From a virus: 41,124 nucleotides of DNA. Location: positions 1 to 41,124 of the IMG/VR virus record IMGVR_UViG_3300047440_000072; one strand, given 5' to 3'. Shown piece after piece: positions 1 to 41,124 of the stretch. The notes below the pieces were generated by a model that was not told the origin of the DNA, searched no databases, and was given only the letters and a program-made list of their open reading frames with translations. Both the position numbers and the translations under genes were made by a program. Position 1 is the first letter of the stretch; every line of letters starts with the position of its first letter.

Positions 1-127
1 CAACAATAGAGGCGGGGACTCGGCAAATAAACGCTCCAGCTTCAGAGGTCTTCTTAGTGAATCCCTTCGCCATAACGTAATCTTTAACCGCATCTTGCTC
101 GTCGGGGGGCATACCCAACAGTGTCTG
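1..127. repeat. Terminal direct repeat, left copy (assembly overlap)
   Basis: Bases 1-127 are identical to 40998-41124. The repeat lies inside the coding sequence of the DNA polymerase, and joining the ends once restores one open frame of 1770 nt. A 127-base overlap is what a k=127 de Bruijn assembler leaves on a circular contig. It is therefore read as an artefact of circular assembly, not as a biological terminal repeat. The unique genome length is 40,997 bp. Confidence 0.93.
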
Positions 128-466
128 AGCGGAAGGCTTGAGAGATACAGACTTGGCGAGGGGATTGTGAAGATAAATCTGGTACATGGTGTCGTCCCAC
201 TTCCGAGGGAAGGGGAACCCCCAGTGCTCCATAGCCACACCAATGTCAAACTTGCCGTGGTGAAACAGAACTCCTTTGTCCCAGACTCGGTGGGCTTCTT
301 GCTTTGCTTCATACTCTTGACAATTGTTGCCCTCGGGGTGTCCCCAGGCCATGTACTTGGGCTCCTCACCCGGTATCCAGAAGGCCAGCCCGACAGGCTT
401 GGGGCTCTTCCCAGTGCCGTCCTGTATGGCCTCAGTTTCATAGTCTAGCGTGACGGGCTCAGTCAC
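1..466 (-). CDS. Family A DNA polymerase, N-terminal part (continues at 41124/40997)
   Basis: This is the N-terminal 155 codons of the phage replicative DNA polymerase. The gene continues across the window edge into 39694-41124; counted once on the circle it has 589 residues. The start is the GTG at 466-464. A GGAGG sits 8 bases upstream, and the GTG overlaps the TGA of the preceding small gene (GTGA), so translation is coupled. The part seen here carries 3'-5' exonuclease motifs: Exo I as D8-Y-E10 and Exo II as the FHHGKFD stretch ending at D74. Exo III (Y158-x3-D162) lies in the other half. The enzyme should copy the phage genome with proofreading in the cytoplasm. No other polymerase was seen in the window. 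Confidence 0.9.
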   Translation of the reverse strand, partial: MTEPVTLDYETEAIQDGTGKSPKPVGLAFWIPGEEPKYMAWGHPEGNNCQEYEAKQEAHRVWDKGVLFHHGKFDIGVAMEHWGFPFPRKWDDTMYQIYLHNPLAKSVSLKPSAQTLLGMPPDEQDAVKDYVMAKGFTKKTSEAGAFICRVPASIV

Positions 467-600
467 TTGAGTGCCCTCCAAAGCCTACACGCATACTCGT
501 AGGCCAGGAGAGAGGCTATGACCCATAGCCAAATGGGGAGGGCGAGCACTATCACGATCAAGGCCCCTACCTCTTGTGCTAGTGTAACGTAGTATTTCAT
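463..600 (-). CDS. Small single-span membrane protein (45 aa)
   Basis: This is a 45-residue protein with one hydrophobic segment at about residues 12-34 (GALIVIVLALPIWLWVIASL) and a basic C-terminus (CRLWRALK). The ATG at 600 is preferred because TTGGAG lies just upstream. A longer reading from a GTG at 678 would add 26 residues but has no good ribosome site. The stop overlaps the GTG start of the DNA polymerase, so the two are coupled. The function is unknown. A short one-span protein in a phage with no recognisable lysis gene could be a holin or pinholin, or an inner-membrane inhibitor, but only the topology supports this. The 179 bases upstream (601-779) show no convincing gene. Confidence 0.6.
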   Translation of the reverse strand: MKYYVTLAQEVGALIVIVLALPIWLWVIASLLAYEYACRLWRALK

Positions 601-779
601 GGTTCTCCAATCAGAATTGAAAAGGCCCCTATAACGTGGGGCCAGTCCGGCTAGATCATCTGGCGAGAACCTGGGCACCTTGATGAGAATGCCGAAGACT
701 CCAAACTCTAACTGCGGGGATTGTTACCGACATCCTTCGCTGGTCGGGGAGGCGCTGCAAAGGCCACCTCCAGGGGGTA

Positions 780-2582
780 TTACTGCTCGTAGTATGGTCC
801 GATCCACTCTGGAGGCAACTCATCGTTGGGTTCTGTACCCACGTTCATTGACCGACCATCAAGCGTAGCGTTGCCGCGCCCAGTGAGGCGACGGCCTAGC
901 ACAACGGCGTCAGTAGTTGTTTTGGGGCCTCTTGCGAATTTGTTGTTCTCTACTATCGCGTCCTCTATGCCCTCGGCCACCGTCTCGTTCTGGGGCGCTA
1001 TGGCGATCGTCCAAGCGTTGTTGTCCTCAGTGCTGCCGAAGACGTTATTGGAGATGACGATCAGGTTAGAAGCCCACCCGCCGCGCCCGGTAGAATCATT
1101 GAGCGATGAGTCGGCATAGGGGTTAAGGCCCATGCTATGCAACTTGAGGGCTAGGCGAATGCCGTCAGCGGAGATACCTTGTAGATTGTTATGGGCAAGA
1201 ACCCCGCGATTCAGAGCCGTCAGCCTAACAGTGTGCTGCTGCTGCCTCCCCATGACGTTGCCTAGCAGCGCCACTCTCGACCCGTCCCCGAATACCTGAA
1301 CCTGAGGCCCACTAGGGGTTGTCTCCCCAATGGCCACGTTCTCCACCAAGAATAACTCACGAGCATTGTAGAATGCCTCTTTTGGAATGACCCGGCAGCA
1401 GTCGCCATTTTGCCAGAACTCGACTTGACCAATGTATATGGCTACATTACCGTTAACGGCATGTACCTCGTTCCGGTAGAGCAGTACTCTGGAGCCCATA
1501 GTCTGTTGTATGCCGTTCTGCACGTTCAGGCCGGCCACCGTGATGTCCGTGGGGAAGACCGTAGTATTGGGACGGGTGTTGCCTATGCCTATGGAAGGTA
1601 CAACGGGCTTGTCGTTCGCGCCCTTGCCCGCCACCTCGCCTCCACTGTAGACAGGTATGCCGTAGGCACCTACTTGTACGTTGGTATTGCCGTCTTGTAT
1701 GCTAATGGCCCCGAAGCTCTCCCCACGATGGAGCAGTACCCGCTTGCCGTTCCACGTGCTAGGATAGTTCGTTTGTTGAGCTGAGCCGCTAGGGCATCCG
1801 CTGTAATTGGACGTGGGGGAGACGCATACCGTCTTGGTGCCCGCATAGACTACGTTGGGATCGCTCACCGTGATGGTTACAGTAGTGTCAGAGAACGCTC
1901 CCGCAGGGTCTGTCGCTCTCAGCTTAACCACGTAGGTGCCCGGCAGATCGAAGACGTGCGCGGCTAATGGCCCACCTACTTCCGTGTTCTTTGGCTTACC
2001 CGATACCGTCCAGGTCTGTCCCCTGTCGTCGTCGAAGTTGAAGACATAGCTTATCTGTCTGAATGTGCTCAACCCCGCCGTGGTACTGGTGGTGGAAGTG
2101 GCGTCGAACATCACTGCTAATGGGGCGGTGCCGCTAGTGCGGGTGGGTACTACTCTCGCCTTGACGCTACTGCTCGGAGGGGTCACGGGCAAACACGCGG
2201 TCGCCGGTGCGGTAGATGGCGTCTTGATCGTAGTGACTACGCACGCGGGAGGGGGAGATACCGTGACAGTTGTCGTTTGTTGCCACGGAGGTGCGAACCC
2301 GGCCGGACAAGCAATGGTCTGAGTCGTCTCACTAGGTTGAGTAGAGCAGGTGGGAGGGGGGGTCGTAGGCTGGGTTACCGTCACCCGGGTCACCTTCTGG
2401 CAAATGAACGGCTGTACGGATTTTGCGGGAGGGGACGGCATAGTGCGCGCCGCCTCGACGCATGCCCCCTCTGTGAGGTAATCATTCAAGTACTGTAGGG
2501 TCCATACTTGTTTGACGTCCGCAGTTTGGGCTAGGGCTAGTTGCCCTATGAGAAGAGAGCATACGAGAACGGCGCGTTTCAT
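780..2582 (-). CDS. Secreted PKD-domain / right-handed beta-helix protein (600 aa)
   Basis: The protein begins with a clear Sec signal peptide (basic MKR, hydrophobic core, LALA before Q19). Next comes a Thr/Pro/Cys-rich linker (about 65-137) holding spaced cysteines and CPAGF-like repeats. A PKD-type Ig domain follows at about 140-240, with FNFDDD and HVFDLPGTYVVKL strands ending in VTITVS. The long C-terminal part (about 250-590) has Asn/Gly-rich rungs such as NNLQGI and NNVFGS, typical of a right-handed parallel beta-helix (pectate-lyase-like fold). The start has GGAG 8 bases upstream. It lies in the early operon, away from the virion genes. Inference: it is exported by the infected host and acts on or binds surface or extracellular polysaccharide. 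No catalytic triad can be assigned by eye, so the role is open. Confidence 0.7.
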   Translation of the reverse strand: MKRAVLVCSLLIGQLALAQTADVKQVWTLQYLNDYLTEGACVEAARTMPSPPAKSVQPFICQKVTRVTVTQPTTPPPTCSTQPSETTQTIACPAGFAPPWQQTTTVTVSPPPACVVTTIKTPSTAPATACLPVTPPSSSVKARVVPTRTSGTAPLAVMFDATSTTSTTAGLSTFRQISYVFNFDDDRGQTWTVSGKPKNTEVGGPLAAHVFDLPGTYVVKLRATDPAGAFSDTTVTITVSDPNVVYAGTKTVCVSPTSNYSGCPSGSAQQTNYPSTWNGKRVLLHRGESFGAISIQDGNTNVQVGAYGIPVYSGGEVAGKGANDKPVVPSIGIGNTRPNTTVFPTDITVAGLNVQNGIQQTMGSRVLLYRNEVHAVNGNVAIYIGQVEFWQNGDCCRVIPKEAFYNARELFLVENVAIGETTPSGPQVQVFGDGSRVALLGNVMGRQQQHTVRLTALNRGVLAHNNLQGISADGIRLALKLHSMGLNPYADSSLNDSTGRGGWASNLIVISNNVFGSTEDNNAWTIAIAPQNETVAEGIEDAIVENNKFARGPKTTTDAVVLGRRLTGRGNATLDGRSMNVGTEPNDELPPEWIGPYYEQ

Positions 2583-2595
2583 TTTGAGCTCCAGG

Positions 2596-2688
2596 TTATT
2601 CCTCAGATAGGGCTTCAGCCCATAGACCTAGCCCCCACACTGCTACAATTACAGCGAACACACCCACGAGGGGCCAGTCTATGCCCAT
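2596..2688 (-). CDS. Tiny membrane protein (30 aa)
   Basis: This 30-residue peptide begins MGIDWPLVGVF and contains one hydrophobic segment (about residues 6-25), ending acidic (AEALSEE). Its ATG overlaps the TGA of the upstream 276-aa gene (TGATG), so translation is probably coupled. The secreted PKD protein starts 13 bases after its stop. The function is unknown. Its position right before an exported protein may only reflect the operon's habit of inserting tiny membrane genes between larger ones. Confidence 0.55.
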   Translation of the reverse strand: MGIDWPLVGVFAVIVAVWGLGLWAEALSEE

Positions 2689-3518
2689 CAGTACTTCCCG
2701 CTCTTCTGGCCGCCGCCGTTGTCGCGCTCAGCTAGCTCCTCCCGAGTTGGGTACACGGGGAAGGGTTGCTGCTCGTTCAGCCAGTTGCGCTTGGCCAGGG
2801 CCTCCAGGATAGCCTCGTCTTTGATCTGCTCCATTGGTTTAAAATAAACTTGAAACAGGGTCTTGTCGTGGGGCTTGACGGACAGCTCAACCACGAACTG
2901 GAACGGGGCCAGACCGGACGAGGTGGCCTCCATGGCGAACTTGGAGAAGTTAGCGACGGAGGTCACGGGCAGATCGCACTGGATGAAGTCCGTCCGGGCC
3001 ACCTTGTCGGGAGAGTTGACCACATCGGCAGGGAGGAGGAACAGTCGTTTGCTGTTCGAGCAGGCCTTGCCTCGGCCACCCTTGAGAGAGGAGCCCCACT
3101 CGTTCCGGGGGCAATCCACGCAGTAATCCGACTGGGGGTCCTCCGCTCCAGGATTGTCCTTGCCGTCGCCGTCGCTCGGGGTCAGGTTCTCCTCCTCACG
3201 TGCGAAGGCGTAGCAGACCGGCAGGGTCACCTTGTTCGCGTTGTAGTCCGTGTCGAAGAACTTGTTGTGAATGAGGGAGTCGATCACGATGCACTCGATC
3301 TTGTCCCCGGGCATCAACTGGTCCCCGATAGACAGGCGACCCGACTTGAAGCTGATGAACCCACCGCTGGGCTTCTCCACCTCTGCTGTCTTGACTGCGA
3401 CGGCCTTCATCCGGTCGCGCCAGGACCCGGGCATGGGCACCGCAACGGCTGTAGCCTTCGCAGGTTTGGCAGGGGCGACCTCGGTGGAGGGCTTGGTATC
3501 CTTGGGGGTAGTGGCCAT
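2688..3518 (-). CDS. Conserved phage protein, possible ssDNA-binding protein (276 aa)
   Basis: The N-terminal 30 residues are a Lys/Ala/Pro-rich tail. A beta-rich core follows, with a cysteine cluster C-x2-C-P-x-N-x-W-G-S (about 132-142) and a further Cys in GKACSNSKRLFLL that could bind zinc. The C-terminus is polar and Gly-rich (ERDNGGGQKSGKY). Phage proteins of this shape encoded beside replication genes are often ssDNA-binding or recombination-associated, but I cannot assign a family firmly. The start is supported by CTAGGAG five bases before ATG. The phage has no other SSB candidate, which makes the idea attractive but unproven. It is followed by a TGATG-coupled 30-aa gene. Confidence 0.65.
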   Translation of the reverse strand: MATTPKDTKPSTEVAPAKPAKATAVAVPMPGSWRDRMKAVAVKTAEVEKPSGGFISFKSGRLSIGDQLMPGDKIECIVIDSLIHNKFFDTDYNANKVTLPVCYAFAREEENLTPSDGDGKDNPGAEDPQSDYCVDCPRNEWGSSLKGGRGKACSNSKRLFLLPADVVNSPDKVARTDFIQCDLPVTSVANFSKFAMEATSSGLAPFQFVVELSVKPHDKTLFQVYFKPMEQIKDEAILEALAKRNWLNEQQPFPVYPTREELAERDNGGGQKSGKY

Positions 3519-3526
3519 GTGGGCTC

Positions 3527-3763
3527 CTAGACGTTGAGGGGGGGAGGGCCGTCTTGATAGGCCCAGTGCGTGGGTTCTTCTATGCCTCGGTCGCTAAACC
3601 AGGCATATCCGTTGATATGCGGGAGTTCATAGCTTTCTTGCCAGTACTCCCATATACCGTCGAAATCCAACTCTATCAGCTTACCGTCGACAATTCGCGC
3701 CAGGTATAGCAGGCGTTTATTGTCTTTGGGAGCCGACTCGATGGGTTGCCACCCTACGTTCAT
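3527..3763 (-). CDS. Small DUF551-like protein (78 aa)
   Basis: The protein starts MNVGWQPIESAPKDNKRLLYL and ends with EEPTHWAYQDGPPP. The WQPIESAPKD opening and the late PTHW motif are the hallmarks of DUF551-type proteins, which are common in phages and prophages and have no known function. The ATG at 3763 overlaps the TGA of the upstream gene (ATGA), which decides this start over a longer reading that would run into that gene. It is about 75-80 residues, normal for the family. Confidence 0.7.
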   Translation of the reverse strand: MNVGWQPIESAPKDNKRLLYLARIVDGKLIELDFDGIWEYWQESYELPHINGYAWFSDRGIEEPTHWAYQDGPPPLNV

Positions 3764-4119
3764 ACGTTGAACTTGATAGAGTGCTTGGGGACGGAGAGGA
3801 CGCCGGGCAGGTTCACGTCGTCTTTCCACCGGGCCTTGACGGCCGAGACGGTGACGCGCTTCTGAAGAAGGTCAACCGCGCCGTTCTCCACGATGTAGTC
3901 GAGCAGCTTCGGCCAGCTGTCCACCAGGGGCTCGTCGGTGGTGACGAGGTTCACGACGATGCCGCCGTCCTCGTAGGTGTCACGACCTTCCTGGGCCATG
4001 GCCTCGATGAGGGCGTTCGTGAGGGCTTTCTCCTCCTGCTCCAGAAGGTCGGCCTCACGTTGTAAGCTGAGGCGCTTGGAGCGGACCGCCAAGATGGCGG
4101 GGACAGAAATGGTAGACAT
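3760..4119 (-). CDS. Hypothetical protein with N-terminal helical region (119 aa)
   Basis: I do not recognise the family. Residues about 10-45 form a charged amphipathic helix (LQREADLLEQEEKALTNAL) suited to a coiled coil. A mixed alpha/beta part with many Val/Asp residues follows. CTAGGAG lies upstream of the ATG. It is the first gene after a sigma70-like promoter at 4154-4182 and overlaps the DUF551-like gene by 4 bases. It probably heads a transcript covering the 276-aa protein and the secreted PKD protein. Confidence 0.7.
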   Translation of the reverse strand: MSTISVPAILAVRSKRLSLQREADLLEQEEKALTNALIEAMAQEGRDTYEDGGIVVNLVTTDEPLVDSWPKLLDYIVENGAVDLLQKRVTVSAVKARWKDDVNLPGVLSVPKHSIKFNV

Positions 4120-4153
4120 GTAGGCTCCTAGACAAGTGGTGAGGGAGACCCCT

Positions 4154-4182
4154 ATTCTAGCCGAATCGGGGTCCCAGGTCGA
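4154..4182 (-). promoter_or_regulatory. Sigma70-like promoter with TAGAAT -10
   Basis: Read on the minus strand, a -35 TCGACC (4182-4177; 4 of 6 to TTGACA), a 17-base spacer and a -10 TAGAAT (4159-4154) precede the 119-aa gene at 4119. The transcript would start AGGGG..., the same start as at the promoters near 32353 and 36389. Part of the downstream leader (TCCC..CCAC) is also shared with them. Confidence 0.65.
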
Positions 4183-4185
4183 GCC

Positions 4186-4713
4186 TTATCGGCTGGCCTT
4201 CTTGCCCTTCTTGACGACCGCTGCAGCGGCCTCGGGGCTATCCGGGGCCGTCCCGCCCGTTTCGTCGCCTGCAGGGGCCGATTCCTCCCCCGCGCCGGGG
4301 CTTTCCTCGCCCTCGGGTCCGGTCGCCGTCGCGGCTTTTGCGGCCTTCGCTGCCGCCGCCTTCGCACTCTGCTCCTTGCGGTCGAGCTTCAGGGGCTCCC
4401 AGGAGTAGCCCTCAGGGGCCTGGAAGGTGTACTCCTGGTCGTCAGCGTGGTGGCCCGGGCAGTAGAACGAGCAGCCCTTGATGGTGACGTAGGTGTACTT
4501 GATCTCGCCGAACGTGGTCTGGGCGGCCACGACGCGCTCGCCGTTGACGCTCAGCTCGTACGGGACGGCCTTCAGGGGCATCGGGTACTTGATGGCCTTG
4601 TAGGTGTTGCCGGCGGCGTCCACGAGCTGGACGACAGCAGCCACACGGCGCGGCTTGGCGGCCTTGGCTTCGGTTTCAACGGGGGCTTCGGCGGTTGCGG
4701 TGTCTTCGGTCAT
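4186..4713 (-). CDS. Hypothetical protein with acidic Gly/Ala-rich tail (175 aa)
   Basis: The core (about residues 30-110) looks beta-rich, with the motif CSFYCPGHHADDQEYTF that could bind a metal (C-x3-C-x2-HH). The C-terminal 60 residues are a low-complexity Lys/Ala then acidic Glu/Gly/Ala tail ending in KKGKKASR, which resembles the disordered tails of phage nucleic-acid-binding proteins. The start ATG at 4713 has AAGGA upstream. A longer in-frame reading to 5046 overlaps two better-supported small genes and is rejected. A near-consensus promoter lies upstream (4768-4796). The function is unknown. Confidence 0.7.
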   Translation of the reverse strand: MTEDTATAEAPVETEAKAAKPRRVAAVVQLVDAAGNTYKAIKYPMPLKAVPYELSVNGERVVAAQTTFGEIKYTYVTIKGCSFYCPGHHADDQEYTFQAPEGYSWEPLKLDRKEQSAKAAAAKAAKAATATGPEGEESPGAGEESAPAGDETGGTAPDSPEAAAAVVKKGKKASR

Positions 4714-4767
4714 GATTGGTCCTTGCTGTTGCGGGGAGGCGAGGCCAGAGGTGGCCCCGTGGTTCGG

Positions 4768-4796
4768 ATTATACCGCTGGCGCGGCACGAGGTCTA
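4768..4796 (-). promoter_or_regulatory. Sigma70-like promoter with consensus TATAAT
   Basis: On the minus strand TAGACC (4796-4791; 4 of 6 to TTGACA) is 17 bases from a perfect TATAAT (4773-4768). It lies 55 bases before the 175-aa gene start at 4713 and just after the stop of the 53-aa membrane protein. It is the best-looking promoter in the left half of the genome. Confidence 0.65.
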
Positions 4797-4814
4797 GCGG
4801 TTCCCAGACGAAAG

Positions 4815-4976
4815 TTAGGGGATTGCGAGAAGGTACCCCAGGATGGCGAGGACAAACAGGGACAGGGAGAGGTTGAGGAAGGTGTGGTAGGGGCGCTTCT
4901 TGGGGTAGTGCGGACCACTGTAGGCCGAGGTGCGCTTGAGGTCGTAGTGGGACTGGTAGCTCTTGAGTTCTCTCAT
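4815..4976 (-). CDS. Small C-tail membrane protein (53 aa)
   Basis: The first 30 residues are polar, basic and Tyr-rich (YQSHYDLKRTSAYSGPHYP). Residues about 31-52 form a hydrophobic segment (FLNLSLSLFVLAILGYLLAI) that ends the protein, so it is probably anchored by its C-terminal tail with the basic part in the cytoplasm. GGAG lies upstream, and the ATG overlaps the TGA of the preceding gene. It is part of a run of tiny membrane proteins between 4815 and 6212. The function is unknown. Confidence 0.6.
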   Translation of the reverse strand: MRELKSYQSHYDLKRTSAYSGPHYPKKRPYHTFLNLSLSLFVLAILGYLLAIP

Positions 4977-5146
4977 TCGGCTTCTCCTTCAGTGTCGAGT
5001 TCCAGACCTTTCTCATGCTCGTCGATGGCGCGAACCCAACGACCAATGTACTGCTTCAGCATCTCGCGTCGTTCGTCGTCGAACAGCATGTCGCTACTGA
5101 AGACGGAGGCGTCTATGCCTTCGCAGTTCTTTTCCAGATGGTTCAT
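4973..5146 (-). CDS. Small acidic hypothetical protein (57 aa)
   Basis: This is an acidic 57-residue protein starting MNHLEKNCEGIDASVF and ending ELDTEGEAE, probably mostly helical in the middle (DDERREMLKQYIGRWVRAI). The ATG at 5146 is chosen because AGGA precedes it by 7 bases; an upstream reading adds a Ser-rich stretch that overlaps the previous gene. Its TGA overlaps the ATG of the 53-aa membrane protein. I do not recognise it. Confidence 0.6.
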   Translation of the reverse strand: MNHLEKNCEGIDASVFSSDMLFDDERREMLKQYIGRWVRAIDEHEKGLELDTEGEAE

Positions 5147-5147
5147 G

Positions 5148-5270
5148 TCAGTTCCTGTTCTTGGCGAGGAAGAGGAGGACACCGATGCCGATGCCCATGA
5201 GGGCTCCGTAACTGCCGTAGGTGTAGCCGCCCAGGAGGGAGCCGATGGAGGTGAAGAGGAGGAGTTCCAT
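5148..5270 (-). CDS. Tiny membrane protein (40 aa)
   Basis: The protein starts MELLLFTSIG, is rich in Gly and Tyr (SLLGGYTYGSYGALMGIGIG), and ends VLLFLAKNRN, giving one long or two short membrane segments. The ATG follows the TAA of the upstream 142-aa gene by one base (TAACATG). The junction and the first codons, TAACATGGAACT, recur at 5766 before another tiny membrane peptide. Small Gly-rich proteins of this size are sometimes phage holins, but there is no direct evidence. Confidence 0.55.
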   Translation of the reverse strand: MELLLFTSIGSLLGGYTYGSYGALMGIGIGVLLFLAKNRN

Positions 5271-5271
5271 G

Positions 5272-5700
5272 TTAGTCGATCCTCTTGGTCAAGAGTTCCC
5301 CCACTGCCAGGCGTTGGTCCTCGGGCATACCGAGCAGGATTTGCTCTGAGAAGCTGCGGCGGAGGTTGGCCTTGTAGGCCGCGCTCACCGCCTCCATGAT
5401 CTTCTCGTTCAGTGCGGCGGTCTTCTCATAGTGGGAGAGGTCCACCTTGGCAACGACCCACTTGTAGGAGATGGCGGAGTTGGGCTCGATCTCAACGCCG
5501 TCATGCACCTCCATGACCGTGACGAGCTTCATAGAGTCTTGGGCCACCACCACGACCAGGTCGCCCGGGGAGAGGTTGAGGTCCGTGACGTAGGTGTAGG
5601 ACTTCTCGGCGGTGCGTCGCGTTTCGTCAATGGAGGTGTCGAAGCTGACGTGTACGGTGCGGGTGTCGGAGCGCATGAGAGCGCAGATGTTCTTGTCCAT
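5272..5700 (-). CDS. Hypothetical beta-rich protein (142 aa)
   Basis: The first 90 residues have alternating strands (TVHVSF, SYTYVTDL, GDLVVVVAQ, LVTVMEV, YKWVVAKV) consistent with a small beta-barrel. Residues 95-142 are helical. Similar small barrels occur in many phage early operons without a known role. AAGGAA sits 8 bases before the ATG. The stop is one base from the start of the 40-aa membrane protein. No enzyme motif is visible. Confidence 0.7.
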   Translation of the reverse strand: MDKNICALMRSDTRTVHVSFDTSIDETRRTAEKSYTYVTDLNLSPGDLVVVVAQDSMKLVTVMEVHDGVEIEPNSAISYKWVVAKVDLSHYEKTAALNEKIMEAVSAAYKANLRRSFSEQILLGMPEDQRLAVGELLTKRID

Positions 5701-5712
5701 GATGGATTCCTT

Positions 5713-5766
5713 TCAGTGGTCTTGGTAAGCAATGAGTGCGATGGAGAGGAGAAGGAGCAGTTCCAT
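5713..5766 (-). CDS. Possible 17-aa hydrophobic peptide
   Basis: A 17-codon frame (MELLLLLSIALIAYQDH) fills the gap between two genes. Its ATG sits one base after the TAA of the upstream gene, exactly as at 5270, and shares the same 12-base start junction TAACATGGAACT. It could be a real micro-protein, a remnant of a duplicated membrane gene, or simply a translated spacer that couples the neighbouring genes. Confidence 0.35.
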   Translation of the reverse strand: MELLLLLSIALIAYQDH

Positions 5767-5767
5767 G

Positions 5768-6121
5768 TTACCTCACCCCCAGCTCGCGCATAAGAGCGGC
5801 GACCTGCGTCTCCAGGGTCTGAATCCGCAGAATCAGCTCCACGTCGCTTCTGAAGGCGGTGCGGCTATTGGAACGGTTGGGCGGGATGTCCGCCCCCTCG
5901 ATGGCGCTCTTGATATGGCCGGGGTTCAGATCGAACCGGAACAGAGCACGCTCTTTGGGGTCCTCGTTGATTGTCTTGGCGAAGGCCGTGTTGTCGAGCT
6001 CAGATGCGGCGTAGCGTCTGACTACGATCTTGTTCAGAGCGAGGGCCTCCTTGAGGGAGAGGACGCCACGGGTGACGCCGCTGTCGCGTTCGCCTTTGTC
6101 GTGAGTAGCAAGTCTGGCCAT
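5768..6121 (-). CDS. Hypothetical protein, helical C-terminus (117 aa)
   Basis: The protein starts MARLATHDKGERDSG and ends in a heptad-like helix (VELILRIQTLETQVAALMRELGVR) that could form a short coiled coil. The middle contains FRFDLNPGHIKSAIEGADIP. The start at 6121 has TTTTGGAG 7 bases upstream; an upstream extension is Ser/Pro-rich and unsupported. The family is not recognised. Confidence 0.65.
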   Translation of the reverse strand: MARLATHDKGERDSGVTRGVLSLKEALALNKIVVRRYAASELDNTAFAKTINEDPKERALFRFDLNPGHIKSAIEGADIPPNRSNSRTAFRSDVELILRIQTLETQVAALMRELGVR

Positions 6122-6122
6122 G

Positions 6123-6212
6123 TTAGGCTCCAAAAGTGAGGATGAGGATGAGGGCGACGGCGGCAAGAGCGCAAGCCCAGTAGGTGATGCGGTCGTGGTT
6201 GTCCATGCTCAT
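6123..6212 (-). CDS. Tiny membrane protein (29 aa)
   Basis: This is a 29-residue protein with a polar start (MSMDNHDRITYW) and a C-terminal hydrophobic segment (ACALAAVALILILTFGA). The ATG at 6212 overlaps the TGA of the 75-aa gene (ATGA), and its own TAA lies one base before the next ATG. The whole frame fits exactly between its neighbours. The function is unknown. Confidence 0.5.
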   Translation of the reverse strand: MSMDNHDRITYWACALAAVALILILTFGA

Positions 6213-6436
6213 CGCGGCTCCCCCACGTCCAGGTCCAAGTACTTGACGTCCACACCGGTGTCGGGGCCGGAGAGTTGACGGCGGAGGGTGTCGAGGTACT
6301 CACGCTCGGCCCAGGTCTTGAGCATGGCCTCCAGCTCTTGGAGGTGACCAGCCACGTGGGCCGGGCGGTTCTGGCCGTAGACCACCTTCAGGGAGTGGAC
6401 GGCCCAGGCGAGGCTCTTGGCTTGTTTGTGGTTCAT
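6209..6436 (-). CDS. Small hypothetical protein (75 aa)
   Basis: This is a mostly helical 75-residue protein (LAWAVHSLKVVYGQ, HLQELEAMLKTWAEREYLDTLRRQL) with an acidic tail. It is coupled by ATGA overlaps to the genes on both sides. I do not recognise it, and no catalytic motif is visible. Confidence 0.65.
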   Translation of the reverse strand: MNHKQAKSLAWAVHSLKVVYGQNRPAHVAGHLQELEAMLKTWAEREYLDTLRRQLSGPDTGVDVKYLDLDVGEPR

Positions 6437-6948
6437 TCCCCGCTCTCCTCAGCCTTGTCCTCGTCGCAGCGGAGCTCATAGATGGGCCGGGGGGTCTTGT
6501 CCGGCTCAGTATAGCCCGTGATGACGCGGCGGCACGTCTCGCTGTCCTCCTTGAAGTTGGCGGTGACCGCGACCATGAGCTGGGGGCGATAGCCGTCATA
6601 ATCGGGGCCGTACCAGGTGAAGGAGTAGAGCCGTGCGAACGAGCCCGCGTCGTCCCAGCTGTAGGTGCTGTCCGGGTTGGAGTGGACGAAGGCGTCGAGC
6701 AGAGCTGCGAGCCCCTCGTCCTTGAGACCGGAGAGGTTCTTCAGGGTCATCGAGATGGCGGTGTAGTAGTGGTCCACATACTGGCTGACCTTCGCGTCGT
6801 GCTTGTCCTTCAGGTACTCTACGCTGTCGAGGAGCTTCTTCACGGGAGCAGAGCGCATCCACTGGCGGGAGTGGTTGAGCTTCTTCGCCTTCAGCTGAAG
6901 CTCCTCCATGATCCGCTCCTGGAGCGTCTTCACTGGGTTCTCGTTCAT
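6433..6948 (-). CDS. Hypothetical protein, first gene of the left early operon (171 aa)
   Basis: The N-terminal half is helical and basic (ERIMEELQLKAKKLNHSRQWM). The C-terminal half is Tyr/Trp-rich and beta-like (LYSFTWYGPDYDGYRPQLMVAVTANF) with an acidic end. It is the promoter-proximal gene of the minus-strand operon. A TATACT -10 element lies 45 bases upstream. It is not recognised. First genes of phage early operons are often host-takeover proteins, but that is position-based inference. Confidence 0.7.
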   Translation of the reverse strand: MNENPVKTLQERIMEELQLKAKKLNHSRQWMRSAPVKKLLDSVEYLKDKHDAKVSQYVDHYYTAISMTLKNLSGLKDEGLAALLDAFVHSNPDSTYSWDDAGSFARLYSFTWYGPDYDGYRPQLMVAVTANFKEDSETCRRVITGYTEPDKTPRPIYELRCDEDKAEESGE

Positions 6949-6992
6949 GTCGTCTAGCCTAGGTGCTCCGGGGTCCGCCCGGTCGGTACCGA

Positions 6993-6998
6993 AGTATA
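6993..6998 (-). promoter_or_regulatory. Probable -10 element of the left early promoter
   Basis: On the minus strand TATACTT follows GGCGTGCCCGCT. The same TATACTT preceded by a GC-rich GCG.. stretch occurs in the divergent promoter at 7074 and at 10034. No good -35 is visible, so the GC box may be an activator or operator site. It serves the leftward operon starting at 6948. Confidence 0.45.
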
Positions 6999-7050
6999 AG
7001 CGGGCACGCCACTGGCGGGGGAGAGAATCGTATGTAATTCCTGGACTAGC

Positions 7051-7079
7051 TAGTAATCGCGGGCGCTCGCGCGTATACT
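7051..7079 (+). promoter_or_regulatory. Probable rightward early promoter
   Basis: A -10 TATACT (7074-7079) lies 30 bases before the ATG at 7109. The 17-base spacer contains GCGCTCGCGC (7063-7072), which also occurs at 9943-9952; the related GCGCTGCGCG lies before the TATACT at 10034. The -35 is weak (TAGTAA). With the leftward TATACT at 6998, this makes the 160-bp gap a divergent control region. Confidence 0.45.
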
Positions 7080-7108
7080 TAAATTCCCCCGCCGTCTAGG
7101 AGAAAATT

Positions 7109-7375
7109 ATGCCTCGTAAGGGAGTTCACTCTATTCCCCGACCTGCTATACCTGAAGGATGGTGCTTCACGGTAGAGGCGTCACGTATACTGAATGTCCA
7201 TACAAGCGCTGTCAATGATCCAGTCGTTCGGTATGATGTCCCATACCGCAAAGTACAAGGTTGGGTCATTTACCATATTGACAGTCTCAAACTGGTCGCC
7301 AAAGAGATTGAAGCTATAAGGGCGTCCAAGAAGGACAAGAGGTATCGTCAGCCGCAGGAGACAAGTAATGCCTAA
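7109..7375 (+). CDS. Small winged-helix-like DNA-binding protein (88 aa)
   Basis: Residues about 18-60 (WCFTVEASRILNVHTSAVN, then VPYRKVQGWVIYHIDSL) fit the layout of MerR/excisionase-type winged helices: a helix, a turn with N-V-H-T-S, a recognition helix and a wing that returns to a strand. The C-terminus is basic (RASKKDKRYRQ). AGGAGA lies 7 bases before the ATG. Its last codons overlap the primase-helicase start by 8 bases. Inference: it is a regulator or replication-initiation accessory protein, and the repeated GCGCTCGCGC boxes nearby are candidate sites. The assignment is from pattern only. Confidence 0.55.
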   Translation: MPRKGVHSIPRPAIPEGWCFTVEASRILNVHTSAVNDPVVRYDVPYRKVQGWVIYHIDSLKLVAKEIEAIRASKKDKRYRQPQETSNA

Positions 7376-9593
7376 GTTCCCAGCCCCAATAAATATAAAC
7401 ACTCTGGCTCCTGTAATTGCTAAACGCAGGATGACCTACGAGGATGCGACGGCCATAGATCTCAAAGTGCTCACCCCGGAGCAGCTTAAAGAGGAGGTTG
7501 GTTTCATACCCCCCGGACTAGAGTCAGCTCAGCGGCTCGTGTACTTCGACGTTGAGGGCCACCCGGTTATTGACCCAAAGACTGGGAAAGAGTTCGCACG
7601 ATTCAAGTTAGTGTACGTCGATGGATGGGTACACAGCTCCCCCAAGTACATGCGGTATGCGCAGCGAGGGGGTACTTCTGGAAATATGACATATGTACCC
7701 CGAGGGGTGGGCATAGACTGGATAGCGGTGACCTCGGACCCCAAAGAGCCGATCATGATCACTGAGGGGGAGTACAAGGCAATCACAGCCTGTAAGGCGG
7801 GCATAGCTACGGTGGGGCTCTCTGGGATCAACTCAATTGATCCTCAAAGCCGTAAGATGACGGTGCCCCTGGAAAGCATCACCTACGTAGGTCGACCAAT
7901 TCCTATCTGCTTTGACGCCGAGCCGGAGTGTACGGAGGATGAGCCCCTTCGCCCCGCTATTGAGCTGAAGGCGGCCAAGGCCTTGGCGAGCAAACTGACC
8001 ACACTGGGCGCCGAGCCCTACATGGTCTACATTGCTAAGACAGAGACCTTCCTGAAGCAGAATCCCAGGGTTAAGATGGGCGTGGACGACTTCTTCCACG
8101 CCGGAGGGACGCAGGATGAGCTAATGGCCACCGCTACCCCGGTGCCGGAGGAGAATCTGATTCTAGCAGGAATGTGCCAGGATTGGTGCGTGTACTTGGG
8201 GTCGAAGCCCTTCGTAATGAATAGGCATCGCCCGGTCCATAAGCACTCGCCCGGGGACTTCAAGCAGACTATCGTAGCTGATAAGAGAATCAAAGTACAG
8301 GATGGGGAGCGATTCAAAGTGTTACCTGCCGGGGAGGTCTTCCTACAGAGTCCGCTCCGCCCCGTGTTCCATAAGATGTGCTTCGATCCAGGAAGCGAGT
8401 TTGGGCTAAACCAGGATAAGGGGGCGTTCAATACTTGGGTGGGAATGGCAACCTTGCCCGGACTGAAGGGGCCTGCCGAGTTTGACCGGGATATTGCTCT
8501 GTTCCATAGGTACCTAGGCGGCATGGTCGGGGAGGAGAATGTGGAGTATGTCGAGAAGTGGATGGCTCACATTATTCAGAAGCCCGAGGAGAAGACCACG
8601 ATTGCCATTGTCTTGGCGGGTAAGACAGAAGGGACAGGCAAGTCATTATTCGGGGTCCTAATTGGCGCTCTGGTCGGGGAACGATACCGTGTACAGAAGA
8701 CGTTCGATGAGATATTTGACCACTATGGGGGCCATAATCTGGAGAGCAAGTTGCTCGTACAGATTGAGGAGTCGGAGGGGGTCAGCAAGATGAAGATGGC
8801 GCGTCTGCGGGACTTCGTGACCAATAAGAGCGTCACCATTAACATGAAGAACGTGGCTACATACGACAGCGATAACCTGGCCCGGGTACTTATCACGGCG
8901 AATAGTCTCACGCCTATCAAGATGGAGGAGACCAGCCGTCGTTGGTTCGTTACCAGGACGACCCTGACGGAGGAGCAGGTCAAGGGTTGGTGGAGCGAGT
9001 GGGTTAGAAGGGAAGTGTGGGAACGCTTCTGTCTGGATAAGAGTGAGGATGGAGACTGGCCCCGCCGCCATCTTATGTACCATCTGAAGAATTGTGTAGA
9101 CTTGCGCTATTGGGAGCCAAACGCCCCCGTGCCCATGACCGAAGCGGCGGAGGACATGATTGAGGCCTCCAACGGTGCCGGAGAGCTGGGAATTGTGGAA
9201 CTGTATGGAATGCTGGTACAAGACAAGGAGGGTTTCCTTATCCTGCCCAAGAATGTCCAAGCGCTCAACTCTAGCTTCTGGACCACCATGATTGACTACG
9301 TCAAAAACAAAGGGGGAACGGTGCTGAGAATGGAGACCAAAGCATACGGAGAGAAGTTTGACGCCCGTGTTTTGTGCCCCCCGGGGTCGGCCCCCCCGAC
9401 TCGGTTAGAGGGTATGGGAAATGGGAGGAAGCGTCCTGTCCTTGACCTCACTAAATGGGGTAAGGATCAGGCGGATTACATGCGTGCCAAGGACCGTTTG
9501 ATTGCCTGTTTTGAGCAAGTGGCCCCTATTTTGCGCCTTTCGGACGATCAACTCACGGCTGTACGCCGCTACAAGGGCACAAAGTACTCGTGA
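7368..9593 (+). CDS. Primase-helicase (toprim-like DUF3854 plus superfamily 3-like ATPase)
   Basis: The N-terminal half carries a toprim-like domain (DUF3854 type): E133 in ITEGE, D183 in PICFDAEP and D240-D241 in GVDDFF. The C-terminal half is an SF3/D5-like helicase with Walker A G-K-T-E-G-T-G-K-S (418-426), Walker B-like LLVQIEE (462-468), and a sensor region LARVLITANS. Such fusions prime and unwind phage DNA for replication. At 741 residues it has a normal length. AGGAG precedes the ATG, which overlaps the upstream regulator. It is the only large replication gene on the plus strand and is followed by a structured G-rich non-coding region that may be its origin. Confidence 0.88.
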   Translation: MPKFPAPININTLAPVIAKRRMTYEDATAIDLKVLTPEQLKEEVGFIPPGLESAQRLVYFDVEGHPVIDPKTGKEFARFKLVYVDGWVHSSPKYMRYAQRGGTSGNMTYVPRGVGIDWIAVTSDPKEPIMITEGEYKAITACKAGIATVGLSGINSIDPQSRKMTVPLESITYVGRPIPICFDAEPECTEDEPLRPAIELKAAKALASKLTTLGAEPYMVYIAKTETFLKQNPRVKMGVDDFFHAGGTQDELMATATPVPEENLILAGMCQDWCVYLGSKPFVMNRHRPVHKHSPGDFKQTIVADKRIKVQDGERFKVLPAGEVFLQSPLRPVFHKMCFDPGSEFGLNQDKGAFNTWVGMATLPGLKGPAEFDRDIALFHRYLGGMVGEENVEYVEKWMAHIIQKPEEKTTIAIVLAGKTEGTGKSLFGVLIGALVGERYRVQKTFDEIFDHYGGHNLESKLLVQIEESEGVSKMKMARLRDFVTNKSVTINMKNVATYDSDNLARVLITANSLTPIKMEETSRRWFVTRTTLTEEQVKGWWSEWVRREVWERFCLDKSEDGDWPRRHLMYHLKNCVDLRYWEPNAPVPMTEAAEDMIEASNGAGELGIVELYGMLVQDKEGFLILPKNVQALNSSFWTTMIDYVKNKGGTVLRMETKAYGEKFDARVLCPPGSAPPTRLEGMGNGRKRPVLDLTKWGKDQADYMRAKDRLIACFEQVAPILRLSDDQLTAVRRYKGTKYS

Positions 9594-9594
9594 A

Positions 9595-9697
9595 GGGGGG
9601 TTCGGGGGGGTCGAGAGGGGGGAGCGGCTGAAAAGCGTTATAGATCAAAAGGTTAGTTTCTGTTAGACCCCCTAGACCCCCCGGACCCCCCGAGTTT
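9595..9697 (+). terminator. Large G/C-run inverted repeat followed by T5
   Basis: The left arm GGGGGGTTCGGGGGGGTC (9595-9612) pairs almost perfectly with GACCCCCCGGACCCCCC (9675-9691), with one mismatch and one extra G. The loop is about 62 bases. GAG then TTTTT follow the right arm. It begins two bases after the primase-helicase stop, so it may end that transcript. The same arms could instead form G-quadruplex/i-motif structures. Confidence 0.5.
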
Positions 9698-9748
9698 TTG
9701 ATTAGATAGGTAACGGTTTGGTAGCTCTCTCCCCTAGATCGTTTTTGT

Positions 9749-9776
9749 GGGAGGGGGGTCGGGGGGTCGGGGGGGG
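9749..9776 (+). other. G-quadruplex motif (G3-A-G6-TC-G6-TC-G8)
   Basis: Four G-runs of 3, 6, 6 and 8 bases separated by 1-2 bases satisfy the standard G3+N1-7 rule with very short loops, predicting a very stable parallel quadruplex on the plus strand. A complementary C-run set at 9668-9691 gives three G-runs on the minus strand. Confidence 0.75.
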
Positions 9777-10010
9777 CGGAACTAGGGTTTACACTGGTGT
9801 GTTATGGCCCCCAGGACAGGGCAGGATAGGGGTGATTTCTTGGCCCCTGCCATGTACATCATGTTGATGTTGCCCCTATCGGCACCATGCCTGTGATAGT
9901 GAAAATTAACTAGACTTTCAGCCGAAAATAGGGTACTCACGCGCGCTCGCGCTCCTTACGTTAGTACACCCTCGGCTATCGACCCACGCCGCGCCATAGC
10001 GAAAAACGAT

Positions 10011-10039
10011 TAGCCACGCGGCGCTGCGCGGGCTATACT
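10011..10039 (+). promoter_or_regulatory. Probable promoter for the 132-aa gene
   Basis: TAGCCA (10011-10016; 4 of 6 to TTGACA), a 17-base GC-rich spacer containing GCGCTGCGCG, and TATACT (10034-10039) lie 52 bases before the ATG at 10091. The element matches the divergent early promoters near 7000 in having a GC box next to TATACTT. Confidence 0.55.
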
Positions 10040-10090
10040 TCTCTTCATCGGTAGGCGAGGTGCTTACCGACTAACCTAAGTGAGAACCGT

Positions 10091-10489
10091 ATGAAAAAGA
10101 TTTTCGTGAATGCCGCTACTGAAGTTCGTACTCTGTCCCCCTTCGCCTACCGTGACCCGATTAAGAGCCTGGAGAAATCGAATGAGGCCCGCGTCGAAGT
10201 CGACGGTGTTCGGGTGTTCCGCTCCTGCGTTACGTCTGGCCGTGACGTTAAGAACGCTGCGAGAGCCCTGAAGTACCACCTGTACTTCTATGCGACCGAA
10301 GCCGATGCTAAGGTTGGCCCTGCTGCCCGCGAGTTCCTGCCGATTACCTCTGCCGAGTATGCCGAGTATAAGGGTAACCCCTCTAGCGTTATCTCCCTCG
10401 TTTCGGCTAGCGAAGCCCCCGCGGTCGCCGTCGAGCCCGTCGCCGAAGCCCCGAAGCGTAAGGCGAAGCGCGAAAAGGTCGCCGCGTAA
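10091..10489 (+). CDS. Hypothetical protein with basic tail (132 aa)
   Basis: A compact N-terminal part of about 95 residues (starting MKKIFVNAATEVRTLS) is followed by an Ala/Pro/Val linker (SEAPAVAVEPVAEAPK) and a strongly basic end (RKAKREKVAA). This is the shape of a small nucleic-acid-binding protein. It has its own promoter and a stable stem-loop directly after the stop, so it forms a single-gene unit that could be highly expressed. GC-rich third positions match the late genes. I do not recognise it. Confidence 0.7.
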   Translation: MKKIFVNAATEVRTLSPFAYRDPIKSLEKSNEARVEVDGVRVFRSCVTSGRDVKNAARALKYHLYFYATEADAKVGPAAREFLPITSAEYAEYKGNPSSVISLVSASEAPAVAVEPVAEAPKRKAKREKVAA

Positions 10490-10508
10490 ATAGGGGTAAC
10501 CCCTAGTA

Positions 10509-10530
10509 GACTAGCCCTTCGGGGCTAGTC
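10509..10530 (+). terminator. UUCG-capped stem-loop
   Basis: GACTAGCCC (10509-10517) pairs perfectly with GGGCTAGTC (10522-10530) around a TTCG tetraloop closed by C-G, an extra-stable hairpin. There is no T-run after it, so it may stabilise the 3' end of the upstream mRNA or act as a weak terminator before the two small genes that follow. Confidence 0.6.
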
Positions 10531-10547
10531 CTAACCCGAGAACCGAC

Positions 10548-10637
10548 ATGCTTGACATCCTGCTCCTCCCCGTGTTTATCCTGGCTCTAGGCTGGTGGGG
10601 TCTGATCCCCTGGCTGCTCGTGGTGGTGTTCGTATGA
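10548..10637 (+). CDS. Tiny membrane protein (29 aa)
   Basis: An almost entirely hydrophobic 29-residue protein: MLDILLLPVFILALGWWG then LIPWLLVVVFV. Its TGA overlaps the ATG of the next gene (ATGA), supporting translation. The ribosome site is weak (CCCGAG). The pattern is one or two membrane passes with a central GWWG turn. It sits just before the late region, where a small holin could be placed, but no endolysin is beside it. Function unknown. Confidence 0.5.
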   Translation: MLDILLLPVFILALGWWGLIPWLLVVVFV

Positions 10638-10798
10638 CCCGCAGCGAGATAGCCCGAGCCAGAGACGCAGCCAAAGCCAAGGCGCAGGCCTATGAGCCGG
10701 GCCTGGTGGCTGAGGCCTGGTGGCGAGAGTACAGACGCCTAGCTAAGCTGTATAACTCCCTACCTATGGAGGTACGCTTCCATACTCGCAACCCCTAG
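10634..10798 (+). CDS. Small basic hypothetical protein (54 aa)
   Basis: The protein starts MTRSEIARARDAAKAKAQAYEP and is basic and helical (EAWWREYRRLAKLYNSL). The ATG at 10634 is coupled to the upstream membrane gene by ATGA. A terminator-like hairpin starts five bases after the stop. The family is not recognised. Confidence 0.6.
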   Translation: MTRSEIARARDAAKAKAQAYEPGLVAEAWWREYRRLAKLYNSLPMEVRFHTRNP

Positions 10799-10802
10799 TC
10801 CT

Positions 10803-10830
10803 TGCCCCCTTCGTGGGGCATTTGCTTTGT
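10803..10830 (+). terminator. Rho-independent-like terminator
   Basis: TGCCCC (10803-10808) and GGGGCA (10815-10820) form a stem around CTTCGT, followed by TTTGCTTTGT. It immediately follows the 54-aa gene stop and would separate the middle genes from the late operon. Confidence 0.6.
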
Positions 10831-10949
10831 CTGCTCGGCATTCGTTGTTTGTGCTACTGTTGTTGCCTTGTTTTTGTGAATGTAATGAGGCGGGGCGGGG
10901 GCTAGGTGTGTGAGTCTCCTGGCTTCCCCTCTAAGTGACCCCAATATTT

Positions 10950-11003
10950 GGTTGTCAGCACGTTTTGCACCGAAATTTTTCAGATTTTCTGGTGCATGCA
11001 ACC
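10950..11003. repeat. Nested inverted repeat upstream of terminase
   Basis: Outer arms GGTTG (10950-10954) and CAACC (10999-11003) enclose inner arms TGCACC (10966-10971) and GGTGCA (10991-10996). The loop is an A/T-rich stretch (GAAATTTTTCAGATTTTCT). It could be a terminase recognition or transcription control structure. Confidence 0.45.
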
Positions 11004-11016
11004 AATACTCGACGCG

Positions 11017-11072
11017 AATGCAGCAAAAGTCGGCCCGCTTCCGTACCCTAGCCCGCGACTTTTGCCTGCATT
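11017..11072. repeat. 16-17 bp inverted repeat upstream of terminase
   Basis: AATGCAGCAAAAGTCG (11017-11032) is the reverse complement of CGACTTTTGCCTGCATT (11056-11072) apart from one extra base. The loop is 23 bases. It ends 21 bases before the -35 of the late promoter. It is the longest near-perfect palindrome noticed in the window, a candidate pac/cos element or operator. Confidence 0.7.
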
Positions 11073-11092
11073 AGCCCCTTTCGCTTGTGGAC

Positions 11093-11121
11093 TTTACTTC
11101 CCCCGGCGACCGAGGTAGAAT
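11093..11121 (+). promoter_or_regulatory. Late operon promoter (TTTACT-17-TAGAAT)
   Basis: TTTACT (11093-11098; 4 of 6), a 17-base spacer, and TAGAAT (11116-11121; 5 of 6) precede the small terminase. The -10 is identical to the one used by three minus-strand promoters. The predicted start (about 11128) is almost at the ATG at 11130, so the first mRNA may be nearly leaderless. Confidence 0.65.
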
Positions 11122-11129
11122 CGGGCCCC

Positions 11130-11549
11130 ATGGATGCCCAGCCAATACCGCCGGTTGAGAGGGACCCCGCCCTCCAAGCACTACTTGACGCCCCCGAGCT
11201 GGTCCTACAGGGCCTTGACCTACAGATGTCCCCCGAGCTGACCCGGCTCCTTGAGCGCGGTCTGATCGGGAACAGCCTCCCACCCATATTAAAGGACTCA
11301 AAAGCAGCTAAGGCGTTCCAGCAGGCCTTTGAAATGATTGGTGGGGTCCCACGCCTCGCATTATGGGCGGACCAGAATCCGACCAAGTTCTACACCCTGT
11401 ACTCCAAGCTTGTCCCCGCCACCGCCGAGATCCATGAGAAGCGGGACATAAACGTCACCATTTCCTGGGCCTCCGCTGAGCGCCTCTCATATCGGGCAGA
11501 CCCCAATTTGACGGTTGAGATGGACCCCGGGGGCGACCAAGATGGCTAA
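11130..11549 (+). CDS. Terminase small subunit (probable, 139 aa)
   Basis: The assignment rests mainly on position: it overlaps the large terminase by 8 bases and starts the packaging/head operon. The protein has a Pro-rich start (MDAQPIPPVERDPALQ), several helices (LTRLLERGLIG, AKAFQQAFEMIGG), and a beta-like end (DINVTISW) that may contact the large subunit. Small subunits normally recognise the packaging site as ring oligomers; the inverted repeats just upstream are candidate targets. No clear Shine-Dalgarno is present before ATG 11130 (a second ATG is at 11134), consistent with a leaderless or weakly initiated mRNA. A TTG start at 11085 would put the promoter inside the gene and is disfavoured. 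Confidence 0.65.
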   Translation: MDAQPIPPVERDPALQALLDAPELVLQGLDLQMSPELTRLLERGLIGNSLPPILKDSKAAKAFQQAFEMIGGVPRLALWADQNPTKFYTLYSKLVPATAEIHEKRDINVTISWASAERLSYRADPNLTVEMDPGGDQDG

Positions 11550-12921
11550 AACGTTTGAATATGTCCCCCGCCCCCATTTCTTGCCCTTCCACAACCGCAA
11601 GCAACGGTGGGCTAACCTCTGTACTCACCGCCGCGCGGGGAAAACCGTGGCCCTCGTCAATGACGTAATTGTTGGCTCCCTCCAGTGCCCAGAGCGCAAG
11701 CCTCAGCATGCCTACGTTGGACCCACGTTCACACAATCCAAGCGGATTGCCTGGGCATACCTGAAGGACTACAGTGAGCAGTACTGGTCCAAACCTCCGT
11801 CAGAGTCCGAGTTGAAAGTATCATTACATGGAGACCGCACAATTTACTGTTTGGGAGCAGACAATCCAGACTCCCTGCGGGGCATGTACCTTGACGGGGG
11901 TGTGGGGGATGAGTACGCGCTTTGGAGACCCTCTGTATTTTCCACTATCATCCGACCAGCCTTGTCAGACCGAACCGGCTGGTGGGTATTTGCTTCCACC
12001 CCACGAGGCAAGAATCTGTTCCACAAGGAGTGGAAGAAAGGGCTGAAGAACCCCAACGCCTACTTCTCTTTGATGTTACGGGCGTCTGAGTCAGGTATCA
12101 TTCCCCAGTGGGAACTTGATGCCCTCCGGGAGGACATGGACCCAGAGGAGTTCGCGCAGGAGTACGAGTGCTCATTTGATGCGGCCCTGAAGGGTGCGAT
12201 CTATGCCAATGAGGTCAACATGCTCTTCCTTGAGAAGCGCATCCGACCCCAGCTGTATGACCCCCACCTGCCAACCCACGTCATATTTGACCTGGGCTTC
12301 ACTGACGCCACCGTGGCGATCTACTGGCAAGAGTCCCCCCAGGACCAGTCTATCCGCATTGTAAATGTGGATAGCTCCCACGGGAAGGACATCCAGCACC
12401 ACATTGACGCCATTCTCGCCTTCAAGGGCCTCGGAGAGCTGGGGAGCGTTTGGCTCCCCCATGACGCCAAGGCCAGAAACCTACAAACCGGCCGGTCCAT
12501 CGTGGAGCAGTTCCTCGACAATGAGATCCGCCCCTCCCTGGTCCCTGGCCATAAGGTGCGGGACCGACTGGCCGCTACCCGGAAGCTGTTCCCTCAGATT
12601 TACATCAGTGAGGAGTGCTCCGAAGAGCTGGTTGAGGCCCTGAAGGGCTACCGTAGGGAGTGGGACGAGAACCGGCTGATGTTCTCCGACACCCCATTCC
12701 ATGACTGGTGCTCAGATTTTGCCGATGCGTTCGGGTATATGTGTGTTGTTGCCGCCCCCCGGTTCAACTCACCACACACTTCCGCCGACAACTCCCTTGA
12801 CGCCCGCAAAGCACGCTCCCGCAAGGCCACCCCAGCCACACCGTTCATCTCGGTCAACCTAGAGCACCTGTTTCAAGACCATGAGGACAGACTGAACTCG
12901 TCCAACCGGAGAATACAATGA
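11542..12921 (+). CDS. Terminase large subunit (459 aa)
   Basis: This is the ATP-driven DNA packaging motor and headful/cos nuclease. Visible motifs are Walker A H-R-R-A-G-K-T (29-35), Walker B with acidic pair D123-E124 in GGVGDEY, coupling motif STP (152-154), and RNase H-like nuclease acids D250 (VIFDLGFTD), D308 (HDAK) and D388/D392/D395 (HDWCSDFADAF). The length is typical. The start ATG at 11542 lies in the end of the small subunit; an in-frame upstream ATG at 11515 is further inside that gene and less likely. The stop overlaps the portal start (ATGA). It works with the portal at the procapsid vertex. Confidence 0.93.
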   Translation: MAKTFEYVPRPHFLPFHNRKQRWANLCTHRRAGKTVALVNDVIVGSLQCPERKPQHAYVGPTFTQSKRIAWAYLKDYSEQYWSKPPSESELKVSLHGDRTIYCLGADNPDSLRGMYLDGGVGDEYALWRPSVFSTIIRPALSDRTGWWVFASTPRGKNLFHKEWKKGLKNPNAYFSLMLRASESGIIPQWELDALREDMDPEEFAQEYECSFDAALKGAIYANEVNMLFLEKRIRPQLYDPHLPTHVIFDLGFTDATVAIYWQESPQDQSIRIVNVDSSHGKDIQHHIDAILAFKGLGELGSVWLPHDAKARNLQTGRSIVEQFLDNEIRPSLVPGHKVRDRLAATRKLFPQIYISEECSEELVEALKGYRREWDENRLMFSDTPFHDWCSDFADAFGYMCVVAAPRFNSPHTSADNSLDARKARSRKATPATPFISVNLEHLFQDHEDRLNSSNRRIQ

Positions 12922-15113
12922 GTACTGACCCCAGCTCGGGCACAATTGTCAAGCCCTCAGAGCTTACCCCGTATGAACGGTGGCAAGAGGAGATCAAACA
13001 GGCTGAGCTGGAGCTGAAGGACTTCCACAATCGCGGGAACAAGGTGAACCGCCGGTTCCTGGACGAGCGTGATTTGCTCCAGACCGGCAACAAGTGGTTC
13101 AATATCTACTATGCCAACACGAATATCCTGAAGGCGGCCCTGTACGCGCAGATTCCCAAACCTGCCGTCTCTAGACGCTTCAAGGACTACGAGGACGACA
13201 CTGCACGGGTGGCCGCGCTGATATTGGAGAGGTCCATCACCCAGGACCTGGACGACCCACGGGACACCTACGACTCCACTATGCACCACTGCGTACAGGA
13301 CCGGCTCATCCCCGGCTTGGCCGCTGCTTGGTTGCGCCTTGAGACCGACACCGCCGAGATACCGTATGAATCTATCAACGGGGAGGAGGCCCCCGCTAAC
13401 TACGAACCGCAGCAGGAGGTGACAGATCAGCGCATCTGCGTGGACTACGTGTATTGGAGAGACTTCATCTGGTCCCCGTGCCGCATTTGGTGCGAGCGCC
13501 GCTGGACCGGGCGGATCGCCTATATGGACCGGGACGCGCTGATCAAGCGGTTCCCGAAGGTGGGGGAGAAGGTACCACTTGACTTCTCTGTCACAGCCTT
13601 CAACGGCACGTCTGGGGACTCCACCCCGTCAACCACCCCCAAGCATATGGCGGTGAAGCAGGCCCGCATTTACGAGATTTGGGACCGCACGACGAAGAAG
13701 GTGTTCTGGCTGTCCAAGAACTACCCTGAGATTCTGGACGAGAAGGATGACCCCCTCCACTTGGTAGGGTTTGAGCCGTGCCCGGAGCCGATGCTGGCCA
13801 ATATCACCACCAGCAATACGTGCCCCCGTCCTGACTACTACATGATTCAGGACCAGTACACTGAGCTTGACGTACTGAACAACCGCATCAGCATGCTCCT
13901 CCAAGCCTGCAAGGTGGTCGGGGTCTACGACAAGTCCGCAGAGGGCGTCCAACGGATGCTCAATGAGGGGTTCGACAATCAGTTGATCCCGGTCGACAAT
14001 TGGGCTATGTTCGCCGAGAAGGGCGGCATTAAGGGCCAGGTGGATTGGCTCCCCCTGGACGTGGTGGTGGTCTCCCTGACCCAGCTCATTAACAACCGTG
14101 AGCTGATCAAGCAGCAGATTTACGAGCTGACGGGTATCTCTGATATCGTCCGGGGGGCCACGAAGGCCTCAGAGACCCTGGGCGCGCAAGAGATCAAGTC
14201 CAAGTTCGCCTCCATCAGCATCAAGACCCGGCAAGATGAGGTGGCCAAGTTCGCGGCGGAAATCCTCCGCATCAAGGCCGAGCTGATGATCAAGCATTTC
14301 ACCCCTGAGATGATCGTCAAGAAGTCCAACATTGAGGCGACCGGGGCGGCCAACCAGCAATTCGTCCAGTCTGCTCTTGATATGCTCCAGAGCGAGGACG
14401 GATTTGAGTGGAAGATAGAGGTGACTGCTGACTCCATCGCCCAGGCTGACTACGCCATGGAGAAGGCAGACCGTATGGAGCTGTTGGGGGCCGTCAGCGG
14501 CTACCTGGAGAAGTTCCTGCCCATGCTCCAGGCCTTCCCGCTCTCTGCCTCCATCATGGTCTCCATGTTGAAGTGGGCCATCGCCGGGTTCCGCAACGCC
14601 TCCGAGATTGAGGGCCTCTTGGACCAGGAGCTGGACAAGCTGTCTAAGGCCCCGCCTGCTCCGCCGCCTCCGAACCCAGAGCAGCAGAAGGCCCAGGCCG
14701 AGCAGCAGAAGATGCAAGCCGAGATGCAACGTGACGACAAGAAGTTCGGCATGGAGCAGCAGAAGATGCAAGCTGAGATGGCGATGAAGCAGAAGATGAA
14801 CGAGATGGAGCTCCAGATGAAGCAGATGGAGCTCACCTTCAAGATGAAGGAGCTGGACCTGAAGGAGCGCGAGATGCAGATGAAGATGGACTTCTCCCAG
14901 CAGGAGGCCATCCAGAAGCAACGCGCATCCCTCGCAGAGCAGCAGATGTCCCTCGACGCCGAGGCTCAGCGCCATGAGCAGGAGGCAGCGTTCACGCAGG
15001 AGACCCACGAGCAGGGCCTGGAGCAATCCGCAGCGGTCGGAGAGCAGAAGGTGGCCCAGGCGAAGGCCGCTGCCAAGGCCGCACCGAAGCCCGCAGCTAA
15101 GAAGGGAGAATGA
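12918..15113 (+). CDS. Portal protein, P22-like, with long coiled-coil tail (731 aa)
   Basis: The protein forms the dodecameric portal through which DNA enters and leaves. It begins with helices and a WFNIYYANTNIL segment, has a central body with YMIQDQYTELDVLNNRI and EIKSKFASISIKTRQDEVAKF typical of P22-type portals, and ends with an extended tail. From about residue 580 there is a Pro run, then more than 100 residues of Met/Gln/Glu/Lys heptads (QQKMQAEMQ, MKQKMNEMELQMKQM), a predicted long coiled coil, then an Ala/Lys end. P22 portals have a C-terminal helical barrel, and this tail may be its counterpart. It is coupled by ATGA to the large terminase. Confidence 0.9.
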   Translation: MSTDPSSGTIVKPSELTPYERWQEEIKQAELELKDFHNRGNKVNRRFLDERDLLQTGNKWFNIYYANTNILKAALYAQIPKPAVSRRFKDYEDDTARVAALILERSITQDLDDPRDTYDSTMHHCVQDRLIPGLAAAWLRLETDTAEIPYESINGEEAPANYEPQQEVTDQRICVDYVYWRDFIWSPCRIWCERRWTGRIAYMDRDALIKRFPKVGEKVPLDFSVTAFNGTSGDSTPSTTPKHMAVKQARIYEIWDRTTKKVFWLSKNYPEILDEKDDPLHLVGFEPCPEPMLANITTSNTCPRPDYYMIQDQYTELDVLNNRISMLLQACKVVGVYDKSAEGVQRMLNEGFDNQLIPVDNWAMFAEKGGIKGQVDWLPLDVVVVSLTQLINNRELIKQQIYELTGISDIVRGATKASETLGAQEIKSKFASISIKTRQDEVAKFAAEILRIKAELMIKHFTPEMIVKKSNIEATGAANQQFVQSALDMLQSEDGFEWKIEVTADSIAQADYAMEKADRMELLGAVSGYLEKFLPMLQAFPLSASIMVSMLKWAIAGFRNASEIEGLLDQELDKLSKAPPAPPPPNPEQQKAQAEQQKMQAEMQRDDKKFGMEQQKMQAEMAMKQKMNEMELQMKQMELTFKMKELDLKEREMQMKMDFSQQEAIQKQRASLAEQQMSLDAEAQRHEQEAAFTQETHEQGLEQSAAVGEQKVAQAKAAAKAAPKPAAKKGE

Positions 15114-15114
15114 C

Positions 15115-15456
15115 ATGGCCCGAATGACCTACGTCTACATCGATGGGGTGGCTTATGAAAAAGGTTCGGAGGCTTATTACCTGGCTAAGGGCGCTGCTCT
15201 ACCAGGTGCTGGGTCCGCCCCCGCCGTGCTCGCTGACCAACCTGACTTCGTTTCTCCTCTGGACGGTAAGCTGTACTCTGGTCGTGCTGGCATGCGTGAT
15301 CATAACGCTCGGCATAACGTTGTCAGCAATCGCGATCTTGTGGGACTTCCTACACTGACGGCCAACTCTGATTTCCGCTCCACGGAGCAAAAGCGGGCTG
15401 ATGCCGACAACCGGAAACGGCTCGTCATCAACCAAGTGAACAAGCACTACAAATGA
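15115..15456 (+). CDS. Conserved phage head-region protein (113 aa)
   Basis: This small protein lies between portal and scaffold. Residues about 45-75 carry FVSPLDGKLYSGRAGMRDHNARH, a pattern of conserved phage proteins (SPxDGxxYxSRxxxRxHN) found at this position in podovirus-like genomes, with no proven role. The C-terminus is basic. GGGAGA lies 8 bases before the ATG. A second hydrophobic frame is embedded in it (15155-15358). Confidence 0.75.
   Translation: MARMTYVYIDGVAYEKGSEAYYLAKGAALPGAGSAPAVLADQPDFVSPLDGKLYSGRAGMRDHNARHNVVSNRDLVGLPTLTANSDFRSTEQKRADADNRKRLVINQVNKHYK
15155..15358 (+). CDS. Possible embedded membrane protein (67 aa, overlapping frame)
   Basis: In another frame inside the conserved 113-aa gene there is a 67-codon ORF beginning MKKVRRLITWLRALLY, followed by PPPPCSL and a hydrophobic segment of about 30 residues (LLWTVSCTLVVLACVIITLG onward). 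A basic start, Pro turn and one strong membrane span is a plausible holin or small membrane protein. Upstream GGGGTGG is a weak ribosome site. It could equally be an accident of codon use in the main frame; the absence of other lysis genes is the only reason to take it seriously. Confidence 0.3.
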   Translation: MKKVRRLITWLRALLYQVLGPPPPCSLTNLTSFLLWTVSCTLVVLACVIITLGITLSAIAILWDFLH

Positions 15457-15473
15457 CACCTGAAAGGTCCATC

Positions 15474-16529
15474 ATGTCCGACACCGAAATCGTTGACCGC
15501 CGTGAAGCTATCGAGGCTGCTTTCGAGGAGCACAACGTAGTTGAGGAAAGCGTTGCTGCACCGGCCCCCGCGCCGACCGAGGCCCCGAGCCCCGCCCCCG
15601 CTCCTGCGGAGCCTGCAGAGGGCGATTCCGGGGCTGAGACGACCCCTGCCGAGGGGCGGAAGGCGGCGACTTCCGCACCCGCTCCTCAACTTCCCGTGGA
15701 TGTCGCCCCCAAGAGCTGGCGCGCTCCGCAACGCGCTCAGTGGGACAAGCTCCCCCCGGACGTGCGTCAAGAGGTCATGCGCCGCGAGCGTGAGGTGACC
15801 AAGGTGATCGGGGAGTCAGGCGAAAGCCGCCAGTTCGTCCAGCAGTTCCACCAGGCCGTCCAACCGTTCGCTGCTCGCCACCAGTCCCTCGGGGTCCAAC
15901 CCATCCAGGCCGTCCAGGCCCTGTTCAAGTCGGACTACATCCTGGCTACTGCCCCCAAGGTCCAGCGGGCTCAGTTCATGGCCAAGCTGATCAAGGACTA
16001 CGACATTGACGTCCACGAGCTGGATGCGGCCCTGGCCGGGGTTGCCCCTGTGGACCCCGTGTCCTCCACCGTGGAGCAGCTGGTCAATCAGCGGTTGGCC
16101 CCGGTCCTACAGCAGTTCAACGTCCTCCAGCAGCGTGAGGTGGCCCAGGCCCAGCAGACCCAGGGCCAGATCATGCAGAGCATCGACCAGATGGCTGCGG
16201 ACCCCACGTATCCGCACTTCCAGGACCTGCGGGAGGACATGGCGGACATTGTTGACCTTGCTGCGAAGAGGGGGGTTTACTTATCGCTCCCGGAGGCGTA
16301 TAGTCGGGCCGTTGCGATGAACCCAGAGGTTAGCAAGCAGGTAGCCAACCAACAGGCTACCGAAGCCGCCCGTGCTGCCAGAGCCGCGAAAGATGCGAAA
16401 GCTCGCAGAGCATTAGGTGCTTCGGTGTCAGTGGGAGGCGCTCCTGGCGGAGCACCGAGTGGGGCCTCAGGAGCAAATGACCGTAGAGCGACCATCGCTG
16501 CGGCGTTCGACAACCTTGGAGGGCGGTGA
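15474..16529 (+). CDS. Scaffolding protein (351 aa)
   Basis: The position between portal and major capsid, the acidic disordered Ala/Pro-rich N-terminus (APAPAPTEAPSPAPAPAEPA), long Gln-rich helices (about 100-290) and Ala/Lys/Arg C-terminus are all typical of phage scaffolds, which direct procapsid assembly and leave before DNA packaging. Basic helix-rich C-termini bind the coat protein in P22-type scaffolds; here AARAARAAKDAKARRAL (about 308-324) could do so. AAAGG precedes the ATG at 15474. An ATG at 15453 overlapping the previous stop is an alternative. Confidence 0.82.
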   Translation: MSDTEIVDRREAIEAAFEEHNVVEESVAAPAPAPTEAPSPAPAPAEPAEGDSGAETTPAEGRKAATSAPAPQLPVDVAPKSWRAPQRAQWDKLPPDVRQEVMRREREVTKVIGESGESRQFVQQFHQAVQPFAARHQSLGVQPIQAVQALFKSDYILATAPKVQRAQFMAKLIKDYDIDVHELDAALAGVAPVDPVSSTVEQLVNQRLAPVLQQFNVLQQREVAQAQQTQGQIMQSIDQMAADPTYPHFQDLREDMADIVDLAAKRGVYLSLPEAYSRAVAMNPEVSKQVANQQATEAARAARAAKDAKARRALGASVSVGGAPGGAPSGASGANDRRATIAAAFDNLGGR

Positions 16530-16530
16530 A

Positions 16531-16692
16531 ATGGCGATTCTGAACAATCTCCTCCGCCGCATTCTCGGGCCCATGTCGTTCCCCCGATTCCAGGTCCCAC
16601 TCGATGCGGTTGTGACTCAGGTCTACCAGCCCCCACCCCAGGTGAAAGTGACGTCGGTACCCAACCCGCCGAACACACCGCCAACTCTCTAG
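16531..16692 (+). CDS. Small hypothetical protein before the capsid gene (53 aa)
   Basis: The protein starts MAILNNLLRRILGPMSFPRF and ends in a Pro-rich stretch (PNPPNTPPTL). A strong ribosome site (GGAGGGCGG) precedes it and the capsid gene starts 9 bases after it. It is probably a minor head protein, or only a translated leader that helps load ribosomes for the capsid gene. Confidence 0.6.
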   Translation: MAILNNLLRRILGPMSFPRFQVPLDAVVTQVYQPPPQVKVTSVPNPPNTPPTL

Positions 16693-16701
16693 GAGCCCAT
16701 C

Positions 16702-17724
16702 ATGGCATTTCCGAACGCAGCGGTGAGTGACGTCATCGCCACCACCATCCAGTCGCGCACCGGCGACATCCAGGACAACGTCACGTCCAACAACGCGCTT
16801 CTGATGAAGCTGAAGCAGCGGGGGAACATCAAGACGTTCTCTGGCGGCAACGTCATCCTCCAGGAGATCAGCTTCGCGTCCAACGGCAACGCTGGCTGGT
16901 ACTCGGGCTATGAGACCCTGCCGATCGCAGCGCAAGACGTTGTGTCCGCCGCCGAGTACACCATCAAGCAAGCCGCTTGCCCGGTGACCATCTCGGGTCT
17001 GGAGCAACTCCAGAACGCCGGCAAAGAGCAGATCATCGACCTGCTCGACGCACGCATCGAGGTGGCTGAGTCCTCGATGGCCAACCTGATCGCCTCTGGC
17101 CTCTACAGCGACGGCACCGCCGCTGGCGGCAAGCAGATCGACGGTCTGCTGAAGCAAGTCTCCACCGTTCCCACCAACATCGTCGGCGGCATCGACCGCA
17201 ACACCTGGCTGTTCTGGCGCAACCAGTACTTCCGCATGCTGACCACCGGCGGCGCTGTCGCCTCGGCGGCCAACGTGCAGACGTACTTCAACCGCATGTG
17301 GTCCAGCCTGGTCCGTGGCAACGACCGCCCCGACCTGATCATGGTGGACAACATCCTGTGGTCGTTCTACATGGCGAGCCTCCAGGCCATCCAACGCTTC
17401 ACCGGAACCGAGACTGCCAAACTGGGCTTCGTGTCCGTGAAGTACATGGACGCTGACGTGGTGCTCGACGGCGGCATGCAGATCAACTGGACCTCGACCG
17501 GCGCGGCTGGCGTCCCGGCCCCGTTGTCTGTCCCGGCCACCAGCGCGTACTTCCTGAACACGAAGTACCTCCACTACCGGCCGCACGCGAACCGCAACAT
17601 GGTCCCGCTCTCTCCTGGCCAGCGCTACAGCGTGAACCAAGATGCGGCCGTCCAAATCCTGGCCTGGGCCGGAAACCTGACTTCGTCGGGCCTCCAGTTC
17701 CAAGGTCGGATGGACAACACCTGA
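16702..17724 (+). CDS. Major capsid protein (340 aa)
   Basis: This protein builds the icosahedral head. The position after the scaffold, the length and the sequence pattern (NNALLMKLKQRGNIKTFSGG, WYSGYETLPI, PVTISGLEQLQNAGKEQI, LYSDGT) match the phage coat proteins of HK97 fold seen in many podo- and siphoviruses. AGGAG lies 7 bases before the ATG. Codon use is strongly biased to C-ending codons, as expected for the most expressed gene. A stable stem-loop follows the stop. There is no cleaved prohead protease gene nearby, so maturation probably does not need one. Confidence 0.92.
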   Translation: MAFPNAAVSDVIATTIQSRTGDIQDNVTSNNALLMKLKQRGNIKTFSGGNVILQEISFASNGNAGWYSGYETLPIAAQDVVSAAEYTIKQAACPVTISGLEQLQNAGKEQIIDLLDARIEVAESSMANLIASGLYSDGTAAGGKQIDGLLKQVSTVPTNIVGGIDRNTWLFWRNQYFRMLTTGGAVASAANVQTYFNRMWSSLVRGNDRPDLIMVDNILWSFYMASLQAIQRFTGTETAKLGFVSVKYMDADVVLDGGMQINWTSTGAAGVPAPLSVPATSAYFLNTKYLHYRPHANRNMVPLSPGQRYSVNQDAAVQILAWAGNLTSSGLQFQGRMDNT

Positions 17725-17730
17725 TCCGAA

Positions 17731-17785
17731 GCAGGGGGCGGTTAGTGACGAGCAAGGGTGTCCAACCTTTAACGCCGCCCCCTGC
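17731..17785 (+). terminator. 11-bp stem-loop after the capsid gene
   Basis: GCAGGGGGCGG (17731-17741) pairs perfectly with CCGCCCCCTGC (17775-17785) around a 33-base loop that contains a smaller AAGG/CCTT pair. No T-run follows. It is likely to protect the 3' end of abundant capsid mRNA or to attenuate downstream expression. Confidence 0.6.
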
Positions 17786-17809
17786 CGAGGACCCATCAAG
17801 GAGATCACC

Positions 17810-18022
17810 GTGGCAACCACAACTGTCGACAATCTCAAGGAAGCGCTCCAGAAGTACCAGGCCGGCACCATGGCCCTGGGCGAGCTGCTCGCGATTCTGC
17901 TTCGCTTCCTTGACCTCACCGAGGAGCCGCCGGAGGTTGAACCCCCGGCACCGCCTCCCGCCCCGGCACCTGCGCCGGCCCCTGCGGTCGCCTCTCGCAC
18001 CACGAAGGGAGACAAGTCATGA
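17810..18022 (+). CDS. Small head protein with Pro/Ala tail (70 aa)
   Basis: A GTG start is used (AAGGAG 7 bases upstream). Residues 1-37 are one or two helices (NLKEALQKYQAGTMALGELLAILLRFLDL). Residues 40-60 are a PxPAPA repeat, and the end is basic. It is coupled by ATGA to the next gene. The role is unknown; by position it may be a minor head or capsid-associated protein. Confidence 0.65.
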   Translation: MATTTVDNLKEALQKYQAGTMALGELLAILLRFLDLTEEPPEVEPPAPPPAPAPAPAPAVASRTTKGDKS

Positions 18023-18411
18023 GCCAAGACTACGGCAGCGCCACAATCGCTGGCGAAGTGAACAAGCGCGATGGTCGTGGCTACCAGGAGCCCATCGGAG
18101 CCTCCACCGTGGAAGTGGCTGGCTCCAACGAGCTGCTCAACGGCTGTATCGGTACGCGGCTGACGCAGATCGTCAAGGCTGGCAGCGGTGACCCGGGGCT
18201 CGCTCTCGGCACCAAGGGCTCGGCTCAGAACAATGTCGGTACCCCCGTCATTTGCTACTGGGTTGAGTCCACCGTCGCAGCTGCGGCGGGCACGGCCGGT
18301 CTGATCAACACGACGACCTGGACCTGGGCCTCGGGCGGCGGCACCGACACGATCGCAGTCGCGGTCGGCATCGGTGATCGCATGTGGGCCGGCGTGGCCA
18401 TCGCAGCGTAA
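18019..18411 (+). CDS. Probable head decoration protein (130 aa)
   Basis: This is a Gly/Ala/Thr-rich beta protein starting MSQDYGSATIAGEVNKRDG, with few charged residues and repeated short strands (TVEVAGSNELL, GTPVICYWVES). Size, composition and place after the capsid gene suit a capsid decoration (cement) protein or a minor head protein. No family is recognised by motif. Confidence 0.5.
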   Translation: MSQDYGSATIAGEVNKRDGRGYQEPIGASTVEVAGSNELLNGCIGTRLTQIVKAGSGDPGLALGTKGSAQNNVGTPVICYWVESTVAAAAGTAGLINTTTWTWASGGGTDTIAVAVGIGDRMWAGVAIAA

Positions 18412-18421
18412 GGATTGAGCC

Positions 18422-18817
18422 GTGATTCCGCAAGTTGACCCTTTGGGCAGAGTTTACGTGAGCGCGGGGGGAACCCCTGCTTACTGGAACTCGGGGGTTG
18501 GCTACGACGCGGCGGGCCGCATGTGTACCACTACGGCCCTTGGCGCCAATGATGTTGCTGTTGGCGCGTGGCGACTTGACCCCTTGGGTCGTGTTGTTGT
18601 CGCCGCTCCGGGGGGTCCATTGTTCTACAACGATGGGCTCCCCTTCAATTCCAACGGGTCGATGGCTCGGGTGGTGGACACCGCCCCCGCCGCCAGCGAC
18701 CCGTACAACCACGGCATCCGAGTCCAGCCTGCTGGCGGGGTCCACTTCACTACCGCTGCTCCCCCGGCTCTACTGTCCGGTTTCGATTCTGGCTTTGATG
18801 GAGGCTTCGGAACGTGA
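18422..18817 (+). CDS. Protein with internal PLGRV repeats (131 aa)
   Basis: Two imperfect repeats are clear: DPLGRVYVSAGGTPAYWNSG (about 6-25) with GYDAAGRM, and DPLGRVVVAAPGGPLFYNDG (about 53-72) with PFNSNGSM. A third, weaker copy starts at VQPAGGVHF. Each looks like two strands and a turn, so the chain is probably a small beta-repeat structure. The end GFDSGFDGGF is Gly/Phe-rich. Start is GTG with AAGG upstream. By position it is a virion protein; function unknown. Confidence 0.6.
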   Translation: MIPQVDPLGRVYVSAGGTPAYWNSGVGYDAAGRMCTTTALGANDVAVGAWRLDPLGRVVVAAPGGPLFYNDGLPFNSNGSMARVVDTAPAASDPYNHGIRVQPAGGVHFTTAAPPALLSGFDSGFDGGFGT

Positions 18818-19386
18818 TGGCCCGCAGAACAATCGCCGCGTTGCTGGCTGAAGCAACTGCCAATATTCCCGACAACTCCTCAGGTCTCATCAGTCCTGCG
18901 GACGTTCGGGATTTGTTCAAGAACCTCGCCGACACATTCTCCCCCGGCTATGCCGCTGTGGCCCGCGCGTCCCTGGTGCTCCCGGCTCTCGGGCTCCCGC
19001 CCCAGATCGTCACCTACGACACTCAGTTGGTGCTGACCCCGGACTACACGGTGAATCTGGCGGGGGGCTCCATCACGCGCCTCGCCGGTACTCTCAACCC
19101 GACTTTCAACCGCGTGACGTTCGCTTGTGGCGTGGCCGCCCCGAACGGCAACGAGGTGGTCTTCCAGCTCTACCGTGACGGCGTGGCTATCCCCGGCGGG
19201 TGTGAGATCAGCGCCCAGGGTGCGGCGAACATCGTTCTGGCGACGTTCAGTTTGCCCTCCGCCACCACTGACGGCCTCGATCATGCTTATGACGTCCGCG
19301 CTACCAAGGTGAGCGGCGGTGCGGATAACGTCACTCTCACCAACGTCCGGTTCATTCTGGAGTACATTCCAACCATCGGGGCCTAA
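18817..19386 (+). CDS. Virion protein, beta-rich (189 aa)
   Basis: A helical N-terminus (ARRTIAALLAEATANIPDN, SPADVRDLFKNLADTF) leads into a beta-sandwich-like region with LNPTFNRVTFACGVAAPNG, GNEVVFQLYRDGVAIPGGC and VTLTNVRFILEYIPTIG. The N-terminal pattern (L..AT..IPDN..G.I.P.DVRD) is common in phage proteins that attach to the virion, such as tail-linked or decoration proteins with a receptor-like beta domain. GTG at 18814 is an alternative start overlapping the previous stop. Function unproven. Confidence 0.6.
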   Translation: MARRTIAALLAEATANIPDNSSGLISPADVRDLFKNLADTFSPGYAAVARASLVLPALGLPPQIVTYDTQLVLTPDYTVNLAGGSITRLAGTLNPTFNRVTFACGVAAPNGNEVVFQLYRDGVAIPGGCEISAQGAANIVLATFSLPSATTDGLDHAYDVRATKVSGGADNVTLTNVRFILEYIPTIGA

Positions 19387-19411
19387 CGCCCTCAACCCTA
19401 GGAGCACAGCA

Positions 19412-19996
19412 ATGTCCACCCCTGAAATCGACTTCCAGATGAACTTTGAAGACGCCCAGCAATCTGAGGCGGACAAGAAGCTGCTCGTGATCTTCTACAA
19501 GCGCGCGGAGAAGAATGAGACCAAGTCTGCCGAAGCTGGTCGCCCCATCTTCGACGAGTTCGATGCCGTCAAGATTCTGACCCCCGGCTCCAAGGACACC
19601 TACACCGGCGATGCCTCCCCTGACTACCAGCAACGCTTCCCCTCCCAGTGGTCGCGCTACAAAGCTGGACAAAGTCAAGAGCTGGCAGGCACGCCGCTCA
19701 GCCTCCTACCTTGGCTCGGCATCGGCCAGATCGCTGAGTTGAACGCCGTGGGTTGCCATACCGTGGAGCACCTGGCCGGTATGTCCGACGCGCTCAGCCA
19801 GAAGTTCATGGGCCACCACGCCATTAAGCAGCGTGCCCAGCAATACCTCGACGCCGCCAAGGGTAACGCCCCTCTCCTGAAGATGGAGGCCGCTCTTCAG
19901 AAGCGCGACGAGGAGATTGCTGAGCTCCGCGCTATGATCGAGGCCCAGGCCAAGGTTGTTTCCGCCGCTGCACAGAAAACGCCTGTCAAGACATAG
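19412..19996 (+). CDS. Hypothetical virion/assembly protein with HhH-like segment (194 aa)
   Basis: The N-terminus resembles an OB-like strand region (KLLVIFYKRAEKNETKSAEAGRPIFDEFDAVKIL). A short Lys/Gln linker follows, then LGIGQIAELNAVGCHTVEHLAGM, which reads as helix-hairpin-helix-like, then a C-terminal coiled coil (KMEAALQKRDEEIAELRAMIEAQ). CTAGGAG precedes the ATG. Proteins of this layout are conserved at this place in related podovirus genomes, without a known function. Confidence 0.6.
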   Translation: MSTPEIDFQMNFEDAQQSEADKKLLVIFYKRAEKNETKSAEAGRPIFDEFDAVKILTPGSKDTYTGDASPDYQQRFPSQWSRYKAGQSQELAGTPLSLLPWLGIGQIAELNAVGCHTVEHLAGMSDALSQKFMGHHAIKQRAQQYLDAAKGNAPLLKMEAALQKRDEEIAELRAMIEAQAKVVSAAAQKTPVKT

Positions 19997-20004
19997 GGGG
20001 TTAT

Positions 20005-20730
20005 ATGTCCGTTGGATACTGGAGTGCACTTGCGGTACTGAAGCAGGTAGCGGGGGAGCTGGGCCTCCCCCAAGCCCCAACTATCGTCGGTATTTCTGGC
20101 GTTCAGTCTATTCAACTGCTGTCTCTCCTGAACTCGGCGGGCAACGAGCTTCAGCTGTACTATCCTTGGGAGCAGTTCTCTAAGGAGTGGGTCTTCCCCA
20201 CCGTAGTTGGTCAAGCTGACTACGATCTTCCTGACGATTGGTCCTACTTCCGCGATCAAACCCAGTGGGACCGCACGGACCACTGGCCTCTGCTCGGGCC
20301 GAAGTCTCCACAGGAGTGGGCGTGGCTGAAGGGCTCCCTCGTGGCGGCCCTTCCCCGTCAGCGTTTCCGCGTGGCTGACAATAAGTTCAAACTCTGGCCT
20401 GTGCCGGGCACTCCGAGCGTCACCTTGGCTATGGAGTACGTGGTCAAGAACTGGGTGCACCCTGCTACGGGTCCGGACGTGGATATGATAACCCTGGACG
20501 GCGATACTCTCCTTTACAATCCATGGCTGCTCATTAAGTTCGTCAAGTTCAAATTTTATGAGTTGAAGGGCTTCCCCACTACGGGGGTACAGGCTGACTT
20601 CATGCGTATCTTCAACTCGTTGACAGGTAAGGACGTGGGCGCCAAGATTCTCTCTTTGAGCCCGCGCTACACGAGCCAGTACCTGGGTCCGTGGTCGGTT
20701 CCTGACGGCTCTTGGGATGTGGGAGCCTAA
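20005..20730 (+). CDS. Head-tail adaptor, P22 gp4 / T7 gp11-like (241 aa)
   Basis: This protein should bind under the portal ring and receive the tail. It has the common adaptor plan: N-terminal helices (ALAVLKQVAGELGL, SIQLLSLLNSAGNELQ), then a body with YDLPDDWSYFRDQTQWDR and FRVADNKFKLWPVPG, and a helical end (LLIKFVKFKFYELKG). These patterns match the tail accessory factor family of P22 gp4 type. The length is slightly longer than P22 gp4. GGGGG precedes the ATG. It lies next to the gp10-like gene as in P22-like phages. Confidence 0.8.
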   Translation: MSVGYWSALAVLKQVAGELGLPQAPTIVGISGVQSIQLLSLLNSAGNELQLYYPWEQFSKEWVFPTVVGQADYDLPDDWSYFRDQTQWDRTDHWPLLGPKSPQEWAWLKGSLVAALPRQRFRVADNKFKLWPVPGTPSVTLAMEYVVKNWVHPATGPDVDMITLDGDTLLYNPWLLIKFVKFKFYELKGFPTTGVQADFMRIFNSLTGKDVGAKILSLSPRYTSQYLGPWSVPDGSWDVGA

Positions 20731-20732
20731 TC

Positions 20733-22331
20733 GTGCAGGTATCCTTCTTCCAGCCTCCCGTCAAAGAGGCCAACTCTGTTACGAGCGTACCCGCTCCGAT
20801 TGGGGGCCTCAATGCGCGCGACTCCCTCGCGGCCATGCCGCCTACAGACGCCATCATTCTACAGAATTGGTGGCCCCAGCCTTACGGGGTCTCAGTACGG
20901 AAGGGCTATCGAGAGTGGGCTAAGGACATGCCTGGCGAGGTCCAGACCTTGGCCTCGTGGGCCTCCGCTACAGGTCCGCAGAAGTTCTTCGCCTGGTCTG
21001 GCGTAGGTATGTACGATATCAGCTCCTCGGGTGCGGTAGGGGCTCCCATCGTTACTGCTCTAGCCAATACTATTTGGGACACGGTTAACCTTGTAAACTC
21101 CGCCAACTCCTTCCTGATCGCCCTCAACGGGGTCGATAATGGTATCGTTTACCGTACTGCTGGAGTTGCGCGTATCGTAGCTGGCGACGGCATCGTACCC
21201 AATACATGGGCTGGTATCGACCCCGCTCATGCGGTTAGCCCCGTTGTGCACCAGCATCGCCTGTGGGTAGTGGAACGAGACTCAGCTAATGCGTGGTTCT
21301 TGCCCCCCGACGCGGTGCAGGGCACCTTCCTCAAGTATGACTTTGGCCCCTTGTTCAGTAGGGGCGGCTTTCTCCAATTTCTGACCACATGGACTCTCGA
21401 CGATGGGAATGGGGCTACAGATCACTTGATCGCTGTTTCATCTCGCGGAGAGGCTATTGTCTACGAGGGTACGGACCCAGAGGATGATCTGGCTTGGAGA
21501 TTGACCGGCGTGTACAATATTGGCGCCCCCGTGTCGGGTCGTCGTTGCTACTGTAAGGTGGGCGGTGACGTCTACATCTTGACTCAGCAGGGCGTCGTGT
21601 CTATGAGTGCCACACTGACCTCTACTAAGGTCAATGAGACTCAAAATAAGTTCGTCACGGACAAAATTCAGTTTCTTGTCTCGGAGTTGACGTCCTCCTA
21701 CAGCGCTTTGTTTGGGTGGGACCTGAAGTACTATCCCAAAGAGAACATGCTACTCTCCAATGTCCCCTCCGTAACGGTTGGCGGGAACATACAACTGGCG
21801 TCGAATCAGCTAATCAATTCTTGGACAGAGTTTTTGAACCTAGACGCCGTTTGTTGGGGCACGTTCGGGTCTGCACCGTTCTACGGCGACTACAATGGTC
21901 GTGTTCTCGCTTTCTGGATAGGTTCAGCAGATAACGTCCTCGTTGACGGAACGGGCGGCGTTGCGATCATTTCTAGCGTTATGCAGGCCTACAACTATCT
22001 GGGGGCGTTTGCCACCCAGAAGCAAGTCGGCATGTACCGCCCTACGTTTGTAGTGAACGCCCCTCTCACGGTTAGCTCGTCTATCCTGTACGATTTCGAC
22101 ACCCGCGATCTGCCCGCCCCTACGGCCCCGTCCAAGAACTACTCTGCGCTATGGGACTACGGCCTTTGGGGCGTAGCTATCTGGGGTGGCGGGGATAACG
22201 TACAGAAGCAGTGGTTCCAGGCTGAGGGAATGGGCGTAGTGGCGTCGATTCGGATGGTGACTCAGACCGAAGCCGAGGTGCTGTGGGTCGCTACCGACTA
22301 CAGCCTTATCAGTGGCAAGGGCCTGTTCTAA
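20733..22331 (+). CDS. P22 gp10-like packaged-DNA stabilisation / tail hub protein (532 aa)
   Basis: The GTG at 20733 with GGGAG upstream is chosen. The protein has the pattern of this family: NSVTSVPAPIGGLNARDSLA near the start, DAIILQNWWPQPYGVSVRKGYREWA, then repeated blades such as FFAWSGVGMYDISSSG, DHLIAVSSRGEAIVYEG, GDVYILTQQGVVSMS and FYGDYNGRVLAFW that suggest a beta-propeller. It closes the portal channel with the adaptor and holds tail fibres in P22-type phages. The gp4-gp10 order is conserved. Confidence 0.82.
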   Translation: MQVSFFQPPVKEANSVTSVPAPIGGLNARDSLAAMPPTDAIILQNWWPQPYGVSVRKGYREWAKDMPGEVQTLASWASATGPQKFFAWSGVGMYDISSSGAVGAPIVTALANTIWDTVNLVNSANSFLIALNGVDNGIVYRTAGVARIVAGDGIVPNTWAGIDPAHAVSPVVHQHRLWVVERDSANAWFLPPDAVQGTFLKYDFGPLFSRGGFLQFLTTWTLDDGNGATDHLIAVSSRGEAIVYEGTDPEDDLAWRLTGVYNIGAPVSGRRCYCKVGGDVYILTQQGVVSMSATLTSTKVNETQNKFVTDKIQFLVSELTSSYSALFGWDLKYYPKENMLLSNVPSVTVGGNIQLASNQLINSWTEFLNLDAVCWGTFGSAPFYGDYNGRVLAFWIGSADNVLVDGTGGVAIISSVMQAYNYLGAFATQKQVGMYRPTFVVNAPLTVSSSILYDFDTRDLPAPTAPSKNYSALWDYGLWGVAIWGGGDNVQKQWFQAEGMGVVASIRMVTQTEAEVLWVATDYSLISGKGLF

Positions 22332-22340
22332 GGAACTGAT

Positions 22341-22880
22341 ATGAGTTGGCTAAAGTACCTGAACCCTATCGAGGCTACCAAGAAGGTCTATGACGAAGCC
22401 AAGAGGCTTCCCGGCACTTGGGAGTCTATCAGCAATAATGTTGTCGATATGTCTCGCGGGGACATATCTGCGAATCCGTTCGGCAAGGGGCAGTCTGGCT
22501 TCGACAAAGCTGCTGGCGGAGATTGGCTCTCCCAGTATCCTGCAGCTCGCACGGTGGGCCGGGCAGTTGGCTCCTGGTTTGCGGGCGGAGCAGGGGGTGC
22601 GATCGGTAAAGGCGCGGTTGGCGTAGCTGGTGCGCTAGGTAACGCTCATGACGCCCAGAACGCAGCTGACGCCATTATGGCGGGGGGTGGTACGGGGCTA
22701 AATACTGGAGGGGCTCCGGGCACCTCTGGCGGCATGCCTATGCCTACTCCTGTAGGCACTGCTTTACGGAACAGAAATCAGCCTCTGCCGAAGATGTTTG
22801 ACCCGAACTACAGGCCTAAGTCCAAGGAAACGACTACCACCGTAGACCTAGCTAGCGACTCAGAGAGCGAGGGGTATTGA
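22341..22880 (+). CDS. Probable internal virion protein (179 aa)
   Basis: The N-terminus MSWLKYLNPIEATKKVYDEAK is followed by a Gly/Ala-rich hydrophobic segment (about 72-100; SWFAGGAGGAIGKGAVGVAG) that could enter a membrane, and a flexible, Pro/Gly-rich end. Small ejection proteins that cross the host membrane often have such glycine-zipper segments, and it is the first of a block of four likely ejection proteins. There is no close family match by motif. Confidence 0.55.
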   Translation: MSWLKYLNPIEATKKVYDEAKRLPGTWESISNNVVDMSRGDISANPFGKGQSGFDKAAGGDWLSQYPAARTVGRAVGSWFAGGAGGAIGKGAVGVAGALGNAHDAQNAADAIMAGGGTGLNTGGAPGTSGGMPMPTPVGTALRNRNQPLPKMFDPNYRPKSKETTTTVDLASDSESEGY

Positions 22881-22881
22881 T

Positions 22882-24429
22882 ATGCCTATCCGACCAGGTG
22901 AGACGGGCTACCCCACCATTACGCCTGGCAACACTGGCTTGCTCTCCGATCCAGTGCCTGCTCCCGTACCTGCTCCGGCCCCGGCTGCGTTCTCGCCGCC
23001 TGCCGCCGCCCCTACGGAAACCAACCCCGTCACCCCTTTGCCCGCTCCCCGGGCATCCGAGCCAGGAGCACCTATGGCTACCGCACCCTCCCCAGCGCCT
23101 GGCGCTCCTTACACGTACAATCCTGCGTCTAGCGGCATGCCCAATGCCCCGGACTACCAGGCCTTGTCTCAGCAGGACTACGCATCTAATAAGGCCGCTA
23201 CGGACGCTCAGACTGCGGCGAATCGACCGAACCAGGTAGACCAGTACGGCAATACGCTCACTTGGACCCAAGACCCGACTACAGGTCAGTGGTCCCAGCA
23301 GACGAGCTATGGCGAGCAAGGTCAGCAGCTCCAAAATCAGCAAAATGCACTTACCAATGGATTGATGGGTCAAGCTGGGGCGGCTATGGGCTCCCCTCTT
23401 GACATGAATGGGCTCCAGGGCTACTCCAACTATGACCCCTCCAAGCTCCAAGGAGTCAATACTGACCTTCAGTCTGGTACGGGCGCCATGGGTATGCTAC
23501 GCGGCGGTTACGGGGACTTGGGCTCCGTATCTGGGGCTGGGCAGTTCAATATGGACCCCGTAGGCAACTCTAAGGCTATTCAGGATGCCACTTACGGATT
23601 GTTGGGCCCCCAACGGGAAATGGCTCGGAACGCGGAGATTCAACGACTGAAGAACCAGGGGCTTACTGAGGACTCCCCGGCCTTCCAGCGCGCCGTGCAA
23701 CGCTTGGATCAGGGCGATACCGACGCTCAGCTCAAGTCTTTGCTCGCCGGCACCACTGAGTACGGGAACCAGTTCGCACGGGCCAGCGGTCAGAATCAAC
23801 AGAACTTCGGTCAGAATCTCCAGAAGGGCCAGTTCGACAGCCAGAACCAGAACCAACGCTATGCCCAGGACCTGGGTCAAGCTCAGTTTGGTAGCGCGAA
23901 CCAGCAACAAGCCTTCGGTCAGAATCAGAACCAGAGCGCCCTCGCCCTCGCTCTCCGTGGTCAGCAACAAGGTGAGCAGACTCAGCAGAATCAGCAGAAT
24001 ATGGCGATGCGAGATCAGCAGCTTAAGGAAGCTCTAACAGGTCGTCAACAACCGCTTAGTGAATTGACTAGCCTTATGAATCTGCGTAGTCAGAATACTC
24101 CTGAGTTTAGCAAGTTTGCTACGGCTTCCAATGCTGGCGGGACGGACAGTACCAAGGCAGCGGGTATGGACTACAACGCAGCCATGTCCAACTACAACGC
24201 GGAGCAAGCGAGTAAGCTACAGAACCAGAATGCCCTCATGAGTATCCTCGGCCAGCTCGGCACCTCGGCCAGCACGCCGGGGACGCCAGCGAACGACGCC
24301 TACAAGGTTGTTCTGGATATGCTCAAAGGATTGACGGGCGGAGGCAATTCTGATCCGACGAAGAACTACACCCCACCTGAGGACTACCCGGTGGACAGCG
24401 GGAATGGTGACCCCTACAACCCTGACTAA
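22882..24429 (+). CDS. Gln/Asn-rich internal virion protein (515 aa)
   Basis: Residues 15-75 are a Pro/Ala-rich disordered stretch. The middle (280-390) is strongly Gln/Asn-rich with a repeated F-G/D-x-Q-N-Q pattern (NFGQNLQKGQFDSQNQNQRY, then FGSANQQQAFGQNQNQ), likely long amphipathic helices. Low-complexity Gln-rich proteins of this type are conserved next to tail genes in podoviruses with similar order and are thought to be ejected with the DNA. No enzyme motif is visible. Confidence 0.6.
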   Translation: MPIRPGETGYPTITPGNTGLLSDPVPAPVPAPAPAAFSPPAAAPTETNPVTPLPAPRASEPGAPMATAPSPAPGAPYTYNPASSGMPNAPDYQALSQQDYASNKAATDAQTAANRPNQVDQYGNTLTWTQDPTTGQWSQQTSYGEQGQQLQNQQNALTNGLMGQAGAAMGSPLDMNGLQGYSNYDPSKLQGVNTDLQSGTGAMGMLRGGYGDLGSVSGAGQFNMDPVGNSKAIQDATYGLLGPQREMARNAEIQRLKNQGLTEDSPAFQRAVQRLDQGDTDAQLKSLLAGTTEYGNQFARASGQNQQNFGQNLQKGQFDSQNQNQRYAQDLGQAQFGSANQQQAFGQNQNQSALALALRGQQQGEQTQQNQQNMAMRDQQLKEALTGRQQPLSELTSLMNLRSQNTPEFSKFATASNAGGTDSTKAAGMDYNAAMSNYNAEQASKLQNQNALMSILGQLGTSASTPGTPANDAYKVVLDMLKGLTGGGNSDPTKNYTPPEDYPVDSGNGDPYNPD

Positions 24430-24440
24430 GGCAGAGCACC

Positions 24441-25661
24441 ATGGACGAAATGCTTGACCCCAATGCCCCGCCTGACTTCGAGCAACAGGCCATCGCTATC
24501 GCGCGGCAACGCAAGGTGGCGGAGCTGCTGCGTAAGCAGGCTGGCGGTATGCCCGAGGGGCAGATGGTCTCGGGCCGGTTCGTCAAGCCCAGCGTGCTCG
24601 CCTCTCTGGCCCCTGTCCTGGGCAACTTCAATGCTCACCTCACGGACCTCGGCGCGGACAAGAACGAGAGGGCGTACCAGGGCAGAGCGGCGGAGGCCAC
24701 TAAGAACTGGGAGTCCCAGCTTCCCCAGGCCGTAGCGGGCCGTGCGGAGTTGCCCGGACCCCGGGACGAGGGCGGGAGCCCCGAGCTGAACGCTATCCCT
24801 GCGCAACCGCTTACAACGGGCCGTATCCTGAAGCATACCTTGTCTGGCATGCGTATCCCGGGCAACGAGAAGGCGGCTGCTCTGACCAACCAAGCTCTCA
24901 TGGGCGAGCTGACCCGCGAGGACACTCAGCAAGAGAAGAGGGACGCCGCCCACGCATCCGCTATCGCTACTGCCCAGAAGCAACAAGCAGATTTGGAATG
25001 GAAGCGAGAGCAGCTTGGCGCTACCTTGGGTCAAAAGAAGGATCACGATGCTCAATACCTGGCTCTGACGCGCGATATTGCCGAGGCCAAGAACGCTGTA
25101 GATTGGGCGCGTATTCAAGCTACTAGGGATGCTGCCGCTTCTAAAGCTGACGCCAAGAAGGACGCTGCTGACGCCAAGATCACCCACCTCCCTGCCGCCC
25201 AAACCACGGCTTACCTGAACAACAAGACGGCTATCGGCAACATTGACGAGGCGGCTGATTTGGTTACCAAACATCCTGGGGCTGTAGGTCTCAAAGGGGT
25301 CGCACCCAATATCGTGCTTTCCCGTTACGGCACTGACGACGAGAAACGTGCTCGGGCTGCTATTGCCAACATTGGGTCTTTGAAAGTACACGATCGAAGT
25401 GGGGCCTCTGTCACCGTGTCGGAGTCTCCACGTCTGATGCCGTTCATCCCTACCATCAACGACGACGCCAAAACTGTGGCGGTCAAACTCAAGAACCTGA
25501 AGCGAGAGGCGGAGCGAGCCAACCTGGCTATTGAGGACTTCGCAGAGGAGAACAAGTACCATCGCCCGGGTACGACCAAGATTACTCCTGATGAACTCCC
25601 GACCAAGGTCGTCGGCGGCAAGACATACGTCCAGAAGGACGATCAGTGGTACGAGCAATGA
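24441..25661 (+). CDS. Internal virion protein, coiled coil (406 aa)
   Basis: The central part (about 150-250) is a long charged helix (KKDHDAQYLALTRDIAEAKN, ASKADAKKDAADAKI) suited to a coiled coil. The C-terminal 120 residues contain DEAADLVTKHPGAVGLKGVA and a small end domain (KVVGGKTYVQKDDQWYEQ). It is probably an ejection protein, on the basis of size, composition and position. The ATG has a moderate ribosome site, and the stop overlaps the start of the next gene. Confidence 0.55.
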   Translation: MDEMLDPNAPPDFEQQAIAIARQRKVAELLRKQAGGMPEGQMVSGRFVKPSVLASLAPVLGNFNAHLTDLGADKNERAYQGRAAEATKNWESQLPQAVAGRAELPGPRDEGGSPELNAIPAQPLTTGRILKHTLSGMRIPGNEKAAALTNQALMGELTREDTQQEKRDAAHASAIATAQKQQADLEWKREQLGATLGQKKDHDAQYLALTRDIAEAKNAVDWARIQATRDAAASKADAKKDAADAKITHLPAAQTTAYLNNKTAIGNIDEAADLVTKHPGAVGLKGVAPNIVLSRYGTDDEKRARAAIANIGSLKVHDRSGASVTVSESPRLMPFIPTINDDAKTVAVKLKNLKREAERANLAIEDFAEENKYHRPGTTKITPDELPTKVVGGKTYVQKDDQWYEQ

Positions 25662-27481
25662 AGCCCGTAACTGACCCCGCACTGCTGGCCGAGCTCAATG
25701 GGGGAGCCGCTCCGGGCAAACCTGTATCTGATCCGGCCCTATTGGCGGAGCTCAATAAGGGCTCTGGTGACGGCGAGGAGTCCTGGAGCGACTACGTCAA
25801 GCGCACCGACAAGGAGTTGGAGGGCGGTGTTCGTCATGGTCTGAATCGCGCTTCCCGGGGCATCGCGGATACGGCTGAGTTTATCGCCGGGCCCATGGCC
25901 AAGCCCTTCAAGATGCTCAATAAGTACGCCACGTCCAAGGGCTACCCCTTGTCTCCGGAAGACAAGAGCCTCCAATATGGTAAGGAGTTCGTGGGGAAGT
26001 CAGGACCTATGGCTAACATAGGCCAGATGGGCGCGGAAGCTGGCGTGGGAGCCCTTGCCGCCCCCGTTGCGGAAGCTCAGATGGTTAAGGGTTTGGGGCA
26101 GATGCTCCCACAGGCCACTGGTGTAGTCAAAGCGGCCATACCTTCCCTCTCCCAAGTGGGTGGGAACGCCATTGCCGGCGCTGCTACAGCTCCCGAGGGG
26201 GAGAAGACTGACGCAGCTGAGGGCGGAGCTATCGGCACAGTATTGGGGCAGACCTTGGGTAAGGGGCTGGCTGGCGGGGCTAATCTGGCTAAGAAGGGCA
26301 AGGATTGGATCGCTCAGGAGTTTCGTCCCAATGCTGGCGCCCCAGGTCGTGCCTTGAGCACTATCGAGCGTACTATTGGTAAGGATGAGGTTGGCAAGAT
26401 CGCCGACCAGCTGGAGAATCCGCCGCCGAGTATGCTCCCCCGGACCTCTGCGGCCATGGCGGGAAGCGAGAAGTTGGGGGCTATGGAGCGCGGTGCTCGC
26501 TCACGCGGTCAGGCCGACTTCATCGGACACGACCAAGGCGTGGACAAGGCTGCGTGGGACGTCATCAAGGGTTCCACTAAGAATGCCGAGGACGTGCCTG
26601 GCCTTTCCGAGCAGGCCACGAAGATGTTCAATGAGGGTCAGGCTCGTCTCGACAAGTTGCCCTTCAGTCAGAAGAACCGCGAGGCAGTATCCAAGGAGTT
26701 GCTCAAACTGCGGAACTCCAACGAGGTCGTCGGGGACACCTCTGGCGTCGCGTCGAAGCAGATCGACAATATGCTACGGGCTGTCGACAATCCCGAGACT
26801 AGCTTGGGGGTTCTCGCTCAGTTATACACGACCGTTGACGGTTCCGTACCTGGCCTCGGACAGGCTAAGGCCGTTCTCAAGCGTGTGGCAGACGAACGTA
26901 GCAAGGGCGAGTTCTCCAATTTACTCCAGGGCTATGGGGTTACCAAGGATGCCTTGTCCGCTGCTGAGGCTTCTGCTGCCCTGCGCGGCAAGTTCATGGG
27001 AGATACGGGCATTCCCGTGACTCCCAAGTACTCAGGAGAGGCGGGGATCAACGCTACCCCCAATATCCAGTCCGCCCCGCTTCGCAAAGCTACGGTAGGG
27101 CAAGCTGCTGGATTGGCCCCAGATCAAGCGGCCCAAATGAATATGCTCTCAGATCAGCTCCGGGGCCATGAAATCTACAAATCCCCAGGTGCGTCCGCTA
27201 TCGACATTGGCGGGGCGGAAGGTATCGCCACGGCGGGCCTCAACGCTGGTCCCTTGTGGAGGCTCCGGGGTACTATCAAGTCTGCCTTTGGCCCCATCAA
27301 CGACAAGACGACCAAGGCTATCGATGACGCTTTGCTCGACCCTCAGAAGTTCCTCGCTCTGATTGAGCAGCGTCGGGCGACCAATGCTCGCATCCCAGAG
27401 TGGGAAGCCAAGCTAGAGAAGATGATTCGTACAAGTGGTCAGACCGGTGCCCGCGTCGGCACGGAAGCAGCAACAGATTAG
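25658..27481 (+). CDS. Internal virion / ejection protein (607 aa)
   Basis: The N-terminus holds two copies of V-(T/S)-DPALLAELN (residues 4-13 and 23-32), a repeat seen at the N-termini of phage ejection proteins and possibly a docking motif. Downstream are Gly/Ala-rich hydrophobic parts (100-205) and long helices. I see no transglycosylase or peptidase motif. The last 40 residues are basic. ATG 25658 overlaps the stop of the previous gene (ATGA). Confidence 0.6.
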   Translation: MKPVTDPALLAELNGGAAPGKPVSDPALLAELNKGSGDGEESWSDYVKRTDKELEGGVRHGLNRASRGIADTAEFIAGPMAKPFKMLNKYATSKGYPLSPEDKSLQYGKEFVGKSGPMANIGQMGAEAGVGALAAPVAEAQMVKGLGQMLPQATGVVKAAIPSLSQVGGNAIAGAATAPEGEKTDAAEGGAIGTVLGQTLGKGLAGGANLAKKGKDWIAQEFRPNAGAPGRALSTIERTIGKDEVGKIADQLENPPPSMLPRTSAAMAGSEKLGAMERGARSRGQADFIGHDQGVDKAAWDVIKGSTKNAEDVPGLSEQATKMFNEGQARLDKLPFSQKNREAVSKELLKLRNSNEVVGDTSGVASKQIDNMLRAVDNPETSLGVLAQLYTTVDGSVPGLGQAKAVLKRVADERSKGEFSNLLQGYGVTKDALSAAEASAALRGKFMGDTGIPVTPKYSGEAGINATPNIQSAPLRKATVGQAAGLAPDQAAQMNMLSDQLRGHEIYKSPGASAIDIGGAEGIATAGLNAGPLWRLRGTIKSAFGPINDKTTKAIDDALLDPQKFLALIEQRRATNARIPEWEAKLEKMIRTSGQTGARVGTEAATD

Positions 27482-27490
27482 GAGCGCATT

Positions 27491-29485
27491 ATGCCCCGCA
27501 ATAGTTCCGGTACTTACACGCTCCCTCTCGGCAATCCCGTCATCGATGGGACGATCATCGATGTGAACTGGGCGAACCCGACGATGTCCGACATCGCGGT
27601 ACAGCTCAACAATGTCCTCACCCGGGACGGGCTATTGGGCCCCATAGCCCCTATGTTCTTCGTGGACGGCACTCCGGCGCTCCCGGGCATCGCCTTCACG
27701 GCGCAGAATAGTACGGGCATATACCGCACCCCTACTGCACTAGGCATCTCCTTTGCTGGCGTGGCCATAGCTACGTTCAGCGCGTCAGCTGTCACCTTCA
27801 ATCAAGCCCCCACCTACGCGGCAGACCCTGCCAGCGGGGATCAGCTAACGCGCAAGAGCTATGTAGATGCGGCGGTTGCCGGTGTGCCCATTGGGAACTA
27901 TCTGCCCCTCACGGGTGGCACCCTCGCAGGGCCCGGGCATCTGACAGTAAGCGGAAATCTTGCGGTATTAACTGGCCTCATTCTGAGCGGGGACGCAATC
28001 TTAGGAAATGCCCCAACCGATCAGGTAACGCTTAACGGCAACACGGCAAACATTCCCAACGGCCTAGCTTTCACAGGTGGCGCACCTTCGTGGGCCAGTG
28101 ATCCGGCGAGCGGGAACCAGCTAACGCGCAAAAGCTATGTAGACGCAAAGGTTGCCGCCGTCCCACTCGGCAATTACTTGCCCCTCATTGGCGGCACGCT
28201 GGCGGGGCCGGGCAATCTGACAGTGAGCGGTAGTTTGGCCACGCTGAACGGGGCGAACATTTCAGGCGAGCGACCGTTAAATATTGGGGTGTCGGGAATT
28301 GTTCTCGGCACCAATGTGGGAACCCCAGACGTTGTTCACGTCTTTACAGGAGGCGCGGCTGACGCTAAGTTGTGGAGCACTATTGCCGATACCTCTATGC
28401 GCTTTCGCATCATCAACGATGCGCAAAACGCGGCAATTGACTGGCTTACAGCATCCCGTTCCGGGTTAAGCGTTCCAACTGTGTCGTTTCCAGTTAGCAG
28501 CGTTGTAATTGCTGGAAATGTAGGTATCGGAACCAACGGCCCCCCTCCAACCACTAGACTGGTTTCTAGGGTTTCTGCAAATGCTCTGGACATAATCTCA
28601 GTTGTTCACAATGACAATCCTGTATCCCCTGTGGCTGCAATCGGCTTCAGTGTCGCGGCAGTCGGGGCGGGGGATGCCGTAGTTGCAAAGGCCGGTATTG
28701 GCCTTCTGCGCACGGGCGTACAAGGAACGGGGCCGCTGATTTTCTACAACCGCGCCACAGGGGATACAAGTCCATTCGTCAGTGCTGACGCAAAAATGAG
28801 ACTCACCCCTACAGGTGAATTTCTCATTAACTCGACCATCACCGGAACGAAGTTTGGTGTCACCACAAGCAACCCGGGCGGGGCTGATGTTGTCGGGTAT
28901 CTGCAAAACGCAAGCAACACGCTCAACACGGAAACGCGCCTAGGGCTTGCGGGCAATAGCAACAACCCGAGTGATGACCGATACGCGTACATCGCGGCGA
29001 TCAACTCAGGCGGCACGAATGCCAACGACTTGATTCTCGGCACGAACGCGGGCGGCAGTGGCGGCACAGCGCGTGTGCGCGTCACGTCTACCGGGCTCGT
29101 CGACATCCTGGGCGGTTCGGGTTTCCTGCGCATGGCGGGCGGTATCACCCGGTTTGAGAGTGCAGAGTTGCCCACTCCCACGGCGGTTAGCCAGACCCCG
29201 GCGAATCATGGCGGCCCTCGCGTTCCTGACCTTTATCTGGTAGTTTTGCGGTGTAAGGTGGCTGAGCACGGGTACGTTCCCGGGGATGAGGTTATCTTCA
29301 AAGAAGATGTTGTAGACATAAATCGCTCGTGTGATGTGAAGGCCAACGCGACTGTTGTTTCGTTGCTCTACGTGCCCACTCCCGCCACTGGCACGGCCCC
29401 CGCTGTAAGAAACGCTACCACTGGGGTTTACAATGCTGTTACCCCGGCAAATTGGCGAGTTGTCATCAAGGCCCTTTGGCTATAA
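27491..29485 (+). CDS. Tail fibre / receptor-binding protein (664 aa)
   Basis: The N-terminus MPRNSSGTYTLPLGNPVIDG with VNWANPTMSDIAVQLNNVLTRDG is a widespread virion-attachment pattern of phage tail fibres. The shaft contains two copies of a repeat with DPASG.QLTRKSYVDA.VA.VP and a YLPL.GGTLAGPG stretch, typical of trimeric fibres. The C-terminal part (about 560-664) forms a separate head domain with VPDLYLVVLRCKVAEHGYVPGDEV. It would bind the host surface. The base composition in the shaft is less C-rich at third positions than the head genes, as expected for fast-changing fibres. Confidence 0.85.
   Translation: MPRNSSGTYTLPLGNPVIDGTIIDVNWANPTMSDIAVQLNNVLTRDGLLGPIAPMFFVDGTPALPGIAFTAQNSTGIYRTPTALGISFAGVAIATFSASAVTFNQAPTYAADPASGDQLTRKSYVDAAVAGVPIGNYLPLTGGTLAGPGHLTVSGNLAVLTGLILSGDAILGNAPTDQVTLNGNTANIPNGLAFTGGAPSWASDPASGNQLTRKSYVDAKVAAVPLGNYLPLIGGTLAGPGNLTVSGSLATLNGANISGERPLNIGVSGIVLGTNVGTPDVVHVFTGGAADAKLWSTIADTSMRFRIINDAQNAAIDWLTASRSGLSVPTVSFPVSSVVIAGNVGIGTNGPPPTTRLVSRVSANALDIISVVHNDNPVSPVAAIGFSVAAVGAGDAVVAKAGIGLLRTGVQGTGPLIFYNRATGDTSPFVSADAKMRLTPTGEFLINSTITGTKFGVTTSNPGGADVVGYLQNASNTLNTETRLGLAGNSNNPSDDRYAYIAAINSGGTNANDLILGTNAGGSGGTARVRVTSTGLVDILGGSGFLRMAGGITRFESAELPTPTAVSQTPANHGGPRVPDLYLVVLRCKVAEHGYVPGDEVIFKEDVVDINRSCDVKANATVVSLLYVPTPATGTAPAVRNATTGVYNAVTPANWRVVIKALWL
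27818..28253 (+). repeat. Internal duplication in the tail fibre gene
   Basis: Two segments of about 160 bp (27818-27978 and 28094-28253) encode near-identical residues (DPASG, LTRKSYVDA, GGTLAGPG, LTVSG). The copies differ at many third positions, so the duplication is old or maintained by selection. They form repeated shaft modules. Confidence 0.75.
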
Positions 29486-29498
29486 CCAAGGAGAAATC

Positions 29499-29720
29499 AT
29501 GGGCGATATATTCCGCACTACCCGGATCAAGCAAGAGGAGGAGGCCGAGCTGAGGGACCCGTTCCTCACCAAAGACAAGAAGCCCGCACCTCCTGCTAAG
29601 GGCGCATCTGCTCCCGGCACTATGTCTCAGGCTGACTTTGCCTACGGTAAGCAAACCGATGAGCAGAAGGCCAAGAGCGCAAAGAAGCTGGCCGATCTCC
29701 TCCGTGCCCGAGGAGACTAG
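29499..29720 (+). CDS. Small charged protein after the tail fibre (73 aa)
   Basis: A strong AAGGAG precedes ATG 29499. The chain is charged and disordered (RIKQEEEAELRDPFLTKDKKPAPPAKG), ending with a short helix (QKAKSAKKLADLLRARG). It could be a minor virion protein or a fibre chaperone, but no family is recognised. Confidence 0.6.
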   Translation: MGDIFRTTRIKQEEEAELRDPFLTKDKKPAPPAKGASAPGTMSQADFAYGKQTDEQKAKSAKKLADLLRARGD

Positions 29721-29722
29721 TT

Positions 29723-29890
29723 ATGCCCGCGAAGTCCAAAGCTCAGGACCGTCTGATGAGGGCGGTGGCGCACTCTCCCGAGTTCGCCGCCAAAGTCAAG
29801 ATACCGCAGAGTGTCGGGCAGGAATTTGCAGCCAAGACCTCTGCGGCTCTACGCTCGCGCTTGCCTAGTCGGACGCCACAACGTCGTTGA
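29723..29890 (+). CDS. DUF3008-like small basic protein (55 aa)
   Basis: The start MPAKSKAQDRLMRAVAHSPEFA and the short basic end match small phage proteins of the DUF3008 type (MPAKSKAQ...), which have no known function and usually lie near virion genes. ATG 29723 is just after the stop of the 73-aa gene. Its last 26 bases overlap, tail to tail, the end of the minus-strand gene 29865-30041, and mark the end of the late operon. Confidence 0.6.
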   Translation: MPAKSKAQDRLMRAVAHSPEFAAKVKIPQSVGQEFAAKTSAALRSRLPSRTPQRR

Positions 29891-30041
29891 GCACCGGGGG
29901 CGGGGTCTTCGGCTGAGCTTGCTGAGTCAGTTTCTGAATCAGCTGAGCCCGGGCCAGGATGGTCCAGTTCTGCTGTTGCCCATTGAGGGTAGACAGGATA
30001 AAGTCTGCCTCTGCGTCTTCTACGGTCCAATTGATAGTCAT
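29865..30041 (-). CDS. Small hypothetical protein at the operon end (58 aa)
   Basis: The protein starts MTINWTVEDAEADFILSTL and has a Gln-rich helix (LARAQLIQKLTQQAQ) and a Pro-rich end. AAAGGAAA lies 6-8 bases before the ATG. It is the last gene of the right-hand minus-strand operon, overlapping tail to tail with the plus-strand late operon. Short proteins of this kind (W..EDA...L..LL...PW..V..L...I..Q) are common in phages; function unknown. Confidence 0.65.
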   Translation of the reverse strand: MTINWTVEDAEADFILSTLNGQQQNWTILARAQLIQKLTQQAQPKTPPPVLNDVVASD

Positions 30042-30086
30042 TTCTGTTTCCTTTCGGGTTAGGGGACGGAGCGCCCCGGGAGAGAG

Positions 30087-30103
30087 GCCCCCGTGCAGGG
30101 GGC
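30087..30103 (-). terminator. GC hairpin between two minus-strand genes
   Basis: On the minus strand GCCCCC and GGGGGC pair around TGCAC, followed by CTCTCTCC. It lies 11 bases after the stop of the DUF3310-like gene. The stem is strong but there is no U-run, so it may be a weak terminator or an mRNA-stabilising structure. Confidence 0.4.
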
Positions 30104-30113
30104 GGAATACGGC

Positions 30114-30440
30114 CTAGCGGCGCTTACGCGGGGAGGGTCGGGGGGTAGGAGCCGGGGCGACGGTCGGAGCGCTGCAGCGGTCCTGGTCAACGTACCCGAC
30201 CAACCCTTCGTTCTCAGCGGCTGTCTCCAGCTCGATGAGTTTCTCCAGGAAGTGCTTGGCCTTCTCCAGGTCCTCAGTGCCGTTCTTGTTCTGGTACCGC
30301 TCCACGTACTTCGTGATACAACCAATGAAGTACCCGGGGCCGAACAGACGATATTGACGCGTCCAGTGCTCCTCGCCGCCGTCCTCAGACTTGTAGTGCC
30401 CGCCCCCGACTTGCCGGGAGTCAGCCAAAGATGTGCTCAT
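30114..30440 (-). CDS. DUF3310-family protein (108 aa)
   Basis: The motifs VGGGHYKS near the start, then YFIGCITKYVERYQNKNG and EDLEKAKHFLEKLIEL, are the signature of the DUF3310 family, often labelled phage nucleotide kinase but without proof. The end is Pro/Arg-rich (PTPRPSPRKRR) beyond the family core. The ATG overlaps the HD-domain gene by 20 bases. It is placed with other nucleotide-metabolism genes. Confidence 0.8.
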   Translation of the reverse strand: MSTSLADSRQVGGGHYKSEDGGEEHWTRQYRLFGPGYFIGCITKYVERYQNKNGTEDLEKAKHFLEKLIELETAAENEGLVGYVDQDRCSAPTVAPAPTPRPSPRKRR

Positions 30441-30903
30441 ATAGTGCCTTGCTTTCAGTGGTGGGGAAACCGAGGGTGTTCAGGGCCTCTATGCCCCGAG
30501 CGTGGATCGCCTCCGCGTCCTCGTTGCCCATGACGGCGTGGGTCGCGGTGTAGAGACACAGCTCGAACAGGTCGGCCCATTCGAGAATCTGTTGCTCCCG
30601 TTTCGACAGGTCGAACCGGAGGCCCATCTTGATGTTGAACTTCTCCTCCATGCCTTTCAGGGCCTTGTCCAGCTCGGGGTTCTCCCACTTCGCCGGGGCG
30701 GGAATGTCTCCTGTCTCGGACTCGGCCAGGTCGTGGACCAGGGCGGCCATGAGGAGGTACGGGGGCGGGGTGTAGTTCGGGTAGATGAAGTGGACAATCA
30801 TCGCCACGCCCCACGAGTGCTGACCCAAGAGCTGGGCCGGGACGTCAGTGGTATGGTACCGCTTGACCCGGCCTGCCTTGTAAAGGTGTTTGAACTCTCT
30901 CAT
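30421..30903 (-). CDS. HD-domain 5'-nucleotidase, YfbR-like (160 aa)
   Basis: Metal-binding HD motif residues are visible: H29 (GQHSWGVAM), H57-D58 (ALVHDLAESETGDIP) with E61 and D66, and D111 (EWADLFEL). This is the layout of YfbR-type deoxynucleoside 5'-monophosphatases. It should remove phosphate from dNMPs in the cytoplasm. In a phage that replaces thymine, it could drain dTMP or dUMP pools. ATG 30903 is coupled by ATGA to the thymidylate-synthase-like gene, which supports a joint pathway. The longer start at 30942 would run into that gene. Confidence 0.85.
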   Translation of the reverse strand: MREFKHLYKAGRVKRYHTTDVPAQLLGQHSWGVAMIVHFIYPNYTPPPYLLMAALVHDLAESETGDIPAPAKWENPELDKALKGMEEKFNIKMGLRFDLSKREQQILEWADLFELCLYTATHAVMGNEDAEAIHARGIEALNTLGFPTTESKALYEHIFG

Positions 30904-31871
30904 GTCTTCTCCCAGTTGCGGCGTTGGAGCCACTCTTCGCACGCTATCTTGACCTCTAGATCTGTAATAGTGGAGGCGTAGAGGAAGGCGTTGTCTCGGT
31001 TCTTCAGCTTGTAGAACTCCCAGGAGTGAACCATAGGATTGAGCACATTTGTGATGAATTTATTGTTATGCGGATAACGAGGGTGCACTATCCAGTCCTC
31101 GAACTCGCTCAGGTCTTTCCTCCAAGTTGCTGGGGTCGTTATAGGGACGTGGCTGCTCGCCATTTCTTGCGAGTAACCGTGCGGATCAGCTACGGCATCC
31201 ATGAAAGGGAAATGACCCTCATAGATGTGGAAGTTGTTACTTATCTGTAAGTACTGACCCACAGTCGCCCCGAGGGCGTTGGCGACGAACTCCTGAAGGA
31301 TGGACATATGGACAGCGTTGGCCCCGTAGCAGCCCCAGACTATGTCGTTGCTACGGTTCGTCACCGTCATGTTGAGCTTCCCCTCCACGATCTCAAAGTA
31401 GATGGCGGTGTTACAGGGAATATCCTTGCCTCCGTCATAGGCTTGGTCCACGTCCGGGTCGAACATCTGGACCACGGTTCTCCTTGAGTTCGGCTCTGCT
31501 TTCAGGTGCTCGATCGCCCACATGAGCTGGTCGTGCCCAAAGTGGTTTCGCCACCTGTGGCCGTAGGCCCCGTGGAACGTCTCCCCATTGTCGGAGTACT
31601 GTCCGATGTTCGAGTTGAACTGACTGATCCACTCTACATCATTCCGTCCTGCTAGCATCCATACCGACTCAAAGATGTGGAAGAACGGGTTGGCGTCCCG
31701 GCGAACGTCTCTGAGCATGCGTTCCGTAGGGTGCTGGTAAGCCGTGGCTACCGGACCAAGTATGCGTCTAGCCTTACCGTTGCGGGTGTCTACAGTGACC
31801 CCCATTATCTTCATTCGCCACAACGCCTCATGGTAAGCATAGTTGACGTTACGAGCTTGAATCACGAGCAT
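30900..31871 (-). CDS. Thymidylate synthase-fold protein, candidate dUMP hydroxymethylase (323 aa)
   Basis: Fold-defining residues are present: R130-R131 (phosphate binding, SRRTVVQM), catalytic C153 (DIPCNTAIYFE), R173-S-N-D176 (NRSNDIVWG), N185 (GANAVH), and H215-Y217 (SNNFHIYEGH). Classical ThyA has RS.D..LG.PFN; here RSNDIVWGCYGAN inserts one residue and lacks the LPFN core. This is the form seen in phage dUMP/dCMP hydroxymethylases and divergent synthases. With the kinase and transferase-like genes nearby, conversion of dUMP to 5-hydroxymethyl-dUMP with methylene-THF is likely. Plain thymidylate synthesis cannot be excluded from sequence alone. Confidence 0.8.
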   Translation of the reverse strand: MLVIQARNVNYAYHEALWRMKIMGVTVDTRNGKARRILGPVATAYQHPTERMLRDVRRDANPFFHIFESVWMLAGRNDVEWISQFNSNIGQYSDNGETFHGAYGHRWRNHFGHDQLMWAIEHLKAEPNSRRTVVQMFDPDVDQAYDGGKDIPCNTAIYFEIVEGKLNMTVTNRSNDIVWGCYGANAVHMSILQEFVANALGATVGQYLQISNNFHIYEGHFPFMDAVADPHGYSQEMASSHVPITTPATWRKDLSEFEDWIVHPRYPHNNKFITNVLNPMVHSWEFYKLKNRDNAFLYASTITDLEVKIACEEWLQRRNWEKT

Positions 31872-32124
31872 CGTTGAACTCCTTCAAGTGTTGTTTAAGT
31901 TCCGCCTTGATTCGGCGGGCGTCTTCGCCCCTCCATCGGGCCATATTGTCGAGCGCGCGGGCGACAATCATGTCTCCGTACTCCAGACCGTACATGTCCT
32001 TACACGAGAATATCTGAGTCATGGCCTCGACGTAGGGCATAGCGAACCGATAGCTGGACCCCGGAGGTTTGACCTTCCAGAGCCGCATTATCTCCCGGCC
32101 TATCTCATCGAGTGGTCTAGTCAT
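31849..32124 (-). CDS. Hypothetical helical protein (91 aa)
   Basis: ATG 32124 is chosen because it lies in the end of the zinc-ribbon gene (8-base overlap); an upstream reading has no ribosome site. The protein is helical and charged (YGLEYGDMIVARALDNMARW, DARRIKAELKQHLKEF) and its end overlaps the TS-like start by 23 bases. I do not recognise it. The close coupling suggests a role near nucleotide metabolism. Confidence 0.6.
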   Translation of the reverse strand: MTRPLDEIGREIMRLWKVKPPGSSYRFAMPYVEAMTQIFSCKDMYGLEYGDMIVARALDNMARWRGEDARRIKAELKQHLKEFNDARDSSS

Positions 32125-32323
32125 CGTTGAAAAGCCCATCGAAGCACTTCTCGCAGTAGCCGCTGATTTGCGTCTCGCGCCAACCCATCTGAGAGTTGGT
32201 GTTCTTGCCCGAGAAGGCGTCACGGCACTTGGCGCACATCTTGTAGCGCATATTGGGGAGGTTCCCCTGGTAGTCCTTCTCAGATATGGGGAGCAGATTC
32301 CCCTTGATTCCGATGGTAGCCAT
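32117..32323 (-). CDS. Small zinc-ribbon protein (68 aa)
   Basis: Two CxxC knuckles (CAKCRDAF and YCEKCF) separated by about 23 residues make a typical zinc ribbon. GGAG precedes the ATG. It is the first gene after the promoter at 32353-32381. Such small phage ribbons may bind nucleic acid or host proteins; the target is unknown. Confidence 0.65.
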   Translation of the reverse strand: MATIGIKGNLLPISEKDYQGNLPNMRYKMCAKCRDAFSGKNTNSQMGWRETQISGYCEKCFDGLFNDD

Positions 32324-32350
32324 TCGATTCTCCAGTAGTGGCGGGAACCC

Positions 32351-33187
32351 CTATTCTACCCGATAGGTATTCTTCAGTCGCTCCCCATAATGCTTCGCAC
32401 GAACGTATTTACTGAGCTCACATAAGCAGTTTTGCGTATTTTGAGCGCAGAGTTCCAGGCCGGTATTCCCCAGGATGACGTCCCTAATATCGTCCACCTC
32501 GACCATGAACTGCTCCGAGCCCATGACCTTGCTTCTCGGGCGCTCATGTACAAAATTGAGGCCCATGACGGACCCCGGCCCGGGGGCGCACCAGGTCCAC
32601 CAGTCGATGGCGGGGCGTAGGTGCTGCGTGTTCTTGAGGTCGGCTATGACCTGAGCCACTAGGAAGGGGCCCATGCCCGGGGTGGCGAGAAGAACAGATG
32701 CTTCATGTAGAGTCTTGACCGGGTACACATTGAACGCCTCGCACCTCTCCGCAGCCCCACCTAGCACACGAGCGATGATGTCCTCTTTGCCTTCGCCGCC
32801 TGCAGAAAATCCGCCTGTGACCATATACGCCCCGGTCCAGGACTTCATACCTACAGCTCGGCGCTCGGCGAACGTCTCAAACCAGTTCTTCCTGTATTCC
32901 TCTGTCCACCCCTCGGAGGGGTACCCCAGACGCACGAGCGTATCGGGCCAGTTCACGAGCCGCGCGACGCAGAGGGCGAACGGGATGGAGGGGTCAGAGA
33001 GGTCCGTGGGCAGGAAGTTCTGGAAGATCCACCTGGTCACCTTGTCGTTCTCACGGTGGACGTTGCACCACCTGTTATTGGCGATGATCGGGTCGGAGGT
33101 CCAGGGCGGCGGCTTCCTGAGCTCACGGGCCTTCCTGATCTTCTCCCGCTCCTGTATCCAGTGGATAAGGTCAGGGAGGTACTTCAT
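32351..33187 (-). CDS. Thymidine hypermodification protein, 5-hmdU kinase helical domain / aGPT-PPlase-like (278 aa)
   Basis: The N-terminus has IREKIRKAREL-like basic helices followed by PPPWTSDPIIANNRWCNVHR, then END(K)VTRW, a pattern I know from base-hypermodification proteins (helical domain of 5-hmdU DNA kinases and aGPT-PPlase superfamily, Iyer et al. 2013). Residues 167-184 (LLATPGMGPFLVAQVIADL) form a helix-hairpin-helix with PGMG, as in the HhH DNA glycosylase fold from which this superfamily derives. D195-WWTWCAPGPGSVMGLN follows. It should act on 5-hydroxymethyl-dU in DNA, activating or substituting it. Its stop lies inside the -10 box of the next promoter. Confidence 0.75.
   Translation of the reverse strand: MKYLPDLIHWIQEREKIRKARELRKPPPWTSDPIIANNRWCNVHRENDKVTRWIFQNFLPTDLSDPSIPFALCVARLVNWPDTLVRLGYPSEGWTEEYRKNWFETFAERRAVGMKSWTGAYMVTGGFSAGGEGKEDIIARVLGGAAERCEAFNVYPVKTLHEASVLLATPGMGPFLVAQVIADLKNTQHLRPAIDWWTWCAPGPGSVMGLNFVHERPRSKVMGSEQFMVEVDDIRDVILGNTGLELCAQNTQNCLCELSKYVRAKHYGERLKNTYRVE
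32353..32381 (-). promoter_or_regulatory. TAGAAT promoter before the zinc-ribbon/TS-like genes
   Basis: On the minus strand a weak -35 GCGACT (32381-32376), a 17-base spacer and TAGAAT (32358-32353) lie at the end of the hypermodification gene. The transcript would start AGGGG and contain TTCCCGCCACTA, shared with the promoter at 36389. The stop codon TAG of the upstream gene lies within the box. Confidence 0.6.
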
Positions 33188-33387
33188 GCTTTCCTCTTCT
33201 GTAGCATCTCGTCGGCCATCATGTAGGCGTCGTGAGCGATCAGGGCGGTGTCGTGCTTCCCGATACGGGCCACCAATCCCATCATCGCTTGCCCGGCGAA
33301 GTAGTCGCGCAGAGTCATACCCAAGTATGGGTATTCTCCCAAACCGCTCGGGAATGCTGGTTCGCTTACCTCTTCAATATTGTTCAT
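33184..33387 (-). CDS. Small phage protein with GMTLRDYFAGQAM motif (67 aa)
   Basis: The motif GMTLRDYFAGQAMMGL, followed by AHDAYMMADEMLQKRK, is very common in phage and prophage small proteins of unknown function. ATGA overlaps join it to neighbours on both sides. It is of normal length for the type. No function can be given. Confidence 0.75.
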   Translation of the reverse strand: MNNIEEVSEPAFPSGLGEYPYLGMTLRDYFAGQAMMGLVARIGKHDTALIAHDAYMMADEMLQKRKA

Positions 33388-33728
33388 TGCTTCTTCCCTG
33401 TTGGATTATGTAAGTCGTGGATCATGACCCGCATCTGGCCGCGCTTCTTGTCGTCCTCGATCTGCTTGTTCAGATAGATGTTCGCCGCGAGGTTGAACTC
33501 GCAGGCCTCTAGGGGGAACACGATCTGACCATGGGCCTCGTAGAACACGGGGCAGGACACGGCCCGGTCGTTAGCGTCCAGGGGCTTCTCCTCCGCGCTC
33601 TCCCAATGACACCCGTAGGAGTTGAAGATGAGGATATTCATCAGCTGGTGCAGGTCGCCATGGATGCGACGCTTCGACACGGGGTCAAGGAACTCCGCCC
33701 CGGTGATGAGACAAGTTGTACCGATCAT
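33384..33728 (-). CDS. Hypothetical protein (114 aa)
   Basis: ATG 33728 has AAGGAA upstream and overlaps the MazG-like stop; a start at 33752 lies further inside that gene. The protein contains MIGTTCLITGAEFLDPVSKR and CPVFYEAHGQIVFPLEACEF, with no domain I recognise. It is encoded inside the nucleotide/hypermodification block. Confidence 0.6.
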   Translation of the reverse strand: MIGTTCLITGAEFLDPVSKRRIHGDLHQLMNILIFNSYGCHWESAEEKPLDANDRAVSCPVFYEAHGQIVFPLEACEFNLAANIYLNKQIEDDKKRGQMRVMIHDLHNPTGKKQ

Positions 33729-33997
33729 GATTCGTTTCCTTGGTTGTGCCACTCTCTGAATTGGATCAACTTTGATTGGTAGCGATTGAATATCTTCTCT
33801 CGACCATCTAAGCGATGCGTTTCGACTACAAACTGTATGGCGGCGCGAAGGTCGCCCAGTTCATTCTCCAGACGATCGTGAAGATTGCCCGCTCCGTCAG
33901 GATGCTCACCGCCAGGGTAAGCTATCAACTTACCCGCGATCTGGAGTACCTCTCCGCACTCTTCTACTAACTTGGCTAGTCCGTTATTGGCCATCAT
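33725..33997 (-). CDS. MazG-like nucleotide pyrophosphohydrolase (90 aa)
   Basis: The MazG metal-binding pattern is visible: E12-E13-x2-E16 (LVEECGEVLQIAGKL) and E46-x2-D49 (ENELGDLRAAIQF). Such all-alpha NTP pyrophosphatases hydrolyse dNTPs to dNMPs and pyrophosphate. Next to a P-loop kinase and a TS-like gene it could remove dTTP so that the modified precursor is used. The ATG overlaps the kinase stop (ATGA). The family's short phage forms are of this size. Confidence 0.75.
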   Translation of the reverse strand: MMANNGLAKLVEECGEVLQIAGKLIAYPGGEHPDGAGNLHDRLENELGDLRAAIQFVVETHRLDGREKIFNRYQSKLIQFREWHNQGNES

Positions 33998-34554
33998 TTC
34001 AGTAGCTCCGTGATTTGTTGGACCAAGTCCCCGTCGTGCTTCAAGGTGACCACCTCGTGGTAGAACCCCACTCCGCCCCGTATCAGCTTGCTCTTCAGGG
34101 CCTCAATGGTAGCGTGCTTGTCCCGCGTAAGCTGGGGATTGAACTTGTTGTTCCGGCCGGAAGCAGCCCTGCGGGCGACGACGCGTTCTAAGCACACCTC
34201 TACAGGCGTGTCCAGGAACGCATAGATGTAGCGGTCTTTGTACTTCTGGGAGTGGACCCCCATGGCCCCGTAGTACGTGCTCTGGAGGAGGCCCTCAAAG
34301 ATGACATGTCCCAACTTCTCGTACTTCTCCAGGAGCTTCATGACCTCCTCGGCAGAGCCGACCGTGTCCATTCCCCCGCAGGTATTAGCGTAGTTGCCGA
34401 GGGCGTAGATGGTATTGGAAGGGTCAACATACGCTTCTGTCTTGTCTGCCGTTGGGTAGACGAGGGGGTGCATATTGTAGCGGTCCAACACTTGCCGCAC
34501 GGCGGTGGTCTTACCCGCGCCCGAGCAGCCGTGGATTTTAATGATCTTGTTCAT
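33994..34554 (-). CDS. P-loop kinase, candidate 5-hydroxymethyl-dU DNA kinase (186 aa)
   Basis: Walker A is G9-C-S-G-A-G-K15-T-T (KIHGCSGAGKTT). A later FEGLLQSTYYG stretch and LDTPVEVCLERVVARR look like the lid/NMP-binding parts of nucleoside-type kinases. Small P-loop kinases of this type in phages with hydroxymethylated thymine phosphorylate 5-hmdU in DNA, the activating step of thymidine hypermodification. The chain could instead be a dNMP or polynucleotide kinase. It lies in one operon with the HhH hypermodification protein, MazG and a methyltransferase-like gene, which favours the first reading. Confidence 0.7.
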   Translation of the reverse strand: MNKIIKIHGCSGAGKTTAVRQVLDRYNMHPLVYPTADKTEAYVDPSNTIYALGNYANTCGGMDTVGSAEEVMKLLEKYEKLGHVIFEGLLQSTYYGAMGVHSQKYKDRYIYAFLDTPVEVCLERVVARRAASGRNNKFNPQLTRDKHATIEALKSKLIRGGVGFYHEVVTLKHDGDLVQQITELLK

Positions 34555-34756
34555 GTACGTCCTCCAGTTTGATCTCCTGCCTGTCGCACCTAAGTCCTTT
34601 GGCTACCCGCTCGGCGAACTCACGAGTATCCCAGGTTTGGAACAGACGCCACTCCCCAAGCTCGACTCGCTCAGAGAAGTTACACCCGTTGTAGCACCTG
34701 CGTTGCGGGTCAGTGTTTACAACTGTTCGACTGCGTATGTAGATACGGGTAGTCAT
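34538..34756 (-). CDS. Hypothetical protein between kinase and methyltransferase genes (72 aa)
   Basis: The protein starts MTTRIYIRSRTVVNTDPQRRCYNGC and is rich in Arg and Glu (EFAERVAKGLRCDRQEIKLED). ATGA couples it to the methyltransferase-like gene, and its end overlaps the kinase start by 17 bases. No family is recognised; three cysteines (two in CYNGC) could bind a metal. Confidence 0.6.
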   Translation of the reverse strand: MTTRIYIRSRTVVNTDPQRRCYNGCNFSERVELGEWRLFQTWDTREFAERVAKGLRCDRQEIKLEDVHEQDH

Positions 34757-35331
34757 TTGCCCACCTCCATCAAGTAGTAACTGGACCCCAGGCCGATGCG
34801 GGAGTCCAGGGTACGGAACCCGTAGGTGTCCTGCATGTACTGACTGAACACCTGCCGGTAGTTGTAACGGTCTACGGAGCCGAACAGCTCCTCGTACAAC
34901 ACCTTATGGTTCGGCAGGTGGCACCAATAGGCCCCATACTCCTGCATGAGGATGTACTTCGCCTTGGACAGGGAGATGTTGTAGAGTAGCCCCCGCCAGA
35001 TGTTCTCCTTAACCATGGCGTTGAGGGTGCCCTTATGGGGGTCAATAACCACCAGGTCGCCGAAGTCTTTAACCTTGAACGCGTCGTCGTTGATCACCAC
35101 GGCCTTGCGTACTTTCCACTTCAGTACGCACTCGGGGTCGATCTCAACGGCGAACCAGGACTTGGGCTCCAGTATGGGCCAGAGCCTCTCGCAGAGCGTG
35201 CCGACGCCCCCGAACAGGTCAGTCACGCTGAGACCCTTCGGGAGTTGCTCCGCCAGCTCTGCGAATATCTCGATGTACTTCTCTACAGGTTTCCCCTCAT
35301 AGGCAGAGGGGTGGCCAAAGTTGCCCTTCAT
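34753..35331 (-). CDS. Rossmann-fold methyltransferase-like protein (192 aa)
   Basis: SAM-binding motif I D38-LFGGVGTLCE, an acidic strand end (FAVEID63-65), a second acidic loop (NDDAF) and a motif IV position D97-PHKGT are visible. Motif IV is not the DPPY/NPPY of DNA amino-methyltransferases, and there is no Pro-Cys of cytosine-C5 enzymes. So the enzyme may modify another atom, use another substrate or be inactive. It may belong to the hypermodification pathway by position. The ATG overlaps the upstream stop (ATGA). Confidence 0.65.
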   Translation of the reverse strand: MKGNFGHPSAYEGKPVEKYIEIFAELAEQLPKGLSVTDLFGGVGTLCERLWPILEPKSWFAVEIDPECVLKWKVRKAVVINDDAFKVKDFGDLVVIDPHKGTLNAMVKENIWRGLLYNISLSKAKYILMQEYGAYWCHLPNHKVLYEELFGSVDRYNYRQVFSQYMQDTYGFRTLDSRIGLGSSYYLMEVGK

Positions 35332-35930
35332 GGTTTGCTCCCAGGAGTGGGCTGTGGTGCTGCCTCTGGGGCTTGAGCCAGTGCGCGTGTGACGGGGATC
35401 ATGTTCTGGCGGATATCAATGGCGACGCTTGAGCAGTGGACTCGCCCATCGCCATCGCGGCCCATCTGTTCGTAGCTCTTGGCGTACAAATCAAGCGGAT
35501 GTGCCGCCCCCTCTGCCGGGGTTTGGCTCGCAGGGGTGGCGAAGCTGTAGCACCTCAGCTTTGCCAATACCTTGGGCGCGTCTCGCTTCTTGTCGATCGC
35601 CGAGCAAGCTGCCCCGATCAAACTGCGCGGGACGGCAATCAAATCATCATCCGACGACAGGCGCGGGCACTCGTTAGTGGCGCTGTCATGGGCTTCGCGC
35701 TGCTGGTAGCAATGAACGCACAAGGCGTTTGCCATTTGCCACGTTGTCCGATTCGCCGGCTCTGCCTGCGCTGGGGTGGCAGAGGTCAATGCTTCGATAG
35801 CGGCAAGCGGTAACGCAGAAAGTGCGTCCAACGCTTGGGAAGCGAGCATTGCCGTATCGTCGTAGGGCGACCAGTGTGCCAGCTTCAAGCAGTATCGAAG
35901 CTCCTCAATAAGTTCGTCTCTGGTTTTCAT
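35328..35930 (-). CDS. Hypothetical protein of mosaic type (200 aa)
   Basis: The N-terminal 45 residues are helical (DELIEELRYCLKLAHWSPYD). The middle has CVHCYQQREAHDSATNECP, which could bind zinc. The rest is Pro/Ala-rich and ends APEAAPQPTPGSKP. Composition differs from its neighbours: many AT-rich and rare-type codons and low-complexity stretches, suggesting recent transfer from another phage. AAGGA precedes the ATG. Function unknown. Confidence 0.6.
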   Translation of the reverse strand: MKTRDELIEELRYCLKLAHWSPYDDTAMLASQALDALSALPLAAIEALTSATPAQAEPANRTTWQMANALCVHCYQQREAHDSATNECPRLSSDDDLIAVPRSLIGAACSAIDKKRDAPKVLAKLRCYSFATPASQTPAEGAAHPLDLYAKSYEQMGRDGDGRVHCSSVAIDIRQNMIPVTRALAQAPEAAPQPTPGSKP

Positions 35931-35932
35931 AT

Positions 35933-36358
35933 TCAGTCCTTGAAAGGTACGCCGTGGGCGAAGGTGGGGTCGGTCCAGGGCCCTTCAGGAAGGGACGCGG
36001 GCATGTCCTCCAGCTGGTTCAGCATCTTGTAGATACCGTGACGGGCAACGTGGGGGAAGCGCCTCACGTACTCTTCGCACATGTCCTGGGCGTAGAAGTA
36101 CAACCAGGAGTAGTTCCGGTCGCTCTCGCACGCCCAACGGACCCAATCCGCGTCCTTGTAGTGGGGGCCGAACGCTTTGCGCCCCTCCATGGTGTACGCG
36201 TTCGCGGCTTCCTTCACGAACCGCTTCGGCTCCAGGGTCCACCAAACACCGGTCAGATGGATAGCTGCCCGAATCGGGCCGGCAATAATCCACTGGTCCT
36301 CCAAGCCCCGGACGGCCATCGCCGTTTCCTTGCCGGGGAAGATCAAATCTAAGCTCAT
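35933..36358 (-). CDS. Conserved phage protein, NYxWL motif (141 aa)
   Basis: The core reads SDRNYSWLYFYAQDMCEEYVR, then H.......L....MPASLPEGPWTDP. The pattern N-Y-x-W-L ... C-x-E-Y-x-x-R-F ... LP is found in small phage proteins sometimes linked to pyrimidine-dimer DNA glycosylase annotations. No catalytic residue can be confirmed, so an enzyme name is not justified. It starts after a TAGAAT promoter with AGGAG upstream, so it heads the operon containing the methyltransferase, kinase and HhH genes. Confidence 0.6.
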   Translation of the reverse strand: MSLDLIFPGKETAMAVRGLEDQWIIAGPIRAAIHLTGVWWTLEPKRFVKEAANAYTMEGRKAFGPHYKDADWVRWACESDRNYSWLYFYAQDMCEEYVRRFPHVARHGIYKMLNQLEDMPASLPEGPWTDPTFAHGVPFKD

Positions 36359-36388
36359 CAGTTCTCCTATTAGTGGCGGGAAGCCCCT

Positions 36389-36394
36389 ATTCTA
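36389..36394 (-). promoter_or_regulatory. TAGAAT -10 with conserved leader
   Basis: On the minus strand TAGAAT is followed by AGGGGCTTCCCGCCACTA, nearly the same as at 32353. A -35 at the usual distance is not visible, so the leader rather than the -35 is conserved, or an activator helps. It precedes the 141-aa gene by 31 bases. Confidence 0.5.
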
Positions 36395-36401
36395 ACCTAG
36401 A

Positions 36402-37769
36402 TCACCCCGCTGGGGGTACGTATTTTATTGCGGCGTTGAGGGCGTCCTGGGTGTCCCCCTTAGCCGCCAATGCCTTGATGACTTCAGCATCTTTGGTATT
36501 CCTAGCAACTATATGGTGGACGGACACAACCGGGGAGGGCTGACCTTGCCGCCAGACTCGGGCGATGGACTGCTGATACAGCTCCAGGTCCCAGGGTATG
36601 CCGTACCAACAGATGTCCTTACAGACCTCCTGAAGGTTGAGCCCGTGCCCCATAGACTTCGGATGACCGATCAGGAGGGGAATCTTGCCCTCGTTGAAGG
36701 CTTTGACGATACCCAGGGAGTCCTTGCCCTTGCTGATGTTGACGGCCCCGGGGAACATCTTCTCCAGTGCCGTCGCGTCCTCGATGAATTCGTAGCATAC
36801 GATCAACGGGCGACCCTGCATCTCCTCCACCAGCTCTAGGAGAGCCTCCATCTTGTGGCCGTGTATCCCGAGCGCGGTGTGGTCCTCGTTGTATATGAAG
36901 CCATTGGCCACCTGGCGGAGCTTGACCCCGAGCGCGGCCTTGTTGAACACGGGCACCGTCTCGTCATTAACCTTGATCAGGAAGTCCCGCTCCAGCTCCT
37001 TGTACTTCTTCATGACGGCCGGGGCCAGACTGACCTCAATGTAGTTGTTGATCAGCTCCGGCATCTCCAGGTGGTCCACCGCCATCATTCGGAGTAGCTT
37101 GCCCTTAACGCGTTCATAAATCTCTTGCGACGCGCCGGGGGCAAGGAGCCAGCTGAAGCCGTCATGGCTCTGATACATGTATCTTTGTCGAAAGTGGGTG
37201 ACGTACTTGCCCAACGCTTCGCCCATATCGCAAACGTACATTTGGCCAAAGAGGTCAGCAAGACCATTTGGGGCGGGGGTACCTGTGAGGATGACTCGTC
37301 GTGCAAACTTGTGAAGGTGCTTTTTAAGTGACTTAAACCTCTGCGTTTGCGAGTCTTTGAACTTTGTGCTCTCATCGATGACGAGCATGTCAAAGTTGAG
37401 ATACTTCCACGGATCGAGGTCAAGTAGACGGACGAGCGACTCAGGGTTGATGACATACACATCGTGCTTCTCCTTCAGCAGTTCTACACGCTCCGCGGCG
37501 CCCATCTCCGTCAGGTCTATGACCGTCATGTTCTGAAAGTCGGCCCACTTCTCGGCCTCCACCGGCCAGACTGTCTTCGCCACCCGGAGAGGGGCCACGA
37601 CCAGAGCGTGATGAATATGGCTCTCCCCCTTCAGGAAGTCCACGGCGGCGAGGGTAGTGCTCGTCTTGCCTAGGCCAGGATCAAGTAGGAGGCCGCAGTG
37701 GGGCTTCTCGATCAACCACTCTAGGGCCGTAACCTGGTAATCACGAGGCGACCAGCGTACAACGCTCAT
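36402..37769 (-). CDS. SNF2-family DNA helicase/translocase (455 aa)
   Basis: Motifs in order: Q/I region DYQVTALEWL, Walker A D30-PGLGKTST, motif Ia VVAPLRV, motif II D132-E-S-T, motif III L161-TGTP, and motif VI QQSIARVWRQGQ (about 399-410). These define a superfamily 2 SNF2-like ATPase. Phage members work in replication fork or recombination processing. GGAG lies 6-8 bases before ATG 37769. The start lies 29 bases within the end of the neighbouring gene. It is followed by a TAGAAT promoter for the next operon part. Confidence 0.9.
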   Translation of the reverse strand: MSVVRWSPRDYQVTALEWLIEKPHCGLLLDPGLGKTSTTLAAVDFLKGESHIHHALVVAPLRVAKTVWPVEAEKWADFQNMTVIDLTEMGAAERVELLKEKHDVYVINPESLVRLLDLDPWKYLNFDMLVIDESTKFKDSQTQRFKSLKKHLHKFARRVILTGTPAPNGLADLFGQMYVCDMGEALGKYVTHFRQRYMYQSHDGFSWLLAPGASQEIYERVKGKLLRMMAVDHLEMPELINNYIEVSLAPAVMKKYKELERDFLIKVNDETVPVFNKAALGVKLRQVANGFIYNEDHTALGIHGHKMEALLELVEEMQGRPLIVCYEFIEDATALEKMFPGAVNISKGKDSLGIVKAFNEGKIPLLIGHPKSMGHGLNLQEVCKDICWYGIPWDLELYQQSIARVWRQGQPSPVVSVHHIVARNTKDAEVIKALAAKGDTQDALNAAIKYVPPAG

Positions 37770-38547
37770 ACTTGCTCCAGTTCTCTTTGGGGGGAAGCAA
37801 CTCCAGAAGCTCCGGCCAACGGTGTAGTTGGAGGTACTTGCTGTCGATATCGTCCCCGATGGTGTGCGTCTTCGTGATGAAGTAGCCCTTTAGCATACAG
37901 AGCACCGTCTCCGCCTCCTGGTACGAGCAGGGGCGATTGAAGCTCGGAGGGGCGGGCATCCTATGGATGTAGTTCGTCACCTTCTCCAGGGCCTCCACGA
38001 AGGGCAGATGGGGCCAGAGGATACCGGCGCACTTACGAGGCTCGTCGGGGCAGTGTTTAACTGCCTCCTCCAGGGAGAGGGAGATTGGTCGCCCCCAGAC
38101 GCGCTCCTGGAAGTCCAACACTTTCCAGATGAAGTAGGCTCCAAAGCCGCACCCGGCGAACTTGTCCTTGAACACCTTGACCAGCTCCGTGTAGGAGGGG
38201 GCCCACATGGTGGTCCAAATACTGTGCGGGGACCCGTGGAGGGACAGGTTCGTGAGGAAGCCCATACCAAGGGCTCCCCGAGTATGCCTGCGCTCCGTGC
38301 CCCGGGGGAAGGAGCTGTAACCGTCGAACATGTACTCCCAGAACGTAGAGGCGGTCGTCTTGTCCGCACACTGTACGGCCCCGCCCAGATCGTAGAAGCA
38401 CAGGTAGTGAACGATGAACCGTTCGGCCCACTCCTCTCCCTTGAGCTCCCGAGCCTTATACAGGAACTCGTATGACGGATCCAGATCGTTCGTGAGGATG
38501 GTTATCTCAGCGAACTTCTGCCACGTACTCACCGTTGTCGATTCCAT
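37741..38547 (-). CDS. Amino-acid:DNA transferase / aGPT-PPlase-like thymidine hypermodification protein (268 aa)
   Basis: The N-terminus has D21-L-D23-P-S-Y-E-F-L-Y-K-A-R-E, then GEEWAERFIVHYLCFYDLGG, followed by FPRGTERRHTRGALG (80-94) and FAGCGFGAYFIWKVLDFQER (130-149), an HhH-like stretch. Later come PDEPRKCAG and ETVLCMLKGYFITKTHTIGD. I associate this set (DP.Y..LY..RE, PRG.ERRH, GCGFGAYFIWK) with the aGPT-PPlase / ADDT-type transferases that install amino acids on phosphorylated 5-hmdU. The identification is from memory of motifs. GGAG is 9 bases before ATG 38547. It is in one operon with nucleases and the SNF2 helicase. Confidence 0.6.
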   Translation of the reverse strand: MESTTVSTWQKFAEITILTNDLDPSYEFLYKARELKGEEWAERFIVHYLCFYDLGGAVQCADKTTASTFWEYMFDGYSSFPRGTERRHTRGALGMGFLTNLSLHGSPHSIWTTMWAPSYTELVKVFKDKFAGCGFGAYFIWKVLDFQERVWGRPISLSLEEAVKHCPDEPRKCAGILWPHLPFVEALEKVTNYIHRMPAPPSFNRPCSYQEAETVLCMLKGYFITKTHTIGDDIDSKYLQLHRWPELLELLPPKENWSKYERCTLVAS

Positions 38548-38821
38548 TTTTCCAGTTCTCCAATAGTTTGATCCCGACATCTATGTCGTCTACCACGTAC
38601 ACCTTGAACCCGTACTCCTTCAGGACTCCGTGTACGTGAGCTTGTAATGGCTCAGGTTTCGCCCCGGGCCGCTTGAACTCGATGAAGCACATATGAGCCT
38701 TGTACCCGTAGCCGTAGTCAGGCCAACCCTTCCGCCCCGTGACGTTAATTCTAACCGGGAGCAGGCCGTTAAAGTATGCCCACTTCGTGACTTTCTCCTG
38801 TATTTCAGACTCCCGCTTCAC
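38507..38821 (-). CDS. VRR-NUC type nuclease (104 aa)
   Basis: The short PD-(D/E)xK domain shows E7 (ESEIQEKV), G32-W-P-D35, E48-F-K50 (FIEFKRPG) and Q60 (PLQAHVHGVL), the VRR-NUC order. Such stand-alone phage proteins cut branched DNA such as Holliday junctions. The GTG at 38821 is chosen because it lies in the end of the upstream gene (17-base overlap); a longer reading is Ser-rich and unsupported. It ends inside the transferase-like gene start. Confidence 0.85.
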   Translation of the reverse strand: MKRESEIQEKVTKWAYFNGLLPVRINVTGRKGWPDYGYGYKAHMCFIEFKRPGAKPEPLQAHVHGVLKEYGFKVYVVDDIDVGIKLLENWKNGIDNGEYVAEVR

Positions 38822-39473
38822 AGGGCCCACCCTTCTTTGCGCTATAGTCGCACCACTTACAGGCCCCGCCAGGATTGGGTAGGAACTGCTTGTCCTCAAA
38901 GATGCGGATGGCTCGGGAGGTCCACTCTTTGATCGAGTTGTCGAGCATGTCCCCGCGCAGGAGAGCACCCTCATTGGAGGTGTGGCCCCCGTCCAGATAC
39001 AGGGCGTGGTACTCTGCCCGCTTGACGGCGGGGAACGTACAGAGGCCCATGGTGGCGTAGAGCTTCAGTTGGTCCCTGTGCTCCGGGTACTCTCGCCCTG
39101 ACTTGTAGTCACAGACGTGGAGGACCGTACCGGCGCTGTCGAACCAGTGGACGTCAACGATAGACTTGGACCAGGCCATGGCCGGGGAGCCCACGGGTTT
39201 CCAGTTCCGGTCTAACAGCCATACCTCCTCCGCCTTGGCCCCTTTCTGCTTGTAGTCCTCGATGCGTAGGGCAACCTTCTTGAGCTCAAAGGGGAGGACC
39301 ATCAGCTCGCCCTTGACGTACCCCTCGCAGTCAGAGTGGAGGCGCGACCCCCGGGCCATGGCCGCGCTCGGTGCGTAGGGCAGGTTGTCCAGGTATGAGT
39401 ACTTCCACTTGGCAGGGCAGGACTCGTATGTGGTGACGGAGCTGTAGCTCCAGCGTGTGGGCATTGCGTTCAT
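38805..39473 (-). CDS. PD-(D/E)xK exonuclease, Cas4/RecB-like with Fe-S cysteines (222 aa)
   Basis: The N-terminus WSYSSVTTYESCPAKWKY carries C19, then GSRLH (RecB motif region), I-V-D107-V, and C-D122-Y-K124 (VCDYKSG) followed by QLKLYA. The C-terminus has C205-x2-C208 and C218, which with C19 can hold a 4Fe-4S cluster as in Cas4 and AddB nucleases. It should be a DNA exonuclease in replication/recombination or host-DNA degradation. AAGGAG precedes ATG 39473. Confidence 0.85.
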   Translation of the reverse strand: MNAMPTRWSYSSVTTYESCPAKWKYSYLDNLPYAPSAAMARGSRLHSDCEGYVKGELMVLPFELKKVALRIEDYKQKGAKAEEVWLLDRNWKPVGSPAMAWSKSIVDVHWFDSAGTVLHVCDYKSGREYPEHRDQLKLYATMGLCTFPAVKRAEYHALYLDGGHTSNEGALLRGDMLDNSIKEWTSRAIRIFEDKQFLPNPGGACKWCDYSAKKGGPCEAGV

Positions 39474-39697
39474 TTGTACTCCTTCAGGATTTTGTTTCCA
39501 AGGTCGAGCCATGCCGGGTCGTGGGACTCCTCATATTGCTGGTAGAGCCAATCAGATAAGGCTTCCCGACCATGGAGGGGTCCAGTGTAGATTCTGATAA
39601 CCTGGTAGTTGCTCCACTGCTTATCGTACTCCCTACGCCGCTCCAGCACCTCGGCGACCCATGGGCACTCTTCAGGGGTTAGATTGTACCATTTCAT
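39470..39697 (-). CDS. Small hypothetical protein after DNA polymerase (75 aa)
   Basis: The protein starts MKWYNLTPEECPWVAEVLERRR and is acidic/aromatic. ATGA overlaps couple it to the DNA polymerase stop and to the exonuclease start. I do not recognise it; the tight coupling suggests a replication accessory role. Confidence 0.65.
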   Translation of the reverse strand: MKWYNLTPEECPWVAEVLERRREYDKQWSNYQVIRIYTGPLHGREALSDWLYQQYEESHDPAWLDLGNKILKEYK

Positions 39698-41124
39698 TGA
39701 TACTTCTCCAAGTCATACCAGTTAGTCCCGGTCTCAACCTCAATCACGAACGGGACATCGAAGCCGGGAAGGTCTTCCATGGCCACTCTGAGCTTCTCAA
39801 CGTTCTCCTTGACGTCCTGAGGCTTACAGGAGATGTTCCCCTCGTCGTGTACACACATGAGGTACCGGCCCGTGGGCTTGAGGTCATGGTAGACAATGAT
39901 GGACTCCTTCAGTTGGTCGGCGGCGGAACCTTGGATGAGGTGGTTAGCCAGTTTGTAGCTGAAGTCCCATGTGGTCCCCTCGGGCTTGTCCACAGGTATC
40001 CAACGACCACCCCATGTCCGCACCCCGGGCCGGGAGGTTACATCCGCAATGAACTCCTTCAGCCCTGGGATGGACCGGAGGTACATGTCCCGCAGTCGGC
40101 GCACCTCCCCCTTGTCCGACATCTTGAGCTGCTCGGCCAGATTGGGGACCCCAGCCCCGTAGATGAGGGAGAAGCCCACGATCTTGACCTTCTTGCGGGG
40201 GTAGTCAATGCTGGCCTCGTCGTGGAGAATGTTCTTCGCAATCTCGTGGAAGTCAGCCCGGGGGTTCTCCCTGTAAATCTCCGCCGCTCTGCCCTCAGCG
40301 AAGTGGGCCAGTAGGCGCATCTCCTGACCGTTCCAGTCGGCGCTTACGATGACCTCCCCCTCGTCAGGAAGGATGTACCGACGCATGAAGATCATGGGCG
40401 GGTAGCCCGGCATGTCTATGTCCTCGAACTCTGTCGGGACATTCGTCAGGTTGGGAGCCGAGCAGGAGAGGCGTCCAGTACGGGTGCCGTACTCGTCACC
40501 GCGTACTTGGTTCCATGAAGGATGTAGGTGCCCATCGTGGGAGGACATCTCGTACCAGGGCTTCATGAAGGTCCCTAGCAGCGTTTTGAGCGCGCCCCGG
40601 TACCGTAGGGCGGCGAGCAGCTGCGGGTCCTGCACAGCGGCTTCTAGGGCGCTGCGGGCGGTTGAGTATTTCCCCGTAGGGGTCCGCGCGAGGTTAGCGA
40701 CTTTTCCCGACGAGATAAGCGCTTTTGCCAGCTCCACACCCGAATCGACGTTAAAGCTGACGCCAATCCGCTCCTGTATCCAGTCCGTGACTTGTTCAAA
40801 GAATACAGAGTAGGTCTGGATATCCATCCATAGCTTGGGGCGGTCTATTCGCACCCCTCGCTTCTCCATATCCATCAGGATAGGGGCCAGCTTGAGCTCC
40901 CGCTCGTACGCAGCCTCCCACCTACGCTCTATGATTTCAGGATATAGTTTGTCGTGAATCTTTCGAGTCCGTACAACGTCCCCGATGGCGTATGGACCAA
41001 CAATAGAGGCGGGGACTCGGCAAATAAACGCTCCAGCTTCAGAGGTCTTCTTAGTGAATCCCTTCGCCATAACGTAATCTTTAACCGCATCTTGCTCGTC
41101 GGGGGGCATACCCAACAGTGTCTG
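39694..41124 (-). CDS. Family A DNA polymerase, C-terminal part (continues from 466)
   Basis: This is the main part of the polymerase that begins at 466 and crosses the junction. Numbered on the joined 589-residue protein, Exo III is Y158-x3-D162 (PYAIGDVV), motif A has D376 (VSADWNGQEMRLLAHF), motif B is RKKVKIVGFSLIYGAG (about 415-435), and motif C is C-V-H-D540-E. All catalytic residues are intact. The length is shorter than T7 polymerase (704), as in compact family A phage enzymes. The minus-strand frame is open through the window end; an initiation codon at 41115 (TTG) is not the real start. Confidence 0.92.
   Translation of the reverse strand, partial: QTLLGMPPDEQDAVKDYVMAKGFTKKTSEAGAFICRVPASIVGPYAIGDVVRTRKIHDKLYPEIIERRWEAAYERELKLAPILMDMEKRGVRIDRPKLWMDIQTYSVFFEQVTDWIQERIGVSFNVDSGVELAKALISSGKVANLARTPTGKYSTARSALEAAVQDPQLLAALRYRGALKTLLGTFMKPWYEMSSHDGHLHPSWNQVRGDEYGTRTGRLSCSAPNLTNVPTEFEDIDMPGYPPMIFMRRYILPDEGEVIVSADWNGQEMRLLAHFAEGRAAEIYRENPRADFHEIAKNILHDEASIDYPRKKVKIVGFSLIYGAGVPNLAEQLKMSDKGEVRRLRDMYLRSIPGLKEFIADVTSRPGVRTWGGRWIPVDKPEGTTWDFSYKLANHLIQGSAADQLKESIIVYHDLKPTGRYLMCVHDEGNISCKPQDVKENVEKLRVAMEDLPGFDVPFVIEVETGTNWYDLEKYQ
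40998..41124. repeat. Terminal direct repeat, right copy (assembly overlap)
   Basis: This is the second copy of bases 1-127. See the left copy for the reading as an assembly overlap of a circular contig. Confidence 0.93.

Follow-up and report, generated by a model that had tools for sequence, protein, structure and literature searches.

A compact phage gene cluster predicted to hypermodify thymidine, with a methyltransferase-like candidate tailoring gene

A one-strand gene cluster in a complete phage genome

We analyzed IMG/VR record IMGVR_UViG_3300047440_000072 over its full 41,124 nucleotides (the window), which derives from a phage known from metagenome sequence alone. A 127-bp direct terminal repeat identifies the window as a phage genome in its entirety, with a circular map of 40,997 bp. 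Six open reading frames that the original prediction had assigned to a thymidine hypermodification set all lie on the minus strand where it had placed them (Table 1), and among them sits a methyltransferase-like (MT-like) gene that it had overlooked. Phages that hypermodify thymidine protect their DNA against restriction enzymes in this way, and the literature already anticipates many undiscovered hypermodification chemistries in metagenomes. The present cluster, small, complete and with its genes in a single orientation, singles out one candidate new enzyme class that can be put to the test.

Table 1. Features of the window and the evidence for each
Feature	Coordinates	Strand	Evidence
Direct terminal repeat	1..127	.	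Identical to 40998-41124
DUF3310 protein, final gene of conserved module	30114..30440	-	Pfam 9.6e-8; synteny
HD-domain 5'-deoxynucleotidase (YfbR-like)	30421..30903	-	Pfam 5.6e-11
dUMP hydroxymethylase-type thymidylate-synthase-fold (TS-fold) enzyme, predicted	30900..31871	-	Pfam Thymidylat_synt 2.6e-23
Small conserved protein upstream of TS	31849..32223	-	phrog_13953 1.2e-18; kept in relatives
HMUDK_hel (5-hmdU DNA kinase helical domain / aGPT-PPlase1), stand-alone	32351..33187	-	Pfam 1.3e-32
MazG-like nucleotide pyrophosphohydrolase (EECGE..ENELGD)	33725..33997	-	phrog_25433 1.1e-15
5-hmdU DNA kinase, P-loop GCSGAGKT	33994..34554	-	Pfam HMUDK_HMUD1 1.8e-10
Class I SAM-methyltransferase-like protein, subfamily A; candidate tailoring enzyme	34753..35331	-	Motifs, AF2 model, Foldseek, co-occurrence with ADDT
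Small operon protein, conserved	35933..36358	-	phrog_624 'DNA binding protein' 4.9e-7; kept in relatives
SNF2-type DNA helicase	36402..37769	-	Pfam SNF2-rel_dom 4.1e-22; synteny
Amino acid:DNA transferase (ADDT), formerly aGPT-PPlase2, of 5-hmdU pathway	37741..38547	-	phrog_6364 2.8e-36
DNA polymerase A	39694..41124	-	Pfam DNA_pol_A 2e-50; frame intact across terminal-repeat junction

The HD and ADDT reading frames open at 30942 and 38580, respectively; for each, the shorter start given in Table 1 is plausible and agrees with homologue starts. The small protein upstream of the TS-fold gene probably starts at 32124. The SNF2 helicase and ADDT frames overlap by 29 bp, and the helicase served as the backbone gene for our tree of the phage group. 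A proposal that the 141-aa small operon protein is swapped for a homologue in ADDT-negative phages was rejected (hhalign probability 1%).

Core enzymes of the predicted pathway

The operon is predicted to lead to the replacement of many thymines by a chemically decorated base. The TS-fold enzyme would first generate 5-hydroxymethyl-dUMP, with the HD and MazG proteins trimming the normal pool, and the family-A polymerase would incorporate 5-hmdU. The 5-hmdU DNA kinase, with HMUDK_hel, would then activate 5-hmdU in DNA to a pyrophosphate ester, and ADDT would put an amine or amino acid in place of the pyrophosphate. In a fifth step the MT-like protein would tailor the side chain, with methylation of its amine or carboxylate as the most likely reaction. 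The pathways behind the first four steps have been shown in phiW-14, M6 and ViI, and family membership together with key residues indicates that these four very probably operate here as well.

The nearest solved chains to the TS-fold enzyme are those of CMP hydroxymethylase (5b6d/5jnh). Its active site holds the nucleophile Cys146, Asn147 rather than His, Asn177, and Ile80 rather than Trp. Asn147 and Asn177 are common to the enzymes of the window, M6, PaMx11-like phages, Pam3 and P26218 and to an annotated dUMP hydroxymethylase, with a residue other than Trp at position 80 throughout, unlike E. coli ThyA, which has H147 and W80. Asn at position 177 marks specificity for dUMP, not dCMP (PMC8670742). 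Identity to the M6/PaMx11-like enzymes is 44-46%, versus 22% to ThyA. As judged from these residues, the active site appears to be of the dUMP hydroxymethylase type, as in M6 gp058. Both Pfam and PHROGs label the protein thymidylate synthase, and a plain enzyme of that kind would merely feed dTTP, without hypermodification; we regard this as highly unlikely given 44-46% identity to the M6/PaMx11-like proteins against the far lower value for ThyA, the presence of Asn147 and loss of Trp80, and the sharing of one operon by the 5-hmdU DNA kinase, HMUDK_hel and ADDT.

The remaining core assignments varied in how they fared in profile searches. The kinase scored 41.1 bits in Pfam HMUDK_HMUD1 (cut-off 27) and aligns with M6 gp054, and HMUDK_hel, which the original prediction had singled out for such a check, reached 113.7 bits (cut-off 25) and matched M6 ORF055 by tblastn (3e-30). 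The TS-fold and HD proteins also found their Pfam families, but the MazG-like protein fell below the Pfam cut-off (0.007) and was recovered through the pyrophosphohydrolase family phrog_4856 (3.6e-11).

ADDT, likewise put forward for a profile check, divided the two databases: in Pfam the frame from 37741 to 38580 scored 0.0055 and missed the cut-off (16.9 bits, with 26.2 required), and the PHROGs family in Table 1 matched strongly. Reading the sub-threshold score as a sign that the protein is not an ADDT was overturned by that PHROGs match, by tblastn matches to phiW-14 gp109 (8e-24) and M6 gp051 (1e-11), by matches to the solved structures 25qc (9.8e-13) and 8z2m, a 'Glycinyltransferase' (3.3e-9), and by the retention of 14/14 invariant family columns. 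Family membership is thus clear at the level of sequence. In the ADDT tree the window protein groups, with moderate support, with the phiW-14 gp109 clade (93/94) rather than with M6, which hints at putrescine as the donor. Taken together, the families, the active-site residues and an operon order like that of M6 bear out the core thymidine hypermodification set.

A methyltransferase-like gene within the cluster

In M6, ViI and PaMx11, the tailoring step is carried out by decarboxylases, radical SAM enzymes or flavin lyases. Because the window genome is complete, the absence of further tailoring genes can be judged: at Pfam sensitivity, none of the PLP, radical SAM, flavin or acetyltransferase families was detected in it. 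Both the M6-type 5-NedU pathway genes (PLP enzyme, radical SAM isomerase) and the PaMx11-type flavin lyase and acetyltransferase are thus missing at that sensitivity. The lack of PLP, radical SAM and acetyltransferase genes had been anticipated. The suggestion drawn from it, that the product may be minimal, is probably wrong, since the cluster itself includes the MT-like gene, whose presence goes with that of ADDT across relatives, which makes a tailoring step likely.

The MT-like protein carries the motifs FGGVGT..VEIDPEC..IDPHKGT, of which GGxG and ExDxxC are conserved, and its AF2 model (pLDDT 85) matches methyltransferases in Foldseek. The best viral match, annotated AdoMet_MTases, has a TM of 0.77; matches in the PDB are broad (TM about 0.55-0.6). 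The model and motifs thus predict a class I SAM-methyltransferase fold, a Rossmann fold with a GxG motif I and an acidic motif II. Related ADDT-positive phages carry either this subfamily (A) or a second one (B), and the two are remotely homologous (hhalign probability 95%, E 2.7e-8). Since the AF2 model of subfamily B is poor (pLDDT 54), its fold is assigned solely through profile homology.

The class I fold is common to methyltransferases and to aminopropyl- and carboxypropyl-transferases. An enzyme of the latter sort could build the amine donor or extend the side chain, and the breadth of the PDB matches and the nearness of the window ADDT clade to the putrescine type would suit it. The annotation of the best viral match speaks against this assignment, as does the top 50 of the PDB matches, in which nothing specifically resembles an aminopropyltransferase, and we consider it improbable.

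Scanning viral contigs with the single ADDT protein returned no match; ADDT relatives were recovered by an alignment-based scan. All 16 of the 16 judgeable ADDT-positive loci of the phage group carry subfamily A or B, compared with 0/5 ADDT-negative relatives (p 5e-5 if the loci are independent, an optimistic figure because the positives are related, most ADDT-negatives branch near the group base and many loci are fragments). One further ADDT-positive locus, in which no MT was found, lies on a contig that stops directly after the kinase. Sisters differ in subfamily (the window has A and L042 has B; L084 A and L065 B; L005 A and the L048 group B), amounting to at least 5 A/B changes on the SNF2 tree, and the gene takes 1 of 4 positions in ADDT-positive loci. 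By tblastn, neither subfamily matched any of 50,697 phage records at 0.01, and a pattern search of GTDB genomes found no relative.

Methyltransferase swapping is common among phages. The MT could on that account be an unrelated anti-restriction DNA methyltransferase, exchanged as host restriction differs, with the core pathway alone making the final base (5-hmdU, its pyrophosphate or an ADDT adduct such as alpha-putrescinyl- or aminoacyl-thymine). There is precedent in phiW-14, whose base arises by transfer of putrescine onto the pyrophosphorylated intermediate (PMC5977210) and with whose ADDT clade the window protein groups; P26218 and ctfPj964 likewise have the core without an MT. Set against this are the lack of a DPPY or PCQ motif IV, the catalytic motif of DNA amino- and C5-methyltransferases, in place of which we find IDPHKGT, CEFxxNT or DMSVGT; the failure to find the MT in ADDT-negative sister phages; the empty GTDB search; and the persistence of the MT together with ADDT through four positions. 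We hold this explanation to be possible, though short of probable.

On balance we lean slightly toward the MT-like protein acting in the hypermodification pathway, and for the joint reading, in which the first four steps operate and the protein is a pathway member in some role, we estimate a probability of roughly 0.58. That it methylates the side chain is a more tentative proposal, drawn from association and fold. More tentative still is the full picture of a phage-only SAM-dependent family, with two interchangeable subfamilies, that methylates the ADDT-installed side chain of 5-hmdU to give an undescribed methylated thymine, and that would stand in for the tailoring enzymes of M6, ViI and PaMx11. 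The gene, swapped but so far not seen lost in relatives, may represent a decorating step not described before. If the protein does decorate the ADDT product, the known tailoring steps (decarboxylase, radical SAM, flavin and acetyl) would gain a SAM-dependent one, and searches with the two swappable subfamilies could bring further phages of this sort to light.

Comparison with known systems

Pseudomonas phage M6 (Yuavirus, 5-NedU) has ADDT, kinase, HMUDK_hel, TS, HD and DUF3310 in the same order as the window, with 43% identity in TS and 30% in HMUDK_hel. Between its ADDT and kinase, M6 also carries genes annotated as threonine dehydratase (gp052) and DNA repair photolyase (gp053), to which we assign its tailoring step; neither is present in the window. 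Delftia phage phiW-14 (alpha-putrescinylthymine) shares HMUDK_hel and has its ADDT, gp109, in the sister clade of the window protein, but its genes are scattered through a 157-kb genome. Rhodoferax phage P26218 and podovirus ctfPj964 resemble the window in their compact helicase-ADDT-kinase-TS-HD-DUF3310 run (genomes 36-38 kb), but their whole genomes lack HMUDK_hel and their kinases match Pfam below the cut-off; with only ADDT, a kinase-like protein, TS and HD, these two are the truly minimal sets. The MT-like gene is missing from M6, phiW-14, PaMx11-like phages, P26218 and ctfPj964, unlike the window, and is therefore not a general pathway component.

The cyanophage Pam3 (host Pseudanabaena) combines the full core with an MT-like homologue, Pam3_39, detected by profile only (6.3e-12). 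It differs from the window in its threonine dehydratase and photolyase annotations, as in M6, and in the homologue itself, which is very diverged and separated from ADDT by about 5 kb on the upstream side.

By terminase, the window is closest to pelagiphages and other small phages; HMUDK_hel and ADDT are both missing in the 4 isolates tested among the closest. The portion of the literature on HTVC023P-type pelagiphages considered here names no 5-hmdU kinase, ADDT or MT, but it does place a TS and an HMUDK_hel-type gene (aG/PT-PPlase1) near PolA (PMC9599517), a feature shared with the window.

Genome completeness and the hypermodification core

The first and last 127 bases of the window are identical. 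The DNA polymerase gene truncated at the window end continues over the junction with no stop; the record is a complete genome with a circular map of 40,997 bp. The original prediction saw no clear PLP, radical SAM or acetyltransferase genes in the cluster, and Pfam searches of the complete genome likewise detected none of these families, nor any flavin family, an absence that carries weight, within Pfam sensitivity, because the genome is complete. Among the remaining ORFs, Pfam identified terminase, SU10 adaptor and PD-(D/E)XK nuclease families. The large terminase is nearest (about 35%) to those of pelagiphages, methylophilales-phages and freshwater phages, which makes a small podovirus of aquatic type the probable identity of the phage. 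Near the left end, a 600-aa protein with PKD domains is probably a tail or surface-binding protein.

All six predicted ORFs were recovered on the minus strand, and neighbors in the cluster mostly overlap, by 4–41 bp, an arrangement typical of one operon. The proposed MazG assignment drew support from PHROGs, with a Pfam score under the cut-off. The second transferase-like protein, an amino acid:DNA transferase (ADDT), scored under the Pfam cut-off (0.0055) and matched phrog_6364 (2.8e-36), phiW-14 gp109 (8e-24), the M6 family (1e-11) and two chains of known structure, one named amino acid:DNA transferase and the other glycinyltransferase; it keeps 14/14 invariant columns of an 18-member ADDT alignment. 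Together with the HMUDK_hel assignment, this evidence supplies both base-hypermodification family matches on which the original prediction depended. Several records, M6 gp054 among them, and PHROG phrog_800 label the kinase family "terminase small subunit", apparently in error.

Features of the window (1-based positions)
Feature	Position	Strand	Basis
PKD-domain protein	780-2582		
Large terminase	11515-12921		
YfbR-like HD	30421-30942	-	Pfam
Thymidylate synthase family	30900-31871	-	Pfam
HMUDK_hel	32351-33187	-	Pfam 1.3e-32, above curated cut-off
5-hmdU DNA kinase, HMUDK_HMUD1	33994-34554	-	Pfam 1.8e-10, above curated cut-off
Methyltransferase-like (MT)	34753-35331		Motifs and fold
141-aa gene	35933-36358		
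ADDT	37741-38547	-	PHROGs and homologs

The solved chains closest to the thymidylate synthase (TS)-fold enzyme are CMP hydroxymethylases, before every thymidylate synthase. Relative to E. coli ThyA, catalytic Cys146 and Asn177 are present, His147 is replaced by Asn and Trp80 by Ile. Trp80 of thymidylate synthase keeps water from the reaction. M6, a PaMx11-like phage, Pam3 and P26218 have enzymes with the same Asn147 and Asn177, as does an annotated dUMP hydroxymethylase, and Trp80 is missing from all of them; Asn177 goes with uracil specificity (review, PMC8670742).

In phiW-14, 5-hmdU enters DNA and a pyrophosphorylated intermediate is then replaced by putrescine (PMC5977210); M6, ViI and phiW-14 all have 5-hmdU, together with a DNA kinase and transferases for later steps (PMC6449724). 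By sequence, the window core matches this shared core, and its enzymes are predicted to have the corresponding activities. Its gene order parallels M6 gp051 (ADDT), gp054 (kinase), gp055 (HMUDK_hel), gp058 (TS) and gp059 (HD), whereas M6 has annotated threonine dehydratase and photolyase genes between ADDT and kinase. The core belongs to an already known kind of hypermodification set; its coupling with an MT gene is the new part.

A methyltransferase-like gene associated with ADDT

The MT gene lies inside the cluster, was absent from the original prediction, and encodes a 192-aa product with no Pfam or PHROGs family. The product carries the class I methyltransferase motifs FGGVGT, VEIDPEC and IDPHKGT, with no DPPY or PCQ motif. 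Its AlphaFold2 model (pLDDT 85) matched a broad range of SAM-methyltransferases in the PDB by Foldseek (TM about 0.55–0.6), the best viral match being an AdoMet_MTases protein (TM 0.77).

We compared phage loci (L handles) having polymerase, nuclease, helicase and core genes in common with the window. Two homologous MT subfamilies occur (hhalign 95%, 2.7e-8). Subfamily A (window, L044, L046, L061, L084, L086, L087, L062, L005) is mostly flanked by the 141-aa gene on one side and the kinase on the other; subfamily B, whose members are about 240 aa long (L042, L004, L012, L048, L065, L067, L094), lies between HMUDK_hel and TS, or after the DUF3310 gene in L094. All carriers are ADDT-positive, and neither subfamily was found in ADDT-negative L010, L049, L051/L052, L013 or L018 (16 to 5, p 5e-5, a guide only, since these are related loci and some are fragments). 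Where both profiles were run on the longer records, each record holds a single MT gene, on which the cross-hits of the other profile also fall. L095, whose contig ends after the kinase, is a possible exception.

In the helicase phylogeny, the window (A) is sister to L042 (B) and L084 (A) to L065 (B), and L005 (A) neighbors the L048 group (B). This tree requires a minimum of 5 changes of state; the trees of HMUDK_hel and of the kinase require 6. At L042's B site, the window has HMUDK_hel and the next gene just 27 bp apart; at the window's A site, L042 has the 141-aa gene and kinase overlapping. Replacement of the MT without loss, in differing positions, suggests a function needed by the ADDT-bearing phages of this group. 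The MT may modify the ADDT product.

ADDT types and other partners

The ADDT tree separates the window group from M6, PaMx11-like and Pam3 and pairs it with phiW-14, SH-Ab 15599 and nACB2, a pairing that its support of 93/94 does not settle. The window ADDT shares YFxWK with phiW-14 and RRH with the M6 type. As the one ADDT found in phiW-14, gp109 would be its putrescine transferase.

Pam3, an isolated cyanophage, has both an M6-like gene pair and an MT homolog. Other ADDT phages pair ADDT with other partners: an FAD-dependent oxidoreductase gene (DAO family) adjoins it in L031 (6300-7343) and a homolog does so in L008 (5567-6418), recalling the flavin lyase of PaMx11-type phages. P26218 and ctfPj964 (L002:9773-12780, L003:20063-23175) have the smallest set compared (ADDT, kinase-like protein, TS, HD), with no HMUDK_hel anywhere in either genome. 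In one relative, an ATP-dependent DNA ligase gene is inserted between HMUDK_hel and TS (L007:2989-3960).

L010, L049, L051 and L052 have hydroxymethylase, kinase and HMUDK_hel with no detectable ADDT. No kinase was found in L013 or L018, which possibly decorate 5-hmdU differently. In these two (L013:7218-8192 and L018:8271-9125), L013 carries a radical SAM-SPASM gene with a homolog in L018, and L018 has a weak TAGT glycosyltransferase match between helicase and HMUDK_hel.
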